Part shown: one piece after another, positions 1 through 64,000 of the stretch | Layout of the letters: each line of letters opens with the position of its first letter | How positions within the stretch are numbered: position 1 is the stretch's first letter | DNA from: Clostridia bacterium | GTDB taxonomy: Bacteria; Bacillota; Clostridia; UBA1381 | Assembly (NCBI GenBank): GCA_017443895.1 | Contig: JAFSXU010000058.1 | Coordinates: forward strand, 1 to 64,000 | Length of the DNA stretch: 64,000 bases | Direction of reading: 5' to 3' | The notes under the pieces: generated by a model | The model's database searches: none | The model's input: only the letters and a program-made list of their open reading frames with translations | Told to the model about the DNA's origin: nothing | Position numbers and translations under genes: made by a program

Positions 1-75
1 AACGAACGGAGAATAAAAGAAAAACTTGGGTGGATGAGTCCGGTACAATATCGGCTCAACGCCTTGGCTGCATAA
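1..75 (+). CDS. IS3-family transposase (orfB), C-terminal fragment cut by the window edge
   Basis: Frame 1 reads from the first base to a TAA at 73-75 and gives 24 residues containing RIKEKLGWMSPVQYR. This is the typical C-terminus of the DDE transposase of IS3-family elements, in which a K-L-x-x-x-S-P-x-x-Y/F-R motif closes the protein. The catalytic domain lies upstream of the window, so whether the transposase is intact cannot be told. Identification rests on this short but characteristic tail. Confidence 0.7.
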   Translation, partial: NERRIKEKLGWMSPVQYRLNALAA

Positions 76-77
76 AA

Positions 78-110
78 ATAGCGTAGCAGTCATCATAACT
101 ACTACGCTAT
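78..110 (+). terminator. Hairpin after the transposase gene
   Basis: ATAGCGTAG (78-86) pairs with CTACGCTAT (102-110), and the pairing continues inward with one mismatch. It directly follows the transposase stop. There is no strong T tract. Such hairpins near IS ends can terminate transcription or limit read-through into the transposase. Confidence 0.4.
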
Positions 111-159
111 ATAAAGTCTAACTTTTGGGGGTCACATCAAAACGCTCTCCTTTTTAGCT

Positions 160-3100
160 TTATCTTGTTTTTGGCGCACATAACGGTATCATATCAGATA
201 AGTTATTCCATAAAAATGCTTTTATGGTTTTTGCATTATCAAAGTCTGAAATGTCTGTTTGATAACCGTCTACAATGCGGGATTTTAGCATATTGCCGTT
301 ATTGTCATAACCTGCAATAATTAAAACGCCCTCATTTGCATTGGTTGATACCGTAGTATCGGAAATTGTAATTTCTACATCGTCCGATACGGTGAATTTA
401 TATTGAACACCTGCTTTGGCATTTTTGATAACATATTCATCATTATCAAAGGTAACGGTTTTGCCGTTTAATTTGAAGGTTTTATTGTCCTTTTCATAGC
501 CAATTACAACATCGCCGTCAGTTACAGGTATGATGCTAAATTCATCTGCCTTATTATCAGACCACTTAATTGATACCTCTGCTCCGTTCTTTGCCTTTAT
601 ACCGCTTATTTCACCCTTATCCCATACAGTCGGAAGTGCAGGCAGAATATATACCTTACCGGTTTGAGACTGCATTAAAAGCTCCATAACGCCTGCGGCA
701 GAGCCGAAGTTTCCGTCAATCTGGAATGGGGCGTGCGTGTCAAAGAGATTTGCATATGTTCTGTTGCCAAGCTGGTAACGGAACAGCTCAAGCGCCTTGT
801 CTCCGTCTAAAACTCTTGCCCATAACAAGAATTTATTAGAGCATGACCAGCCTGTTGAATCATCACCGCGAAGCTCCAATACCTTCTTTGCAGCATCAAG
901 ATACATAGGCGTGTCACGGTTTATAAGATTACCGGGATACAAGCCTACAAGATGTGAAATATGCCTGTGGTTTACATCGCCACTTCCACCCTCATAGTTA
1001 TTATAGGTAGTCTGCGATTTCCATTCCTTTATAACACCGTCAACACCAATCTCAACAGGAGTTTCAAGATGGTTTCTTATCTCATTCCATGCGCCTACCT
1101 TGTCGGTATCAATACCCAGCACATTTGCAGCCTCTATTGTATAATCATACATTCCTGCAACAAGCTCAAGATCGTATTTTACGCCCTCCTCATACGGACC
1201 TTGCTCAGGAGAACGACCTGTCCATGTGGTGTAGTAGTAGCCGTCAGGATAGTTTTCTAAATCTGTAGTTGTCTTTTTTTCATTCAAATACAAATACTGT
1301 GTATAGAAGTTTGCACACTTTCTCATTATAGGATAAATCTCGTTACGAAGAAGCTCTTTATCCCCTGTTGTCTTATACAGATCCCATAAGTTATACATAA
1401 GCCATGCAGTGTTGCCGGGTGACTGTATACTTGTTGAGCCTGTAAGGTCGGTTGTACCCATTATTGACTGCTTGGTGTGCATTATAAATACATCATCTTT
1501 ATCCTCGTTTGAATTTGTAAATACAATTTCGCCGTCTTTATAGGTATATGACTTTGGCACTACATTATAGTAGTTTCTTGCTGTTACCCTTCCTGCCGGA
1601 ATTTGACTCTTAAACCAACCGATAAGTGATTTTGCGCTGTCTGCAAGATTTGCACCGCCTGCAAACCAATAGTTCATTTCCATATTGATATTGATACAGT
1701 AACAGCTACCCCATATTTCAGCCACCGACTGACACCATTTACCCTGTAAGGTTGCAGGCATTGTATCGGACCGTGATGATGAAATCATCATATAACGGGC
1801 ATAGTTATAATGCAGTTCTTCAAGGTGCTTATTAAGTGCATTGTATTTATCCTTATCATATGTTACCACATGGTCTGATACTCCGACAACCTTAGAATAT
1901 GATGCCTGTAGCTCATTTGTCGGTATATTACAAACCTCATCATTATCAGTTAATGAGAATTTAACTGTATCAAACTGTGATTTATAATCTGCAATATGCT
2001 CGTTCTTTAATTCGTCATATGTAAGCTTTGATGCACCGTTAATCCTGTTTTCGGCTTTTTCTATTGCTGTTTGTACACCTTTTTCGCTCTTATACGGAGT
2101 CTTTGTCATATCAACAGTTCCGTCAGCGTTTAATACAAATCTGTCCTTGTCATAATCCGTTGCCGCACTTATAAGTATTGTAACACCTGTTGAGTTCTTT
2201 ATATCTACACAGTTATAACCGTCAGCCATTTCTCCGTTATCGGGTATGACTTTTATAATAGTGCAGTATTCAAGATCACTCTCCTGCGACCATGCAGTAT
2301 TACCACCGCTTGAATACGGCTCTGAATCCTTTAGTTTTCCGACAATTTTAATTTCGCCGTTATTTACCGTAACAGTGCCGGGGTGCATTGAAACAGGGTT
2401 TACACTGAAGTTTAGATTATCTCCTGTATATCTTAGTGCAATAACCTCTCTTGGATATGATGCAAAGTATTCGCGGTTATATGATTTATTATCATATTCG
2501 TATCTTACATGTGCTACTGCATCATCAAGATTTAAGTCACGGTAATAGTTTTTAACCGTTGCGCCAATTGGCATATTAAAGTCAATAAATACATTGCCAA
2601 CGCTCATATATCCGTTTATAGCCTCGGACATATCCTTGTTTACAGTATCCTTATTTACAGAGCTTTGATAGCCTCTGTAGCCTGCCGCCCAGAAGGTTTC
2701 TTCATTTATCTGGATTTGGTCTTTGTCAGGCATTCCGAACACCATACCGCCCATGTATCCGTTACCTATAGGCAACGCCTGCTGTTCCCAGTCAGCCTGA
2801 TGCATATCATAAATGCTGTTTGATGACGAACCGCTCTTTGCCAAAAACGCCCCTGTCTTATACCAAAGAACATTATCAAATTCTGCGCCCTTGTAATTAT
2901 TATCGTATGTATAATTAACATTTAGTGTTGACACATCAACCGTACCGGGATTTACACCGTATGGTACACCCTTTGGTGACAATACCCCCGCACCCATGCC
3001 AAGACCTGAATTTTTGCCTGTAAGCCAATCTGAGACAAGAGGTACATTCTTATATGCTGTTTTGTCAGTCTTAAATATATCAGATACGACTTCATTATCT

Positions 3101-6100
3101 GAATTTATTACATAAGAGCGAATCTGTGTCGCCTTTTCAAATGTCATAGGTACTTTTACCTCACTTATACCGTTATCAGTGTCAAGTGCTACGGTTTCTG
3201 ATTTAATTATCAGACCGTTTTCGTCCTCAGCCTTAACTACTACGCTGTAGCCGTCAGTTTTTGTGCTTGTGTTTATTATAACACCGTCAATACCGTTTGC
3301 AGTTTCAACTTTTTCTATGCAGTTTTTAAGGAATATTCCCTTTACCTCGTACGGTGATACCGTATCATCTGCAATTGTAACTGTAAATGTATCAAAAACT
3401 CCTGATTGTGTCTGTACATCATAAACATCAAGCTCTGCTCTGATTGTGATATTGCCCGTTGTTGCATTTTGCGGTACTGTTAATACCCCGTCAGTTATGC
3501 TACAGCCATGATTATCGCCGACAATCTCCCAAGTTGTAGGTCTTTCTAAAATTACGGTATTATTTGCAAGCGGTATAGCACGAAAGTTTGCAGTTTTACC
3601 ACGCTTTATTACCTCATCGCCCGTAATCTTTACAGTGTCGGCACTGCCAAGCTTTACAAGCTCAATGTCAACCGACTTTTTATACCCTGCATAATCTGCC
3701 GTAACCGTTACAGTTCCCTCTTTTGCAGTCGGTAAAATTGTAAGCACGCCGTTTTTGGTAATTGATACGCCGTCATAGTTATTAACCGAGTATGCAACAT
3801 CAGCCGTTGTATTCTCATCGCCTTTTGCAATAATATCTGTGCCGTTTAGTTCTTTTGTAACATATGAATATACCTTTGCACCAAACTCTACGGTTTCATT
3901 TTTTGTTGTAATATACTGTGACTTTGACGGTGCGATAAATTCCATTACATCTTCACTGTCAGAAATCTTTATTTTTGAAATAGCAATTGCACTCCATGAA
4001 CCTAAGTCAATCTTAAATGATGAAATATCACTGTCGGCAACAACTGTTGTTGTATACCATGTATCAAATTCGCAAACATCTTTTACATCAATTTTCTGAT
4101 TGCCTATTGTTATAACATTGTTATTGTTTGCCTGGTTTCTAAATGCCGAGCCGTTATTCGTAGCTTTTGGCTTAGCATAGGTAACGGTAATAAATTTATC
4201 TTTTTTAACCGTCTGCGGTAAAGTCAGCGTTACGGAATCACCGCCGTTACCGCCACAGCCTATAAAGAGATATGTACCGTTATCCGAAAGACCGTTACCG
4301 TATGGGTAATATCCGCTGTTTGTACTGTTTTTATCTCTTATGACAACATTGTTATAGTTAGTTGATGATGCTGAAATTTTAAGCCCTGTATCACCGATAT
4401 TAGTTTCTGCCAAATTACCCACTGTAAACGGCTTTATCTCGCTATAACCGCTGAATGTAAATTCTGAATTTTCAGGTATAGGCGTTACTGTAGGCGTGGC
4501 AGTCGGTACAGGAGTTGGTGTTACGCTTGCCTCTTTTGATACCTTTATCTCCTTAATTGCTATTGCGCTCCACTTACCCAAGGTTACAGTAAGCTCGGAT
4601 ATGTCATTTGTAACAGTTACCGATTTTGTTACCCATGTATCATAATCGGTTTCGGCTTGTATATCAATCTTTTGATTATCAATTGAAATTTCATTTGTAT
4701 TGCCTGCACTTCTTAAAGTTGTGCCGTTATTTGTAGCTTTTGGCTTTGCATATGTAAATGTAACGGTGCTTCCTGCCTCAATAGGTGTGTCAAAATAGAG
4801 CTTTGCAGTCACATTTGAGTTACCGCCCGAGCCTATAAAGAGGTAATATCCGTTGTCTGCAAGACCGTTTCCGTATGGGTAATATCCGCTGTTTGTACTG
4901 TTTTTATCTCTTACTACAACATTGTTGTAGTTTGAGGTTGATGTTTCAACGCTTACACCGCTGTTACCGATTGCGGTCGTTGAAAGCGCATTCCTGTCAA
5001 ACGGCTTTATCTCGTTATAGCTATCGCCAAATGTGTAGGTTGTATTATCGGGCTTTACGGTAGGTGTAGGAGTTACCTCCGAATTTTTATCCAGTGCATA
5101 TGTATTGTTTATATCATCGGTTACTGTAAATGTATTTGAGCTTTCAAGATAGCTACTATCCTTAACGGTTGTTGCCTTATAACTGCCCTTTGGCAAATAC
5201 AGAGTAATTTCACCGTTTTTATCGGTAGTAAATTCTGTTTTTGTATACTCCGTTGCGCCAACTGCCTCAATATTGACCTTAATATCAGCACACGCTGCAT
5301 TATCAGATAAATACTTTAATGTCACGGCATTACCCGGCATTATTATAAGCTTTGGCGGATTATCTGTGTTTACACCGCTTAAATTTACATCCGATGCATA
5401 ATCCGATGCAATGCCGATACCGATTTCATTATTTTTATATGTCCTTAAATACTCTGTAATATCAATATCTGAATACTGACCTACAGGGAATACTCCTGCG
5501 GTATTTGAATTTATTTTCTTTATCTGCGCAAGTTCTTTATACTCAGGGTTATTAAATACCGCGCTGTTGTCCCAATCAGTGCCTACATCTGAGATTGTAA
5601 TATTACCCGTTCTGTCCTTACCGATACTGTTACCGTAACCGGCAAGCTTTGCATATGCAATCTTTGATAAGTCAATATCCGATAAGTCAAACTTCATAAA
5701 TCCGTATGATGTATAGTTTGTAGAGCCTGACTTATAGTAATTTACATACATTTGTGTATCAGATGAACTTTGTGTCATATTATTAAGGTCTGCCGTGTCA
5801 ATGGCGCTTAGCTCAATTTCAGGATCTGTTTCTATCTGATTTTCGTACTTGGCAATCACATTAAAAAATGCAAATACACTCTCATTTGTTGTTGCATCTA
5901 CCAATGTAGGTGTAAACCGCTTTCCATACATACAGTCAACCGCTACTACACCTGCCAAATCCTCGGCTGTTGTAAGTACGATCTTGTTATTATCTGAAAT
6001 TACAGCATTTGTAATTGTAACCTCTTCGCCTCTGTCCTTATTAGAGCCTGTAACTGTCCTTGTAGCGCCCTTGTGAATGGTAAACTCCTTCTTTAAGTCG

Positions 6101-7665
6101 CCAAGTTCAATTTTATATCCGCCGCCGCTTACATTTGTTATACCAAGTCTTTTTATTCCTGTTGCTAATTTAAGACCGTTGGTATTTTTAAATGTAACGG
6201 TTACTTCCCTGTCGCCTGTTACAGTTATAGTGTCGACTGTCGGCTGATGATAGCTTACAGATTTATCGCCGTATACTGCATTTTCAGCCGCTCTTGCCCA
6301 TTTACCGCCCAGGATTACATTTGATGCGGTATTGTTATGTATCGTATCGCCAAGCTCCTGTTCGCCTGTTGATACAACATATACATTATCATATAAATCC
6401 TCGTTCTGACGCTGTATATCCTTTACATATGACCATGCATCGTAATAGCCCAATGATGCTGTACTGTCCTGGTTGGCATCATTTATCTGAGTTGTAATAA
6501 TAGGTGTATCCTCGCCAAAGAATGCCCTTACATTGTCAAATACCTTCTGTTGCAGATTTTTATAGTTATAGGCATAGTTCTCACTTATGGCATCGTTACA
6601 GCCCTGATACCATAACACACCCTTGATATTTTTATCCATTTTATCAAAGCATGATGTAAGAGCGTCAAATAAATATCCACTACTCTCTTCGCTGTCGCGA
6701 ACACCCTTTACCCACTGCCAGATGTTCGTACCGCCTACAGATGTCTGTACAATACCTACAGGCACGCCTGTATATGCAGAGATTTCTCTTGCAAATGTTG
6801 TAACAGGTGATGTTCTTACACCTGATTTGAAAAATCTGCCCTCACCTGCAGGGTGGGTCATCTGACGCCATGCACAGTCCTCGGCATGGATAATATGCAT
6901 ATTTTCATTTATCGGGTCATCGGTATTTGGAACAAATCCGTCTGTTATTGCTCCCATATCCGTCATATTCGACTGACCGGCACAAACCCATACATCACCT
7001 ACGCCGACCTGCGTATATGTTGCAACCGTTCCCTTATCCGATTTTACCTCAATGTCATATAAGCCTGCACTTAGGTTTTTTGTGTATGTAAATTCATCAT
7101 TTGAAATTTGAACATTTTCGGTTTCTTGTCCAACCGTTACAGATACAGCGCTTGCGTCCGATACATAGCCGTGAATTGTAATCGGTGCATTGTTATTGTT
7201 ATCACGCTGATATATCTGATACGACATAGGCGCCTTATCAATAAATACACCGTTTGTATACTCTCGCTCCTTACCTAACGATGCTACAACGCTGCCACCG
7301 TCATATACCTTTATCATCTCACAGTTTCGTCTGTGTGATACCTTGATAACCCCGTTATTATCCGATGTTACATTATCGGTGTGAATAACTGTGTTATCCT
7401 TTAAAAGCTGTTCGACCTTGTATGCTTTATTTTTATTTTCGCTTCCCATATATACACGAAATACAGGCTGGTTTATTCGTATTCCCTGGTATACATTCGG
7501 GATTTCGGTAATAACCTTCTCATCGGTATCATTACTGTAGCAGGTCTGTGACCCTACAATGTTCTGATGTGTAAAATACGGTGTGTCATTATCGGCTTTA
7601 ACAGGAAAAACCAATGTTGACAATACCATACCGATTGTCAGAATAAAAGATATTGCTTTGCTCAT
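160..7665 (-). CDS. Giant secreted sialate O-acetylesterase / GH95 alpha-L-fucosidase fusion
   Basis: Secreted 2501-aa multidomain enzyme; the ATG is preceded by AGGAGG at good spacing and begins a signal peptide (about 1-24). Order, approximate residues: N-terminal Ig-like region; SASA esterase domain 225-500 with the nucleophile motif GQSNM near 230; DNRLRE-like domain 615-790; a carboxypeptidase-regulatory-like segment; two tandem copies of a ~150-aa putative carbohydrate-binding domain joined by TPTP linkers (875-1235); Ig-like domains to about 1540; GH95 catalytic domain 1610-2370; then a C-terminal module shared with other secreted proteins here. GH95 landmarks include LPIGNGYMGGMVFG, the NIN pair near 1990, SPE near 2152 and FQIDGNFG near 2317, matching the Asn/Asn/Glu/Asp active-site set of the family. 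Expected activity is removal of alpha-L-fucose (or alpha-L-galactose) and acetyl groups from plant or host glycans. The divergent AraC gene at 7820 is the likely regulator. Fine specificity is unknown. Confidence 0.9.
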   Translation of the reverse strand: MSKAISFILTIGMVLSTLVFPVKADNDTPYFTHQNIVGSQTCYSNDTDEKVITEIPNVYQGIRINQPVFRVYMGSENKNKAYKVEQLLKDNTVIHTDNVTSDNNGVIKVSHRRNCEMIKVYDGGSVVASLGKEREYTNGVFIDKAPMSYQIYQRDNNNNAPITIHGYVSDASAVSVTVGQETENVQISNDEFTYTKNLSAGLYDIEVKSDKGTVATYTQVGVGDVWVCAGQSNMTDMGAITDGFVPNTDDPINENMHIIHAEDCAWRQMTHPAGEGRFFKSGVRTSPVTTFAREISAYTGVPVGIVQTSVGGTNIWQWVKGVRDSEESSGYLFDALTSCFDKMDKNIKGVLWYQGCNDAISENYAYNYKNLQQKVFDNVRAFFGEDTPIITTQINDANQDSTASLGYYDAWSYVKDIQRQNEDLYDNVYVVSTGEQELGDTIHNNTASNVILGGKWARAAENAVYGDKSVSYHQPTVDTITVTGDREVTVTFKNTNGLKLATGIKRLGITNVSGGGYKIELGDLKKEFTIHKGATRTVTGSNKDRGEEVTITNAVISDNNKIVLTTAEDLAGVVAVDCMYGKRFTPTLVDATTNESVFAFFNVIAKYENQIETDPEIELSAIDTADLNNMTQSSSDTQMYVNYYKSGSTNYTSYGFMKFDLSDIDLSKIAYAKLAGYGNSIGKDRTGNITISDVGTDWDNSAVFNNPEYKELAQIKKINSNTAGVFPVGQYSDIDITEYLRTYKNNEIGIGIASDYASDVNLSGVNTDNPPKLIIMPGNAVTLKYLSDNAACADIKVNIEAVGATEYTKTEFTTDKNGEITLYLPKGSYKATTVKDSSYLESSNTFTVTDDINNTYALDKNSEVTPTPTVKPDNTTYTFGDSYNEIKPFDRNALSTTAIGNSGVSVETSTSNYNNVVVRDKNSTNSGYYPYGNGLADNGYYLFIGSGGNSNVTAKLYFDTPIEAGSTVTFTYAKPKATNNGTTLRSAGNTNEISIDNQKIDIQAETDYDTWVTKSVTVTNDISELTVTLGKWSAIAIKEIKVSKEASVTPTPVPTATPTVTPIPENSEFTFSGYSEIKPFTVGNLAETNIGDTGLKISASSTNYNNVVIRDKNSTNSGYYPYGNGLSDNGTYLFIGCGGNGGDSVTLTLPQTVKKDKFITVTYAKPKATNNGSAFRNQANNNNVITIGNQKIDVKDVCEFDTWYTTTVVADSDISSFKIDLGSWSAIAISKIKISDSEDVMEFIAPSKSQYITTKNETVEFGAKVYSYVTKELNGTDIIAKGDENTTADVAYSVNNYDGVSITKNGVLTILPTAKEGTVTVTADYAGYKKSVDIELVKLGSADTVKITGDEVIKRGKTANFRAIPLANNTVILERPTTWEIVGDNHGCSITDGVLTVPQNATTGNITIRAELDVYDVQTQSGVFDTFTVTIADDTVSPYEVKGIFLKNCIEKVETANGIDGVIINTSTKTDGYSVVVKAEDENGLIIKSETVALDTDNGISEVKVPMTFEKATQIRSYVINSDNEVVSDIFKTDKTAYKNVPLVSDWLTGKNSGLGMGAGVLSPKGVPYGVNPGTVDVSTLNVNYTYDNNYKGAEFDNVLWYKTGAFLAKSGSSSNSIYDMHQADWEQQALPIGNGYMGGMVFGMPDKDQIQINEETFWAAGYRGYQSSVNKDTVNKDMSEAINGYMSVGNVFIDFNMPIGATVKNYYRDLNLDDAVAHVRYEYDNKSYNREYFASYPREVIALRYTGDNLNFSVNPVSMHPGTVTVNNGEIKIVGKLKDSEPYSSGGNTAWSQESDLEYCTIIKVIPDNGEMADGYNCVDIKNSTGVTILISAATDYDKDRFVLNADGTVDMTKTPYKSEKGVQTAIEKAENRINGASKLTYDELKNEHIADYKSQFDTVKFSLTDNDEVCNIPTNELQASYSKVVGVSDHVVTYDKDKYNALNKHLEELHYNYARYMMISSSRSDTMPATLQGKWCQSVAEIWGSCYCININMEMNYWFAGGANLADSAKSLIGWFKSQIPAGRVTARNYYNVVPKSYTYKDGEIVFTNSNEDKDDVFIMHTKQSIMGTTDLTGSTSIQSPGNTAWLMYNLWDLYKTTGDKELLRNEIYPIMRKCANFYTQYLYLNEKKTTTDLENYPDGYYYTTWTGRSPEQGPYEEGVKYDLELVAGMYDYTIEAANVLGIDTDKVGAWNEIRNHLETPVEIGVDGVIKEWKSQTTYNNYEGGSGDVNHRHISHLVGLYPGNLINRDTPMYLDAAKKVLELRGDDSTGWSCSNKFLLWARVLDGDKALELFRYQLGNRTYANLFDTHAPFQIDGNFGSAAGVMELLMQSQTGKVYILPALPTVWDKGEISGIKAKNGAEVSIKWSDNKADEFSIIPVTDGDVVIGYEKDNKTFKLNGKTVTFDNDEYVIKNAKAGVQYKFTVSDDVEITISDTTVSTNANEGVLIIAGYDNNGNMLKSRIVDGYQTDISDFDNAKTIKAFLWNNLSDMIPLCAPKTR
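3955..5040 (-). repeat. Tandem duplication of a putative carbohydrate-binding domain inside the SASA/GH95 gene
   Basis: Two consecutive coding blocks about 573 bp apart encode near-identical domains. Both contain NYNNVV-RDKNSTNSGYYPYGNGL and TYAKPKATNNG, and both end in a W-SAIAI-KIK strand. DNA identity is high in the core (around 4300-4340 and 4873-4915), which indicates a recent intragenic duplication or gene conversion. Confidence 0.8.
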
Positions 7666-7773
7666 TTTATAACCTCCTGATGTACATATTCTTCATAATT
7701 TAATATTACCCTTATTTAGAATATAAAAAAACAGTGGTTAGTCAGCATTTGTTGTCAAAAAGTAAGATTTTTA

Positions 7774-7802
7774 TTTACTGATATGTGTTTTTATGTTATA
7801 CT
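7774..7802 (+). promoter_or_regulatory. Sigma-A promoter of the first AraC regulator
   Basis: TTTACT (7774-7779), a 17-bp spacer and TATACT (7797-7802). The predicted transcription start near 7808 lies downstream of an in-frame ATG at 7793, so translation should start at the second ATG, 7820. Confidence 0.5.
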
Positions 7803-7819
7803 TTAAATGGGGTGATACT

Positions 7820-8635
7820 ATGGATGTACATAATAAGAATATGATTTTAAATCATCAGCTTACAAAGCTTAATACCCGATTTATTTTGATAGATCACGGG
7901 CTTTGTCCCGACTGGTCAAGAGAAGATCATACAAGAATGCGTGATACGCTGTATTTAATCTTGGACGGTAAAGGCAAAATAACCGTAAACGGAAAAGAAA
8001 TATACCCCATATCGGGAGATATGGTATTTTTGCCAAAAGGTTCAAGGGTTTCACTGTATTCACAAAATGATAGCTGTTATAATAAGTATTGGTGTGAGTT
8101 TACAATGACCGTAAATGACATTCCGATATATAAAGTGCTTAATCTGCCGTATTTAACACACCTTAATGATTTTAACCATGCAAGGGAGCTGTTTGAACGG
8201 CTTGAGGGCTTAAGACTAAAAACAGATGTCGCATCTGCACTTTTAATTGAGGCAACTTTGCTTGAACTGGTTTCGTTAATGCTTGGAGATTATGATGTAT
8301 CGGAGCTTGTTGCTTCCGATGAATTTAGTGATAAAATAACGCAATTTGTAAATAAGCATATAACCGAAAAAATATCCATAAAACGGCTTGCCGATTATAT
8401 GGGATTTAATGAAAAATACTTTATTGCACTGTTTAAAAAGCATTTTGCCACAACCCCTGCACAATTTATAAAATCGACAAGGCTTGATGTTGCAAAGCGG
8501 GAGCTTTTGTATTCAAATAATAAGACAACATATATAGTGGATTTAATAGGCTATTCGTCTTTACAAAAGTTTTCAAAGGATTTTAAGGCATATACAGGCT
8601 ACTCCCCAACGGAGTTCAGAAAGAAATTGCAATAA
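7820..8635 (+). CDS. AraC-family transcriptional regulator (cupin + HTH)
   Basis: A 271-aa AraC/XylS-type regulator. The N-terminal half is a cupin-like sensor domain (GKGKITVNGKEIYPISGD, typical of the AraC_binding family). The C-terminal ~100 residues carry two helix-turn-helix motifs, including KRLADYMGFNEKYF and the closing signature FSKDFKAYTGYSPTEFRK. I chose the ATG at 7820 because GGGGTG sits just before it and the likely promoter lies downstream of the alternative ATG at 7793. It is divergent from the SASA/GH95 gene (155-bp gap), so it probably activates that gene in response to a sugar. The inducer is unknown. Confidence 0.9.
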   Translation: MDVHNKNMILNHQLTKLNTRFILIDHGLCPDWSREDHTRMRDTLYLILDGKGKITVNGKEIYPISGDMVFLPKGSRVSLYSQNDSCYNKYWCEFTMTVNDIPIYKVLNLPYLTHLNDFNHARELFERLEGLRLKTDVASALLIEATLLELVSLMLGDYDVSELVASDEFSDKITQFVNKHITEKISIKRLADYMGFNEKYFIALFKKHFATTPAQFIKSTRLDVAKRELLYSNNKTTYIVDLIGYSSLQKFSKDFKAYTGYSPTEFRKKLQ

Positions 8636-8642
8636 AAAAGTT

Positions 8643-8679
8643 ATACTAAAAAGCTGAGCAATGCTCAGCTTTTTAGTAT
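8643..8679. terminator. Bidirectional terminator, perfect 18-bp inverted repeat
   Basis: ATACTAAAAAGCTGAGCA (8643-8660) is followed after one base by its exact reverse complement (8662-8679), giving T tracts in both directions. It separates the convergent araC and larC genes, and the larC stop codon lies inside the right arm. Confidence 0.85.
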
Positions 8680-9870
8680 CTCATTATATATTTCGCCATA
8701 GCCCGTGCCTGTGCGAGAGCTAATTTCTTTTATGCTTTCGTATTCGGGATAAATTCGCTTTTTGCCGTTAATTATTACCTCTTTGGCTTTTACAGTGCCG
8801 TATTTTGTTTCAATATCTATTATCTTTCTTGGAAGCACAGTCCTATTGCATTTAATGTGTCTGATACCTATTGTTGTGGTATTTAAAAATATTATATCCT
8901 CAAGTTTTTGTATATCACATTCCCTGCAAATTACGCTAAGCATATATGCAGGGCGGTTCTTTTTCATATACACAGGCATATAATAGACATCCAAAGCGCC
9001 GTTTTTAAAAAGCTCCTCCATTGTATAACCCAAAGCCTCGCCCGTTGTATCGTCAATATTGGTTTCCAATTTGAATATTGTATCCTCTTTTTTATATTCA
9101 ATCTCAAAAACTCTTAAAATTCCCGGCAGAGAATATTCTCTTTTTCCTGCGCCTATTCCCTGTCTGATTATCTTAAAGCCATCGGGTAAATTATCTGTTG
9201 TTTTTACAGCTGCGCATATTGCCGCTCCTGTAGGCGTTGTAAGCTCGCTTTTAAAGTCAATAACATTGAGTTTTAAACCGTTATCAGATACTATGTTTAT
9301 AACCGCAGGAACAGGAACAGGTATTGTGCCGTGCCGGCAGTTTACAAAGCCTGTCCCGTCAGTTAGTGAGGGAATAATAACATCATCAATACCAAGATTA
9401 TCAAAGCATACGGAAAATGCGATAATATCAACAATTGAGTCAACCGCGCCTACCTCATGGAAATGCACATCTTTTATATCAGTATCATGCGCCTTTGCCT
9501 CGGCTTTTGCCAAAATCTCAAATATCCGCTTTGCTGTTTTATTTGCATTATCCGTTATATCGGCACTGTCAATTATCCTAAACACATCATCAATGCCACG
9601 GTGTGTATGCTCGTGGTGGTGATGTTCGTGGTGGTGTGATGTCAGATATTCCATATCATGGTCATGGTTATCGTGCTTTAAAATTACATTAAAATCAAGC
9701 GCCGATATGCCGTGTTTTTTTACTTTGGTTATCTTATAATCAAATTCATCGGTTTTTATGCTTGAAAGTGCTTTATTTAACGCATTCTCGTCCGCACCCA
9801 AGTCAAGCAATGCCGCAACGGACATATCTCCGCTTATTCCGTTTGAACAGTCAAAATATAAACTTCTCAT
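8665..9870 (-). CDS. larC: LarC, nickel insertion protein for the nickel-pincer cofactor
   Basis: 401-aa protein of the LarC/DUF111 family. It opens with LYFDCSNGISGDM, the family hallmark, and carries a His-rich stretch (HDNHDHDM, HHHEHHHHEHTH) near residues 70-90 that fits nickel binding. LarC performs CTP-dependent insertion of nickel into the pincer nucleotide used by lactate racemase and related LarA enzymes. I chose the ATG at 9870 because GGAGG lies 8 bases upstream; the ATG 15 bases earlier is too close to that site. larA, larB and larE are not in this window, so the gene is an orphan locally. It is monocistronic, between a sigma-A promoter and a terminator. Confidence 0.9.
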   Translation of the reverse strand: MRSLYFDCSNGISGDMSVAALLDLGADENALNKALSSIKTDEFDYKITKVKKHGISALDFNVILKHDNHDHDMEYLTSHHHEHHHHEHTHRGIDDVFRIIDSADITDNANKTAKRIFEILAKAEAKAHDTDIKDVHFHEVGAVDSIVDIIAFSVCFDNLGIDDVIIPSLTDGTGFVNCRHGTIPVPVPAVINIVSDNGLKLNVIDFKSELTTPTGAAICAAVKTTDNLPDGFKIIRQGIGAGKREYSLPGILRVFEIEYKKEDTIFKLETNIDDTTGEALGYTMEELFKNGALDVYYMPVYMKKNRPAYMLSVICRECDIQKLEDIIFLNTTTIGIRHIKCNRTVLPRKIIDIETKYGTVKAKEVIINGKKRIYPEYESIKEISSRTGTGYGEIYNEILKS

Positions 9871-9895
9871 GCAAAAATCCTCCATACTTTATATA

Positions 9896-9924
9896 ATTAT
9901 ACCTTATAAAATTGACTTTTTCAA
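9896..9924 (-). promoter_or_regulatory. Sigma-A promoter of larC
   Basis: On the minus strand: TTGAAA (9919-9924), a 17-bp spacer and TATAAT (9896-9901), followed by the larC ribosome binding site. Confidence 0.65.
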
Positions 9925-9925
9925 G

Positions 9926-9960
9926 AAAAAAGTATCGGTCAGGATTTAACCGATACTTTT
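9926..9960 (-). terminator. Terminator of the trpB2 gene
   Basis: AAAAGTATCGGT (9928-9939) and ACCGATACTTTT (9949-9960) form a 12-bp stem with a 9-base loop; a T tract follows on the minus strand. It lies between trpB2 and the larC promoter. Confidence 0.85.
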
Positions 9961-9969
9961 ATAAATTCA

Positions 9970-11340
9970 TCAGATTTTTGGAAGATTTGCAATAGATGCC
10001 TTTATATCATCATCTGTTGGGATATAGTCTGTCATTTTACCGTCATGGAAGCTCTCATATGCAACCATATCAAAATACCCTGTGCCTGTAAGACCGAACA
10101 CGATTGTTTTTTCCTCGCCTGTTTCCTTACATTTAAGCGCTTCATCAATCGCACCGCGAATTGCATGTGAGCTTTCAGGTGCAGGTAAAATACCCTCTAC
10201 CCTTGCAAAATATTCTGCCGCTTCAAATACCTGTGTCTGACTGTACGATCTTGCCTCCATTAAGCCGTCATCATAGAGCTGTGATAAAACAGAACTCATA
10301 CCGTGATACCTTAAACCGCCTGCATGGTTAGGTGACGGGATAAAGCTTGAACCCAAGGTATACATTTTAGCAAGCGGGCAAACCATACCTGTATCGCAAA
10401 AGTCATATGCGTAAGTACCTCTTGTAAGGCTTGGGCATGAAGCCGGCTCAACTGCGATAATTCTATAGTCAGCACCGTTCTTAATCTTCTCACCCATAAA
10501 CGGAGCAATAAGTCCGCCGAGGTTACTTCCTCCGCCTGCACAACCGATAATAATATCGGGTTTAATTCCGTATTTATCAAGAGCGGTTTTTGTTTCAAGA
10601 CCGATAACCGACTGATGTAACAATACTTGATTTAAAACACTGCCAAGAACATAGCGATAACCCTCGCTTGACACTGCTTTTTCAACAGCTTCAGAGATTG
10701 CACAGCCAAGACTTCCCGTAGTGCCCGGGTGTGCGGCTAAAATTTTCTTACCAACCTCTGTTTCCATTGACGGCGACGGTGTTACGGACGCGCCATAGGT
10801 GCGCATTACCTCGCGTCTGAACGGCTTTTGTTCATATGATACCTTTACCATATATACCTTACAGTCAAGGTCAAGGTATGAACAAGCCATTGAAAGTGCC
10901 GTTCCCCACTGTCCTGCTCCTGTTTCGGTAGTTACGCCCTTTAAGCCCTGCTTCTTTGCATAGTATGCCTGTGCAATGGCACTGTTTAGCTTATGTGAAC
11001 CGCTTGTGTTATTACCCTCAAATTTATAATAAATCTTTGCAGGTGTGTCAAGCTTTTCCTCTAAGCAATACGCTCTTACCAAAGGTGATGGACGGTACAT
11101 TTTATAGAAATCTCTTATTTCCTGTGGGATTTCAAAATACGCCGTATCATTATCAAGCTCCTGCTTTACAAGCTCTTCACAGAACACTGCGCTAAGCTCC
11201 TGGGCCGTCATAGGCTGATGCGTTGCAGGGTTTAAAAGCGGTGCAGGCTTATTCTTCATATCTGCACGCAGATTATACCATGATTTAGGCATCTCGCTTT
11301 CTTCAAGATAGATTTTGTAGGGGATTTTTGTGTTTTCCAT
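9970..11340 (-). CDS. trpB: Tryptophan synthase beta subunit, TrpB2 type
   Basis: 456-aa PLP enzyme of the TrpB2 subfamily, which condenses indole with L-serine to tryptophan and is usually encoded apart from trpA. The PLP lysine lies in SGSHKLNSA (about residue 112), and the glycine-rich phosphate loop is GCAGGGSNLGG. The N-terminal extension MENTKIPYKIYLEESEMPK and the length of about 450 aa are characteristic of TrpB2 rather than TrpB1. There are no other trp genes nearby, which is common for TrpB2 and suggests indole salvage. The start has AAGGAG at 8 bases. A 5' leader of about 129 bases with a strong hairpin precedes it. Confidence 0.93.
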   Translation of the reverse strand: MENTKIPYKIYLEESEMPKSWYNLRADMKNKPAPLLNPATHQPMTAQELSAVFCEELVKQELDNDTAYFEIPQEIRDFYKMYRPSPLVRAYCLEEKLDTPAKIYYKFEGNNTSGSHKLNSAIAQAYYAKKQGLKGVTTETGAGQWGTALSMACSYLDLDCKVYMVKVSYEQKPFRREVMRTYGASVTPSPSMETEVGKKILAAHPGTTGSLGCAISEAVEKAVSSEGYRYVLGSVLNQVLLHQSVIGLETKTALDKYGIKPDIIIGCAGGGSNLGGLIAPFMGEKIKNGADYRIIAVEPASCPSLTRGTYAYDFCDTGMVCPLAKMYTLGSSFIPSPNHAGGLRYHGMSSVLSQLYDDGLMEARSYSQTQVFEAAEYFARVEGILPAPESSHAIRGAIDEALKCKETGEEKTIVFGLTGTGYFDMVAYESFHDGKMTDYIPTDDDIKASIANLPKI

Positions 11341-11381
11341 AATTTTAACTCCTTTTTATTTTATTTGAGCTAAAACAGAAA

Positions 11382-11409
11382 TACCCTGCGGACAGAAATC
11401 CACAGGGTA
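11382..11409 (-). promoter_or_regulatory. Attenuator-like hairpin in the trpB2 leader
   Basis: In the minus-strand transcript an 11-bp stem (arms 11399-11409 and 11382-11392, one G-U pair, 6-base loop) is followed by UUUCUGUUUU, then the trpB2 ribosome binding site. It sits about 40 bases before the start codon in a leader of about 129 bases. No T-box (no GGUGGNACC-like element) and no Trp-codon leader peptide was found. Confidence 0.5.
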
Positions 11410-11475
11410 GTAATATACTTAAATTGAAAAACCTAATCTGCTCTATTCTGTTCTAATCTCATCTAATCTACAACA

Positions 11476-11504
11476 ATCATAACACATAATGTTTAATATG
11501 TCAA
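11476..11504 (-). promoter_or_regulatory. Promoter of trpB2
   Basis: Minus strand: consensus TTGACA (11499-11504), a 17-bp spacer and TATGAT (11476-11481) with an extended TG one base upstream. The start site near 11469 implies a long untranslated leader. Confidence 0.7.
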
Positions 11505-11525
11505 CACTTTTTTTAAAATTATTTT

Positions 11526-11554
11526 AAAAGGACCGACAAATTGCCGATCCTTTT
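11526..11554 (-). terminator. Terminator after the 761-aa surface protein gene
   Basis: AAAAGGACCGAC (11526-11537) pairs with GCCGATCCTTTT (11543-11554) with G-U pairs. It ends the GH2 / 761-aa operon. Confidence 0.6.
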
Positions 11555-11562
11555 AGTGTACT

Positions 11563-13848
11563 TTATTTGAGTGTTGTCCAGACCATTGTTTCAATAACAT
11601 CTGTTTCGGGGTCAAAATCTGAAGGCAATTCATAATTTGTTGATAATTCAAAATCGCCCAATGCTACCCTGTCGCCAAAGGTTGTAACGGTGCAAACACC
11701 CTTTAGTACACCCTCTGCCGATTTTATTGCTACTATAAACACAACATCGTCGTTATAGTAGAAATTCTTTTCGCCGTAAATCTTTACAATCTTTGTGCCG
11801 TCCTCATTGATACCGATATTGTTAATCTTGAATGTATCGGATGACTGGATTGTAATATTGGCTGTTGATTCTACGCCTGTGCTTGTTTTTGCACGGACTG
11901 TTATAGTCTGCGGTTTAACTATTGCAGATGTTGTTACAAGTCCACTATCACTTATTGTGATAGTGTCGTCTAAAATTGGCAATCCGTCACTGTCAAGCAC
12001 TGACCATGTAAAGTCTGAATATGCACTTCCAAGCGATAGGCCGCATCGTGAGGCAGTCGCTTCAAACTGCGCTGTCGCACCTGCCGACATATAGTTACCC
12101 GGTGCGGTTACGGATATTGAATCAGCTATAACAGTTGAAATTTTGAGATTGTCTATCTTAAGACCTGTTGTAAATACTATTTTACCGTAGTTCTTATCAT
12201 TTCTTCTGTTACAGTTTGCCATAGTCTTTACAAGACTCTTATTACCGTTATCATCGTACTTGTATACATTATAACCTGATGTATTACCGCTAAGATATAC
12301 AAATTCTATATGATACCATGCATCAAAATCTGCATTTGCAATAACTGTATCCCACTTACTACCACCTGTCTGCTGAGCAATATTTGAGCCATGAACTCTG
12401 ATATTTGAGTTTTCTGAGCCATTGTTATTAAACAATGTAAGACCATGACCTTCAACACCGTCAAATTTAATATCTGCCTCTGTCAAAACATAGCTTGACT
12501 GGTCGCCAAAACCGTATGTAATATTATCCGATGTCAATAATGCATTTGAGCCGTCCCATGACGGTGTAAGAGATGTATTTGTGATTACCTCCTCACATGC
12601 ACTGTATGACAATACATTTTCCTTTTGCGAATCAGCCCACGCAATCGATACAGGTACGCCGTTTGAAATCTTACCGCTCTTTGACATTGCTTTTAGTGTA
12701 ATATCCTGTGCGATAACGCTCTCATCAACCGTTAAAACTCCGTCTGAAACAGTCATAAATTTGTTAGCGTTTTTGATTATTCCGCTTGCATCATATACTG
12801 CCCATACAACATCAGAAGATGTTAAAGTGTTTGTTACATCAACACCGTCCTTTGCGGCGGTATATGAATATGTTGCGCTCTTTCCTGCTTTTACTGTTGC
12901 AGGACCTGTAATATTGATAGTATCAAACTTTTCATTGTCTGTTTGGACTGCATTGATTTTAACCTGCTTAGTACCAACCAATGTCTTATCGCCAAAGGTC
13001 GCCGTTGCACGAACTGTTACAGTCTGTGACGGTGCGTCAATATTCGCCGATAATATACCGCTCGTTGAAATAGTTACACCGTCGGTAACAGGATTTTCAT
13101 TTGCCTCATCATATACAGACCAAGAAACAGAATATTTTGTATACTCAACATTCTGGCGTGTCATTGTATAGTCAAATGCATTGTTCGTACCTGCGTTCAT
13201 TTCATCAGCTAATGATGTCAATGTAATAGTATCGGGCTTTAGAGCAATAAGCTTTATATTGTCAACTGTGGCGTTTTGCACGCCGATACCGTTAAATGTT
13301 CTGTTCTCTGATGAGATGTTTCTGAAACTCAAATTCTTCGTTTCCTGAACAAGAGTTTTAGCCCCATCTACATACTTATACAATCTGCCTGTTGTATACT
13401 GGGTACCCTGTCCTGTTTTACCCTCAACTTCAAAGGTATACCAATCGCCTACAGTCATTGCACCAAGTTGCTGTTTTGATGAACTGCCTGTATCGGTGGT
13501 AAGCTGTCCGTTTGTATATTTTAGAGTTAAACCAACCTTATTTACAGTTGTGGTTGTTGAATTTTTGTACATCGGAGTTTCAATATATCCGCTTTCATTG
13601 GTAAAATTAAAGTCAAATGATAAGAAAAACTCCTTTGTAGTATCAAGGCTTGTAACCACAAGTCTGTTTAAGTCAGTGCCGACAACCATTGCAGGAGTAC
13701 CGTCAACGCCTGTACCTGTACCGTCATCAAATGTAAGGTTTTGGTCTACAATATCGTAGCTTGATGCAGTGTAGTCGGCAAAAGCTGTTAAGCCCGCACT
13801 CGTTACAAGGAGTGCGCCTGTTATAATTAAAGATATTATTTTTTTCAT
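11563..13848 (-). CDS. Secreted 761-aa Ig-like / lectin-like surface protein
   Basis: Signal peptide at 1-24 (MKKIISLIITGALLVTSAGLTAFA) after an AAGGAGG site. Two concanavalin-like segments (about 30-205 and 425-555; each reads like a LamG-type fold with W-Y-FEVEG or W-YHIEFVY strands) alternate with three Ig-like repeats of the kind TVTVRA-A-FGDKTLVGT-Q. The last ~75 residues are a form of the C-terminal module shared with three other secreted proteins here, ending ETMVWTTLK. No catalytic motif was recognised. It starts 13 bp after the GH2 gene and is probably co-transcribed with it, so a carbohydrate-binding or scaffolding role on the same substrate is a reasonable inference. Confidence 0.75.
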   Translation of the reverse strand: MKKIISLIITGALLVTSAGLTAFADYTASSYDIVDQNLTFDDGTGTGVDGTPAMVVGTDLNRLVVTSLDTTKEFFLSFDFNFTNESGYIETPMYKNSTTTTVNKVGLTLKYTNGQLTTDTGSSSKQQLGAMTVGDWYTFEVEGKTGQGTQYTTGRLYKYVDGAKTLVQETKNLSFRNISSENRTFNGIGVQNATVDNIKLIALKPDTITLTSLADEMNAGTNNAFDYTMTRQNVEYTKYSVSWSVYDEANENPVTDGVTISTSGILSANIDAPSQTVTVRATATFGDKTLVGTKQVKINAVQTDNEKFDTINITGPATVKAGKSATYSYTAAKDGVDVTNTLTSSDVVWAVYDASGIIKNANKFMTVSDGVLTVDESVIAQDITLKAMSKSGKISNGVPVSIAWADSQKENVLSYSACEEVITNTSLTPSWDGSNALLTSDNITYGFGDQSSYVLTEADIKFDGVEGHGLTLFNNNGSENSNIRVHGSNIAQQTGGSKWDTVIANADFDAWYHIEFVYLSGNTSGYNVYKYDDNGNKSLVKTMANCNRRNDKNYGKIVFTTGLKIDNLKISTVIADSISVTAPGNYMSAGATAQFEATASRCGLSLGSAYSDFTWSVLDSDGLPILDDTITISDSGLVTTSAIVKPQTITVRAKTSTGVESTANITIQSSDTFKINNIGINEDGTKIVKIYGEKNFYYNDDVVFIVAIKSAEGVLKGVCTVTTFGDRVALGDFELSTNYELPSDFDPETDVIETMVWTTLK

Positions 13849-13861
13849 TTCAGTGCCCTCC

Positions 13862-16800
13862 TTACTGTGCTACCGTGATATTTACAACCTGATCGGCTGT
13901 GTTCTTTGAATAAGAGATACCCAAAGCTGATAACATCTTCTCAATATTGGCTATAAATACACCGTTTGTAATTCTCGGATAGTCAACACACTCATCAGGA
14001 ACATCGTTTGTATACATCTGATTTATGTTTTCAATATACTTATGAACATTACCGCCCTGTGTAACTGTCAAGATTGCGCTGTCTCCGGAATCGTCATATA
14101 CATAGCTAAAGCTTGTATCGCCAGCCTCCTGTACAGCCTTTAAGATATCAACCATAGGTCCGAATAATGTATCCATTGTACCTAAGTAAGTCTTACCCTC
14201 TGTTACAAGTGGCTCGTCGTTTACTGTAACGCTATAGTATACAGTATCATCAACTGTTTCAACCGTCTTTACATTTGCCCAGCTTATAAATCCCTTCTTT
14301 AACATTAACGGCTTCATCTGAGGAACATTAACCGTTACAGGTGCTTCTTTTGCACCCGGTGCCAAAATTGACGGCATAGCCAATGTAAGTCCGCCTGTCT
14401 CCTCAACAGCTTCAGATGTGATTGATGTTGAAACTGCCGGAATACCGTCCATTGATGCGGATAATGTGAATGTACCTGCTTTTCTTGTTGAACGGATAAA
14501 TATTCTGTTTGTACCGTTCTCTGCATATACATAGTTCTTGCCTATAGTTGATGTGCCTGACTTATCTCCACCGAAGTAGTTTGAAAGTCCTGCGGTTGCA
14601 GTTGTGTTCTGATAACAGTTTGCACCTGAACCGCTGTTATATCCGCCAAGATACTGACCTTCACCTGAATATGTGAAATTGATCTTGTCATAATTAAGAG
14701 CGCAAACATTTCCGTTCTTGTCTATTACTTCAACATCTACATACGCAATATCCGCACCGTCTGCTCGCCAGTCGGTTGTTGCATTGCCGCTTTGATCTTC
14801 TTTTACTGCGGTATGCGGTGTAAGTCTTAGTGATACTGCATCATATGTTCTTGCAATCTCGTCTGTTGCTACAAGCTCGTCACGGCCGTTATATGCCTTT
14901 GCAATAACTCCGTCACCAACTGTTATATCAATATTATTAAACTCATATATAAAGCTGTTTGAAGGTGATGTATCTGTTCCGATAAGAGTTTCATTATCGC
15001 CGTCAAGCCTGTACAGTTCAACCTTTGAAACAGCAACCGAACCTACAACATATACTGTCTTGTTATACGGATCACGCTTATACTTCTTTGTAGTATCGTA
15101 CAATTCATATGAATGTGTACCGTCAATCTCTACCTGATTTGTTCCGTAATAGTTATATGTATCATCATTAAGCTCAGGATATGACCAGTGACCTACAATA
15201 TGCACCTGTGCATCAGATGCCTGTGCAACCTTTGTTGTATAGAAGGACTCCTTTGTCTGACGGACAGGGTCAACTCTACCTGATGTACGACAGTTTTCCG
15301 TTCCTGTGTTTCTTGTGTGCATGTTAGAGTCTGACCATACCATCATAGCGGCTGCACTGTAAATGCTGTTACCGGAGCCTGCACGGTTTGAATAGTAATC
15401 ATTGTATTCCTTTAACACATTGATTGCATTATCCTCAGAGGTCTCGTTCCATACATCGTAGCCGTCTGATTTTCCACCCTTTGAAATGAACTTGTTTACA
15501 TAGTCAAAGTCAGGCGGTGAATATCTGTCCCAAACTCGTCTCGGTGCCTCGTTACGGGCATACTCTGTTTCCATAATAGGTCCGTAAATTCCGTTTGCCT
15601 TCATTGCGGCAATTGCACCCTTGTCAGTTGTACCGCCGTACATTGTACCGGCATAGTTATTTTCATAGTTTAACTGATCTGCACCTGTGGTTGATCTTGC
15701 ACCGATAAATCTCATACCGTAAGGGTCAACAAGATCATAAATTCTCTTCATATCATCAGCATTAGCCTTAGAGCCTACAGAGGAGTTACCTGTCTCCCAG
15801 AATACAACAGATGGGCTGTTTCTAAAATATATCATTGCATCACGCATTGCCTCAGTTCTCTGCGACCAGTTTCTGCCCTCAAGACCTGTACCTTCCTTAT
15901 CACCTGCCGGACATACAACCGCAACACCGTAACGGTCTGACGATCTTACCTCGGCAGGCTTTGGAGCTACATGCATCCAACGAATGAAGTTAGAATTATT
16001 CTCCTTTAATAAAGCCATATCATAGTCCTGCAACCAATCTGTTGCAACACCGATTACTGCCCATTCGTTTGTTGAACGCTGTGCATAACCGGGCATCCAT
16101 ACAGCCTTATCGTTAATCATAATACCTGTATCTTTGTTATAGCTTATCTTTCTGAAGCCTGTGTCCTTTTTCTGAACATCAATAACATTTCCGTTATCAT
16201 CCTTTAAGATTGTGTATACGGTGTATAAATACGGATCGTCTGTTGTCCAAAAACGCATATCGGACGCATTGTATGAAGCCTTGATATGTGTTACATCAAC
16301 AGTATTAACCTTTGTTAAGCCCTGCGGAGTAGTAAGATTTTCCTCGTCATATACATCACTCTCAACTGCGGTTTCAAATGTAACACCTGCATCTGTTGCG
16401 GTCTTAACCTGTGTTGCAGGACTTGAGAATGTATACTTTAAGTTTCCGTCTCCGTCTACAACCGCAACATCAAGTGTATAGCTTCCGTCTTTGCCGCTCT
16501 CGTTTCTTACCTCTGCATCAACAGTAATTGTTGCAGTTTTTGCTTTTATGTCAAAATTATCCGCATAGATATAGTTACCGGTTGTTTTTAGGTTATTATA
16601 AAGCGGTCTTGTCTGATAAACCTTGCCCGATACATGCAAATATGCATCATATACAAGACCGATTTGAGGCTCGTTAAAGTCCTTTGTATTCCATACATAC
16701 TGCCGTCCACTGCCCACTGTTGTTTTGTAGTTATCAGGTGTGTATGATGAGCCCCATTCCTCGCCAGGAACTGTCTCATATGGAATTCTGCCTGTTGTGC

Positions 16801-17359
16801 CTCTTGCTGTTGCACCATCGTTACATATTGCAATTACAGCCTGTGAACCCGGTGTTACATACGGTGTTAAATCAAAGCCCATTGCGGTAATTCCGGCCTC
16901 ATAATAGCCGACCTTCTCGCCATTACACCATACATATGCCGACTGACGAATACCCTCAAGCTCAAATATAAACTTATCGCCTTCGGGAACAGTTATCGTC
17001 TTTCTGTACAAAAGCACACTTCTGTAACCACCGCCTGCGTCATAGTTTGCGGCATTAAACGAGTTTGTGCCACCGCCTATACCGTGAGGGATAGATACTG
17101 TTTCCCAATCGGAATCGTCATAGTCCACATCATAGAATTTTTTTCCGTTCTTGTCAGCCTTTGCCATTGCACTCTGAATATCTACTGTAGTATTCGTATC
17201 GTAGAATTTCCAGTCAAGGTTCATATTGTATGTAACAGTTGTAGACTCGGGCGCAGTGTACTTTTCACCTATACCCGTATCATCAGCCAAAACATACATT
17301 GTTCCAAACATCTGCATAAGCATAATCAATGAAACAACCGCTGAAATAATTTTTTTCAT
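13862..17359 (-). CDS. Secreted glycoside hydrolase family 2-like protein with altered acid/base site
   Basis: 1165-aa secreted protein with a signal peptide at 1-25. It has the GH2 order: sugar-binding domain (W-VSIPHGIGGG; WCNGEKVGYYEAG), Ig-like domain (MRFWTTDDPYLYTV), TIM barrel (MPGYAQRSTNEWAVIG, WMHVAPKP), then Ig-like domains and a C-terminal region resembling a degenerate copper-amine-oxidase-N-like stalk. The nucleophile is probably the Glu of METEYA near residue 598. At the usual acid/base position, where GH2 enzymes have Asn-Glu, the sequence reads FWETGNSSVG (near 524), so the Glu appears to be Ser. It may be inactive, use another acid, or belong to a divergent subgroup. Beta-galactosidase/glucuronidase-type action on pectin side chains is a guess. 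It heads an operon with the 761-aa protein and is divergent from an AraC gene. Confidence 0.8.
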   Translation of the reverse strand: MKKIISAVVSLIMLMQMFGTMYVLADDTGIGEKYTAPESTTVTYNMNLDWKFYDTNTTVDIQSAMAKADKNGKKFYDVDYDDSDWETVSIPHGIGGGTNSFNAANYDAGGGYRSVLLYRKTITVPEGDKFIFELEGIRQSAYVWCNGEKVGYYEAGITAMGFDLTPYVTPGSQAVIAICNDGATARGTTGRIPYETVPGEEWGSSYTPDNYKTTVGSGRQYVWNTKDFNEPQIGLVYDAYLHVSGKVYQTRPLYNNLKTTGNYIYADNFDIKAKTATITVDAEVRNESGKDGSYTLDVAVVDGDGNLKYTFSSPATQVKTATDAGVTFETAVESDVYDEENLTTPQGLTKVNTVDVTHIKASYNASDMRFWTTDDPYLYTVYTILKDDNGNVIDVQKKDTGFRKISYNKDTGIMINDKAVWMPGYAQRSTNEWAVIGVATDWLQDYDMALLKENNSNFIRWMHVAPKPAEVRSSDRYGVAVVCPAGDKEGTGLEGRNWSQRTEAMRDAMIYFRNSPSVVFWETGNSSVGSKANADDMKRIYDLVDPYGMRFIGARSTTGADQLNYENNYAGTMYGGTTDKGAIAAMKANGIYGPIMETEYARNEAPRRVWDRYSPPDFDYVNKFISKGGKSDGYDVWNETSEDNAINVLKEYNDYYSNRAGSGNSIYSAAAMMVWSDSNMHTRNTGTENCRTSGRVDPVRQTKESFYTTKVAQASDAQVHIVGHWSYPELNDDTYNYYGTNQVEIDGTHSYELYDTTKKYKRDPYNKTVYVVGSVAVSKVELYRLDGDNETLIGTDTSPSNSFIYEFNNIDITVGDGVIAKAYNGRDELVATDEIARTYDAVSLRLTPHTAVKEDQSGNATTDWRADGADIAYVDVEVIDKNGNVCALNYDKINFTYSGEGQYLGGYNSGSGANCYQNTTATAGLSNYFGGDKSGTSTIGKNYVYAENGTNRIFIRSTRKAGTFTLSASMDGIPAVSTSITSEAVEETGGLTLAMPSILAPGAKEAPVTVNVPQMKPLMLKKGFISWANVKTVETVDDTVYYSVTVNDEPLVTEGKTYLGTMDTLFGPMVDILKAVQEAGDTSFSYVYDDSGDSAILTVTQGGNVHKYIENINQMYTNDVPDECVDYPRITNGVFIANIEKMLSALGISYSKNTADQVVNITVAQ

Positions 17360-17390
17360 TTTTTTAATCTCTCCTTCCTTTTAGTAAGCA

Positions 17391-17474
17391 CATAAATTAT
17401 CCCAATTAAACAATAATTGCATTATTTTATGGACACAAAATAACTAAATTTAAGTTCCATGACGATAATTTATG
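17391..17474. promoter_or_regulatory. Inverted repeat, possible operator between GH2 and AraC genes
   Basis: CATAAATTATC (17391-17401) and its exact reverse complement GATAATTTATG (17464-17474) lie 73 bp apart centre to centre, about seven helical turns, in the 248-bp divergent intergenic region. They could be paired half-sites for the neighbouring AraC protein acting through a loop. AT-rich chance matches cannot be excluded. Confidence 0.35.
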
Positions 17475-17549
17475 CAAAACTCACAATTGTACATTTAATA
17501 TTTTAACACATTTTCACTCTTTTGCACATTGTTTTAATTGCTAAAAGTA

Positions 17550-17577
17550 TTGCAAATATTGCTATTTTTGATATAAT
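17550..17577 (+). promoter_or_regulatory. Promoter of the second AraC regulator
   Basis: TTGCAA (17550-17555), a 16-bp spacer, and TATAAT (17572-17577) with an extended TG motif just upstream. AAGGAGG follows at 17592-17598. Confidence 0.55.
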
Positions 17578-17607
17578 AATTATACAGATATAAGGAGGTT
17601 AAACATT

Positions 17608-18438
17608 ATGGCGATAATTTCCGTACGGCGACCGCACTATATGTATAGCTATGATAAGTTTCAGCCTGTAAATTTTGCATTTCATATGCACCAGTATTAT
17701 GAAATATTATATTTTGTAAAGGGCAATGCCAAATATGTTATTGAGAACAAGGAATTTGATATAGACGAGGGTGATGTGTTTATGACTCGTCCAAACGAGC
17801 TTCACACTATAATTTTCAGTTCAAATTCAATATATGAACGGCACTTTGTCCAGTTTGATGATGACTTTTTAAAAAGCCTTTCCCCCACTGTATATGAACG
17901 GGCAAATAATGTATTTTTTACTAATAAAATAAGCCGTGATGCAGTAAAGCAATATGGAATTGATAAGTTGTTTGAAGATATATCCGTATGTATGAGTAAA
18001 AAAAATGTCGAGTGGGATTTGCTTGCCAAAACATATATTGCGCAAATGCTTGTTGCAATTTGTAACATATATAATGCAAATGAATATACAACGAGTGTAT
18101 CATCAAAAAAAATAACGCTGATTAAACAATACTTAAATTCACATTTTACAGACGACTTTTCACTGCAAAAAATTGCCGGTGAAATGTTTATGAACAAATA
18201 TTATATGTGCCATATATTCAAAGAAGATGTTGGAATGACGATAAAGGAATATATTGAAACGCTTCGGTTTACATATGCTTTAAGGCTACACTATGAGGGC
18301 AAAAAGCTTTCAGATATTGCTTTAATGTGTGGATACAGTGATTATTCACTGTTTTATAAGAATTTTACAAAACACAGTAACGGCGTTTCTCCGACTGAAT
18401 TTTTTAAAAGCAACAACAGAACACCGCTTTCAATCTAA
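17608..18438 (+). CDS. AraC-family transcriptional regulator (cupin + HTH)
   Basis: 276-aa regulator. N-terminal cupin domain (FHMHQYYEILYFVKGNAKYV, then a DEGDVFMTRPNELH strand) and C-terminal double HTH (LQKIAGEMFMNKYYMCHIFK; IALMCGYSDYSLFYKNF; closing GVSPTEFFK). The ATG has AAGGAGG at 9 bases. It is divergent from the GH2 / 761-aa operon, mirroring the araC-SASA/GH95 pair at 7.8 kb, so it is the likely activator of that operon. The sugar signal is unknown. Confidence 0.9.
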   Translation: MAIISVRRPHYMYSYDKFQPVNFAFHMHQYYEILYFVKGNAKYVIENKEFDIDEGDVFMTRPNELHTIIFSSNSIYERHFVQFDDDFLKSLSPTVYERANNVFFTNKISRDAVKQYGIDKLFEDISVCMSKKNVEWDLLAKTYIAQMLVAICNIYNANEYTTSVSSKKITLIKQYLNSHFTDDFSLQKIAGEMFMNKYYMCHIFKEDVGMTIKEYIETLRFTYALRLHYEGKKLSDIALMCGYSDYSLFYKNFTKHSNGVSPTEFFKSNNRTPLSI

Positions 18439-18455
18439 CGAAGGCGGTGTTTTGT
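18420..18455. terminator. Terminator overlapping the end of the second araC
   Basis: AACACCGCTTTC (18420-18431) pairs with GAAGGCGGTGTT (18440-18451) with one G-T, followed by TTGTT on the plus strand. The araC stop codon is in the loop; the convergent flavodiiron-like gene stops at 18455. Confidence 0.75.
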
Positions 18456-19507
18456 TATCCTAAGCTATCTATAAACTTTTTTGTACATTCAATCAGTTCT
18501 TTTTCTTCGTTGCTGTCCATTTTCATAACAACGCCAAACGGTTTATCATAGACATTATACCGTAACATTTTTAAATGATGCTCCATAAAATATAAGCCCT
18601 CGCCGCTCCATGCATATGTGCCAAACAGCATACATGGTTTAAACTTATTTGTGACCTTATTTGTCAGGGCTATTATGTTCCATAAATCCGACGGCGCGTC
18701 TGCATTTACGGTATCCGTACCCAAAATAAGCGCTTTTGCGTTATCAATTTTTTGAGCCAGCTCCTTATATCCGCCCGAACCTATATCATGGATTTGATAG
18801 CTTATTTTCCTAACGGCAAGCACATTTTCAATTTCTTTTGCCATGTTATAAGTATTTCCGTAAACCGAATGATAAAGTATCAAAACTTCGCTGTTTTTTG
18901 TATCTGCAAGTTTTTTATAGTTATCAATAAATCCTTGTACATTATCCTTTATCGGCATACCGCTTCCTGTTAAAATACAGGATATATCGTATTTTTGTAT
19001 TTGGGAAACGGCATATAAAACCGATTGCGGCCTTTGTGACAAATATGACTTATAATAATCATCGGGACCCAAGATTGTTGAGCTAAACAAATCACATGAA
19101 AACAATATATTATTATAAACCGTAACCATACTGTCAGGCCAGTTTATATATGGAGTAAGTATAAATTTAAGTCCCAAAAGCTCCATACCGTCTTTTACCG
19201 AAATATTGTTATAACCAAATCCCAAATACTTGTCTATGAGCTTTAGAGCAGGAGTAGTTGCAATTACTTTTATGTCCCTGTTTTTCTCAAGCATTGCCTT
19301 TAGTGTCCCCATTCGGTTCATTTCGCAATGGTTTATTACAATGTATGAAATATCTTTTACGGACACAATTTTAGCAATGTCATTTATATATTCATCGGCA
19401 TATTCTTCCCCTACACCGTCAATAATGATATTCACATCCGATTTTATAAGGTAGGAATTATTCGAGTTTTTTGTGAATTTATAGATATTATCCGTGATTT
19501 TATCCAT
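18455..19507 (-). CDS. Flavodiiron-protein-like (A-type flavoprotein) with degenerate metal site
   Basis: 350-aa protein with a metallo-beta-lactamase-like domain (1-200) and a C-terminal flavodoxin domain (about 205-350, FMN loop YHSVYGNTYNMA). Canonical flavodiiron proteins reduce O2 or NO and have H-x-E-x-D-H, HWP, a later Asp and a final His as iron ligands. Here H60 and E62 survive, but the next two are N64 and R65. The HWPD position is NWPD (N122), D139 is kept, and the late His is absent (GSGMPI). A functional di-iron centre is therefore unlikely, while FMN binding looks intact. The protein is also about 50 residues shorter than usual. Its ATG directly follows the prmA stop, so it is translated with the dnaG-rpoD-prmA operon. 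It may be an electron-transfer or sensor derivative. Confidence 0.8.
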   Translation of the reverse strand: MDKITDNIYKFTKNSNNSYLIKSDVNIIIDGVGEEYADEYINDIAKIVSVKDISYIVINHCEMNRMGTLKAMLEKNRDIKVIATTPALKLIDKYLGFGYNNISVKDGMELLGLKFILTPYINWPDSMVTVYNNILFSCDLFSSTILGPDDYYKSYLSQRPQSVLYAVSQIQKYDISCILTGSGMPIKDNVQGFIDNYKKLADTKNSEVLILYHSVYGNTYNMAKEIENVLAVRKISYQIHDIGSGGYKELAQKIDNAKALILGTDTVNADAPSDLWNIIALTNKVTNKFKPCMLFGTYAWSGEGLYFMEHHLKMLRYNVYDKPFGVVMKMDSNEEKELIECTKKFIDSLG

Positions 19508-20482
19508 TTATGCCTCCTGCTTGCAGACTATGGACATCCAATCCTTACGCTGTGAAATATCGGTTATATGAAAATTATTCCTGCCGAGCGCTTCTTTTAC
19601 ATCTTCTACCCTGTCTGTTATTATACCCGATGTTATAAATGTACCGTCGGCTTTTACATATTTCTTTGCTGTTGGCGTCAAGGCAATAATAACATCTGCC
19701 ACAATATTTGCAAGCACAATATCATATTCCTCCATAGCTATTTTTTTCTGCAATTCTGTATCGGTTATTATATCCCCTGCATATACTGTATACCTATCAT
19801 CGTCAATACCGTTTCTTTTTGCATTCTCATATGCAATATCAACAGCATTTTTGTCAATATCAACTGCGACCGCCTTTTTTGCTCCCAAAAGCAACGCTAT
19901 AATTGACAAAATTCCGCTGCCACAGCCAAGATCAAGTACTTTCATACCCGGCTTTATGTACCTTTCAAGATTTATAAGACAAAGCTGTGTTGTTTCATGA
20001 GAGCCTGTGCCAAAGCTAAGTCCGGGCTCAATATTGAAAATAACCCTGTCGGTATCATTATTTACTTCTTCCCATACAGGCTTTATGAGGATTTTTTCAC
20101 CTATTTCAATGGGATGATAGTATTTTTTCCAGTTATTTGCCCAATCCTCCTCATTTATTCCGTCTGTTTCAACAGCCAGTCTGCCAAATTCATTAGCGGT
20201 ATCTGCTGACCGCATAATATTTAATTCATTTTCTATTGACAAAAGCATTTCATGACCGGATGCATTATTGCTTACATATACAATAACTCTTGTTTCGCCC
20301 TGCATCTGTTTTATAACTTTTTCGTCTACATAGTCCCAATACTGCTTGTTATTATCCAAAAAATCATTAAAATCCGCCTCGTCCTCAATCTCAAAGCCTG
20401 TTATACCGATATTCATAAGCCTTCCGGTAAGCGGTTCTATACCGTTGGCTGTAGTAAAAATTGTAACTTTAATCCATTCCAT
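19508..20482 (-). CDS. prmA: Ribosomal protein L11 methyltransferase
   Basis: 324-aa SAM-dependent methyltransferase that trimethylates ribosomal protein L11. The AdoMet motif I is VLDLGCGSGILSI, preceded by the PrmA signature EPGLSFGTGSHETT; motif IV is the DIVLANIVADV stretch. The start at 20482 (MEWIKVTIFTT) has GGGAG at 8 bases, whereas the ATG 15 bases upstream overlaps that site. It lies 51 bp after rpoD, with a possible RNA switch in the gap, and its stop abuts the flavodiiron-like ATG. Confidence 0.95.
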   Translation of the reverse strand: MEWIKVTIFTTANGIEPLTGRLMNIGITGFEIEDEADFNDFLDNNKQYWDYVDEKVIKQMQGETRVIVYVSNNASGHEMLLSIENELNIMRSADTANEFGRLAVETDGINEEDWANNWKKYYHPIEIGEKILIKPVWEEVNNDTDRVIFNIEPGLSFGTGSHETTQLCLINLERYIKPGMKVLDLGCGSGILSIIALLLGAKKAVAVDIDKNAVDIAYENAKRNGIDDDRYTVYAGDIITDTELQKKIAMEEYDIVLANIVADVIIALTPTAKKYVKADGTFITSGIITDRVEDVKEALGRNNFHITDISQRKDWMSIVCKQEA

Positions 20483-20492
20483 AAAATTATCT

Positions 20493-20527
20493 CCCATATA
20501 TAAATGGGCTGTTATAAAAAACAGCCC
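20493..20527 (-). promoter_or_regulatory. Alternative hairpins covering the prmA ribosome binding site
   Basis: In the minus-strand RNA, GGGCUGUU (20520-20527) pairs with AACAGCCC (20506-20513). The same CCC, extended to CCCAU (20504-20508), can instead pair with AUGGG (20493-20497), which contains the GGGAG ribosome binding site of prmA. The two stems are mutually exclusive, so the first stem could expose the site. There is no T tract, so it is not a normal terminator. Confidence 0.45.
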
Positions 20528-20533
20528 TTATAA

Positions 20534-21610
20534 TCAGTTATCCAAAAAATCCTTTAATCTCTTTGAACGGCTTGGGTGACGGAGTTTTCTTAACGCCTTT
20601 GCCTCGATCTGGCGTATACGCTCCCTTGTCACATTAAATTCCTTACCCACCTCTTCAAGAGTTCTTTGCCGTCCGTCCTTTAAGCCAAATCTGAGCTTTA
20701 AAACCTCCGACTCCCGTGGTTGCAAGGTCTGTAAAACATCGACAAGCTGTTCCTTTAACAGAACAAAGCTCGCAGCCTCTGACGGCGCAGGCGCATCATC
20801 ATCGGGAATGAAATCGCCCAAATGACTGTCCTCCTCCTCGCCGATAGGAGTTTCCAACGATACAGGCTCTTGCGAAATTTTTGAAATTTCCCTTACCTTT
20901 TCAACCGACATATTAAGCTCCTGCGCAAGCTCCTCGGGGGTTGGTTCTCTGCCTAATTCCTGTACCATTTGACGGGATACTCTTACTAATTTATTGATAG
21001 TTTCAACCATATGAACGGGTATTCTTATTGTCCTTGCCTGGTCTGCAATGGCACGCGTTATAGCCTGTCTTATCCACCATGTTGCATAAGTAGAGAATTT
21101 ATAGCCTTTTGTATAGTCAAATTTATCAACAGCTTTAATAAGTCCTAAGTTTCCCTCCTGTATTAAGTCAAGAAACTGCATACCACGGCCTACATAGCGT
21201 TTTGCAATTGAAACAACTAATCTCAGATTTGCCTCTGCAAGACGCTTTTTTGCAAGCTCATCACCCTCAGACATACGCTTTGCAAGGTCAAGCTCCTCCT
21301 CGGGTGTCAAAAGATTGACCTTGCCAATCTCTTTTAAGTACATCTTTACATGGTCGTCAATATTTATTCCCTCGGGAACAGATAAATCCTCAAGCTCCTC
21401 TTTGGAAACCTCTATTTCCTCAAGCTCCTTGTCCATATTATCGACAATTTCAATTTCCTCTTTCTCGAGTCTGTCATAGACCTTTTCAAGCTCCTCGGGG
21501 GTTATCTCTACCTCCGAAAATGCCTCGGCAATCTCCTGACGGCTCAAAACTCCCTTTTTCTTGCCGTTTTCAAGAAGCTCTTTCTTTATGGCTTTTTTCT
21601 TCTCCTGCAT
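20534..21610 (-). CDS. rpoD: Primary sigma factor SigA/RpoD
   Basis: 358-aa housekeeping sigma-70. A short acidic N-terminal region 1.1 is followed by region 1.2 ([22 protein letters not shown]), region 2 with the -10 recognition helix [17 protein letters not shown], region 3 and the region 4.2 HTH ([20 protein letters not shown]) that reads the -35 box. Length and order are typical of Clostridia. The stop of dnaG abuts its ATG, with GGAGG inside the end of dnaG, which indicates translational coupling in the conserved dnaG-rpoD macromolecular-synthesis operon. rpsU is absent at the head, as usual in this phylum. Confidence 0.97.
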
Positions 21611-23422
21611 TTACTGTTCCTCCCACTTATTTTTCTTATCTTCAAGCTGTTTCTTTTCGTTAAACAGCTCCATAAGCCTTTTCGCATCCGTTTCGCTGTC
21701 TATTTGCGTTTGGATTTTGCCTATTTTTATGGTGTATATAAGGTCATATATAACCTGAGTATCACCCGTATATACCTCCATATTATAGAATACCGATGAC
21801 GCCTCGTTCATTTCCTCGTCATTTGCACAAAAATCATTTAAGATAATTGCCTCCTGCGGATTTTCTCCGTTTTGGTAGCTTTGGTATATTTTTGTTGCCA
21901 AACGGCGGAATATATCTTTTGAAAATTCATCGGGTGTTATTTCTTTTTTTGCAATATTATAAAATCTTTTATTAGACACAATCAGACTTAAAAGTCTTTT
22001 TTGTGCGCCTAATAAAGCTGGGGGTACTTTTTGAGATACACCGTTTACTTGAACCTTTTCTATTCTTTTTTGCTCTATATTATTTCGGGCTCGGATTTGA
22101 TTTTTATATTTATCCTTTGCGCTTTTTTCCTTGTACTTACTAAGGACAGCATCTTTATTTACATCCATATCCCGTGAAATTTTTGTAATATATGCATCAA
22201 TCTCGATAGGGTCATGTACGGTTTTAAATACATCCACAACTTCATCCAAAAACTTAACCTTGCCGTCGGTTGTTGATGTATCATAAGCAGATTTTATCAG
22301 TGATATTCTGAATTCAGTTGACGGAACGGATTTTTTTACAGCCTCGCGAAAACGCTCAACTCCGTTTTTATTTATGTATTCGTCCGGATCCTTTGCACCT
22401 TTTAGCTTTATAACCCTTGATTTTCCGCCAACTTCGTTGATTATATCTATCGCACGCAGGGTAGCCTTTATACCTGCCTCATCACTGTCATAGCAAATAA
22501 GGATTTCATTTGCATAGCGCATCATGAGCTTTGCCTGATCGGGCGTTATTGCCGTACCTAAGGTTGCAACAATATTTTTTACGCCTGCTTGGTAGGTAGA
22601 AATTACATCCATATACCCCTCGCAGAGGATAATCTCGGATTTTTGTTCATTCTTGGCAATATTTAAAGAGAATAAATTTTTGCCCTTATCAAAAACCACA
22701 GTTTCGGAGCTGTTTAGGTATTTTGGTATTTTATATCCGTTTATTTCCTTGTTATTGTGCATAATTCTGCCGCCAAAGCCGATTACATCACCACGCACAT
22801 TTATAATGGGAAACATTACCCTGTCACGGAATTTGTCAATAGCCCTACCCTCACGCATAACCGCAAGACCGCCCTCAACTATTTCATGCTCCAAATAGCC
22901 CTTGCCTTTTAAATAGTTTAGCAATGTGTCCTTGCTTTTTGGTGCATAGCCAAGACCGTAGGTTGTAATGGTTTTTGATGAGATCTTTCTGCTTAAAAAA
23001 TATCTCTGTGCATTCATTCCCAGTTCCTTATCACACAGGCAGTTATGAAAGAACCTTGCGGATAATCTGTTCATTTCAAGGACTTTTTTCTTTTTTTCGT
23101 GGTTTTCGTTGTTAAAATCCTCTTCATCGGGAATTATTATGCCTACCCTGTCTGCAAGCACCTTAATTGAGTCAACAAAATCAAGATTTTCAGCCCGCAT
23201 AACAAACTGAACAAGATTTCCCGATGCACCGCAGCCAAAGCAATGAAACAACTGCTTGTCACGGCTTACATGAAACGACGGAGTTTTTTCGTTATGAAAT
23301 GGACACAATCCGCTGTAATCTCTGCCCGATTTTTTAAGGGCAACATACTGCGATACATAATCAACTATGTCATTCTGATTGCATATCTCAGATATGAGGT
23401 CATCGGATATTCTGCGTGCCAT
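21611..23422 (-). CDS. dnaG: DNA primase
   Basis: 603-aa primase that makes RNA primers at the replication fork. Domains: CHC2 zinc finger (CPFHNEKTPSFHV, then CFGCGASGN), catalytic core, TOPRIM (EGYMDVIS and the DSDEAG metal-binding motif), and a C-terminal helicase-interaction region. I chose the ATG at 23422 (MARRISDDLI) because GGGAGGTGA sits just upstream; a longer in-frame start adds 17 residues but has no such site. First gene of the operon with rpoD, prmA and the flavodiiron-like gene. The promoter in the AT-rich upstream stretch is not obvious. Confidence 0.96.
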   Translation of the reverse strand: MARRISDDLISEICNQNDIVDYVSQYVALKKSGRDYSGLCPFHNEKTPSFHVSRDKQLFHCFGCGASGNLVQFVMRAENLDFVDSIKVLADRVGIIIPDEEDFNNENHEKKKKVLEMNRLSARFFHNCLCDKELGMNAQRYFLSRKISSKTITTYGLGYAPKSKDTLLNYLKGKGYLEHEIVEGGLAVMREGRAIDKFRDRVMFPIINVRGDVIGFGGRIMHNNKEINGYKIPKYLNSSETVVFDKGKNLFSLNIAKNEQKSEIILCEGYMDVISTYQAGVKNIVATLGTAITPDQAKLMMRYANEILICYDSDEAGIKATLRAIDIINEVGGKSRVIKLKGAKDPDEYINKNGVERFREAVKKSVPSTEFRISLIKSAYDTSTTDGKVKFLDEVVDVFKTVHDPIEIDAYITKISRDMDVNKDAVLSKYKEKSAKDKYKNQIRARNNIEQKRIEKVQVNGVSQKVPPALLGAQKRLLSLIVSNKRFYNIAKKEITPDEFSKDIFRRLATKIYQSYQNGENPQEAIILNDFCANDEEMNEASSVFYNMEVYTGDTQVIYDLIYTIKIGKIQTQIDSETDAKRLMELFNEKKQLEDKKNKWEEQ

Positions 23423-23585
23423 TTCATCACCTCCCATCGTGTTTATAAGCCTTGACAAATTGTGAAAAAACAATACCTATTTTATCCAAATTTGCATTTT
23501 TTCAAACATAACTCTTAATATAATACTAAAACAAAAACTAAAATTCCTTTATTTTTAACAAAAAAATCAAAAAATATTTCTAATC

Positions 23586-23613
23586 AAAAAGGGATATGTG
23601 CTATACATACCCC
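23586..23613 (-). terminator. Terminator of the pyr operon
   Basis: Minus-strand RNA: GGGGUAUGU (23605-23613) pairs with ACAUAUCCC (23591-23599), one G-U, followed by UUUUUG. It lies just after pyrD. The rest of 23423-23585 is very AT-rich and presumably holds the dnaG promoter, which I could not pin down. Confidence 0.7.
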
Positions 23614-23617
23614 TAAA

Positions 23618-24529
23618 TCACTCATTTAAAACCAAACTTCCGACTAAATCATTTATATCAGAAATTCCGAATTTATTGCAATATTCCTCAATATCACGCT
23701 TGACATCAAGAATTAAATCGGGCTTTATAAACATACCTGTACCCAAAGCAACAAGCGATGCACCTGCTATCATAAATTCAATTACATCTGCTCCTGACAT
23801 TACACCGCCCATACCGATTATCGGAATATCAACCGCTTTGTAGACCTCGTGTACCATTCTTATTGCCACAGGCTTAATTGCAGGGCCTGAAAATCCGCCC
23901 GTGTTATTTGCAAGAACAGGCCGTCTTGTGTTTATATCAATTTTCATACCAAGAAGCGTATTTATTAAAGATAGTCCGTCTGCACCGCCGCGCTGTGCGG
24001 CAAGGGCAATATCGGTAATTGATGTTACATTCGGGCTTAGCTTAACAACAAGCGGTTTTTTTGAAACCGTCTTTACCTCTTTTGTAAGCTCGTATACAAC
24101 ATCGGGATTTGTTCCAAATGCCATTCCTCCATGCTTTACATTCGGACATGATATGTTCATCTCAATAATATCGACATCGCTGTCAGATAACATTTGTGCC
24201 ATTTGGCAATATTCCTCAATAGTATTGCCCGACATATTTGCAATGATGTTGGTATCATATTCTCTTATATGAGGCATTAAATCCTCCAAAAAGCTCTCAA
24301 TGCCGGGATTTTGCAGACCGACGCTGTTTAATATCCCCATTTCTACTTCTGCAATTCTTGGCGGTTTGTTTCCGCCCCGTGGGTATCTTGTTATACCCTT
24401 TGTTCCGATGCCACCATACTCGGATAACGGCGCATATTCGTTATACTCATCACCAAATCCGAATGTTCCCGATGCTGTTACAATTGGGTTTTTAAATTCG
24501 ACACCGCAAAAATTAACTTTCATATTCAT
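23618..24529 (-). CDS. pyrD: Dihydroorotate dehydrogenase B, catalytic subunit
   Basis: 303-aa class 1B dihydroorotate dehydrogenase, oxidising dihydroorotate to orotate with FMN. Hallmarks are the N-terminal GVEFKNPIVTASGTFG, the catalytic Cys in NISCPNVKHGG, the FMN-phosphate site IPIIGMGGVMSG, and the terminal GTGMF. It works as a heterotetramer with PyrK, passing electrons to NAD+. It overlaps pyrK by one base (TGATG), indicating coupling. Last gene of the pyr operon; pyrE is not in the window. Confidence 0.96.
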   Translation of the reverse strand: MNMKVNFCGVEFKNPIVTASGTFGFGDEYNEYAPLSEYGGIGTKGITRYPRGGNKPPRIAEVEMGILNSVGLQNPGIESFLEDLMPHIREYDTNIIANMSGNTIEEYCQMAQMLSDSDVDIIEMNISCPNVKHGGMAFGTNPDVVYELTKEVKTVSKKPLVVKLSPNVTSITDIALAAQRGGADGLSLINTLLGMKIDINTRRPVLANNTGGFSGPAIKPVAIRMVHEVYKAVDIPIIGMGGVMSGADVIEFMIAGASLVALGTGMFIKPDLILDVKRDIEEYCNKFGISDINDLVGSLVLNE

Positions 24530-25290
24530 CAGAGCTTCACCACCTTTGAATCAAATACAGGACCGTTTTTGCAAACTCTTAAATACTTGTTTGTACCCTC
24601 AAATATACTCTCGCACACGCACACAAGACAAGCGCCGATACCGCAGCCCATACGCTGCTCAAGTGATATTTGACATTCAATGCCGTTTTCCTCGGCAATC
24701 CCCTTTACCGCTTTTAGCATTGGCATAGGTCCGCACGAGAAAATAACATCACACGGATTATTTTTTATATAATGCTCCATTGCGTTTGCAATATAACCGT
24801 TATAGCCGTAGCTTCCGTCATCGGTTCCTACAATGCACATTTTTGAAACACTATCAAACTCATCCTCCATGCACACCCTGTCCTTGTTTCTAAAGCCCAA
24901 GAACACATTTGCATTACTGTTAAGCTCCTTTGCAAGCTTAAATAACGGAAAAATACCTATTCCGCCCCCAATTATAAGCGGATTTTTATAGTTTTTAATT
25001 TCAAAGCCATGTCCTAACGGTCCTAAAACATCAATATATTCACCCACTTGCTTTTGCGACAATTCCTTTGTCCCCTCGCCTTTTACCTCAAAGATAAAGC
25101 GTACTTTGTCATCAAAAGCATCGCAAATACTTATAGGCCGTCTTAAAAATGACTTGTCTCCGCAGTCAATATGCAAAAACTGACCGCACTTTGTCTTTTT
25201 TGCGATATTCTCATTTTCTACGGTGAAATCAAAAACACCGTTCACTATCTCTGTTTTTGAAATCACTTTGCATTTTTCAATTTGTTCCAT
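24529..25290 (-). CDS. pyrK: Dihydroorotate dehydrogenase B, electron-transfer subunit
   Basis: 253-aa FAD/[2Fe-2S] protein that links PyrD to NAD+. It has an FAD-binding domain (FLRRPISICDAF), an NAD-binding domain (GGGIGIFPLFKLA; FSCGPMPML) and a C-terminal iron-sulfur ligand set (C-G-I-G-A-C-L-V-C with a later Cys in RVCKNGP). I start it at ATG 25290 (MEQIEKCKV), with AGAGG just upstream and only 11 bp after the pyrF stop; a longer frame would overlap the end of pyrF by 79 bases and adds nothing resembling the family. Confidence 0.95.
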   Translation of the reverse strand: MEQIEKCKVISKTEIVNGVFDFTVENENIAKKTKCGQFLHIDCGDKSFLRRPISICDAFDDKVRFIFEVKGEGTKELSQKQVGEYIDVLGPLGHGFEIKNYKNPLIIGGGIGIFPLFKLAKELNSNANVFLGFRNKDRVCMEDEFDSVSKMCIVGTDDGSYGYNGYIANAMEHYIKNNPCDVIFSCGPMPMLKAVKGIAEENGIECQISLEQRMGCGIGACLVCVCESIFEGTNKYLRVCKNGPVFDSKVVKL

Positions 25291-25301
25291 ATTTAAACCT
25301 C

Positions 25302-26216
25302 TTATAAAACAGAATTTATATCGTCCTTCATACGAAGCGCCTCGCATCGTGCAGCCTCGGCAAATTCTTCCTCTTTCCAATCGCCTTTTTTATATGCGCA
25401 CATTATACCTCTTGAGGAATTAACTATTGCGCCCAAGCCGTCATCATTAAAACACGGTTTTACGCCCATCGCACCTCCGCCCTGAGCGCCGTAGCCGGGC
25501 ACTAAGAAATACGACTGCTTCATTATCTGTCTTAAAACCTTTGCCTGTTCGGGGTAAGTTGCTCCTACAACCGCACCTACTGCACCGTATCCGCTTTTTC
25601 CTATAGTTTCGCCGTTCCATTTGTTCACACATTCAGCCACCTGCTCATAAATGTGCTTATCCCCTGATATTAAATCCTGCAACTCGCCCGATGACGGATT
25701 TGAGGTTTTAACAAGGGCAAAGATTGATTTATCGTATTTTATACAATCATCAACAAAGGGTGCTATTCCGTCCGTTCCAAGATAGGGATTTACCGTTACA
25801 CAGTCAACATCAAAGGGTGATACCTCCATACCGCCAATATCCACTTGTCCAAGATATGCCTTTGAATATGCCTCGGCAGTTGAGCCTATATCGTTTCTCT
25901 TTACATCAAGGATTATATATAAACCCTTGCTTTTTGCGTATTTTATAGTTTCATGCAGTGCCATCTCGCCATCAATGCCGTACATTTCATAAAATGCAGA
26001 CTGTGGCTTTATTGCAGGCACTACATCATATAAAGCATCAATAAGGCCTTTATTAAACTCTAAAATTGCCTCTGAGGCGCCCTTTAGATTTTTTCCGTAC
26101 TCATTAAAGCATTTTTTTACAATATATTCGGGCACATACTCAAGTTTCGGGTCAAGTCCCGCAACCGACGGATTAGATTTTTCCTTAATCTTTTCAACCA
26201 ATAAATCCACTGACAT
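25302..26216 (-). CDS. pyrF: Orotidine 5'-phosphate decarboxylase
   Basis: 304-aa type 2 OMP decarboxylase, the last step to UMP. The catalytic motif is LDVKRNDIGSTA (D-x-K-x-x-D), and LVPGYGAQGGG forms the phosphate loop near the C-terminus. The length near 300 aa, longer than the ~240-aa type 1 enzymes, fits the type common in Clostridia. ATG directly follows the pyrC stop (TAAATG), with AGGAAAG upstream inside pyrC. Confidence 0.95.
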   Translation of the reverse strand: MSVDLLVEKIKEKSNPSVAGLDPKLEYVPEYIVKKCFNEYGKNLKGASEAILEFNKGLIDALYDVVPAIKPQSAFYEMYGIDGEMALHETIKYAKSKGLYIILDVKRNDIGSTAEAYSKAYLGQVDIGGMEVSPFDVDCVTVNPYLGTDGIAPFVDDCIKYDKSIFALVKTSNPSSGELQDLISGDKHIYEQVAECVNKWNGETIGKSGYGAVGAVVGATYPEQAKVLRQIMKQSYFLVPGYGAQGGGAMGVKPCFNDDGLGAIVNSSRGIMCAYKKGDWKEEEFAEAARCEALRMKDDINSVL

Positions 26217-27509
26217 TTATCTTTCCTCCAAAATACCGTTATTTACTCTTATCTTTCCGCCTACAATTACATATTCGGGCTTACCGTAAAGCTTAAATCC
26301 GTCATACGGCGAATTCTTGCTCTTTGATGCAAATTCATTAACATTAACAACCCATTCCTTGTTTATATCAAAGATTGTAATATCCGCATCTGCACCAACC
26401 GATAAAGTTCCCTTGTCAATATTTAAAATTCTTGCAGGCTTTATCGACATCAGCGCAATAAGCTCGTTTAATGTCAGCTTATTCGTTTTTACAAGATATG
26501 TAAGTCCTAAAGCAAGCGATGTTTCAAGACCTACTATTCCGTTAAGCGCAAGAGAAAATTCGCAGTTTTTCTCGTCAATATGATGCGGTGCGTGGTCGGT
26601 AATAATTGCATCAATCGTTCCGTCCAAAAGTCCCTCGATTATTGCCTCAACATCATCGTCCGTCCTTAGAGGCGGATTCATTTTTGCATTTGTGTTAAAC
26701 CCGTCAACCGCTTTTTCGGTAAGCGTAAAATAATGCGGTGCAGTCTCACAGGTTACCTTAACTCCACGCTTTTTACCTTGCCGTACCAAATCCACCGTAC
26801 CTCTTGTGCTCACATGTGCGATATGCACCGCTGTGTTTGTAGCCTCGGCAATTAAAATATCCCTTGATGCCTGTACCTCCTCGGCGGCTCTTGTTATACC
26901 TCTTAAGCCTAAGTATGTGGACATAAATCCTTCGTTTATATCCCCATCATCTGCTAATGACAAATCCTCACAATGCGATATTACGGGAAGATTAAACATC
27001 TGGGCATACTGTAATGCACGCCTCATAAGAATGGGCTCTGATACAGGTCTGCCGTCATCAGATACCGCAACCGCACCCGCCTCTTTTAAATCGCCCATTT
27101 CAGACAGTTCTTTACCCTGCATACCTTTAGATATTGTACCTATAGGAAATACATTTACATAACCGTAATTTTTGGCTCTGTCCTTAATATATGTTACAAC
27201 CGCCGCATTGTCGGCAACAGGCTTTGTATTTGGCATACACGCAACCGATGTTACACCGCCCATAACGGCAGCCTTCGTACCGCTTACAATATCCTCTTTG
27301 TATTCAAAGCCGGGTTCTCTTAAATGAACATGCATATCAACCAGTCCCGGAACGACATATTTACCGCTTGCATCTATTACCTTGTCGGCAGTATCTGTTA
27401 TATCCTTATCAACTTTTTTTATTTTTTCATCCTCAACAAGAACATCAAGCACATCATCAATATTATTTGCAGGGTCTATGATATGACCGTTTTTTATAAG
27501 TATCTTCAT
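26217..27509 (-). CDS. pyrC: Dihydroorotase
   Basis: 430-aa class I dihydroorotase of the amidohydrolase fold, cyclising carbamoyl-aspartate to dihydroorotate. Metal ligands are visible in DMHVHLREPG, in HCEDL and HIAHVST, and in the late ITDHAPHH. Length matches the ~425-430-aa Gram-positive PyrC. Stop codon abuts the pyrF start. The gap to pyrB holds a small tandem repeat. Confidence 0.96.
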   Translation of the reverse strand: MKILIKNGHIIDPANNIDDVLDVLVEDEKIKKVDKDITDTADKVIDASGKYVVPGLVDMHVHLREPGFEYKEDIVSGTKAAVMGGVTSVACMPNTKPVADNAAVVTYIKDRAKNYGYVNVFPIGTISKGMQGKELSEMGDLKEAGAVAVSDDGRPVSEPILMRRALQYAQMFNLPVISHCEDLSLADDGDINEGFMSTYLGLRGITRAAEEVQASRDILIAEATNTAVHIAHVSTRGTVDLVRQGKKRGVKVTCETAPHYFTLTEKAVDGFNTNAKMNPPLRTDDDVEAIIEGLLDGTIDAIITDHAPHHIDEKNCEFSLALNGIVGLETSLALGLTYLVKTNKLTLNELIALMSIKPARILNIDKGTLSVGADADITIFDINKEWVVNVNEFASKSKNSPYDGFKLYGKPEYVIVGGKIRVNNGILEER

Positions 27510-27533
27510 AATCCGTAAAAATTCCTTTCACTA

Positions 27534-27590
27534 CTACCTATTCACTATTCACAGCTACCTATTCACTATTCACTATTACTTATTACTTAA
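27534..27590. repeat. Short tandem repeats between pyrB and pyrC
   Basis: CTACCTATTCACTATTCAC occurs exactly twice (27534-27552 and 27555-27573; 21-bp period) and runs on into further TATTCAC / TTATTAC units up to the pyrB stop. It looks like slippage-prone simple sequence; no hairpin or protein site is evident. Confidence 0.7.
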
Positions 27591-28513
27591 TATAGTCCGC
27601 CTCTTGATAATAAATACATAACCGCCATTCTGACTGCCACACCCGATGTTACCTGGTCATCAATCACACTTTGTTCCCCGTCAACAACCGATGATGAAAG
27701 CTCAACGCCACGGTTTACAGGTCCCGGGTGCATAAGGAGTGCGTCTTTTTTTGCAAGCTTTAGCCTATCTTCGTTTATGCCGAAATATTTATGGTATTCC
27801 CTCACGCTTGGGAACAGCCCCTTTTTCTGACGCTCTAACTGAATTCTAAGTCCCATTACAACATCTGCATCCTTTAAAGCCTCATCAACATCTGTTGTAA
27901 CCTTTACTCCCATATCCTCCATTTTTTGAGGCAGGAGCGTTGCAGGTCCTGCCACGCATACATCTGCGCCCATGGCATTTAAGCCGTAAATATTGGATCT
28001 TACAACACGGCTGTGGTATGCATCACCTACTATTGCAACCCGTAAGCCCTTGAAATTTTCAAACGAGCCTAAATGCTCATACATTGTAAGCATATCCAAA
28101 AGTGCCTGCGTAGGGTGTTCGTTCATTCCGTCGCCTGCATTTATAACCGATGCCGAAACTATCGGCGCAATAACATTGGGCGCTCCGCTCATACTGTGTC
28201 GCATTACCAAAATATCCGTACCCATAGCATTAAGCGTCCTTGCAGTGTCAATTAAGGTTTCTCCTTTTTGCACGGATGAACCCGATGCCGTAATATTTGC
28301 AGCGTTTGCGCTCATATATTTTGCGGCAAGTTCAAATGACATTCTTGTTCTTGTACTGTTTTCGTAGAATAAATTTACAACTGTCCTGCCTTGAAGGTGC
28401 GGTGTTTTTTTATTTGGCTGAGATAGGATAAGCTTCATTGTTTTTGCAGTATCTAATATGTTTTTAATGCTATCGGTGCTCATACCCTTAAGCCCTAATA
28501 AATCCTGCTTCAT
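27587..28513 (-). CDS. pyrB: Aspartate carbamoyltransferase, catalytic subunit
   Basis: 308-aa enzyme joining carbamoyl phosphate and aspartate, the committed step of pyrimidine synthesis. The carbamoyl-phosphate loop is [11 protein letters not shown]; further landmarks are [22 protein letters not shown] at the C-terminal end and the 80s-loop region GSSVQKGE. There is no pyrI regulatory gene, consistent with the Gram-positive, unregulated PyrB type. Start has AAGGAGG; it lies 3 bp after pyrR. Confidence 0.96.
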
Positions 28514-28516
28514 TGC

Positions 28517-29068
28517 TTATGCCTCCTTGTCATGAATTGTTACTTTTCCAATCCTGTTATCATTTATAATCTCTACATTTATGTATTCGTTCTTGGATGT
28601 AGGAACAAACCTTCCCGTATAGTCAGGGCTTATCGGCAATTCCCTGTTTCCACGGTCGATTAAAACCGCAAGCTCTATTCTGTCGGGTCGCCCCAAATCA
28701 AACAGCTCTTCAATTGCCGCACGGATAGTTCTTCCCGAAAACAAAACATCGTCAACAAGGATTATTTTCATACCCTCTATTGCAAAGGTAATATCACTCC
28801 CCATTACGACAGGATGTTCGTTAAGTCTTGTTAAATCATCTCTGTAGAATGTTATATCAAGACTGCCCACAGGAATATCAACACCCTCTATTTCCTTTAT
28901 GCTCCTCGCAATTTGATGCGCCAGCCGTACACCCTTTGTCTGGATACCGATAATAGCCATATCAAAAACGCCCTTGTTTCGCTCTGCTATTTCATAAGCC
29001 ATTCTGCTTATCGCACGCTCTGCCGTCTTTTCATCCATCAAAGTACTTTTTATTTCACCAATAGACAT
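28517..29068 (-). CDS. pyrR: PyrR, bifunctional pyr mRNA-binding attenuator / uracil phosphoribosyltransferase
   Basis: 183-aa PRTase-fold regulator. The PRPP loop is ILVDDVLFSGRTIRAA, and RGNRELPISPDYTGRFVPTS is the C-terminal PyrR signature. In Bacillus it binds pyr leader RNA when UMP is high and causes termination. The ATG at 29068 has AAGGAG about 11 bases upstream; a TTG three codons earlier is too close to that site. First gene of the operon. Its leader is only about 30 bases, so the usual upstream attenuator is missing. Confidence 0.94.
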   Translation of the reverse strand: MSIGEIKSTLMDEKTAERAISRMAYEIAERNKGVFDMAIIGIQTKGVRLAHQIARSIKEIEGVDIPVGSLDITFYRDDLTRLNEHPVVMGSDITFAIEGMKIILVDDVLFSGRTIRAAIEELFDLGRPDRIELAVLIDRGNRELPISPDYTGRFVPTSKNEYINVEIINDNRIGKVTIHDKEA

Positions 29069-29103
29069 CTTTATCAAAACTCCTTGTAAAAGACATTTTT
29101 ACC

Positions 29104-29132
29104 ATTATATAATAAAATATAGCTTTTGTCTA
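29104..29132 (-). promoter_or_regulatory. Sigma-A promoter of the pyr operon
   Basis: Minus strand: TAGACA (29127-29132), a 17-bp spacer, TATAAT (29104-29109). The predicted start near 29097 leaves roughly 30 bases before the pyrR ATG. The rest of 29133-29367 is AT-rich; a TTGACA at 29322-29327 upstream of the response regulator has no well-spaced -10 box. Confidence 0.7.
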
Positions 29133-29367
29133 TTATGATAAAATGTAAAATAATACAAAGTTACCACTAAATTTTGTAGCATTTAGAATAAAATTTCAAA
29201 AAAATACACAAAATATGAAATTAACACTTGCAGTATTTGTAGTTTTCTGATAAAATGATTACAATATTACTGAAATATGTTTACATTTGTTAGAAAATAG
29301 TGTAACACATAATAAAAATTCTTGACAAAAGATTAGTTTTATACACAGGAAAGGATATATACAAGTT

Positions 29368-30069
29368 ATGGACAGAACAATTTTAATCATAGAGGATGAA
29401 GAACATATAAACGAAATCCTTACAGTCCAGTTAAGCAACGCAGGGTACAAAACAATCAGCGCTTTTGACGGAATTAAAGGTCTTGAAATGGCGCTTAACG
29501 AAAATCCGGACTTAATTTTGCTTGATGTAATGCTCCCCGGCATGGACGGAAACGAGGTTTGCAGAAAGGTGCGGGAGAAGTCGAATGTGCCAATTATTAT
29601 GCTTACCGCCCGTGAGGATGAGGTTGATAAAGTGTTAGGTCTTGAGCTTGGCGCCGATGACTATATAACAAAGCCATACTCAACCCGTGAGCTTACTGCC
29701 CGTGTTAAGGCAAACTTAAGAAGAAGCGCTATTGACAATATACCGCAGACACAAAACACAGGCGACTTAAATACTATAATGTCGGGCGAACTTACGATAA
29801 ATGTTGAAAGATACGAGGTTTCAAAGAACGGTAAGGTTATTGATATTACTTTAAGAGAGTTTGAGCTTTTAAAATTCCTTGCTATGCAGCCTGATAAGAT
29901 TTTTTCAAGAGAAAAACTCCTCGAAAATGTTTGGGGCTACGAGTATTACGGCGATGTGAGAACGGTTGATGTAACCGTAAGGCGTTTGAGAGAGAAGATT
30001 GAAGACGACCCGAGTATGCCAAAATACATTATTACAAAACGAGGCGTTGGATATTATTTCAATAAATAA
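29368..30069 (+). CDS. OmpR/PhoB-family response regulator, WalR-like
   Basis: 233-aa regulator: receiver domain (acidic pocket E9-D10-E11, phosphoacceptor D53 in LILLDVMLPG, T in MLTARE, K in ITKPYSTREL) and a winged-helix DNA-binding domain ending in TVDVTVRRLREKIEDDP...RGVGYYF. The stretch DKVLGLELGADDYITKPYSTREL resembles WalR/YycF, the essential cell-wall regulator, and the next gene is a WalK-like kinase. A PhoP or ResD-type assignment is possible, as yycH/yycI are absent. A strong terminator separates it from the kinase. Confidence 0.9.
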   Translation: MDRTILIIEDEEHINEILTVQLSNAGYKTISAFDGIKGLEMALNENPDLILLDVMLPGMDGNEVCRKVREKSNVPIIMLTAREDEVDKVLGLELGADDYITKPYSTRELTARVKANLRRSAIDNIPQTQNTGDLNTIMSGELTINVERYEVSKNGKVIDITLREFELLKFLAMQPDKIFSREKLLENVWGYEYYGDVRTVDVTVRRLREKIEDDPSMPKYIITKRGVGYYFNK

Positions 30070-30080
30070 TCAGAATTATA

Positions 30081-30112
30081 AACCCCAAATTAGCTTTAAT
30101 TTGGGGTTTTGT
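30081..30112 (+). terminator. Intrinsic terminator between the response regulator and kinase genes
   Basis: AACCCCAAATTA (30081-30092), loop GCTT, TAATTTGGGGTT (30097-30108), then TTG. The 12-bp stem is perfect. It lies 11 bp after the regulator stop and before the kinase ribosome binding site. Confidence 0.8.
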
Positions 30113-30136
30113 ATATAAAATTTTGGGAGACAAATT

Positions 30137-31951
30137 ATGTTTAAGAGTATACGCTGGAAAATAACAGGCTTGTTCGTTATTCTGGTTGTAATAACGGAAA
30201 TTATTTTAAGCGCCTGTATATTGATTGGAACAGTTAATTACTTTCATAAGGATTTTAAGGAAACAATTTCTGAGGTATTTAATACCGATACTAAAAATGA
30301 GCTGTACGAGGCGGCAAAAACCGTTGCGGCTCCGCAGGAGTATGTGGATGTTAACAACAATGTAATAATAGATACATCATCACAGGAAACATTTGAAAAA
30401 ATCAAGTACATCATGGACTATAACATTTCAGGGCTTGCAATAAGCAAATCACGCTTTTATGCAATCCTTGACGGGAAGAGCGGAAATGTTGTATATTCCT
30501 CTAATAATATTGAGTCTGTGGAAAAAACAGCGGTTGTAAACAAAGCGCTTGAAGGTGAGGAAACAATAAAGGCTTCCATAAGCTCTCGGGTTATGGACTA
30601 TGCAATACCACTAAAATCAAATGACAATATTAAATATATTGTTTATGTAAATGACAACGAGCAAACACAAAACGATTTTGTGTATTCAATGCTTTTAATA
30701 ATGCTGTATATCATAGTTGCATCGGCAATAGTATCTGCCCTTATCGGAAACATTTTATCAAAATCCATTACAACGCCTATCCAGTCATTAACCGTAAACG
30801 CAAAAAAGCTTGCCGACGGAGATATGAGTGCTCTGTCCCCTGCCGAGAGTGATGATGAGATAGGGAATTTAACAAACTCGTTACTATACCTTGCAAACGC
30901 CAAGCGTGAAACAACGGAGGCGATACAGAACGAGAAAACAAAAGTTGAAACAATCCTTCAAAATATGAACGACGGTATTCTTGCCTTTGATATGAAGGGC
31001 AAGCTTATACATGTAAATCCCGAGGCAAAACGGCTTTTAAAGCGTGAGTACCTTGACGATATTGATTTTGACAGGTTCTTTAAGGAAATCAATGCAAATA
31101 TTTCATTGGGCGATTTGGTATATATGAAGCCAGATGTTTCGATTGAGCGTGAAATAAAGTTAGACGATCAGTATCTGCATCTTAGCTTTGCAAACTCAAT
31201 GACAAATAACAAGGTAAGCGGCGTAATAGTTCTTATACACGATATAACAAAGCAGGAGAAGCTTGAACACTCGCGTCGGGATTTTGTTGCAAATGTTTCG
31301 CACGAGTTAAGAACACCGCTTACAACTATAAAATCATATTCCGAAACACTTTCTTTGCCGAATATCAGTCGCGAGCAACAGGTTAGATTTGCAAATGTTA
31401 TTGTATCGGAAGCGGATAGGATGGCAAATATTATAAGCGATTTGTTGACATTATCAGAGCTTGACGAAAATCAGGCATATATTAAACCGTCTGAAAATAT
31501 AGATATTCGCAAGATGCTTGAAAACTTGGTTGATCGAATGAGCTTGCAGGCAAAGAAAAAAGAGCAGACTCTTACATACACCTCCATCACCGATGTTCCG
31601 ATTATAAAGGGTGATTACGGTTGTCTTGAAAGAGTATTTGTAAATATAATTTCAAACGCCTTAAAATACACACCAAACGGCGGTACTATTGAGGTCTTTT
31701 CAAGCAGAGTGTATTCTGATATTACAGTAAAGATAAAAGATACGGGTATAGGTATTCCTGCGGATAAATTACCGCACATTTTTGACCGTTTCTATAGAGT
31801 TGATAAGGCTCGAAACCGTGACACGGGCGGAACAGGACTTGGTCTTGCAATTGCAAAGCAGTCGCTTGAATCAAGTTTTAACGGCGGAATTAAAATAACA
31901 AGCGAATACAACAAGGGTACAGAGGTTACAATTACAATACCTGTAAAATAA
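30137..31951 (+). CDS. Membrane sensor histidine kinase, WalK-like
   Basis: 604-aa kinase with transmembrane helices at about 12-34 and 182-205 flanking an extracellular sensor, then HAMP (about 206-258), PAS (265-370), HisKA with phosphoacceptor His in VSHELRTPLTTI near 388, and HATPase_c with N box (NIISNALKYTP), G1 (DTGIGIP), F box and G2 (GTGLGLAI). This domain order and length match WalK/PhoR-type kinases of Firmicutes. Partner of the upstream regulator. GGGAG precedes the ATG. The extracellular ligand is unknown. Confidence 0.92.
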   Translation: MFKSIRWKITGLFVILVVITEIILSACILIGTVNYFHKDFKETISEVFNTDTKNELYEAAKTVAAPQEYVDVNNNVIIDTSSQETFEKIKYIMDYNISGLAISKSRFYAILDGKSGNVVYSSNNIESVEKTAVVNKALEGEETIKASISSRVMDYAIPLKSNDNIKYIVYVNDNEQTQNDFVYSMLLIMLYIIVASAIVSALIGNILSKSITTPIQSLTVNAKKLADGDMSALSPAESDDEIGNLTNSLLYLANAKRETTEAIQNEKTKVETILQNMNDGILAFDMKGKLIHVNPEAKRLLKREYLDDIDFDRFFKEINANISLGDLVYMKPDVSIEREIKLDDQYLHLSFANSMTNNKVSGVIVLIHDITKQEKLEHSRRDFVANVSHELRTPLTTIKSYSETLSLPNISREQQVRFANVIVSEADRMANIISDLLTLSELDENQAYIKPSENIDIRKMLENLVDRMSLQAKKKEQTLTYTSITDVPIIKGDYGCLERVFVNIISNALKYTPNGGTIEVFSSRVYSDITVKIKDTGIGIPADKLPHIFDRFYRVDKARNRDTGGTGLGLAIAKQSLESSFNGGIKITSEYNKGTEVTITIPVK

Positions 31952-31999
31952 ATCATAACTGTTATGCTTTATAATCATTACACATTAAACTCATTCATA

Positions 32000-32036
32000 A
32001 AAAACGGTGTTGCATTTTGCAACACCGTTTTTGTAT
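32000..32036. terminator. Bidirectional terminator between kinase and dut
   Basis: AAAAACGGTGTTGCA (32000-32014), loop TTT, and TGCAACACCGTTTTT (32018-32032): a perfect 15-bp stem with T runs on both strands, between convergent genes. Confidence 0.9.
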
Positions 32037-32038
32037 CC

Positions 32039-32542
32039 TTACTTACTTGTCGATCCAAAGCCACCGTCTCTTTTTGCGCTTACATCATCATCAAATGTTA
32101 TACCGTATTCAACGAAAATACCCTGACAAAATCCGTCTCCCGATTTTATTGACACAGTTTTATCCTCGTTTGAATCGTTTGTAATCTTAGCCATTATATG
32201 TCCCTCATTGGAGCTATAATAGTAGTCGCTGTCTATTATTCCAACGGTATTATTCATTTGAAGTCTGAATTTAAAGCCAAGCCCTGAGCGGGGATAGATT
32301 TTAAGCACCCATTCAGGCTCTATATAGCATCTGATACCGGTTGGAATTTTGACTGTTTCGCCCGGCTTTAGTGTAATGTCAATCGGGGCAAAGAAATCAT
32401 AGCCGGCAGAGCCAACCGTGGCACGAACAGGCAACTTTATCGAGTTATAAACCTCTTCCCCTCTGCCGTCAGAAAATGTATCCTCCCAATCGGCAACAAA
32501 CTGTTTAAGGCTTACTTTTTCAAATTTTGCAATTCTTTTCAT
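32039..32542 (-). CDS. dut: dUTP diphosphatase (dUTPase)
   Basis: 167-aa trimeric-type dUTPase that hydrolyses dUTP to dUMP, keeping uracil out of DNA. The five motifs appear in order: AGYDFFA, PRSGLGFK, GIIDSDYYY, a GDGFCQGIF version of motif 4 and the C-terminal RDGGFGSTSK arm. It is last in the operon nrdD-nrdG-dut (16 bp after nrdG), linking dNTP production with pool sanitation. Slightly divergent motif 3 and 4; activity still expected. Confidence 0.88.
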   Translation of the reverse strand: MKRIAKFEKVSLKQFVADWEDTFSDGRGEEVYNSIKLPVRATVGSAGYDFFAPIDITLKPGETVKIPTGIRCYIEPEWVLKIYPRSGLGFKFRLQMNNTVGIIDSDYYYSSNEGHIMAKITNDSNEDKTVSIKSGDGFCQGIFVEYGITFDDDVSAKRDGGFGSTSK

Positions 32543-32558
32543 AGTCCCAATACCTCTT

Positions 32559-33050
32559 TTATTTTACATGTAACACAATCTCGTTTAGTTTTAAGCTGTT
32601 TTTAACACTTATAACCTTTTGATTTGTGCTGCCGCGCCATGCAAGGTTTACATCTCTTAAATCCTTTTTATATTTTCCGTCTACCAATACATCAACCTTT
32701 TCCATTATGGGAAGATCCTTGACCTTGTCCCACTCATAGCCTGTGTATACCCATATGGTCTTATCAGGATATTTCTCTTTGATTTCATCAATAAGATTGG
32801 CAACCTCATCACGGTTATGTGTATGCAAAGGATCTCCGCCCGAGAAGGTTATACCTGAAATATAAGACTTATCAAGCTCGTCAAAAATTTCTTTTTTTGC
32901 GCTTTCGTCAAATTCTATGCCACCGTTTATATCCCATGTGATTGGATTTTGACATTCTGGACATTGATGCTCACATCCTGCAACCCAAAGAACTACACGA
33001 AGTCCATCGCCGTTTAGCATATCGTCTTTTGTAATATTATGATAACGCAT
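32559..33050 (-). CDS. nrdG: Anaerobic ribonucleotide reductase activating protein
   Basis: 163-aa radical SAM enzyme that installs the glycyl radical on NrdD. The cluster motif is C-x3-C-x2-C (CEHQCPEC, cysteines near 26, 30 and 33), followed by the SAM-contact motif SGGDPL. It overlaps the nrdD stop (TGATG). An upstream GTG at 33053 is an alternative start giving one more residue. Confidence 0.95.
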   Translation of the reverse strand: MRYHNITKDDMLNGDGLRVVLWVAGCEHQCPECQNPITWDINGGIEFDESAKKEIFDELDKSYISGITFSGGDPLHTHNRDEVANLIDEIKEKYPDKTIWVYTGYEWDKVKDLPIMEKVDVLVDGKYKKDLRDVNLAWRGSTNQKVISVKNSLKLNEIVLHVK

Positions 33051-35167
33051 CACATACTTTTCCTTTCGGCAATTTCAGCCATCTTTGCCTCGTTAAGACG
33101 GGTATCGCCTTTTACTCTTGAATATGAAAGATAGCCGTTCATTCTGTCAATCTTTGTAAGGTTTGAGCTTCCGCATATCGGGCAAACATCCATTTCAAGC
33201 TCCTCATGACCGCAGTCGTCACAGTATGCCAATGACAAGTTTACACCCTCATAAAAGCCCATTGCCATTGCCCTTCTTATAAGAGTTTTAATAGCCTCTT
33301 TGTTATAGCTTATCGGATATCTGCAATACTGGATTTTTCCGCCGTTTGATAAATTCCAAAATCTGTTTTCCAAATCCTGCTTTTGGATTGGAGTTATATC
33401 CTCACTTACATGGCAGTGGAAGCTGTTTGAAACATACGGACGGTCAGATACATTTTCAACTATTCCGTACTTCTTTCTAAACTGTGTTACCTGTAAACCG
33501 CATAACGACTCGGCAGGAGTGCCGTAGATTGCATACAGCTTTCCGTCCTCTTTCTTAAACTGAGCAATCTTTTCGTTGATATGCTCAAGTACCTTTACCG
33601 CAAAATCGCCGTCTTCTACAAGTGATTTTTTATTATGTAATTCCTGAAGCTCATTAAATGCCGTTATACCGAATGATGCGGTTGCACTCTTTAATAAAGG
33701 CTTAATTTTGTCCGTAAGCTTTAGGTGTCCGCCGTAGAAACCACCCTCGCAATATGCAAGCGGATTGGTTGATGCACGCATCTCGCCCAAGTAATCGTAT
33801 GTCCTTAAATGCAGTTTTCTTATAAGCTCTAAGTAATAGTCAAGAACCTCATAAAAATCCTTGCTCTCCTGCTGTGCCTTTGCATAAATCATAGGCAAGT
33901 GCAAGGATACGGCTCCTATATTAAATCTACCCACAAAAACAGGTGTATCATTTTCATCAGCAGGCTCTATACCGCCTCTTTCATACCATGGCGACAAGAA
34001 CGCACGGCATCCCATAGGTGATATAACCTTGCCGTATTTTTTATACATTGACGGAACATATCCCTCGCCCGTTAACGAAAGCCAGTCAGGGTACATTGTT
34101 CTTGACGAACACTCAACGCCCGCTTCAAATACATCTTCAAGCTCACCGCCCGGTCCGTGGAGCTTTTCATCATATAAGAATACAATTTTCGGGAACAATA
34201 CAGGCTTTTTATGTCCTGCCTTGCCCTGACCCTCCATATGAACCTTTAGCATTGCCTTTGTTGCCATTTTTGCAAAATGACCCGTTCCGATACCTGCCGT
34301 TACGGTAATAAACGGATAATCTCCACGGCTTGATGAAACGGAGTTAAATTTATATTCCCAGCCCTGGAAGCCCTGTTCCATTTCCTTTTGAACATCAGAC
34401 TCGGCTACCTCTTTTGATTTTTCTTCGCCAAGCCCCAAATCCATATACTTTTTATAGTATCTGTCATACGATTTCTGCGCATAAGGCTCTAATATAAGTT
34501 CAACATTTGGCACTGTAAAACCGCCGTACTGCTGTGATGCTGCGGATAATACAATATCACCGATTACATCAAATGCAGTGTCTAAGGTCTTTGGTTCGTT
34601 ATACCAAAGGTTTCCCATTTCAAAACCGCCCGTTAAAACAGTTTTAACATCAAACAGGCAACAGTTCATTGTATCACGGCGCGCAGACATATCGTGAATG
34701 TAAATATATCCGTCACGAATTGCCTGTAATTCCTCAGTTGTTAAGAAAAACTTTTTATAAAGCTCTTTATTTAACTGGTTAAATATAAGACTTCTCTTTG
34801 TTGATACAAGCGCAGAGTCGGTATTTGAATTTTCCTTATCGCCTATGTACATAATAGACTGGCTTTTTTTGTAAACCTCGTCAAGCATTTGTACAAAGTC
34901 CTGTTTATAGTTACGGTAATCTCTGTAGCTCTTTGCAACCTTTGGATTAACCCTCTCTAAAGCTCCCTCAACTATATTATGCATCTGGGCAATTTCGATA
35001 TCCTCCTTGCCCATTTTTCTTGCTTCATCTTCAACAAATTTACAGATAAAATCCAATTCCTCGTCCGTAAATTCTATTAACGCACGGTTTGCCGATTTAT
35101 TAACCGCAACAATTACTTTTTGAACATTAAATTCTTCTTTCGTGTTATCTTTCTTTACTACATACAT
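33050..35167 (-). CDS. nrdD: Anaerobic (class III) ribonucleoside-triphosphate reductase
   Basis: 705-aa oxygen-sensitive reductase making dNTPs from NTPs. An N-terminal ATP-cone (VVKKDNTKEEFNVQKVIVAV) is followed by the glycyl-radical barrel, a zinc site with two CxxC pairs (CDDCGHEE, CPICGSS), and the radical loop RMNGYLSYSR with Gly about 678. I start at ATG 35167, downstream of a GGAAAGGGG site; the longer frame has no support. Strictly anaerobic life fits. Operon nrdD-nrdG-dut. An NrdR box lies between promoter and gene. Confidence 0.96.
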   Translation of the reverse strand: MYVVKKDNTKEEFNVQKVIVAVNKSANRALIEFTDEELDFICKFVEDEARKMGKEDIEIAQMHNIVEGALERVNPKVAKSYRDYRNYKQDFVQMLDEVYKKSQSIMYIGDKENSNTDSALVSTKRSLIFNQLNKELYKKFFLTTEELQAIRDGYIYIHDMSARRDTMNCCLFDVKTVLTGGFEMGNLWYNEPKTLDTAFDVIGDIVLSAASQQYGGFTVPNVELILEPYAQKSYDRYYKKYMDLGLGEEKSKEVAESDVQKEMEQGFQGWEYKFNSVSSSRGDYPFITVTAGIGTGHFAKMATKAMLKVHMEGQGKAGHKKPVLFPKIVFLYDEKLHGPGGELEDVFEAGVECSSRTMYPDWLSLTGEGYVPSMYKKYGKVISPMGCRAFLSPWYERGGIEPADENDTPVFVGRFNIGAVSLHLPMIYAKAQQESKDFYEVLDYYLELIRKLHLRTYDYLGEMRASTNPLAYCEGGFYGGHLKLTDKIKPLLKSATASFGITAFNELQELHNKKSLVEDGDFAVKVLEHINEKIAQFKKEDGKLYAIYGTPAESLCGLQVTQFRKKYGIVENVSDRPYVSNSFHCHVSEDITPIQKQDLENRFWNLSNGGKIQYCRYPISYNKEAIKTLIRRAMAMGFYEGVNLSLAYCDDCGHEELEMDVCPICGSSNLTKIDRMNGYLSYSRVKGDTRLNEAKMAEIAERKSM

Positions 35168-35236
35168 TATCCATTTTCCCCTTTCCTTGTAAACTATATC
35201 AAATTTCCCGTCCAAAATTATATAATTAACCACCAA

Positions 35237-35252
35237 ACACTATATATTGTGG
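35237..35252. promoter_or_regulatory. NrdR box upstream of nrdD
   Basis: ACACTATATATTGTGG matches 15 of 16 positions of the NrdR palindrome ACACwATATATwGTGT. NrdR is the zinc-finger/ATP-cone repressor of ribonucleotide reductase genes. The box lies about 15-30 bases downstream of the predicted transcription start. Only one clear box is visible, whereas pairs are usual. Confidence 0.8.
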
Positions 35253-35272
35253 TTTGTGATACTGTATTGCCT

Positions 35273-35301
35273 ATTATAGCACCTATATTTGCCATTTTCA
35301 A
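35273..35301 (-). promoter_or_regulatory. Sigma-A promoter of nrdD-nrdG-dut
   Basis: Minus strand: TTGAAA (35296-35301), a 17-bp spacer, TATAAT (35273-35278). Confidence 0.7.
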
Positions 35302-35479
35302 TTACAGGTGCTTTACAAATACACCCTTAATTTTACAGTTATGTAACACAAAATTACGAACATTTGTTTTTATATTTTCATATTAGCACCTTTTTATGGA
35401 TATGTCAACATTATTTTCATGGTTTTTTGTTGTAACAATTGTAAAATAATATTTAAAGAAAATTTACGGCGGTGATATT

Positions 35480-35704
35480 TTGAAAATAATTTATAAAGCA
35501 ATTTTATTTTATGTACTTTTAATTATAGAAAAAAACATGAACGACTTTTTGTCCGCTTTGATAGACAAAAAAATTAAAAACCACACTCCCCTTACATCGG
35601 GCTTTGTGATTTTTAATTCTAATTTGTTATATAAAATACGAAAAAAAACAATTCTCTTAAAGCATACCTTGGACAACCGTATATACCTTGATAATAGCGA
35701 ATAA
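35480..35704 (+). CDS. Doubtful 74-aa ORF in AT-rich intergenic sequence
   Basis: A TTG start preceded by GGCGGTGAT opens a 74-aa frame with a hydrophobic N-terminus (KIIYKAILFYVLLII) and a basic middle. No family was recognised, and its 3' part overlaps the antisense mobile-element remnant. Between 35302 and 35480 I see only AT-rich sequence. Confidence 0.2.
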   Translation: MKIIYKAILFYVLLIIEKNMNDFLSALIDKKIKNHTPLTSGFVIFNSNLLYKIRKKTILLKHTLDNRIYLDNSE

Positions 35705-35826
35705 CTATCTTTTGCATGGTGTTTTCGTATAGCTGTGATACTTTCTTATTGCCGTCCGTATCATCTGCAAAGCTGTCATTTTCATTTACAAACTGGAATT
35801 TTACTTGTCCGTTTCCATTTCCATTT
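35629..35826 (-). pseudogene. Remnant of a phage/conjugative-element polyprotein gene
   Basis: A minus-strand frame without a start codon encodes FVNENDSFADDTDGNKKVSQ followed by LYENTMQK, a phrase I associate from memory with large polyvalent proteins of phages and conjugative elements in gut Firmicutes. After that the reading becomes unlike coding sequence until a stop. A similar phrase (VANENDTFVDRDGN) ends the fragment at 36339, which suggests two decayed copies. Confidence 0.4.
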
Positions 35827-36070
35827 GTTCCCCGTTCTCGTCCAAAAGCCCCTCTGCCCTCATCCTTTCGGCCAACTTCTGCATTTCTACTGCCTCTTCC
35901 ATTAGTTTCTCCTGCGTTGCGTTCGGATTATCTCTTATGTACAGTGCCATTGCCCCTTGTGCGGCTTCGTCCTCCAGTGCGAGTATTATAAACAGAATAG
36001 CCGCCTCGTCTAACCTCATCGCTCCCAACAACTGCGTTAATGAGACTTGAAATTTCGTTAAATGTTCCAT
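35801..36070 (-). CDS. Small helical protein of the mobile-element remnant
   Basis: 89 aa: MEHLTKFQVSLTQLLGAMRL... then a helical, Glu-rich C-terminus with LMEEAVEMQKLAERMRAEG. Not recognised. It overlaps the 3' part of the 120-aa frame by 143 bases in another phase, so one of the two may be wrong or frameshifted. It lies between fragments of a mobile-element polyprotein and may be cargo of the same element. Confidence 0.4.
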   Translation of the reverse strand: MEHLTKFQVSLTQLLGAMRLDEAAILFIILALEDEAAQGAMALYIRDNPNATQEKLMEEAVEMQKLAERMRAEGLLDENGEQMEMETDK

Positions 36071-36290
36071 TATTAAGCACCCCCTTTATTTCGTTTGCTA
36101 TATCTTTGTTAGCATAGTCAATTTTTGCAAGCATATTATAGTGATTAAATACACCGTCCTCATATATGTATAAAAAGTGGCTTTTATCAGTTACTACACT
36201 CTGATACTGCAAACCTTCGTGCGTTTTATAGGGCTTGTAATAATTGGTACTTATTCTTGACATTACCAAAGCCCACTCGTTTCTACTCAT
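35928..36290 (-). CDS. 120-aa protein of the mobile-element remnant
   Basis: Starts MSRNEWALVMSRISTNYYK and includes SHFLYIYEDGVFNHYNMLAK and a charged, Gly/Arg-rich tail. I do not recognise the family. Low-complexity tail overlaps the following 89-aa frame. Its position between two polyprotein fragments supports a mobile-element origin. Confidence 0.45.
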   Translation of the reverse strand: MSRNEWALVMSRISTNYYKPYKTHEGLQYQSVVTDKSHFLYIYEDGVFNHYNMLAKIDYANKDIANEIKGVLNNGTFNEISSLINAVVGSDEVRRGGYSVYNTRTGGRSRTRGNGTVHKR

Positions 36291-36338
36291 TTTTATTCCG
36301 GTTGGCGAATATCTTATTTTTGTACTATAAGTATACCC

Positions 36339-36620
36339 CTAGTTCCCGTCCCTGTCAACAAATGTATCATTTTCATTTGCCACCTGTCTACGGCTTGTAT
36401 CTTTTTGATTTTGGGTATTGACATCTTGGTCGGGATTTGATACGATTGTATCAGCAGATGATGTCAACATTTTTTTATTAACACGAGGTATCGGCTTTTG
36501 CCGTAGCCCTCCAGAGTTGACATCATCTGCATTTATTATAGGTTCGAGGTTTAAATCATAAAACAATTTCTCACCATTTTTGCCTTTGCCCTCTCATAGC
36601 CTACAACCATTTTACGGACT
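36339..36620 (-). pseudogene. Frameshifted fragment of a mobile-element polyprotein
   Basis: The open frame encodes KNGEKLFYDLNLEP, VNKKMLTSSAD and ends VANENDTFVDRDGN. Upstream, another frame encodes MVVGYERAKAK. The two join smoothly if one A is restored in a run of five A residues near 36579, indicating a one-base deletion. No credible start or ribosome binding site was seen. 36621-36705 is AT-rich and empty. Confidence 0.5.
36454..36530. repeat. 15-bp inverted repeat inside the polyprotein remnant
   Basis: GCAGATGATGTCAAC (36454-36468) and its exact reverse complement GTTGACATCATCTGC (36516-36530) flank 47 bp that include a small hairpin CGGC-TTTT-GCCG (36492-36503). Confidence 0.7.
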
Positions 36621-36705
36621 GCGCATTGTATTGGTATTCTTTAATAAATCTTGATATATTTACAGTAAAAATTTAAAATTTCCTCAAAAAAAATTTTGTC
36701 AAACC

Positions 36706-36734
36706 TTGATTTTTGGGTGAAATAGTGATATTAT
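36706..36734 (+). promoter_or_regulatory. Promoter of nifJ
   Basis: TTGATT (36706-36711), a 17-bp spacer, TATTAT (36729-36734). GGGAGG precedes the ATG 8 bases upstream. Confidence 0.5.
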
Positions 36735-36786
36735 ATATCCATGTATGTAATAATACTATATCAAAAATTTAAGGGAGGACTTATAG

Positions 36787-39700
36787 ATGGGAAGAAAAAT
36801 GAAAACCATGGATGGTAACAACGCTGCTGCTTTTGCGTCATACGCATTCACAGATGTTGCTGCTATCTATCCTATCACACCATCATCTACCATGGCAGAG
36901 GTTACAGATAAATGGGCTGCTGCCGGTCAGAAAAACATTTTCGGAAACACTGTAAAGGTTGTTGAAATGCAGTCAGAGGCAGGTGCCGCAGGTGCCGTTC
37001 ACGGTTCACTTACAGCAGGTGCTCTTACTACAACATATACAGCTTCACAGGGTTTATTGCTTATGATCCCTAATATGTATAAGATTGCAGGTGAGCAGTT
37101 ACCTTGCGTATTCAATGTATCAGCTCGTTGTCTTGCATCTCATGCACTTTCAATCTTCGGCGATCATTCAGATGTTATGGCTTGCCGTCAGACAGGCTTT
37201 GCAATGCTCTGTTCAGGCAACCCTCAGGAGGCTATGGATCTTGGAGCAGTTGCTCATCTTACAGCGATTGACGGTAAAATTCCGTTCTTACATTTCTTTG
37301 ACGGTTTCAGAACATCTCACGAGTATCAGAAGGTTGCTTGCTGGGATTATAAAGACCTTGCAGAGATGGTTAATTGGGATGCAATTAACGAGTTTAGAAG
37401 AAAGTCATTAAATCCTGAGCATCCTGCACAGCGCGGTACCGCTCAGAACGGCGATGTATTCTTCCAGGCAAGAGAGGCTTGCAACAAGGCTTATGATGCA
37501 ATCCCTGAGCTTACTCAGAAGTACATGGACAAGGTTAACGAAAAGATTGGTTCAAACTACAAGTTATTTAACTACTACGGCGCAGAGGATGCAGAGCATG
37601 TTATCGTTGCTATGGGTAGTGTTTGCGACACAATCTCAGAAACAGTTGACTACTTAAACAAGAATGGCGAGAAGGTTGGTCTTGTAACTGTTAGACTTTA
37701 CCGTCCATTCTCAATCAAGCACTTTGTAGAGGCACTTCCAAAGACTGTTAAGCATGTATCTGTTCTTGACAGAACTAAGGAGCCGGGTGCTACAGCAGAG
37801 CCGCTTTACCTTGATGTTGTATCTGCAATTGAAGAAGCAGGTCTTGATGTTAAGGTTTATGCAGGTCGTTACGGTCTTGCTTCAAAGAACACAACTCCTG
37901 CAAACATTATCTCAGTTTACAGAAATACAGAGAAGAAGCACTTTACAATCGGTATTGAAGACGATGTTACTCACCTTTCATTACCTGTTACAGAGAACCC
38001 CGACACAACTCCTGCAGACATCACAAGCTGTAAGTTCTGGGGACTTGGTGCAGACGGTACAGTAGGCGCTAACAAGAACTCTGTAAAGATTATCGGCGAC
38101 CATACAGATATGAATGTTCAGGCATACTTTGACTATGACTCAAAGAAGTCAGGCGGTCTTACCTGTTCACACCTTCGTTTCGGTAAGTCAAAGATTACTT
38201 CTACATATCTCATCGACAAGGCAGACTTCGTTGCTTGTCACAAGGCTTCATATATCCGTCAGTACGATATGGTATCTGATGTTAAGCCGGGCGGTACATT
38301 CTTATTAAACTGCTCATGGAACGCAGAAGAGCTTGAAGAGCATCTTCCGGGTCAGGTTAAGAAGTACATCGCTGATAACAATATTAAGTTCTACACAATC
38401 GACGGTGTAAAGATCGGTAAAGAGATTGGTCTTGGATCAAGAATTAACACAGTATTGCAGTCAGCATTCTTCACACTTGCAAAGATTATTCCTGAAGCTG
38501 ATGCAATCCAGTACATGAAAGACGCTGCAACAGCATCATATTCAAAGAAGGGTGACGACATCGTTAAGATGAACCACGACGCTATTGATGCAGGTGCACA
38601 GCAGATTGTTAAGGTTGAAGTTCCCGAGTCTTGGAAGAATGCAGAATATGAGGATATTGCAGTTCATCACGAGGGTGAGGGCGAGCTTATTGACTATGTA
38701 AACGATATTCTTGTTCCGATCAATGCATTTGCAGGCGCTAAGCTTCCTGTATCAGCATTTGAAAAGTATCAGAACGGTGAAGTTCCGCTCGGTTCTGCTG
38801 CATTTGAGAAGCGTGGTATAGCTATTGATGTTCCTACTTGGAATCCTGATACATGTATCCAGTGCGGACAGTGTTCATATGTATGTCCACACGCTTGTAT
38901 CCGTCCTGTAGTTCTTACTAAGGAAGAGTTGGACAACGCTCCTGAGGGTATCAAGTATACAAACGCTAAGTTATTAGACGGTTACTATTATACAATGGCA
39001 ATTTCCGTACTTGACTGTACAGGTTGCGGAAGCTGTTCAAATGTATGCCCGGGTAACATGAAGAACGATACACTTGTTATGAATCCGCTTGATACTCAGC
39101 TTAATGAGCAGCCATATTATGACTATGCTTCAGTTCTTGGCGAGAAGCAGGCAGTTCTTGACAAGTTCCCTATCGACAAGGTAAAGGGTTCACAGTTTAT
39201 GATGCCTTATCTTGAGTTCTCAGGCGCTTGCGCAGGTTGTGGTGAAACACCTTATGCAAAGCTTGTTACTCAGTTATTCGGTGACAGAATGTTCCTTGCA
39301 AATGCAACAGGTTGTTCATCAATCTGGGGCGGCAGCTGTCCGTCAACTCCATACACAAAGGACGCTAACGGTCACGGTCCTGCATGGGCTAACTCATTAT
39401 TTGAGGACAATGCCGAGTTTGGTCTTGGTATGGCAATTGCTCAGGAAACATTAAGAAATCAGAACATTGAAAAGGTTGCAAAGATTGCCGAGGACAACGC
39501 AGAGGTTAAGGCTGCATTTGATAAGTTCTTAGAGACAAAAGACTCAAGTGCCGCTAACCGTGTTCCTACACAGGAATTGTTAAAGGCAGTTGCAGCTGTA
39601 AATTCAGGCGAAGCAAAGGATGTACTTGCTGATAAGGAATACCTTGCAAAGAAGTCATGCTGGATCTTCGGTGGCGACGGTTGGGCTTATGATATAGGCT

Positions 39701-40302
39701 TCGGCGGTGTTGACCACGCTCTTGCATCAGGCGAGGATATCAATATCCTTGTATTCGATACAGAGGTTTATTCAAACACAGGCGGTCAGGCTTCTAAGGC
39801 TACTCCGACAGGTGCTATTGCACAGTTTGCGGCAGCAGGTAAGGAAGTTAAGAAGAAGGACCTTGCTGCAATCGCTATGAGCTACGGTTATATCTATGTT
39901 GCTCAGGTTGCTATGGGCTACAACCAGCAGCAGTGCTTAACAGCAATGCTTGAGGCTGAGGCTTATAACGGTCCGTCACTTATCATCGCATACGCTCCAT
40001 GTATCAACCATGGTATCAAGGGCGGTATGAAGATTGCTCAGTCAGAGGAAAAGAAGGCTGTTGAGTCAGGTTACTGGCACTGCTTCAGATTTAACCCTGA
40101 CCTTGCAAAGGAAGGCAAAAATCCGTTTATCCTTGATTCTAAGGAGCCAAAGCTTGAGTATAAGGACTTCATCATGGGCGAAGTTCGTTATAACTCACTT
40201 GCCCGTGCTAACAAGGAAAGAGCAGAAGAGTTATTTGCAAAGGCTGAGGCTGATGCAAAGGCTAAGTATGCTAAGCTTGTTAAGATGGCATCAGATAACT
40301 AA
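36787..40302 (+). CDS. nifJ: Pyruvate:ferredoxin (flavodoxin) oxidoreductase
   Basis: 1171-aa single-chain PFOR converting pyruvate and CoA to acetyl-CoA, CO2 and reduced ferredoxin, the central step of clostridial fermentation. N-terminal domain I/II (TPSSTMAE, EMQSEAGAAGAVHG), domain III, two 4Fe-4S motifs (CIQCGQCSYVCP near 689, CTGCGSCSNVCP near 743), an extra cluster cysteine (CAGCGETP) and TPP-binding GDGWAYDIGFGG near 962. Full length. Codon use leans to GCT, GGT, AAG and CTT and differs from neighbouring genes, as expected of a highly expressed gene. Monocistronic with its own promoter and terminator. Confidence 0.98.
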   Translation: MGRKMKTMDGNNAAAFASYAFTDVAAIYPITPSSTMAEVTDKWAAAGQKNIFGNTVKVVEMQSEAGAAGAVHGSLTAGALTTTYTASQGLLLMIPNMYKIAGEQLPCVFNVSARCLASHALSIFGDHSDVMACRQTGFAMLCSGNPQEAMDLGAVAHLTAIDGKIPFLHFFDGFRTSHEYQKVACWDYKDLAEMVNWDAINEFRRKSLNPEHPAQRGTAQNGDVFFQAREACNKAYDAIPELTQKYMDKVNEKIGSNYKLFNYYGAEDAEHVIVAMGSVCDTISETVDYLNKNGEKVGLVTVRLYRPFSIKHFVEALPKTVKHVSVLDRTKEPGATAEPLYLDVVSAIEEAGLDVKVYAGRYGLASKNTTPANIISVYRNTEKKHFTIGIEDDVTHLSLPVTENPDTTPADITSCKFWGLGADGTVGANKNSVKIIGDHTDMNVQAYFDYDSKKSGGLTCSHLRFGKSKITSTYLIDKADFVACHKASYIRQYDMVSDVKPGGTFLLNCSWNAEELEEHLPGQVKKYIADNNIKFYTIDGVKIGKEIGLGSRINTVLQSAFFTLAKIIPEADAIQYMKDAATASYSKKGDDIVKMNHDAIDAGAQQIVKVEVPESWKNAEYEDIAVHHEGEGELIDYVNDILVPINAFAGAKLPVSAFEKYQNGEVPLGSAAFEKRGIAIDVPTWNPDTCIQCGQCSYVCPHACIRPVVLTKEELDNAPEGIKYTNAKLLDGYYYTMAISVLDCTGCGSCSNVCPGNMKNDTLVMNPLDTQLNEQPYYDYASVLGEKQAVLDKFPIDKVKGSQFMMPYLEFSGACAGCGETPYAKLVTQLFGDRMFLANATGCSSIWGGSCPSTPYTKDANGHGPAWANSLFEDNAEFGLGMAIAQETLRNQNIEKVAKIAEDNAEVKAAFDKFLETKDSSAANRVPTQELLKAVAAVNSGEAKDVLADKEYLAKKSCWIFGGDGWAYDIGFGGVDHALASGEDINILVFDTEVYSNTGGQASKATPTGAIAQFAAAGKEVKKKDLAAIAMSYGYIYVAQVAMGYNQQQCLTAMLEAEAYNGPSLIIAYAPCINHGIKGGMKIAQSEEKKAVESGYWHCFRFNPDLAKEGKNPFILDSKEPKLEYKDFIMGEVRYNSLARANKERAEELFAKAEADAKAKYAKLVKMASDN

Positions 40303-40315
40303 TATTTGATAACGC

Positions 40316-40352
40316 AAAAGCGGTGTTACTAATGTAACACCGCTTTTTTTGT
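40316..40352 (+). terminator. Terminator of nifJ
   Basis: AAAAGCGGTGTTAC (40316-40329), loop TAAT, GTAACACCGCTTTT (40334-40347), then further Ts. Perfect 14-bp stem. Confidence 0.92.
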
Positions 40353-40380
40353 TTACTATTGTCGATTTTTGTGCTATAAT
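40352..40380 (+). promoter_or_regulatory. Promoter of the serine-hydrolase lipoprotein gene
   Basis: TTTACT (40352-40357), a 17-bp spacer and TATAAT (40375-40380) with an extended TGC element. It excludes an in-frame start at 40349 and supports ATG 40424. Confidence 0.65.
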
Positions 40381-40423
40381 TTACGGGAATGAAATTTTTT
40401 GCAAAGAACAGGAAAACACATTT

Positions 40424-41359
40424 ATGAAATATAAAATTATAGCACTTTTGACTTTGTTTTTCTTACTCACCTCTTGCACAACCCCAAAAAGTCAATCGCC
40501 GTCAATCATAACCTCAAAAATCGAAGCTACAAAAACACCCTATACCCCACAGCCAACTCTTGCACCCGAAAAAGTTGGCTACGAGGATTTGGAAAAGGAA
40601 ATAAATAATTTAATATCACAGCGCAGTGGCGAGGAATACAGCGTATATGTAAAAAACCTTAACACAAATACATATTTTAGCATAAACGACCATGCCATGT
40701 ATTCGGCAAGTCTTATAAAGCTGTTTATAATGTCTGCCATATACGAAAAAATCAGCATGGGAGAGCTTGAATATTCAGATCATATCAAGGATATGCTAAG
40801 AATTATGATAGAAGAAAGTGATAATGACGCCGCAAACGAGCTTGTAACAATCCTTGGAAACGGCAATATTGACGCAGGCTTTGATGTGGAAAACGAAATT
40901 TCTCAAAAATTTGGCTGTACTATGACAAAACAGCAAACCGGCCTTCAGGATGTCCGCACCCACCCTGCAAAGGGCAGAAACTACACCTCAAGCTCGGATT
41001 GCGCAAAAATTCTTGAATTGATTTACAGAAATGAATTTATAAACGAAACTTACAGTAACGATGCATTATTTTTCTTAAAATCGCAAGTACATACTTATAA
41101 AATACCGTATGTTCTGCCAAAAGACACCGTTACGGCAAATAAAACAGGCGAAATGACAGGCGTTCAAAACGATGTTGCAATTGTGTATACGCCAAACTGT
41201 GATTATATTTTAGCGGTAATGGGAAACGGAATTTCAAATGAAAGCTCCGGCATTTCCATGATACAGACAATTTCATCCACAGTATATAATTATATGACTG
41301 CACTCAATACCCCACTCCCCTCACCTACACCCATTGCATTTTATCAAATACTAAAATAA
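40424..41359 (+). CDS. Class A beta-lactamase-fold serine hydrolase, lipoprotein
   Basis: 311-aa predicted lipoprotein. Signal peptide with lipobox LLTSC (Cys about 18), then a Ser/Pro/Thr-rich linker. The penicillin-binding fold motifs are present: S-L-I-K in YSASLIKLF (SxxK), SDN in ESDNDAANE, and KTG in NKTGEMTG. The omega-loop Glu of true class A beta-lactamases is not apparent, so it may be a transpeptidase/esterase-like cell-wall enzyme rather than a resistance gene. Monocistronic. Confidence 0.85.
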   Translation: MKYKIIALLTLFFLLTSCTTPKSQSPSIITSKIEATKTPYTPQPTLAPEKVGYEDLEKEINNLISQRSGEEYSVYVKNLNTNTYFSINDHAMYSASLIKLFIMSAIYEKISMGELEYSDHIKDMLRIMIEESDNDAANELVTILGNGNIDAGFDVENEISQKFGCTMTKQQTGLQDVRTHPAKGRNYTSSSDCAKILELIYRNEFINETYSNDALFFLKSQVHTYKIPYVLPKDTVTANKTGEMTGVQNDVAIVYTPNCDYILAVMGNGISNESSGISMIQTISSTVYNYMTALNTPLPSPTPIAFYQILK

Positions 41360-41385
41360 GAGCTTTTTACAGCTCTTATTTTTAT
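41355..41385. terminator. Bidirectional terminator
   Basis: AATAAGAGCT (41355-41364) pairs with AGCTCTTATT (41371-41380), followed by Ts. It lies between convergent genes and overlaps the stop codon of the hydrolase gene. Confidence 0.85.
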
Positions 41386-41396
41386 GTTTTATTGAG

Positions 41397-42887
41397 TTAT
41401 CTTCTGCGTGAACCTTTATACTTACCACGCTCATTTATCTTCATTCTTTGTTCAAATCTTCTGTGTTCTTCTGTTCTTCTGTGTTGTTTTGCCTTATATA
41501 TTTCATTCTTTGGCTGTTCTTTGAATATGCCGATTTTCTTTTTCATCATATATATACAACAAATTCCAAGCAGTGCCAAGATTGCCAAAACCGCAGCTAC
41601 AACAGGTGCAGGTTTTACGCCACCGTCTTCGGTATCTGGCATCATCGGATCGGGTGTTGCAGGAATTTGCGGTCCTATCGGTACGGCAGGCCCAACCAAA
41701 TCAGGGCGTTGTGTCGGTCTTGGTGTAGGCGTCGGGGATGTTGACGGTGATGTACTTGGTGTGGTTCTAACCCTTGGCGTTGTTGCAGGCCTTAATGTAG
41801 TTCTCGGCTTTGCCGTTGCCGTTGCACGGGCGGTTGAACGCGCTGTGCTTGTTGCTCTTGTAGTTGTAGATGTACCGGGCTTTGCAGTAACAGTGGTTTG
41901 TGTCTGATTTAAGCCTAAGTCTCCGCCTTTATTGAAATTAAAGAACGAGCCTAATTTATTTTCCGTTCTCAAACGGCTTACCAATGCGCACAGGGCGTAC
42001 CCTGTTGCAGTTTTGTCTGAAAGATTATAGTCCTCAGAAAAGCCTCCGTCACTATTTCTGTATGTAAGCAATCCGTCAATAACGCTGTTTCCGTTTTTTA
42101 TCATTCTTTCATCATCAGTACCGATGCCGATAGTGTCCATAGCCATCGAAACCAATGCCGTATCCTTTAAAGAATAAAATTCCCCATCACCGCTTTGAAC
42201 ATCTGAAAGGTAGTTTACAGCATTCCATATAGCATTTCCGCATGATAAGGATTTGCTTGTTCCGTTATCGGATATTACATATTCAACATTATTATTGTAC
42301 GGTGCAAGTGCTATTATAGCAAGCGCAGTCTGCTCAACACTTCCAAAGCTTCCGTCGTTTTCCTGATAGCTTAAAATCGAGCGTATAAGATTATCTCTGT
42401 CATTTTTTGACCAGCCCGAAGGAGTTTTAAAATCCTTAGAATTCAGTGTTATCAACGCGCCCGAAAAATCGTTTACACCATTTGCGCCGAGCGGTATTTC
42501 ATCACTTCTGTAGTAGCTTGAGAGCGATACCAAATCCTTATCTGCAATATACTCGCCGTCTCCGCCACACGCCAAAACTGCAAGCGCAGTGCGCTGAATT
42601 TGGGATACATCCGTAGCTTGTGTAAATTCTCTTGCCTTTTTTTCCAAGCCCGAAAGATATGCATTATAGTCATAGCTAATCCCTGCACGGCTCATGGCGA
42701 TTACGGTTAAGTCTGCACCCTCACTTCCAATATTGTTAGTTGGCTTTGCTAAAGTGTTTGTCCAGTCTATTGCCGAGAGAATATCCCCTTTTAATTCATC
42801 AGTTGTATATGCGGCATCTACCGAAAATGATAATCCGATACTTGCCAAAATCATAACCGAGCATATAAATGCCGTTAATCTTTTCAT
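41397..42887 (-). CDS. Anchored extracellular prenyltransferase/squalene-cyclase-fold repeat protein
   Basis: 496 aa. Signal peptide (MKRLTAFICSVMILASIGLS), alpha/alpha-toroid repeats (TDELKGDILSAIDWTNTL; SYQENDGSFGSVEQTALAIIAL; YRNSDGGFSEDYNLSDKTAT) across about 30-330, then a long Thr/Ala/Pro/Arg linker and a C-terminal membrane helix (VAAVLAILALLGICCIYMM) with a basic tail. The fold is shared with terpene cyclases and cobalamin carriers, but catalytic motifs are not visible, so binding is more likely than catalysis. ATG 42887 with AAGGTGG; a GTG five codons upstream is less likely. Confidence 0.8.
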   Translation of the reverse strand: MKRLTAFICSVMILASIGLSFSVDAAYTTDELKGDILSAIDWTNTLAKPTNNIGSEGADLTVIAMSRAGISYDYNAYLSGLEKKAREFTQATDVSQIQRTALAVLACGGDGEYIADKDLVSLSSYYRSDEIPLGANGVNDFSGALITLNSKDFKTPSGWSKNDRDNLIRSILSYQENDGSFGSVEQTALAIIALAPYNNNVEYVISDNGTSKSLSCGNAIWNAVNYLSDVQSGDGEFYSLKDTALVSMAMDTIGIGTDDERMIKNGNSVIDGLLTYRNSDGGFSEDYNLSDKTATGYALCALVSRLRTENKLGSFFNFNKGGDLGLNQTQTTVTAKPGTSTTTRATSTARSTARATATAKPRTTLRPATTPRVRTTPSTSPSTSPTPTPRPTQRPDLVGPAVPIGPQIPATPDPMMPDTEDGGVKPAPVVAAVLAILALLGICCIYMMKKKIGIFKEQPKNEIYKAKQHRRTEEHRRFEQRMKINERGKYKGSRRR

Positions 42888-42933
42888 TTCTGTATTTACC
42901 ACCTTTGTTCTCTATAATATCATTCAATATAAC

Positions 42934-42963
42934 ATTATACCATATTTTCATATGTTTTTTCAA
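42934..42963 (-). promoter_or_regulatory. Promoter of the anchored repeat protein
   Basis: Minus strand: TTGAAA (42958-42963), an 18-bp spacer, TATAAT (42934-42939) with an extended TGG. Confidence 0.6.
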
Positions 42964-43027
42964 CCATAAAAACCTATTTTTTTAATAAAATTACACTGAA
43001 ATTTACTATATATAAGCCAAAATATTG

Positions 43028-43056
43028 TTGATAAATGGAATTTTATATGTTAAAAT
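43028..43056 (+). promoter_or_regulatory. Promoter of the PL11 lyase gene
   Basis: TTGATA (43028-43033), a 17-bp spacer, TAAAAT (43051-43056) with an extended TG. Its position excludes an in-frame start at 43035. Confidence 0.6.
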
Positions 43057-43100
43057 TTATAATAGGTATTATCAAATCTAAGAGAGAGCAGGAAAAAACT

Positions 43101-46100
43101 ATGAAGAGATTAGCTGGGATTATCATATCACTATCCTTGGTATGTTCGGGCAGTACTTTGCCTATAGTTCACGCAGAGGATACAAGCAATACATCCGTCA
43201 TTAAATACAATTACGGCGACGGAACATTTCAACGGCAAATGGAAACGCTAAACCGAGGTCTTGTTGCAATAAAGACAAATAACGGCGTTTATTTATCGTG
43301 GCGTTTGCTGGGCACGGAAGCAAGTGTGCCGACAATAACAAAATCACCTGATTTTGATGTCTACAAAAACGGTAATAAGATTGCCACTGTAACCGACAGC
43401 ACAAACTATCTTGACTACTCAGGCACTACATCCGATAAATATACGGTTACAGTTAGCAATACAACTCCTACCGATAACGAAATATCTGTACAGCCTCAAA
43501 ACTACTTTGATATTCCTCTTGATATTCCGGCTGATTATACATACTCCGACAGTTCAAATACATATACATATTCGTATGCTCCGGGCGATGCGTCCTGCGG
43601 TGACCTTGACGGTGACGGCGAATATGAAATTGTTGTAAAATGGGAAGCAAATCCAAAAGACAACTCCTCAAGCGGAGTTACGGGAAATGTATATCTTGAT
43701 GCATATAAACTAAACGGAACAAAGCTCTGGCGTATTGACTTGGGTGAAAATATAAGAGCAGGTGCGCACTATACACAGTTTTTGGTATACGACTTTGACC
43801 TTGACGGAAAGGCTGAAATCACCTGTAAAACCGCACCCGGTTCAAAAGACGCATCGGGTGCATATGTAACGGCAGTATCAAACATAAACGCCATTAAAAA
43901 CTCAACCGACAATCAGACTCTTTACAGAAACAGTGGCGGATATATCCTTACAGGTCCTGAATACTTTACCGCTTTTGACGGTGAAACAGGTAACGCAATA
44001 GATACTATTTACTATCCAAACGAAAGAATAAGTGCCTCTGTATGGGGCGATAACTACGGAAACAGGTGTGACCGTTTTATTGCCGATGTTGCATACCTTG
44101 ACGGAGAGTTACCGTATGCGGTATATGTAAGAGGCTACTATTTCGGGCAGTCGGGTTACAGTGCAAGATCCGCAACCTTTGGCGCACGGCTTGTAAACGG
44201 AAGATTAGAAGTCCCCTATATTTTTGATACATTATCAGGACAACCGGGTTATTCATCGGGCAACGAGAACTATATCGGGCAAGGAAACCACAATATGACG
44301 GTTGCAGATGTTGACGGCGACGGAAAAGATGAATACATTATCGGTGCAGCTTGTTTTGAAGTAAACGACAATAACAAGCTCGTCGGGAAATGGACAACCC
44401 AAAAAGGTCACGGCGACGCTCTGCATATAGGTGATTATGATCCTACGCACCATGGACTTGAATTTTTTGCGGTGCATGAGGTTTCACCTTGGGGAATGTC
44501 CGTTATAGATCCAAAAAACGGCGAAATACTGTTTACAAACCCTGCATCAAAAGATACAGGTCGTGGCCTTATGGCAAATGTGGGCGCGGGCGGATACTAT
44601 CAGATAAGCGCATCATCAGGCGCAGGGAACTATATTGCGACAGGAAATAATATTTTTACATCAAGCTCGCTCGCCATTGGTTATAATTTCAGGATTTTCT
44701 GGGACGGCGATTTATATGATAATACATTAGACGGTATTACCGTATCTGATTATCAAAATAATGCGATGCGATCGGTATTTACAGCAACAGGCTGTGTTTC
44801 CGTCAACGGTACAAAATCAACCCCTGCCCTGCAAGCGGACTTATTCGGCGACTGGAGAGAAGAGCTTGTCTACCCCACATCAGGCGGTAATGCTTTGAGG
44901 GTATTCTCAACTACTGATTTAACATCATATAAAATCCCTACCCTAATGCATGACCCGGTATACAGAAGCGGTGTTGCGGCGGAGCAGTCTGCATATAACC
45001 AGCCGCCGCATATAGGTTTTTATCTCGCTGATGAAATATTCAAGCCTACCGTTGAATCAATCTCAATAGAAAGCACACCTGATAAAACAACCTACAAAAT
45101 CGGCGATTTATTTGATGCTACAGGACTTAGGGTTATGGCAAATTTCAGCAATAACACAAGCGAGGAAATATCAGGCTATGTAATTTCGGGCTTTGATTCA
45201 AGCAAAGCAGGCACTCAAACAATTACCGTTTCATACGCCTTAAAAACCGCTACATTTAATGTAACGGTTGACAGTGGCTTTACAATAAATTCCGACGGAT
45301 ATATTACAGGCTTTACTCTAAATGACACAACCGCAACCGTTCCTGAGGAAATTGACGGTGTAAAGGTCAGAGGAATTTTAGATAATGCTCTAAAATATAC
45401 AAACCTCACAAGATTGTTATTAACAGCCTCAGAGTTTGACCTCTCAGGCGATGAGATATTCCCGTTAGGTATTACCTTGGTATGCTATTCAGGCTCGGAT
45501 GTATATTCATATGCAATTGAACATGATATTGCAGTGGAATTGATTGACACAAGAGACTATATTATAAACATCGGATTTGATGAAAGTTCATACAGCGCTT
45601 TCCAAATGCTGCAGACAAACAGATCCCAAACAAAATCTATAGGTCATATTCTTTACGGTGTAGGTTCAAGAGGCAGAGGCGGAGACGGCAATTCGGGTTT
45701 TAGAATTGTAACGGACAATGCCAATAACACAGTATTGTCTGCACAGGTCGGCAGATTTTCAGACTCAGGCAGAAATGCATACTTTAATCTTCTCGATATG
45801 CCTATGCTTACAAATGCTGTTGACAGCGTGATTGAAACAAAAGTATACTTCCCATCAGGGCAGGCAGGATATCCGAGGCTTGATTTGCTTGACGATAACG
45901 CAGTTACAATCGATTCGATATCCCCTTCAAATCTAAATATTGAGTACGATACATGGTATACATATCAGCTTATATATCACGAAGGCACTTTCTACCGCGT
46001 ACTAAAAAAAGACGGAGAATTATCAACTATAACGGAACTTGGCACAAAAACATCAACCGAGTTCGGTGTTACTAATTTCAAGGTATTGTCGCAAAGCGGC

Positions 46101-48083
46101 ACACTGCCCGGCAATAACCAAAGATATTATATGTATCTTGATGATTTTAAGGTATATACAAATACCGAGCTTGCAAATTTCAACATAACCGTAAAAAATC
46201 CTTACGGAAAGCCTGTATACGGCGCAGCGGTAAAGGTCAATAATACCGAATACACAACCGATTTATCGGGCGTTGCACAAGGGTATGTTGAGGCAGGAAC
46301 TGCAACGGTTACAGTATCCGCTGACGGATACTTGGAGGATACGGTAACTATACCTGTGTTTAATACAAAATCAATAAGCAAGACAATTCTTTTAAGGAGC
46401 GAAAATGAAGTCGCTGTAACAGGAATTGAATTTGAAGATGATGAGATATCGCTTAAAGTTGGCGACAGCGATACTATGCAGGTTAATGTATTGCCAAGCA
46501 ATGCAGACGATAAAACAGTTAAATACTCATCATCCGATACATCGGTTGCAACTGTTGATACGGCATCAGGTAAAATTAGGGCTGTCTCAAATGGCAGTGC
46601 TTATATTACAGTGGCAAGTGTATCTAACCCGACTATCAGCAATCAAATACGAGTAAATGTGTATAATGATGACTATACATCGACACTTTCATCTATTAAA
46701 ATAAGCGGTAATGATACTTTCTATATTCCGAATATGGATATGCAAACAACCGCAAAATTTGTTGCAAAATGCTATGACCAATACGGTGTTAAAATGAATG
46801 CGCCCATAGAATGGGATGTTAGCGGAGATTTATCAACATCGGACGGAGTTATTAAAATCCCTGCTCACACAACACAGGGTGTATACACAGTAACCGCAAC
46901 ATCGGGCGATATAACAACCGAAAAATACATTATTATAAGCTCCCCCACTCTTGCAAGCAATATGATTGCACACACCGCACATGACGAGGAATTTTCTGTA
47001 TGGCAAACCACTGTAGATATGACCTACGATGCAGGCGATATTATTTACCATTCAGGCGCACGCGGCAGCGGCGGAGATAATATTTCAGGTGTAACATCAG
47101 GCACAAGTCTTTTGAGTTCAATCAGATGTATGACCTTGTCAGCGGGCAGATTCAGTACATCAAACCGCGGCGCCGGTCTTGAATTTGTCAATGCCCCTGC
47201 ATACTATGACGACTCAAAGGATTATGTTCTTGATACGGATATATTCTTTGACAATCTCGGTATGACAACTGTTTCATATCTGGAGCTTTATGATACATCA
47301 AATGCGCTCATAGGCAGGTTTAACTACAGCACTCTTGATATTAACGAAAAGGAATGGTATCATATAGCTATTGTATACGATAATGGCGAGTATTTAGTGC
47401 ATATATTTGACAAAGACGGAGGATATGTTTCAACAAAGACACTTACAAATCAGTCAACATCCACTCTGCCGATAAAATACCTCAGATACAACGCATATAC
47501 AGTCGGCAGTGGCTCACAGCATACCGCTGTTGATATACTTAACCTTAAATACTACGAGTCAAATAAGGCTGTAAAACTTGTAACCGTTCTCTATACAGAT
47601 GATTTAGGTAATCCTATACCCGATGCAACAATAAAAATCGGTAACCTTACATCCGAAACTACAGAGGCAGGCTTGGCAGGCTTTGACCTTCCAAACGGTG
47701 TGTATAGAGCCTCAGTATATGACGGCGACACATTGATTGATTCAAAACAGATATATGTAACCGATACATCAAGCACGCTTTGCGGTACGCTTATAAAGAA
47801 CAGTAAATTAGGTACAGTCTACGCAGATTATGATGAGTTTGAAAATAATCTGACAGTTTATAACTATACCAATGACACATTTAACGAAAGCGTTGCAATT
47901 AAGGCTATATATAATGCTGACGGAAGTCTTTACAGAGTAGAGTATAAACCGTTGCCAAATATTGAAAAGCTTAGCAGTTTCAGTGTTTCATTTACCGATA
48001 TTTCATCAGCTAACCAAACAACAAAGCTTATGTTCTGGGATAGTATGGATACTATGAAAACGGTATTGCCGATTATAAATTAA
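43101..48083 (+). CDS. Secreted rhamnogalacturonan lyase (PL11) with Ig-like and lectin-like modules
   Basis: 1660-aa secreted lyase cleaving the rhamnogalacturonan-I backbone by beta-elimination. Signal peptide at 1-25, then a PL11 domain of about 620 aa (RQMETLNRGLVAIKTNNGVY; Ca-binding propeller blades such as DLDGDGEYEIVVKWE and ADVDGDGKDEYIIGA; the SRxYxTRSA-like pocket region). Then, in order: Big_3-type Ig domain, a short LRR-like segment, a LamG-like domain, a carboxypeptidase-regulatory domain, a BIG2 domain (VTGIEFEDDEISLKVGDSDT), a second LamG-like domain, another regulatory-like domain and the C-terminal module shared with three other secreted proteins (ends KLMFWDSMDTMKTVLPI). 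ATG 43101 starts the signal peptide and has an AGG site. With rhaM nearby it fits rhamnogalacturonan use. Confidence 0.93.
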   Translation: MKRLAGIIISLSLVCSGSTLPIVHAEDTSNTSVIKYNYGDGTFQRQMETLNRGLVAIKTNNGVYLSWRLLGTEASVPTITKSPDFDVYKNGNKIATVTDSTNYLDYSGTTSDKYTVTVSNTTPTDNEISVQPQNYFDIPLDIPADYTYSDSSNTYTYSYAPGDASCGDLDGDGEYEIVVKWEANPKDNSSSGVTGNVYLDAYKLNGTKLWRIDLGENIRAGAHYTQFLVYDFDLDGKAEITCKTAPGSKDASGAYVTAVSNINAIKNSTDNQTLYRNSGGYILTGPEYFTAFDGETGNAIDTIYYPNERISASVWGDNYGNRCDRFIADVAYLDGELPYAVYVRGYYFGQSGYSARSATFGARLVNGRLEVPYIFDTLSGQPGYSSGNENYIGQGNHNMTVADVDGDGKDEYIIGAACFEVNDNNKLVGKWTTQKGHGDALHIGDYDPTHHGLEFFAVHEVSPWGMSVIDPKNGEILFTNPASKDTGRGLMANVGAGGYYQISASSGAGNYIATGNNIFTSSSLAIGYNFRIFWDGDLYDNTLDGITVSDYQNNAMRSVFTATGCVSVNGTKSTPALQADLFGDWREELVYPTSGGNALRVFSTTDLTSYKIPTLMHDPVYRSGVAAEQSAYNQPPHIGFYLADEIFKPTVESISIESTPDKTTYKIGDLFDATGLRVMANFSNNTSEEISGYVISGFDSSKAGTQTITVSYALKTATFNVTVDSGFTINSDGYITGFTLNDTTATVPEEIDGVKVRGILDNALKYTNLTRLLLTASEFDLSGDEIFPLGITLVCYSGSDVYSYAIEHDIAVELIDTRDYIINIGFDESSYSAFQMLQTNRSQTKSIGHILYGVGSRGRGGDGNSGFRIVTDNANNTVLSAQVGRFSDSGRNAYFNLLDMPMLTNAVDSVIETKVYFPSGQAGYPRLDLLDDNAVTIDSISPSNLNIEYDTWYTYQLIYHEGTFYRVLKKDGELSTITELGTKTSTEFGVTNFKVLSQSGTLPGNNQRYYMYLDDFKVYTNTELANFNITVKNPYGKPVYGAAVKVNNTEYTTDLSGVAQGYVEAGTATVTVSADGYLEDTVTIPVFNTKSISKTILLRSENEVAVTGIEFEDDEISLKVGDSDTMQVNVLPSNADDKTVKYSSSDTSVATVDTASGKIRAVSNGSAYITVASVSNPTISNQIRVNVYNDDYTSTLSSIKISGNDTFYIPNMDMQTTAKFVAKCYDQYGVKMNAPIEWDVSGDLSTSDGVIKIPAHTTQGVYTVTATSGDITTEKYIIISSPTLASNMIAHTAHDEEFSVWQTTVDMTYDAGDIIYHSGARGSGGDNISGVTSGTSLLSSIRCMTLSAGRFSTSNRGAGLEFVNAPAYYDDSKDYVLDTDIFFDNLGMTTVSYLELYDTSNALIGRFNYSTLDINEKEWYHIAIVYDNGEYLVHIFDKDGGYVSTKTLTNQSTSTLPIKYLRYNAYTVGSGSQHTAVDILNLKYYESNKAVKLVTVLYTDDLGNPIPDATIKIGNLTSETTEAGLAGFDLPNGVYRASVYDGDTLIDSKQIYVTDTSSTLCGTLIKNSKLGTVYADYDEFENNLTVYNYTNDTFNESVAIKAIYNADGSLYRVEYKPLPNIEKLSSFSVSFTDISSANQTTKLMFWDSMDTMKTVLPIIN

Positions 48084-48125
48084 AGCAAAAAAAGAAGTGG
48101 TATCAACCACTTCTTTTTTTGCTTT
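48082..48125. terminator. Bidirectional terminator, 20-bp perfect stem
   Basis: Arms 48082-48101 and 48106-48125 (AAAGAAGTGGT core) with a 4-base loop and T runs both ways. Lies between the convergent PL11 and copA genes and reaches into the PL11 stop codon. Confidence 0.92.
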
Positions 48126-50537
48126 TTATTCAATACCTACTACCTTGTACCCTGCATCGGTAACGGCATTAGTTAAAATTTCATCACTTACATCTTTTGT
48201 AAGTGTTATAATTGCCTGACCGCCGTTATCAAGGGATACATCCGCATTAACGCCGTCAATTGCGTTTAGTGCCTGTGATACTCTGCCTGTACAGTGTGTA
48301 CACATCATTCCTTCAATTTTAATTGTCTTTTTCATTCCGTTATCCTCCAAATCATAAGTTCTTGGTTTAAATAATCTCAATCTCAATGCATTTGATACTA
48401 CAAATACCGAGCTAAAGCTCATTGCAAATGCCGCAATCATCGGGTTTAGCTTTATCCCAAATGCAGGATATAAAACACCTGCCGCAACAGGTATAAGCAA
48501 TATATTATAGAAAAATGCCCAGAAGAGATTTTGTTTTATATTTTTAATTGTTGCACGGCTTAAATCAAGCGCATCAACCACACCCGTAAGTTCATTTTTC
48601 ATCAGCACAAAGTCTGCCGACTCTATAGCAATATCCGTTCCTGCGCCTATTGCCATGCCTACATCCGCACGGACAAGTGCAGGCGCATCATTTATACCGT
48701 CGCCAACCATCAAAACCCTATGCCCGTCTTTTTGAAGTCTATCAATATGCTTTTCCTTATCCTGTGGCAATACTCCTGCAATTACGGTATCAATTCCTGC
48801 TGTTTTGCCGACTGCATTTGCAGTCAGGCTGTTATCACCCGATAACATTACAACATCAATACCACTGTCCTTGAGAGCTTTTATAGCCACAGGCGATTTT
48901 TTCTTTATAGTATCTGAAATGGCAAAAGCGCCGTAAAATTCATTATTTTTAGAGCAGTATATAACAGTTTTGCCTGCTTTTGAATATTCGTCTAAGTTCG
49001 GCGCAGTAACACCGTTATCCCTCATAAGGTTATAGTTTCCCGACAATATCTTATCGCCGTTTACAATTCCGCTTATGCCCCTGCCGTTTATCTGCGTAAA
49101 ATCCGCAGCTTCGTATAATTCTTGGCTATATTCTGCCGATATAGCCTTTGACAAAGGGTGTTCGGATAATTTCTGTAACGATGCAATTGTTTTTATAAAT
49201 TCCTGCTTGTCATAATCCGATATAATATCAGTTACTTTCATCACACCGCTTGTAACCGTTCCCGTCTTATCAAGAACGACCGTATCAATATGATGTGCCA
49301 TTTCAAGCGCCTGTGCGGATTTTATTAAGATCCCCAATTGTGCTCCCCTGCCTGTTCCTACCATAATTGCAGTAGGTGTGGCAAGTCCCAATGCACAAGG
49401 GCATGATATTACAATTACCGATATTCCCATGGACAGGGCAAAGCTTACATCTTTTGTTACAAGATACCATATAACGGCAGTTATAAGAGCAATTACTAAA
49501 ACTATCGGTACAAATATGCCCGAAATTTTATCCGCAAGCCTTGAAATTGGAGCTTTTGATGATGACGCCTCCTCAACAAGTTTTACAATCTGTGAAAGAG
49601 TTGTATCGGCGCCAATCCTTGTAACTTCAAATTCAAAGTACCCCGATTTATTTATCGTTGCACCTACAACACTGTCGCCTACAGTCTTATCAACAGGCAC
49701 GCTCTCGCCGGTTATCGCAGACTCGTCAACAGTTCCAAAACCCTCTACAATAACACCGTCAAGCGGTATGGCAGAGCCTGCCAACACCTTAACCCTATCG
49801 CCTATTTTAACATCTTCAACGCTTATTGTTTCTTCCTTACCGTTTCTTATTACGGTTGCGGTCTTTGGAGCTAAGTCCATAAGCATTTCAATTGCCTTTG
49901 CAGTCTTACCCTTTGCACGCTTTTCAAAATATTTGCCGAGACTTATAAGCGTTAAAATTGTAGCAGACGACTCAAAATACAGATTATGCGCATACTCCCT
50001 ATTGCCCTTTGCAATCATTATAACGGAAAAAATCCCGTATATAAAAGCCGCCGATGAGCCAATGGCTATAAGGCTGTCCATATTCGGGCTTTTATTAAAC
50101 ATCGACCTGTAACCGTTTGTAAAATAATGAAAATTAAGTATCATTATCGGTATTACAAGAAGTATTTGAATAACCGCAAACAATAATGGGTTTTCGTGGA
50201 ATATTTTAGGTGTTATCCCTATCATATGCCCCATTGACACATACATAAGAACTATCAATAAAACTATTGAGGCAACAAGCCTCAAAAGTGCGCCTTTGTT
50301 ATCATCGGGCTCTTTTTTCTTAGCCCCGTCATAAACAGACGCTCCATATCCGCCCTTTATAACCGCATTGATTATATCATTTACGCTTACCTTGTCCTCG
50401 TCAAAGTCAACGACCATATTGTTATTTAACAGGTTTACATTGACATCGTTTACACCGTCAAGCCCTCTTACGCTTTTATCAACATGGGCGCTGCACGCCG
50501 CACACGACATACCTGTTACATCAAATTTTTGATGCAT
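48126..50537 (-). CDS. copA: Copper-translocating P1B-type ATPase with metal-binding domains at both ends
   Basis: 803-aa copper exporter. N-terminal HMA domain (GMSCAACS, Cys 12 and 15), eight membrane helices, the CPC ion motif in SCPCALGLATP (about 380), phosphorylation site DKTGTVTSG (about 422), the TGE loop, and GDGINDAPAL hinge. After the last helix pair a second HMA domain (GMMCTHC, about 743) is fused at the C-terminus, preceded by NGMKKT, which looks like the start of a CopZ-type chaperone. A C-terminal HMA is less usual than N-terminal tandems. No csoR or copY gene is adjacent. Confidence 0.95.
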   Translation of the reverse strand: MHQKFDVTGMSCAACSAHVDKSVRGLDGVNDVNVNLLNNNMVVDFDEDKVSVNDIINAVIKGGYGASVYDGAKKKEPDDNKGALLRLVASIVLLIVLMYVSMGHMIGITPKIFHENPLLFAVIQILLVIPIMILNFHYFTNGYRSMFNKSPNMDSLIAIGSSAAFIYGIFSVIMIAKGNREYAHNLYFESSATILTLISLGKYFEKRAKGKTAKAIEMLMDLAPKTATVIRNGKEETISVEDVKIGDRVKVLAGSAIPLDGVIVEGFGTVDESAITGESVPVDKTVGDSVVGATINKSGYFEFEVTRIGADTTLSQIVKLVEEASSSKAPISRLADKISGIFVPIVLVIALITAVIWYLVTKDVSFALSMGISVIVISCPCALGLATPTAIMVGTGRGAQLGILIKSAQALEMAHHIDTVVLDKTGTVTSGVMKVTDIISDYDKQEFIKTIASLQKLSEHPLSKAISAEYSQELYEAADFTQINGRGISGIVNGDKILSGNYNLMRDNGVTAPNLDEYSKAGKTVIYCSKNNEFYGAFAISDTIKKKSPVAIKALKDSGIDVVMLSGDNSLTANAVGKTAGIDTVIAGVLPQDKEKHIDRLQKDGHRVLMVGDGINDAPALVRADVGMAIGAGTDIAIESADFVLMKNELTGVVDALDLSRATIKNIKQNLFWAFFYNILLIPVAAGVLYPAFGIKLNPMIAAFAMSFSSVFVVSNALRLRLFKPRTYDLEDNGMKKTIKIEGMMCTHCTGRVSQALNAIDGVNADVSLDNGGQAIITLTKDVSDEILTNAVTDAGYKVVGIE

Positions 50538-50607
50538 AAAATCATATCCTTTTCTATAATTTATTTCCCCAAATAAAATTTACCGGATATTTAAAGTTTA
50601 TAATATT

Positions 50608-50631
50608 TTAGGGCTGTATATACAGCCCTAA
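50608..50631. promoter_or_regulatory. Perfect 24-bp palindrome between rhaM and copA
   Basis: TTAGGGCTGTAT is followed directly by its reverse complement ATACAGCCCTAA. There is no T tract on the copA-coding strand, so it is a poor terminator for rhaM; it could be an operator for copA or a transcript-end hairpin. Only 70 bases separate it from the copA start. Confidence 0.55.
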
Positions 50632-50641
50632 TGATTTTTTA

Positions 50642-50956
50642 TCAGTCAAGATGGAATAAAAGATCCAAATCAGTAGATACAGGACTGTTATCGGGATTTG
50701 TTTCCATAATATCAGCCATAAAATCCCACCATTTACGGTTTATAGGAGTATCGGCACTCTTTGCCCAAAGCTCCTCGTCCTCAATTTCAATATATCCGTA
50801 AAGGGTAAGTGTTTCCTTATCAAGATAGATTGAATAGTTTTTTCCGCCGTGTTCATGAATCATGTCCTTCATTTCAGGCCAAAGCTCGTTATGACGCTTT
50901 TCGTATTCAGCCTCCATACCCGGATATAATTTCATTTTAAAGCCCTTGTGTATCAT
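50642..50956 (-). CDS. rhaM: L-rhamnose mutarotase
   Basis: 104-aa enzyme interconverting alpha- and beta-L-rhamnose. It matches the family along its length: N-terminal IHKGFKMKLYPGMEAEYEKR, the KNYSIYLD strand with active-site Tyr, and the closing NPDNSPVSTDL. ATG has AGGAGG. It is 40 bp downstream of the SCIFF maturase and 104 bp upstream of copA, an unusual setting, but fits the rhamnose released by the PL11 lyase pathway. Other rha genes are not in the window. Confidence 0.93.
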   Translation of the reverse strand: MIHKGFKMKLYPGMEAEYEKRHNELWPEMKDMIHEHGGKNYSIYLDKETLTLYGYIEIEDEELWAKSADTPINRKWWDFMADIMETNPDNSPVSTDLDLLFHLD

Positions 50957-50996
50957 ATTCTTATCCTCCTATAAATTTATTTAAAAGCATACGCTT

Positions 50997-52367
50997 TTAG
51001 CTCATTTTCTTAACAGCCGCAATTGCAATTGCACATTCAACCCTCTTTTTCTCCATTTCACAGGCAAGCTCATACGGCTTGTTTATATCCTTGTTAAAGT
51101 TATATGCATTGGCGCTACAGCCACCCGAACAATAGAACTTTGCAAAACAGTCTCTACACTTATCCTTTGTATAGATATTTGAGTTTTCAAAATACTTTAC
51201 AATATCCTGATTTAATTTTCCCTCATATACTGTACCCATTTTAAACGGCTCATTGCCTACAAACTGGTGGCACGGATAAATATCACCCTGCGGTGTTATG
51301 GCAAGGTATTCATGACCTGCGCCACAGCCTGAGAGCCTTTTTATTGCACATGGACCTTGGTCAAGGTCAATCATAAAGTGGAAGAAATTAAACCATTTCC
51401 CGTCTTTATAGCGTTTTACATATTCCTTTGCCAGCTTTTCATACTCATCTAAAATCTGCGGCAAATGCTCAGGTCTTAGAGCATAGTCCTCCTCATACGG
51501 TGCAACAACAGGCTCAACGCTTGTCTGCTTAAAGCCCAAGTCTGCAAGATGCATAACATCCTTTGTAAAGTCAAGGTTATATGAAGTAAATGTTGCGCGG
51601 ACATAGTAGTTTGTCTGGTTTCTGCTATCGGCCAAGTCCTGATATTTAGGTACTATAGTATCATAAGAACCACTGCCGTCAATTCTATACCGCATACGGT
51701 CATTGACTTCTTTTCTGCCGTCAATACTCAATACCACATTTGACATATTCTCGTTTATGTATTTCTTTTTAGCCTCGTCAAGCAAGAGACCGTTTGTTGT
51801 AATGGTAAATCTGAAATTCTTGCCGTGTTTTTTGCCCTCTTCTTTTGCATACTCGGTGATTTCCTTTACAACATCGAAATTCATCAGCGGTTCACCGCCA
51901 AAATAGTCAATCTCAATATTTTTTCTGCTTCCGCTGTTATTTATAACAAAATCTATGGCTTTTTTACCGGTCTCGGCACTCATTAAGCACCTTCCGCCCC
52001 GATACTCGCCCGTATCGCCAAAGCAGTATTTACATCTTAAATTGCAATCGTGCGCAATATGCAAGCACAGCGCCTTTACAACGGATTGCTTATTCCAGTT
52101 CTTTGCAATTTCTTCATAGCAATCGTCCGTAAAAAGCTGTCCCAAATTCACAAGCTCACAAATATCGCTATAACTCTCTGATATTTCTTCCTTACTGTAC
52201 TTATCCGACATTGCATCTATTATAAACTGCGGACACACAGCTTCAGGAATAAACGGCTCAAGGCAGTAATCAAGCATATCATAAACAATGTCATCCACAA
52301 CATGTACTGCACCCGAATATACATCCATAACAATGTTCAAGTCAAGTAATTTATACTTATGTATCAT
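50997..52367 (-). CDS. Radical SAM/SPASM maturase of the SCIFF (ranthipeptide) peptide
   Basis: 456-aa radical SAM enzyme. The SAM cluster motif is CNLRCKYC (cysteines about 108-115); the SPASM domain holds the auxiliary cluster cysteines (CGAGHEYLAITPQGDIYPC, then CRDCFAKFYCSGGC and a late ELACEMEKKRVEC). In Clostridia this enzyme family forms thioether links from cysteines of the adjacent SCIFF precursor to residues in its core. The N-terminal region is a peptide-recognition domain (RRE-like). It follows the precursor gene after a weak terminator. Confidence 0.94.
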   Translation of the reverse strand: MIHKYKLLDLNIVMDVYSGAVHVVDDIVYDMLDYCLEPFIPEAVCPQFIIDAMSDKYSKEEISESYSDICELVNLGQLFTDDCYEEIAKNWNKQSVVKALCLHIAHDCNLRCKYCFGDTGEYRGGRCLMSAETGKKAIDFVINNSGSRKNIEIDYFGGEPLMNFDVVKEITEYAKEEGKKHGKNFRFTITTNGLLLDEAKKKYINENMSNVVLSIDGRKEVNDRMRYRIDGSGSYDTIVPKYQDLADSRNQTNYYVRATFTSYNLDFTKDVMHLADLGFKQTSVEPVVAPYEEDYALRPEHLPQILDEYEKLAKEYVKRYKDGKWFNFFHFMIDLDQGPCAIKRLSGCGAGHEYLAITPQGDIYPCHQFVGNEPFKMGTVYEGKLNQDIVKYFENSNIYTKDKCRDCFAKFYCSGGCSANAYNFNKDINKPYELACEMEKKRVECAIAIAAVKKMS

Positions 52368-52404
52368 TTATATCTCCTACTGTACTAAATTTAAATAAAT
52401 AACA

Positions 52405-52434
52405 ATAAAGAGCAGACTAAATATAATCTGCTCT
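52405..52434 (-). terminator. Partial terminator between SCIFF peptide and maturase genes
   Basis: Minus-strand AGAGCAGA (52427-52434), 10-base loop, TCTGCTCT (52409-52416), then TTATTGTT. An 8-bp stem with a broken T tract suggests incomplete termination, giving more peptide than enzyme. Confidence 0.6.
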
Positions 52435-52457
52435 CAGATTGCAAGAATGATTACAGC

Positions 52458-52598
52458 TTACGCCTGCTCGCACTTCTGGTTTGCAACTGTGCAAGATGTC
52501 TTACAAGCTGACTGACATGATGTCTGGCACTCGCCGCAGCCGCCATGCTTTGCTGTTTCCTTTAAGTTAGCCTTGTTTAATGTAGCTATATGTTTCAT
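52458..52598 (-). CDS. SCIFF precursor peptide (six cysteines in forty-five residues)
   Basis: 46-aa peptide: MKHIATLNKANLKETAKHGG, then a Cys-rich core with six cysteines at 21, 24, 28, 32, 36 and 43 (CGECQTSCQSACKTSC...). This is the near-universal clostridial SCIFF ranthipeptide, modified by the radical SAM protein encoded downstream. GGAGG lies 9 bases before the ATG. TIGR04086 and yajC follow the same strand upstream, the usual conserved neighbourhood. Confidence 0.96.
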   Translation of the reverse strand: MKHIATLNKANLKETAKHGGCGECQTSCQSACKTSCTVANQKCEQA

Positions 52599-52651
52599 TA
52601 TGCTATACCTCCAAATTATGATATATGTAATATTTATATTACTTTTTAAGT

Positions 52652-52660
52652 ATTATACCA
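52652..52660 (-). promoter_or_regulatory. Extended -10 promoter of the SCIFF gene
   Basis: Minus strand TGGTATAAT (52652-52660), without a good -35 box; about 50 bases upstream of the SCIFF start. Confidence 0.45.
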
Positions 52661-52712
52661 TATTATGTCTCAAAAGAAAAGCCTTTTTTATATTTTTTTC
52701 ATATTTTGTGTA

Positions 52713-53069
52713 TTATTTCCCAATTATTGCACCCAAGACACTTGTTGCAAATATACCTGCGCTCATTGCAAAAAAATGTGTGTTAAAGGTTATATTGTGC
52801 TTTAAGATAAAGGTTATACCTAAAATTACCGCATAAAACACAAGTCCTGTAATAAGTGATGATATAAGCGGTTTTGTATCGCATATCCGCGCAGATATCA
52901 GCGTACCGATTAAAACCGAAAATATAGCTGATAAGTACACACAAACTGTCAGCGTTGAATTTGAAATACCTGTAGTATACGATATAACCGCAAGTATGAA
53001 TACCAAAACAAAAATAATAATTATTGATATAAGCGTACATTTTAAAGACTGAACTACCCTTTTTAGCAT
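52713..53069 (-). CDS. TIGR04086 family membrane protein
   Basis: 118-aa protein with four predicted membrane helices (LISIIIIFVLVFILAVISY; LTVCVYLSAIFSVLIGTLIS; LISSLITGLVFYAVILGITF; a last helix ending IFATSVLGAIIG). Family of unknown function that neighbours SCIFF and yajC across Clostridia. Its ribosome binding site GGAGG is buried in the arm of a terminator-like hairpin. Confidence 0.85.
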   Translation of the reverse strand: MLKRVVQSLKCTLISIIIIFVLVFILAVISYTTGISNSTLTVCVYLSAIFSVLIGTLISARICDTKPLISSLITGLVFYAVILGITFILKHNITFNTHFFAMSAGIFATSVLGAIIGK

Positions 53070-53077
53070 AAAAAAAC

Positions 53078-53112
53078 CTCCATAATATATCCTAATTTAA
53101 TATATTATGGAG
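53078..53112 (-). terminator. Hairpin that both terminates after yajC and covers the next ribosome binding site
   Basis: Minus-strand CTCCATAATATAT (53100-53112) pairs perfectly with ATATATTATGGAG (53078-53090), a 13-bp stem with a 9-base loop, followed by GTTTTTTT and then the ATG of the TIGR04086 gene. The GGAGG of that gene is the end of the 3' arm. Confidence 0.75.
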
Positions 53113-53135
53113 ATTTGGTTTTAAGTACAAATTTA

Positions 53136-53501
53136 TCAGTTCTTAATTTTTGCCTGAACCGTCTTTATCGCATCACGCTCCATCTTGATTACAGACTTCT
53201 CGTTCTCTGTACCGATGTTACCTGACTCGATAAATACAAATTCATCTTTAATTTTAACAACCTTACCGCAGATACCGCCGATTGTTACAACCTTGTCGCC
53301 GACCTTCATAGCGTCAATCATCTGCTTTGTTTCTTTCTCTTTCTTTCTCTGCGGTCTGATCATCATAAAGTAAAGTAGGACAATTACAATAATCATAGGA
53401 AGGAACATAGAAAGCATTGACGCCATACCGCCTGCCTGCGCAGCAGAATCTGCGGCTGCCTGTGTACCCTCTGCTAATGCTGTTAATTCAAATAAACCCA
53501 T
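53136..53501 (-). CDS. yajC: Sec translocon accessory subunit YajC
   Basis: 121-aa membrane protein that assists SecDF. One helix (SMFLPMIIVIVLLYFMMI) after a short Ala/Gly-rich N-terminus, followed by the hallmark RPQRKKEKETKQMIDAMKVGDKVVTIGG and a C-terminal beta-rich domain. AAAGGAG upstream. In Clostridia it is commonly encoded next to TIGR04086 and SCIFF, as here. Confidence 0.94.
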   Translation of the reverse strand: MGLFELTALAEGTQAAADSAAQAGGMASMLSMFLPMIIVIVLLYFMMIRPQRKKEKETKQMIDAMKVGDKVVTIGGICGKVVKIKDEFVFIESGNIGTENEKSVIKMERDAIKTVQAKIKN

Positions 53502-53536
53502 TTCTATTTTCTCCTTTAGTCTTAATACTGTTATTC

Positions 53537-53565
53537 ATTATACTATGTATAGATAAAAAAATCAA
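53537..53565 (-). promoter_or_regulatory. Promoter of yajC
   Basis: Minus strand: TTGATT (53560-53565), a 17-bp spacer, TATAAT (53537-53542). Confidence 0.6.
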
Positions 53566-53581
53566 GTAAATTGATAATTTT

Positions 53582-54205
53582 TTAATAAAGACTCTTTACG
53601 CCTTTTCCCATATTGGCAAGCTTCCTACCCTTGGCAATAAGCGTACCGTGCTCCCTTACAAAATCCTTTTGCATACTATGGACAGATCGCCTCTTTGCAA
53701 ACTCCCAAAGCACACCCATTGACTGCACGCTCTTAAAATCACGCCTTACCATCATACAATACTCGTCCTCAAGCTTATAAAGCTCACATTTTAAAAGGGT
53801 ATTATACTTTAGCTCTCTTAAAACCGAGCATACACTATCGAAATTTTCTATGTAGAACAATTCCATTACATCCGCATCAATTTCAGAAGTGCCGCTTACA
53901 ACGCCCTTTGCACGAATTGTCTTTACATTTTTAAATGCGGTTTTTGTTATCTTTCTGTCATCATCAAGTACCTTGCTTACAAAGATACTAACACCCTCAG
54001 CCGTCGGCATCGCTTCCATTAAAATCTGACCGCCGTACGGATTGAAATCCGTTTCTTCCTTAACCTTTTCCATTATATTAAACAAAAATGTGTTAAGCTT
54101 CACCGATTCATTTCCTAAAGTGCTTATATCTATATCCATCATATGTAAATCGTCTACGGTTAATGTAACCTTGACCTTATTTTTTTCAAGCTGTTCTATA
54201 TGCAA
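53582..54205 (-). CDS. MecA-like adaptor protein
   Basis: 207-aa protein resembling MecA/YpbH, the Clp adaptor that delivers substrates to ClpCP. N-terminal MHIEQLEKNKVKVTLTVDDL matches the MecA recognition domain, and the segment after residue 90 (SIFVSKVLDDDR ... LFYIENFDSVCSVLREL) fits the C-terminal ClpC-binding domain. It uses a TTG start with GGTGAT upstream; no ATG is available in frame. The next gene downstream is yajC. Confidence 0.8.
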   Translation of the reverse strand: MHIEQLEKNKVKVTLTVDDLHMMDIDISTLGNESVKLNTFLFNIMEKVKEETDFNPYGGQILMEAMPTAEGVSIFVSKVLDDDRKITKTAFKNVKTIRAKGVVSGTSEIDADVMELFYIENFDSVCSVLRELKYNTLLKCELYKLEDEYCMMVRRDFKSVQSMGVLWEFAKRRSVHSMQKDFVREHGTLIAKGRKLANMGKGVKSLY

Positions 54206-54246
54206 ATCACATCACCCACTCTTAGCATTATATAAACTCATTATGT

Positions 54247-54275
54247 ATTATACTATATATTTTGTATTTTGTGAA
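54247..54275 (-). promoter_or_regulatory. Promoter of the mecA-like gene
   Basis: Minus strand: TTCACA (54270-54275), a 17-bp spacer, TATAAT (54247-54252). Confidence 0.65.
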
Positions 54276-54335
54276 TACCTTTTTTAAATTTTTTTACACA
54301 ATTTATAGTCCTTTTTTAAGTTTTTTTAACAGAAA

Positions 54336-54399
54336 ATACTATATAATGTGGTTTTACTGTCATTTCCTGAAAAATTATGCAAACCACAATATATAGTTT
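54336..54399. promoter_or_regulatory. Two NrdR-like palindromes in the mecA / M23 divergent region
   Basis: ATACTATATAATGTGG (54336-54351, 13 of 16 to the NrdR consensus) and CCACAATATATAGTTT (54384-54399, 14 of 16). The first overlaps the TATAAT (54342-54347) of a probable promoter for the M23 gene; the second lies in its leader. The 48-bp spacing differs from the usual ~31 bp of NrdR pairs, so binding is uncertain. Confidence 0.35.
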
Positions 54400-54463
54400 T
54401 GAGAAATGATATGTATAAATTTGCTTTTTACGGCAAAAATAGAAATACACTATATTTTAAGGA

Positions 54464-55165
54464 GTGACAAAAATGAACAAAGAAGAACAACAAACAAAAA
54501 GACTGCCTATATTTTACATAGCGCTGTGCTGCTGTGTAATTGCAATAGGAGTTGCAGGATACCTGACCGAAAAGAATACCAATTCGCAAAGCGGTGAGTC
54601 TTTAGTATATGACAGCTCTGCTCCCCTGCCTCAAACCGATACGATTGTGCAAAATCCTGTGTCTGATACCGTGCCCGCAAGCAGCAATGAAACGGATATA
54701 GAAGAAACTGAAGAAGTCACAAATAACACAAGCGAAGAAACCGTAGAGGCGGCGGCAATTGAAAATGTGCCTGCATTTACAATGCCTGCTAACGGAGAAA
54801 TACTTGAAGAATATTCCGATAAACCTGTATATAACAGTGTTTTATGTGATTGGAGAACGCATAACGGCATTGATATTGCAGTCGATAACGGAGGCTCGGT
54901 TATGGCAATTGCCGATGGCACGGTAACGGAAGTATCAGAGGACGAAAAAGGAAAATATATTGTAATTTCACATGATAACGGATTTGTAAGTAAATACTGT
55001 GCCCTATCCGATGTAAACGGCTTAGAAGTTGATGCAAAGGTAAAGGCCGGTGATGTTATTGGCATAGTCGGGAAAAGCAAAGGCGAAAATACCCAAGCCA
55101 CACATTTGCATTTTGAATTATATAAGGATAGTGAATGTGTAAACCCGACAGAATATTTAGGTTAA
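54464..55165 (+). CDS. Membrane-anchored M23 metallopeptidase, SpoIIQ-like
   Basis: 233 aa. A helix at about 12-32 (LPIFYIALCCCVIAIGVAGYL), an acidic Thr/Glu-rich linker, and a C-terminal LytM/M23 domain with zinc ligands HNGIDIA (H-x3-D) and HLHFEL (H-x-H). The ligands are all present, so it may cleave peptidoglycan cross-links. Architecture fits SpoIIQ, the forespore protein of the engulfment channel, but a vegetative cell-wall enzyme is also possible. AAGGAG precedes the ATG. Confidence 0.85.
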   Translation: MTKMNKEEQQTKRLPIFYIALCCCVIAIGVAGYLTEKNTNSQSGESLVYDSSAPLPQTDTIVQNPVSDTVPASSNETDIEETEEVTNNTSEETVEAAAIENVPAFTMPANGEILEEYSDKPVYNSVLCDWRTHNGIDIAVDNGGSVMAIADGTVTEVSEDEKGKYIVISHDNGFVSKYCALSDVNGLEVDAKVKAGDVIGIVGKSKGENTQATHLHFELYKDSECVNPTEYLG

Positions 55166-55168
55166 AGC

Positions 55169-55199
55169 AAAAGGCGATTTCATTACGAAATCGCCTTTT
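55169..55199. terminator. Bidirectional terminator
   Basis: AAAAGGCGATTTC (55169-55181), loop ATTAC, GAAATCGCCTTTT (55187-55199). It serves the M23 gene and the convergent SDR gene. Confidence 0.9.
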
Positions 55200-55218
55200 A
55201 AATAATCTCAATTATAGC

Positions 55219-56013
55219 TTACGGCTGTTTGCCGATGTAAGCTAAGATACCGCCGTCTACATATAAGATATGTCCGTTTACTGCATTTGACGCATCAGAT
55301 GCCAAGAATACAGCAGGTCCGCCAAGCTCGTCAGGATTTAACCAACGGCCTGCAGGTGTACGGCTACAGATGAACTGGTCAAACGGATGTCTTGATCCGT
55401 CAGCCTGTGTTTCTCTTAACGGCGCTGTCTGCGGAGTTGCAATATAACCAGGGCCTATGCCGTTACACTGGATATTATCAGCGCCATACTCAGCACAGAT
55501 ATTTCTTGTGAGCATCTTTAAGCCACCCTTTGCAGCAGCGTAAGCTGAAACTGTCTCACGACCTAACTCTGACATCATTGAACAGATGTTAATAATCTTA
55601 CCGTGTCCCTTCTTAATCATTGACGGGATAACTGCCTTTGATACGATAAACGGACCGTTTAAGTCAATATCAATTACCTGTCTGAAATCTGCGGCTGTCA
55701 TCTCACACATAGGAATACGCTTAATGATACCTGCATTGTTTACAAGAATATCAATAACGCCTACTTCCTTCTCTATCTTTGCAACCATTTCATTTACAGC
55801 GTCCTCGTCTGTTACATCGCATACATAACCGTGCGCATCTATACCTGCTTCTTTATAAGCAGCCATACCCTTGTCAACAAACTCCTGCTTAATGTCATTA
55901 AATACGATAGTCGCACCTGCGTTGTGCATAGCTTTTGCGATACCGAAACCGATGCCGTATGAAGCACCTGTGATGAGAGCAACTTTGCCCTCAAGGCTGA
56001 AAATATTTGCCAT
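55219..56013 (-). CDS. Gluconate 5-dehydrogenase-like short-chain dehydrogenase
   Basis: 264-aa SDR with the NAD(P) loop TGASYGIG, the structural NNAG and the catalytic Tyr-Lys pair YAAAKGG. The sequence closely follows clostridial enzymes annotated gluconate 5-dehydrogenase; KduD (2-dehydro-3-deoxy-D-gluconate 5-dehydrogenase), a step of pectin uronate catabolism, is the main alternative and fits the pectin context. ATG 56013 has AGGAGG at 9 bases; a TTG two codons earlier is unlikely. Second gene of a two-gene unit with the VOC protein. Confidence 0.88.
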   Translation of the reverse strand: MANIFSLEGKVALITGASYGIGFGIAKAMHNAGATIVFNDIKQEFVDKGMAAYKEAGIDAHGYVCDVTDEDAVNEMVAKIEKEVGVIDILVNNAGIIKRIPMCEMTAADFRQVIDIDLNGPFIVSKAVIPSMIKKGHGKIINICSMMSELGRETVSAYAAAKGGLKMLTRNICAEYGADNIQCNGIGPGYIATPQTAPLRETQADGSRHPFDQFICSRTPAGRWLNPDELGGPAVFLASDASNAVNGHILYVDGGILAYIGKQP

Positions 56014-56063
56014 TTTCAACTTCCTCCTCTTTGATTTTATATAATTTATTTTTTAACTAAAGC

Positions 56064-56447
56064 TTATACCAATGGCTGAGGTCTATAGATAAGATGCGCA
56101 AAATTGCCGTCTATATCTCTGAACCAATATGTTTTTAAACCCTTTGCATTCTCAGATACATCATGCACCTCTTCGATCCTGTCATCAGCCTTTAAGATTG
56201 GTACAATCCTGTCAAATTCCTCAGACGATACCGCCATTGCAATATGGCGTATACCTGCTGATTTTTCAACATCTTCAGGCTTATCATCAGTTGCCATAAC
56301 AAACTCAATCATACTCTTGTCCTCAAATGCGAGGAAATATGTACCTTTACCGTTATCATAGACAACATCGCCGCCAAAAATTTCCTGATACCAGTTTTTA
56401 AGACGCAATGTATCCTTTGATACAATGCCAAGATGTTCAATTCCCAT
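56064..56447 (-). CDS. VOC (glyoxalase/dioxygenase fold) protein
   Basis: 127 aa of the vicinal-oxygen-chelate fold: paired beta-alpha-beta-beta-beta modules with the metal-ligand positions His 5 (GIEHLGIVSKD), a Glu in MIEFVMA, His in GIRHIAMAVS and a C-terminal Glu/Asp in RDIDGNFAHL. Substrate unknown. Start chosen at ATG 56447 (AAGGAG at 8 bases); the longer frame begins inside the promoter. Upstream of the gluconate 5-dehydrogenase-like gene, which suggests sugar-acid metabolism. Confidence 0.8.
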   Translation of the reverse strand: MGIEHLGIVSKDTLRLKNWYQEIFGGDVVYDNGKGTYFLAFEDKSMIEFVMATDDKPEDVEKSAGIRHIAMAVSSEEFDRIVPILKADDRIEEVHDVSENAKGLKTYWFRDIDGNFAHLIYRPQPLV

Positions 56448-56478
56448 CAGACTCACTCCTTTAATAAATACTGTAAAT

Positions 56479-56507
56479 ATTGTACCATAATTTAACACAA
56501 ATTTCAA
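56479..56507 (-). promoter_or_regulatory. Promoter of the VOC / SDR unit
   Basis: Minus strand: TTGAAA (56502-56507), a 17-bp spacer, TACAAT (56479-56484) with an extended TGG. Confidence 0.65.
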
Positions 56508-56522
56508 TATTTTTAGTAAAAT

Positions 56523-57176
56523 TTATAAAAGAAAGTCTTTATTCCCCTGTAAAAGTGCATTTCTGTGGATTTTTATAAACCCCATATCGGCACCCTCGTA
56601 CTTTTTTATAGCCTCAATTACCGTTTCAGGCTTTAAATTATACTGACTTCCTGCCGATACTGTCATTTTTAAGATTATGGAGTTATCCGTTTTATCTACC
56701 TTTTCAAGCTCAAAAATATGGGGGCGTATATCGGAGTCCTTTATACCGCTTTTTGTTTTTTTAGGAACAATAAGCTCTTTATTTTCCATAAACGAATTTA
56801 TATCAAAATCGTCTTTTGTTTCAACCTCAACCGTATAAATTGCTCTGTCAATTTTTGTAAGGTCAATTTCCTTTGCAAAAACCTGCTTTACGGCTTTTAT
56901 TTCATACCCAAGCGGAAGATTTTTATTTAGTGTATCTTTTATTTTCTCCTCACTGTAATCTCCGTCAAAGCCGACCTTCATATACTCACCGTCCGCTGTA
57001 ACACCGACGGATAACGGCTGTGCAACGGTCATTATGGGATGAGGGTTAAAGCCTTGTGAGAACATAAACTGTAAATCAGTTCTCCTTACCGTTCTATGGA
57101 ACAGTCTTACAAAATCAAGATGCGAAATATATTTTACTCTCTCGTCCCTTGAAAATTTTAAAATATAATTACTCAC
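56523..57176 (-). CDS. TIGR03936 / DUF2344 radical-SAM-linked protein
   Basis: 217 aa; family signature YILKFSRDERVKYISHLDFVRLFHRTVRRT and SQGFNPHPIM. Function unknown; it is nearly always encoded next to the TIGR03960 radical SAM protein and in some lineages fused to it. GTG start at 57176 overlaps the end of that gene by 8 bases; a longer in-frame ATG lies far inside it and lacks family similarity. Confidence 0.88.
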   Translation of the reverse strand: MSNYILKFSRDERVKYISHLDFVRLFHRTVRRTDLQFMFSQGFNPHPIMTVAQPLSVGVTADGEYMKVGFDGDYSEEKIKDTLNKNLPLGYEIKAVKQVFAKEIDLTKIDRAIYTVEVETKDDFDINSFMENKELIVPKKTKSGIKDSDIRPHIFELEKVDKTDNSIILKMTVSAGSQYNLKPETVIEAIKKYEGADMGFIKIHRNALLQGNKDFLL

Positions 57177-59010
57177 AGCAAACACCTGCCTTAAATGACG
57201 CAACTCCACAGCCTGAGCATTTTTCTCTGCAATGCGGAGTAGTTTTTGCCGCCTTTGCCTTTTCATTCTCACGCATCAAAAATTCTTTTGTAACACCTAT
57301 GTCGATATGATCCCAAGGGAAAACCTCACTGTATTCCCTCTCGCGCATATTGTAAAAATCGGGATCTATTCCACACTCCGAAAACGCTTCCATCCAAGTG
57401 TCAAACTTAAAGTGGTCCGCCCATGAGTCAAACTGGCAACCTTTCTCTACCGCTTTTATTATAACCTCACAAAGCCGTCTGTCGCCTCTTGCAAAAACGC
57501 CTTCAAGATAGCTTGTACGATTATTATGCCAGTTATATTTTATCCGCCTTGACTTTATCTCCGATTTTAAATAGTCCTGCTTTTCTATAATCATATCCCT
57601 GTTATCCTGCCTTGCCCACTGAAACGCCGTAAACGGTTTTGGGACAAAGCTTGATGTACTTACAGTGATATTTATATTCTTTGCTCTTTCCTCTTTCGGT
57701 ATTTTAAAATATTCGCCCAACACTTTTTCGGCAAGCTCGGCTATGCCCTTGACATCGTCCATAGTTTCTGTTGGCAGTCCAATCATAAAATAGAGCTTTA
57801 CATTTGTCCATCCGCCTTTAAACAGGATAGATGTTGACTTTAACACATTTTCTTCCGTGACATTTTTATTTATAACATCACGAAGTCTTTGTGTTCCTGC
57901 CTCGGGCGCAAAAGTAATTCCCGATTTTCTCACCGCTTGAACCCTGTTCATTAAATCTATGGAAAAATTATCAATTCTAAGTGACGGCAATGATAAACCA
58001 ATCTTTTTCTTTTCGGTCATATCAAGCAATCCGTCTGTTAGGTCACGCAATCCCGAATAATCGCTTGAGGATAATGACGATAATGAAATCTCGTCATAAC
58101 CGCTGCACGATAATAAATCCTCCGCAAGGTTTAATAAGGTTTCGCTTTTCCTCTCCCTTAGGGGTCTATAAATATACCCTGCCTGGCAAAATCTGCACCC
58201 ACGCATACAGCCACGCATAATTTCAAGCATAACTCTATCATGCACCACATCTCCAAACGGTACAACAATGCTGTTGGGAGTATATGCCGTATCAAAATCC
58301 GCCATAATCCGCTTACGGATTTTCGGTTTTGCATTTTCATTGTTCGGCACAATTTTTTCTACCGTACCGTCACTGTTATATGTAACATCATAAAAAGACG
58401 GTACATATATTCCATCATAGCGAGCTATTGCTTCAAGATAATCTTTTTTATTTTTTTTACCGCTCTTTTTCCACTTGACATACTCACTAACGACCTCATT
58501 CATCATATCCTCGCCCTCGCCAAGCTGGAAAAAGTCAAAAATCTCGGCTATAGGCTCTGCATTATATGCACACGGTCCGCCGCCACATATTATCGGATAT
58601 GTTTCGTCACGGTCTTTTGCCCGCACAGGTATTCCTGCATCCATTAACATTCTGACAATATTTGAATAACTAAGCTCATACTGCAGAGTAAAGCCAAGCA
58701 TATCAAAATGCGTTATTTCATCCCCTGTTTCCAAGGCAAAAAGTTTCATATCATGCTTTTTTAACTGTTCCTGCATATCAACCCAAGGCGCAAAAACTCT
58801 CTCGCAAAAGGTATCCTCACGCTTGTTTAAAACATGATAGAGTATCTTTAAGCCCAAATGTGACATTGCTATCTCATAGGTGTCAGGGAAACAAAACCCA
58901 AACCGAACATCAACCGAATTTGGGTCTTTTAACACTGCGTTTAGTTCTCCGCCTGTGTATCTTGTAGGCTTTTCTACAGCAGCTAAAATTTTATCTCTTT
59001 GTGTAATCAT
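57169..59010 (-). CDS. TIGR03960 family B12-binding-type radical SAM protein
   Basis: 613 aa. An N-terminal cobalamin-binding-like domain (RFGFCFPDTYEIAMSHLGLKI), then radical SAM core with C-x3-C-x2-C in MRGCMRGCRFCQAGYI, and a Cys-rich C-terminus (CREKCSGCGVASFKAGVCC). Substrate not established. GGAG precedes the ATG, which overlaps the gerW stop (TAATG). Confidence 0.92.
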   Translation of the reverse strand: MITQRDKILAAVEKPTRYTGGELNAVLKDPNSVDVRFGFCFPDTYEIAMSHLGLKILYHVLNKREDTFCERVFAPWVDMQEQLKKHDMKLFALETGDEITHFDMLGFTLQYELSYSNIVRMLMDAGIPVRAKDRDETYPIICGGGPCAYNAEPIAEIFDFFQLGEGEDMMNEVVSEYVKWKKSGKKNKKDYLEAIARYDGIYVPSFYDVTYNSDGTVEKIVPNNENAKPKIRKRIMADFDTAYTPNSIVVPFGDVVHDRVMLEIMRGCMRGCRFCQAGYIYRPLRERKSETLLNLAEDLLSCSGYDEISLSSLSSSDYSGLRDLTDGLLDMTEKKKIGLSLPSLRIDNFSIDLMNRVQAVRKSGITFAPEAGTQRLRDVINKNVTEENVLKSTSILFKGGWTNVKLYFMIGLPTETMDDVKGIAELAEKVLGEYFKIPKEERAKNINITVSTSSFVPKPFTAFQWARQDNRDMIIEKQDYLKSEIKSRRIKYNWHNNRTSYLEGVFARGDRRLCEVIIKAVEKGCQFDSWADHFKFDTWMEAFSECGIDPDFYNMREREYSEVFPWDHIDIGVTKEFLMRENEKAKAAKTTPHCREKCSGCGVASFKAGVCCE

Positions 59011-59399
59011 TATATATCTCCGTCAGAGTTTTTATCCTTTGCAAATATGCCACTTACCTTATCAACCATACCCGGTACCATATCCACAATTTTATCGGCT
59101 GTTGACACATTGCCGTCAACAGGTATTATTCTTACATTTCCGTTTGTAATAACCAAAAACGCTTCAGCTTTTACAGACGAGCCGCCGCCTATACCGCCAG
59201 CAAAATTCTTATCGGACGAGGAATGCTTTGAAACCGCATCCGAGCCGCCGCCCGCAAAACCGTAGGAAATTTTTGCAACAGGCACAATAACCGTACCGTC
59301 GTCAATTTTTATAGGCTCGCCCACAACCGAATTTACATCAATCATTGTTTTAATGTTTTTAATTGTGTTTTCAAGCATTTCGCTTACAGAGTTACTCAT
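59010..59399 (-). CDS. gerW: GerW / YtfJ family sporulation protein
   Basis: 129 aa: TIKNIKTMIDVNSVVGEPI, the glycine-rich FAGGGSDA ... FAGGIGGGSSVKAEA, and a VITNGNVRIIPVD strand are the family hallmarks. GerW (YtfJ) is a forespore protein needed for normal spore germination in Bacillus. Overlaps the DUF2953 gene by 8 bases. Supports a spore-forming lineage but does not prove sporulation. Confidence 0.92.
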   Translation of the reverse strand: MSNSVSEMLENTIKNIKTMIDVNSVVGEPIKIDDGTVIVPVAKISYGFAGGGSDAVSKHSSSDKNFAGGIGGGSSVKAEAFLVITNGNVRIIPVDGNVSTADKIVDMVPGMVDKVSGIFAKDKNSDGDI

Positions 59400-60021
59400 A
59401 ATTCCTAAACCTCCATAAATTTATTAACAGCTTTATTGCCAATTTTATTATAATCCCAAGTATCGCAAGAATGTGAAACAGATTAGTCTGTATAACGCTG
59501 TACACTCCTGCACTGATTATGCTTTTCTCAAAATCAGGCTCAATATTTATATTGCATTTTTTAAGTCCGTGATCTTTTTTTAATTTATCAACAACCGTAT
59601 ATACCGCCGTATATATAGCCCCTGAACCCATACCCGTATACATTGCATCATCAAGTCCGAAGCGGATTGATAAGTTTAGCTCCGATACGGTAATTGTCTT
59701 TTTTAATATATAATCAAGTAACGATACCAGCCCTTTTTTAATATCGGGCAACGACTCTTTTAAAATTTTAATATACTTTTTTATAGGTTTCTTTTTTTTC
59801 GGTTTTGGCTCTTCATCGGTAGCTTTTGGCTCTTTTTTCTGCGTTTTTTCTTTTTTGGGCTTTTCTTTTTGGGGTAGTATAAAGAACTTTAAAAACAGAT
59901 AATGAATAGTTATCTCACCGTCGTTTTCATTATATGAAAAACGCAATTTTGCTTTTATAGGCACTGCACACAGCACCAAAAGTAACAATATTATTGCACA
60001 AATAATATATAATGCGACCAT
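59392..60021 (-). CDS. DUF2953 membrane protein
   Basis: 209 aa. N-terminal helix (LYIICAIILLLLVLCAVPI), a Lys-rich linker (KPKKEKTQKKEPKA) and a C-terminal helix pair (LFHILAILGIIIKLAIKLLI). DUF2953 proteins usually neighbour gerW, as here; function unknown. GGGGG seven bases before the ATG. Confidence 0.85.
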   Translation of the reverse strand: MVALYIICAIILLLLVLCAVPIKAKLRFSYNENDGEITIHYLFLKFFILPQKEKPKKEKTQKKEPKATDEEPKPKKKKPIKKYIKILKESLPDIKKGLVSLLDYILKKTITVSELNLSIRFGLDDAMYTGMGSGAIYTAVYTVVDKLKKDHGLKKCNINIEPDFEKSIISAGVYSVIQTNLFHILAILGIIIKLAIKLLINLWRFRNYE

Positions 60022-60039
60022 ATTGCTACCCCCTGTTAA

Positions 60040-60633
60040 CTATTCTGCCGTTGTATTGCTGTTCTCCCGATCCGATTTTTCAGGCTCATCAATCACTAAC
60101 TGCTCGCCCTGTTCAGGCTCCATAAACTTTGATAAGTCCACATACGGAAGCTCGTCCGCATTTTTGAGTCCGAAACACCGCAGGAATGTATCGGTAGTTC
60201 TGTATAAAATCGGTTTTCCCGGCGCATCAAGTCTGCCACATTCCTCAATCAATGAACGCTCATACAGTCTGTTTACACAGCCGTCCGAATTAACGCCTCT
60301 TATTCTCTCGATTTGACCCCTTGTAACAGGTTGCTTGTATGCAATTATTGCAAGCGCCTCCATTGCCGCATTTGAAAGCGGTTGATTTCGCTGTTCGCCT
60401 AAAATTTCCTGGATATATGTATAGTATACAGGTCTTGAACAGATTTGATACCCCTCTTTAATATCAATAATATTAAAGCCACGCTCATCACGGTTATATT
60501 CCTCTTTAAGTTCATTTACCGCTTCATTTACCGTATCAATATCCGTATCTAAAACCACCGCCAGCTTTGACGCACTCACAGGCTCGCCTGCGGCAAAAAG
60601 TATACCCTCGATTGCATATTTAATATTCGTCAT
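60040..60633 (-). CDS. scpB: Segregation and condensation protein B
   Basis: 197 aa, two winged-helix domains: KYAIEGILFAAGEPVSASKL and ALAIIAYKQPVTRGQIERIRGV, the family signature. Works with Smc and ScpA in chromosome segregation. ATG 60633 has GGAG at 7 bases and overlaps scpA by 14 bases; a longer frame adds ten residues without support. Confidence 0.95.
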   Translation of the reverse strand: MTNIKYAIEGILFAAGEPVSASKLAVVLDTDIDTVNEAVNELKEEYNRDERGFNIIDIKEGYQICSRPVYYTYIQEILGEQRNQPLSNAAMEALAIIAYKQPVTRGQIERIRGVNSDGCVNRLYERSLIEECGRLDAPGKPILYRTTDTFLRCFGLKNADELPYVDLSKFMEPEQGEQLVIDEPEKSDRENSNTTAE

Positions 60634-61396
60634 TCCTATTCTCCGTATCATCGTCATTTTCAAGTTCAGATTTGGTATAGTTTGTGGTCAGGACAAAATC
60701 CTGTTCCTTTTCGTCATACTCTGCAAATAATCTGCTCTCTTTTATCATTTCAAGCACCGCCAAAAATGTTGCAATCATTTGCGGTCTTGTGTAATCATCA
60801 TCAAAAAGTGTCTTAAATTCAACCTTTTTCGATTTTAAAAATTTGCGCCGTACCCTTACCGACATATCATGCACAGATACCTTTTCCCTGCCTACAATAC
60901 CTGAAAATGCTCTCTTTTCAGGCTTTGCATATCTTATCTTTCGTGCTAAAATATTATTAAAAGCATTTGTAAGCTCTTCAAGCTCGTGATGCCTTGAATA
61001 CTCGGGTACCGGAAATTTTATCATTTCCTCTTCGCGAAACACCATATAACGCGAAGCGCCCTCAGTTTTTCTAAGCTCCTGCGAGGCTTCCTTGTATGCC
61101 TGGTACTCGGCAAGCCGTCTTGCAAGATCCTCTCGTGGGTCTTCCTCTTCTTCATCGTCCTCTGGCTTTGGCAATAACATTCTTGACTTTATCCACAAAA
61201 GCTGTGCCGCAAGCACCAAAAACTCACTTGTATTCTCTATTTCGCTCTCTTCTATGCCCTCAATCGCCTTTAAATACTGCTCGGTTATCTCAACAATCGG
61301 TATATCCCAAATGCTTACCTTGTTTTTTTGGATAAGCGTAAGCAATAAATCTAAAGGCCCTTCAAAGCTCTCTAATTTATAATTTAATGTGTCCAT
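60620..61396 (-). CDS. scpA: Segregation and condensation protein A (kleisin)
   Basis: 258 aa kleisin bridging Smc heads. N-terminal LESFEGPLDLLLTLIQKNKV is the hallmark, and the C-terminal winged helix (IATFLAVLEMIKESRLFAEY) is intact; the acidic linker around 85-95 is typical. GGTGA before the ATG. Eight bases after the M50 protease gene. Confidence 0.96.
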   Translation of the reverse strand: MDTLNYKLESFEGPLDLLLTLIQKNKVSIWDIPIVEITEQYLKAIEGIEESEIENTSEFLVLAAQLLWIKSRMLLPKPEDDEEEEDPREDLARRLAEYQAYKEASQELRKTEGASRYMVFREEEMIKFPVPEYSRHHELEELTNAFNNILARKIRYAKPEKRAFSGIVGREKVSVHDMSVRVRRKFLKSKKVEFKTLFDDDYTRPQMIATFLAVLEMIKESRLFAEYDEKEQDFVLTTNYTKSELENDDDTENRNDEY

Positions 61397-61403
61397 TTTT
61401 CAC

Positions 61404-62066
61404 CTAAAATATCATATTTAAAAGATTTACTATACCGTTTAAGAAGAACGAAACGCCTCCCGATATGAAATAGGAGAACACTCCCATTCTTGACAGTAAA
61501 AATATTATACCAAACAATATAAGTGTGTAATATCTCTCATATTCAAGCATTTTGTAATAGGTTGCATCGGGTAAGAGCGCACCCAAAATTTTTGAACCGT
61601 CGAGCGGCGGAATGGGTATAAAGTTAAAGAGCATAAGACTTAGGTTATAGCTTGCAAACATAATAACAATTGTCTGTGTCCAAAAAATTGCAGTTTGGTT
61701 ATAGACTCCAAGCATTATACAGACTTTTACAATAAGCGCATATAAAAACATCACAACAACCGACATAATAAGGTTAGACATTGGTCCTGCCAATGATACC
61801 AGCGCTGTTCCCCATTTTCTGTTTTTGTAATAGTTAGGGTTTATCATAACGGGCTTTGCCCAGCCAAAGCCTGTAAGAAACATTAAAAGCGCTCCTATTG
61901 GGTCTAAGTGTGCCATTGGGTTTAGGGTAAGCCTGCCGTTATATTTGGGCGTAGGATCGCCAAGCCATGTTGACACCAGTCCATGCCCTAATTCATGTCC
62001 TACTAATGCTACCAATATTAAAGGAATACTTATTAGCCTTTGAAGTAAATACGAGAGTGATAACAT
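61404..62066 (-). CDS. Site-2-protease family M50 membrane metalloprotease
   Basis: 220 aa. H-E-L-G-H at 24-28 supplies two zinc ligands; NPMAHLDPIGALLM supplies the third ligand region and ALVSLAGPMSNL is the GPxxN motif, all in predicted membrane helices. Such small rhomboid-like M50 proteins are commonly found beside scpAB in Firmicutes; the substrate is unknown. First gene of the seven-gene operon ending with TIGR03936. Confidence 0.9.
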   Translation of the reverse strand: MLSLSYLLQRLISIPLILVALVGHELGHGLVSTWLGDPTPKYNGRLTLNPMAHLDPIGALLMFLTGFGWAKPVMINPNYYKNRKWGTALVSLAGPMSNLIMSVVVMFLYALIVKVCIMLGVYNQTAIFWTQTIVIMFASYNLSLMLFNFIPIPPLDGSKILGALLPDATYYKMLEYERYYTLILFGIIFLLSRMGVFSYFISGGVSFFLNGIVNLLNMIF

Positions 62067-62085
62067 GGTTTAATTCCTTTCATAA

Positions 62086-62101
62086 AAACAATATATTGTG
62101 T
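62086..62101. promoter_or_regulatory. NrdR-like palindrome before the M50-scpAB operon
   Basis: AAACAATATATTGTGT agrees with 15 of 16 positions of the NrdR consensus. It is 8-23 bases downstream of the predicted transcription start of this operon, as the nrdD box is downstream of its own promoter. Confidence 0.45.
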
Positions 62102-62115
62102 ACATAGATATATAC

Positions 62116-62144
62116 ATTATACAATTTATTTCCTGTTTTGTAAA
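62116..62144 (-). promoter_or_regulatory. Promoter of the M50-scpA-scpB operon
   Basis: Minus strand: TTTACA (62139-62144), a 17-bp spacer, TATAAT (62116-62121). Confidence 0.7.
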
Positions 62145-62183
62145 GAAAAAAACACTTTATAATTTCAAAATAATTTCTAATAT

Positions 62184-62222
62184 CAAAAAAGAGACTGTAT
62201 GCCTTGCACACCACAGTCTCTT
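62184..62222 (-). terminator. Terminator of the LRR protein gene
   Basis: Minus-strand AAGAGACTGT (62213-62222), 14-base loop, ACAGTCTCTT (62189-62198), then TTTTGA. Confidence 0.75.
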
Positions 62223-62236
62223 ATAAGTAAGAAATA

Positions 62237-63829
62237 CTATTTACTGATAATTTCAGGCGAGGTTATAAATTCCATTTTATCAAAGCTGTTCCACACCATA
62301 ATTTTTGCTGTGTCGTAATTTGTATCTGTTTTGAAAACGATACTTTCACCATTATATACCTTATACTGTAAGTCTTTGAACTGCTTGTCCTGATATAGCG
62401 CAAGTATTACAACATTTCCGTTGTCTGTATCACTAAATGAAACCGTAAGCCCATCATCATTTATAACAGTTTTTGTAGAAGGATTTTTTAAATAATGTAT
62501 ATCTGCATTCATTAGGTAAGTATTATCATTTCCTATTGATATTTTAGACCATTCACGGTTGCTTCCCGAATAGTATACATCATTTAATTTACTGCAATAA
62601 GCAGTTGCACCTGCTCCTATGCTTGATACAGTACTTGGGATTGATATGTTACTGAGTGCAGAGCATCTTCTAAATGTGCCGTCCTGTATGCTTGTAACAC
62701 CATTTGGAATATCTATACCACTAAGACTTGTACATCTTTGAAATGCACATTCGCCTATTTCTCTTACAGTATCGGGAATATATATACCCTCCATACCCGT
62801 GCAATAATTAAACGCATACGAGCCAATAATTTTAAGGCTTTTTGGCAGATTGATACTCGTTATACCGTCACAGTATGCAAATGCACTGTTACCTATACTT
62901 ACAACTGTATTGGGTATTTCTACGGTTTGAATAGCATAACCCTCATAAAACGCACATGCACCGATCGCTGTAACAGGATATTCGCCCAAAGTGTTTGGAA
63001 TTTTGATATTGGTACTTGTTTTTTTACATTCTACAATCCTTGCGCCGCCGTTTGACACTATATAAGAATAATCTTCATCACTAACCGCGCCGTATAGCTT
63101 GTGCACTACAGCATTTCCAAAGCTTTCGCTGCCCGCTGCCATATTCCAGCCGTTTTCATTACCCGAATAGTATATATCAGATAAATTTTCGCATTTTTGG
63201 AATACGCTCTTGCCCAAAATTACACTATCACCTAAAAGTTCAATTTTTTCCAGATTTGTACAATAACTAAACGCATATGAATTTATCTTTTTAACATTAT
63301 CGGGAATGACTATGCTTTTAAGACTTACACACTCTGAAAATGCTGAGTTTTCTATAACCGTAACACTGTCGGGAATGCTTACATCACTAAGACTTCTGCA
63401 TCCTGAAAACGCATATATGCCTATGCTTTTAACATTATCGGGGATTTGTATACTTTTAAGACTCTCACAATAATAAAATGTAAAATCGTCTATTTTTTCA
63501 ATACCACCGGGCAGAGTAATGCTCAAAAGATTTCTGCACTCCAAAAATGCAAGTTTTCCGATCTGTGTAACACTGTTTGGAATTTGTATATTCTCAATAC
63601 CTTCACAGCCATAAAATGCTTCCCTGCCTATGCTTGTTACGGTGTATCCGCCCAAGGTTTCGGGAATGGTAACATCGCCTTTTATGGCGGTGTCACATTT
63701 TGTGATAGTAGCTACACCGTTTTCTACCGAATAGGTGTAAAATCCGTCTGTATTTGCCAAAGCAGGAATTACAAGCAAACAGGCCATTAAAGACACAACC
63801 GTAAAACAACACAAAAATTTCTTTTTCAT
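62237..63829 (-). CDS. Secreted BspA-type leucine-rich-repeat protein
   Basis: 530 aa. Signal peptide at 1-26 (ending VIPALA), then about 15 LRR_5/BspA repeats of the type L-SI-IPDNV-SIG-YAFSGC, with short YYSGNENGWN-like inserts, up to residue 450. The last ~75 residues are the C-terminal module shared with the SASA/GH95, PL11 and 761-aa proteins (ends IMVWNSFDKMEFI). BspA-like proteins mediate adhesion or carbohydrate/protein binding; no enzyme motif was seen. Promoter carries three 21-bp repeats just upstream. Confidence 0.88.
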   Translation of the reverse strand: MKKKFLCCFTVVSLMACLLVIPALANTDGFYTYSVENGVATITKCDTAIKGDVTIPETLGGYTVTSIGREAFYGCEGIENIQIPNSVTQIGKLAFLECRNLLSITLPGGIEKIDDFTFYYCESLKSIQIPDNVKSIGIYAFSGCRSLSDVSIPDSVTVIENSAFSECVSLKSIVIPDNVKKINSYAFSYCTNLEKIELLGDSVILGKSVFQKCENLSDIYYSGNENGWNMAAGSESFGNAVVHKLYGAVSDEDYSYIVSNGGARIVECKKTSTNIKIPNTLGEYPVTAIGACAFYEGYAIQTVEIPNTVVSIGNSAFAYCDGITSINLPKSLKIIGSYAFNYCTGMEGIYIPDTVREIGECAFQRCTSLSGIDIPNGVTSIQDGTFRRCSALSNISIPSTVSSIGAGATAYCSKLNDVYYSGSNREWSKISIGNDNTYLMNADIHYLKNPSTKTVINDDGLTVSFSDTDNGNVVILALYQDKQFKDLQYKVYNGESIVFKTDTNYDTAKIMVWNSFDKMEFITSPEIISK

Positions 63830-63885
63830 AAGTTTTTCCCTCCTTGTAATTTAATTTTGCTAAAGTGGTATATCGTCCTTTTTTT

Positions 63886-63913
63886 ATTATATCAGCCCCC
63901 TGTTTTTCTTCAA
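63886..63913 (-). promoter_or_regulatory. Promoter of the LRR protein gene
   Basis: Minus strand: TTGAAG (63908-63913), a 16-bp spacer, TATAAT (63886-63891) with an extended TG upstream. Confidence 0.6.
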
Positions 63914-63920
63914 TACAGTT

Positions 63921-63983
63921 GGCACAATTTACACATTTTTAGGCACAATTTGCACATTTATCGGCAAAATCTGCATAAAAAAG
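63921..63983. repeat. Three tandem 21-bp repeats upstream of the LRR promoter
   Basis: Copies at 63921-63941, 63942-63962 and 63963-63983. Copies 1 and 2 share GGCACAATTT plus ACATTT; copy 3 is diverged (GGCAAAATCTGCA). They begin 8 bp upstream of the -35 box and are phased at 21 bp, two DNA turns, the periodicity typical of AraC-type half-sites. Confidence 0.75.
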
Positions 63984-64000
63984 TACGCTACCGAAGTAAC

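Follow-up and report, generated by a model that had tools for sequence, protein, structure and literature searches.

The window analyzed here is a stretch of 64,000 nucleotides from a Clostridia bacterium (contig JAFSXU010000058.1 of assembly GCA_017443895.1, positions 1 to 64,000). At positions 18455..19507 (-) it contains an open frame for a flavodiiron-like protein of 350 amino acids, hereafter FDPx, an assignment made from the frame, Pfam and a structure model; a preliminary description of this DNA had delimited the gene correctly, and its strand is minus. Directly upstream lies prmA, the gene for the ribosomal protein L11 methyltransferase (19508..20497, (-)), an open frame whose ortholog in the related locus L044 matches Pfam PrmA. 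The TAA of prmA abuts the ATG of FDPx with a gap of 0, and an AGGAGG is situated within the last prmA codons ahead of that ATG. Two further open frames follow upstream, which we take to be rpoD (20534..21610, (-)), a position that it also holds in 44 of 45 further loci or frames whose prmA has sufficient upstream sequence, and dnaG (21611..23473, (-)), also assigned from gene order in relatives. The preliminary description held FDPx to be co-transcribed with all three genes: the order dnaG-rpoD-prmA-FDPx stands, but co-transcription with dnaG and rpoD is made doubtful by a predicted terminator-like hairpin in the interval between rpoD and prmA (20506..20527, (-)). This hairpin is putative, coming from a consensus scan with 11 terminator-like sites where 5.3 would be expected for the region; a promoter scan was not informative, giving 40 sites with an expectation of 29.1 (sd 6.5).

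The run of same-strand genes directly upstream of dnaG (23618-29077, (-)) presumably functions in pyrimidine synthesis. On its other side FDPx ends convergently with a gene for an AraC-like protein (17608-18438), and between the two gene ends is an inverted repeat, AACACCGC...GCGGTGTT (18420-18454), which judged by eye is a possible terminator for both strands. The AraC-like regulator is adjoined by two large proteins of 761 and 1165 amino acids with signal-peptide-like starts (11563-17359, (-)), the longer of which by eye resembles a β-galactosidase-type glycoside hydrolase.

Pfam and structure matches both show that FDPx comprises a metallo-β-lactamase-like domain followed by a flavodoxin domain. 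The first covers approximately residues 1-203 (18899..19507, (-)), as judged from a Pfam match over 16-146 and from matches to single-domain structures, with only an approximate boundary; the second covers approximately residues 206-350 (18455..18892, (-)), flavodoxin chains aligning to model residues 205/206-350. Pfam scores were 42.9 bits for ODP (cut-off 27.2) and 24.8 bits for Flavodoxin_1, which is 0.2 bits below its cut-off of 25. A sequence search against solved structures placed T. maritima 1vme on top (E 1.6e-36) and also recovered the Flv1 core, 6h0d/6h0c (E 3.7e-24/3.8e-24). The AlphaFold2 model, built as a single chain from a 44-row alignment, has a mean pLDDT of 92.9 and a pTM of 0.81; its top Foldseek match was 6h0d, a structure of the Flv1 core (E 1.1e-29), followed by E. 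coli and other flavodiiron chains, so that the best matches are all flavodiiron. A second structure aligner gave Z of 28.4 to 35.5 against full-length flavodiiron chains, at rmsd of 5.9 to 13.8, high values that may reflect a differing inter-domain angle. The alignment further supports the preliminary claim that the flavodoxin domain keeps its FMN loop. Three loops are discernible: 1) S214 to T219 (18851..18868, (-)), with S214 retained in 45 and T219 in 50 of 51 orthologs, which we take to be the FMN phosphate loop; 2) G263 to T266 (18710..18721, (-)), with T266 in 51/51; and 3) F295 to E303, FGTYAWSGE (18599..18625, (-)), with G296 and G302 in 51/51 and W300 in 50/51. The latter two are presumably further loops of the flavin site, and S214, G217, T219, G263, T266, G296, W300, G302 and E303 are all present in the window protein.

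The first domain presents a different picture. Ligand columns were read from an alignment with 83 flavodiiron homologs from outside the family, all 83 of which carry the full set H-E-D-H-H-D-H. At these columns FDPx has H60 (19328..19330), E62 (19322..19324), N64 (19316..19318), R65 (19313..19315), N122 (19142..19144), D139 (19091..19093) and S182 (18962..18964), all (-), so that three of the seven ligands are present (H60, E62 and D139) and the full set is absent. Excerpts of PMC13133992 assign Glu81, Asp166, His147 and His79 to the proximal iron and Asp83, Asp166, His84 and His227 to the distal iron. By these roles, as excerpted from PMC13133992, H60 and E62 are retained proximal ligands and D139 the retained bridging aspartate, N122 stands in place of a proximal histidine, and N64, R65 and S182 replace the distal aspartate and the two distal histidines. 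Hence the proximal site retains three of its four ligands and the distal site none of its three private ones, from which we predict that the known di-iron center cannot form in this protein. The ligand list of the preliminary description was exact, and the late histidine that it reported missing is S182. The same set, HENRND followed by S or E, recurs in all five genomes of the genus: the four others have HENRNDS in three cases and HENRNDE in one. A sequencing error, which a close homolog with full ligands would have pointed to, is ruled out as the cause of the loss, as is chance, since four relatives carry the same substitutions and none of the five genus members has the full set.

With three of four proximal ligands left, a single metal could still bind. 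Hence FDPx might in this genus be a one-metal protein, in which H60, E62 and D139 hold a single iron or zinc for a sensor, hydrolase-like or oxygen-binding function, and the Pfam match to the ODP oxygen-binding family agrees with this. All 5 genus members keep the proximal H, E and D, as do 18 of the 48 eroded orthologs of the family described below, the window copy among them. We nevertheless regard this as unlikely, as the fourth proximal ligand is gone (N122) and R65 would set a positive charge beside the site; moreover the trio is missing in 30/48 eroded copies, so that a family-wide role cannot lie here. Solved structures of the TM0755 variants H90A, H90N and H90D, altered in the column of R65, are still titled di-iron proteins, and loss of that histidine alone thus need not abolish iron.

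We searched 70 genomes of the bacterial family for orthologs of FDPx and found one in 51, the remaining 19 yielding none. Loss of di-iron ligands is common among these relatives, which answers affirmatively the question whether relatives share it at this locus. The full HEDHHDH is present in only three orthologs (G008, G010 and G013), and two have lost the second histidine only (G011, HEDNHDH; G019, HEDLHDH). The remaining 46 have eroded along differing paths, with outcomes that extend from HENRNDS in the genus of the window to, for example, TKEFPEK. Across the 51 copies seven ligands are kept in 3, six in 2, four in 4, three in 13, two in 9, one in 6 and none in 14. The second histidine, a distal-iron ligand, is gone in all 48 eroded copies, and 36 of these retain no private distal ligand. 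The contrast with the outside homologs is unlikely to come from their choice: these 83 comprise five loci of the same order and 78 of 80 named-genome loci (the best 80 of 566 relatives; L118 and L144, which duplicate G071 and G008, were left out), and the pattern used to scan for them sits in the flavodoxin domain and does not select for ligands. Substituted ligand cells are lysine or arginine in 50 of 243 cases (21%, against 12% over these proteins as a whole), and 41/48 eroded copies have at least one such residue at a ligand column; as related rows are not independent, this is only a hint of charge replacement at the eroded iron site. Two copies, HEHCPCI in L045 (G027) and HEHCPCN in L048 (G021), bring two cysteines and two histidines close together, perhaps as a new metal site of a small subclade; in the related G018 and G024 the cysteine pair is incomplete.

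Among columns at least 93% conserved in the outside homologs, mean retention in FDPx rises from 32% for the 7 ligand columns to 65% for 20 further columns of the first domain and 86% for 15 columns of the flavodoxin domain; D125, T266, G296 and G302 are invariant in 51/51 and T219 and W300 in 50/51. For FDPx, 12 of 13 pairs give a Nei-Gojobori dN/dS of 0.085-0.242, with G000-G002 saturated, and the value for G003-G004 of the window's genus is 0.12; dS exceeds 1 in several pairs. Both domains are under purifying selection, and the flavodoxin domain is overall no slower than the first domain, its dN being the greater in 6/13 pairs. The corresponding values for prmA are 0.05-0.08 in computable pairs, FDPx changing faster in every comparable pair. 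These figures bear on the notion that FDPx has been redundant since the acquisition of the second flavodiiron protein discussed below, and is in slow decay under loss. Its absence from 19/70 genomes, with an rsmE-like gene following prmA directly in six of them and at some distance in another, agrees with such a course, as do the single short copy (G044, 284 codons) and a dN/dS above that of prmA. However, 50/51 frames are of at least 335 codons, dN/dS is far below 1, and the four invariant residues named above are unchanged throughout; we therefore judge ongoing decay to be distinctly improbable. For the same reasons of dN/dS and frame length a pseudogene is unlikely.

In phylogenetic trees FDPx forms one clade (bootstrap/SH-aLRT 100/99), within which the intact copies branch earliest and have short branches. 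The two copies that lack only the second histidine are longer than their intact sisters (G011 1.09 vs 0.27 in G010; G019 0.68 vs 0.15 in G013), which suggests that loss of this residue was followed by faster change, a reading qualified by G011 being long in the prmA tree as well (0.68 vs 0.38). Together with five order-level relatives the FDPx tree needs two changes between the intact and eroded states. A quickly built prmA+rpoD tree, which includes three long branches and five rows that are half empty, scatters the intact genomes, grouping G008 with G055/G056, G010 with G011 and G012, and G013 with G019, G014 and G017, and hence implies more losses than two. AU tests were mixed: an FDPx tree constrained to group G013, G019, G014 and G017 could not be rejected (p-AU 0.157), and one constrained to group G008, G055 and G056 was rejected (p-AU 1.1e-6), long branches being involved. 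We therefore use two di-iron losses as the cautious number.

The state of FDPx is associated with a second flavodiiron protein, which in the window genome is L002, of 407 amino acids and with all seven ligands. Second proteins of this kind in the order have full ligands in 44 of 44 aligned, a G046 fragment of less than 330 residues having been left out of that alignment. FDPx and the second protein are only about 26% identical and lie on separate branches. The second enzyme was not found where FDPx is intact (G008, G010 and G013, which are 81%, 88% and 99% complete), and is present in 47/48 genomes with eroded FDPx, a count that includes G004 and G014, which show only short pieces at contig edges; the exception, G068, is 73% complete. 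The association has a Fisher p of 1.9e-4, or 9.6e-4 with the G004 and G014 pieces scored as absent; on the tree it reduces to two independent contrasts, both as expected, with which significance is unreachable. Outside the family, the order-level genomes G071, G078, G091 and G093 have an intact FDPx relative and no second enzyme among the matches listed, and G092 has both together. Second-enzyme dN/dS is 0.04-0.20 over five pairs; FDPx is faster in three of the four pairs with values from both, and the two are equal in G036-G047. Some family members have a longer second flavodiiron protein of about 600 amino acids (L205 in G003, 1206-3032), in which flavin-reductase and rubrerythrin-type rubredoxin domains follow the core, unlike the 407-residue form of the window's genome.

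This co-occurrence could also arise if FDPx formed a heterodimer with the second enzyme, lending its FMN to the intact di-iron site of the latter, for which Flv2/Flv4 of cyanobacteria, proposed to be a heterodimer in excerpts of PMC4390876, offer a precedent. Such a pairing would account for an eroded FDPx being accompanied by the second enzyme in 47/48 genomes. It is, however, rather improbable in our estimate, as the two proteins are so divergent, FDPx outpaces prmA wherever they could be compared and the second enzyme in three of four pairs, and G068 has the eroded protein without a detected partner. We lean instead towards a succession, in which the second enzyme took over and FDPx became an FMN protein without a di-iron center that serves in flavodoxin-like electron transfer.

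The other constant associate of FDPx is prmA, which lies beside it in 49/51 genomes and is the adjacent same-strand upstream gene in 47; in the remaining two (G004 and G052) FDPx is near a contig edge and prmA falls outside those loci. In two genomes both genes form one continuous frame: 700 codons in G053 (L044, 3059-5161), which matches Pfam PrmA, ODP and Flavodoxin_1, and 634 codons in G054 (L041, 1985-3889). Chosen FDPx starts overlap or abut prmA in 29/47 genomes and are at most 30 bases away in 43/47; these starts were picked by rule and some are doubtful, as three overlaps of 62-89 bases look overlong and an inner ATG accounts for three (G008, G010 and G013) of four large gaps. Upstream, rpoD is present in 44/49 prmA-linked loci, and four of the five loci without it have less than 100 bases left there; G034, with 3121 bases upstream and neither rpoD nor dnaG, is a true exception. 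Among 11 of the 19 genomes without FDPx from which prmA was fetched, the next same-strand gene is rsmE-like in six (G012, G059, G063, G064, G066 and G067), an rsmE-like gene follows after about 500 bases in G065, another gene occupies the place in G058, and the DNA ends too soon after prmA in G029, G061 and G046. We take the gene in question to be rsmE. An rsmE-like gene also occurs just past FDPx in nine FDPx genomes, and hence in some lineages FDPx stands between prmA and rsmE. Of the two links, that to prmA has been preserved. It appears to be a trait of the family: with flanks of up to 6 kb, many of them shorter, prmA is absent at the five order-level loci (L192-L196) and at 79 of 80 loci from named genomes (the best 80 of 566), the sole locus with it, L144, being G008, a family member. 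The earlier proposal of a role tied to growth was based on gene order alone; of that order the prmA link is tight and the rest is not.

Known systems offer several points of comparison: 1) Cyanobacterial Flv1 and Flv2 likewise have a flavodiiron core without canonical ligands (excerpts of PMC4390876), and the Ser, Asn, Lys, Arg and His that the excerpted review text gives for the site of Flv1B (PMC6616624) are similar to the replacements in FDPx, whose first Foldseek match is, as noted, an Flv1 core. They differ in belonging to class C, which has a third, flavin-reductase-like domain (excerpts of PMC4390876), while FDPx is of the two-domain type, its 350-residue chain ending with the flavodoxin domain and having no Pfam Flavin_Reduct match; FDPx furthermore occurs in Clostridia-related genomes, is linked to prmA and arose in another branch of the family. 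2) Class A flavodiiron proteins (TM0755, M. thermoacetica FprA and D. gigas ROO) share the two domains of FDPx, the model giving Z of 32.5-34.8 against 1vme, 1ycf and 1e5d, with 1vme also the top sequence match; these are described as di-iron enzymes and FDPx keeps 3/7 ligands. 3) The ODP oxygen-binding chemotaxis sensor has a related β-lactamase-like domain (Pfam ODP; Z about 23-25), but its chains of 233-252 residues match only the first domain of FDPx, which lacks the full metal set and is no stand-alone domain, as a flavodoxin domain follows. By analogy, FDPx may work most like Flv1/Flv2 minus the third domain. Ligand-less flavodiiron proteins are described from oxygenic phototrophs, their metal binding and O2 reduction being debated (excerpts of PMC4390876 and PMC6616624), and our search of titles and abstract starts of open-licence papers found no prmA-linked or clostridial one. 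Flv1/Flv2 are the known precedent, and what is new here is the lineage, the graded erosion and the linkage to prmA, with fusion in two genomes.

Because the seven-ligand set is incomplete, we class FDPx, on its residues, as a flavodiiron homolog and not as a functional flavodiiron protein. The preliminary description proposed a conserved role other than oxygen reduction, with electron transfer and redox sensing as candidate functions. The broken center, the shared loss, purifying selection and the kept flavin-site residues make such a role likely, but a single conserved variant center does not survive the comparison, as erosion runs along several paths and three of 51 orthologs are intact. Hence FDPx has probably turned to a new, putative job. 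The succession favored above would have proceeded as follows: the second flavodiiron protein, of another subtype, may have come to cover O2/NO reduction, and the prmA-linked copy, relieved of this task, would have lost its iron ligands, the second histidine every time, leaving an FMN protein of two domains. R65 of the window protein may make up for the charge gap. The FMN would accept electrons from a donor and pass them to a partner protein. Studied flavodiiron proteins are head-to-tail dimers in which the FMN of one chain is beside the metal of the other (excerpts of PMC13133992 and PMC6033852); in such a dimer the old iron pocket of FDPx could serve as a scaffold or docking surface.

The FDPx family offers a graded series at one locus, with copies that are intact, have lost one ligand, several or all, and with close sister pairs (G010/G011 and G013/G019). 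This makes it testable which natural ligand losses abolish iron and activity, and what function a flavodiiron core has once its di-iron center is gone. The steady link and natural fusion also point to PrmA as a candidate partner. A bolder and quite doubtful extension is that FDPx is a redox partner of the translation machinery, made with PrmA and binding it or its substrate, which would couple the methylation of ribosomal proteins to cellular redox state; the evidence for this is thin, comprising the linkage, often abutting or overlapping, and the fusion in two related genomes. If such a tie to PrmA were true, the repeated loss of the di-iron center would mark a change from an O2/NO reductase to a flavin switch.
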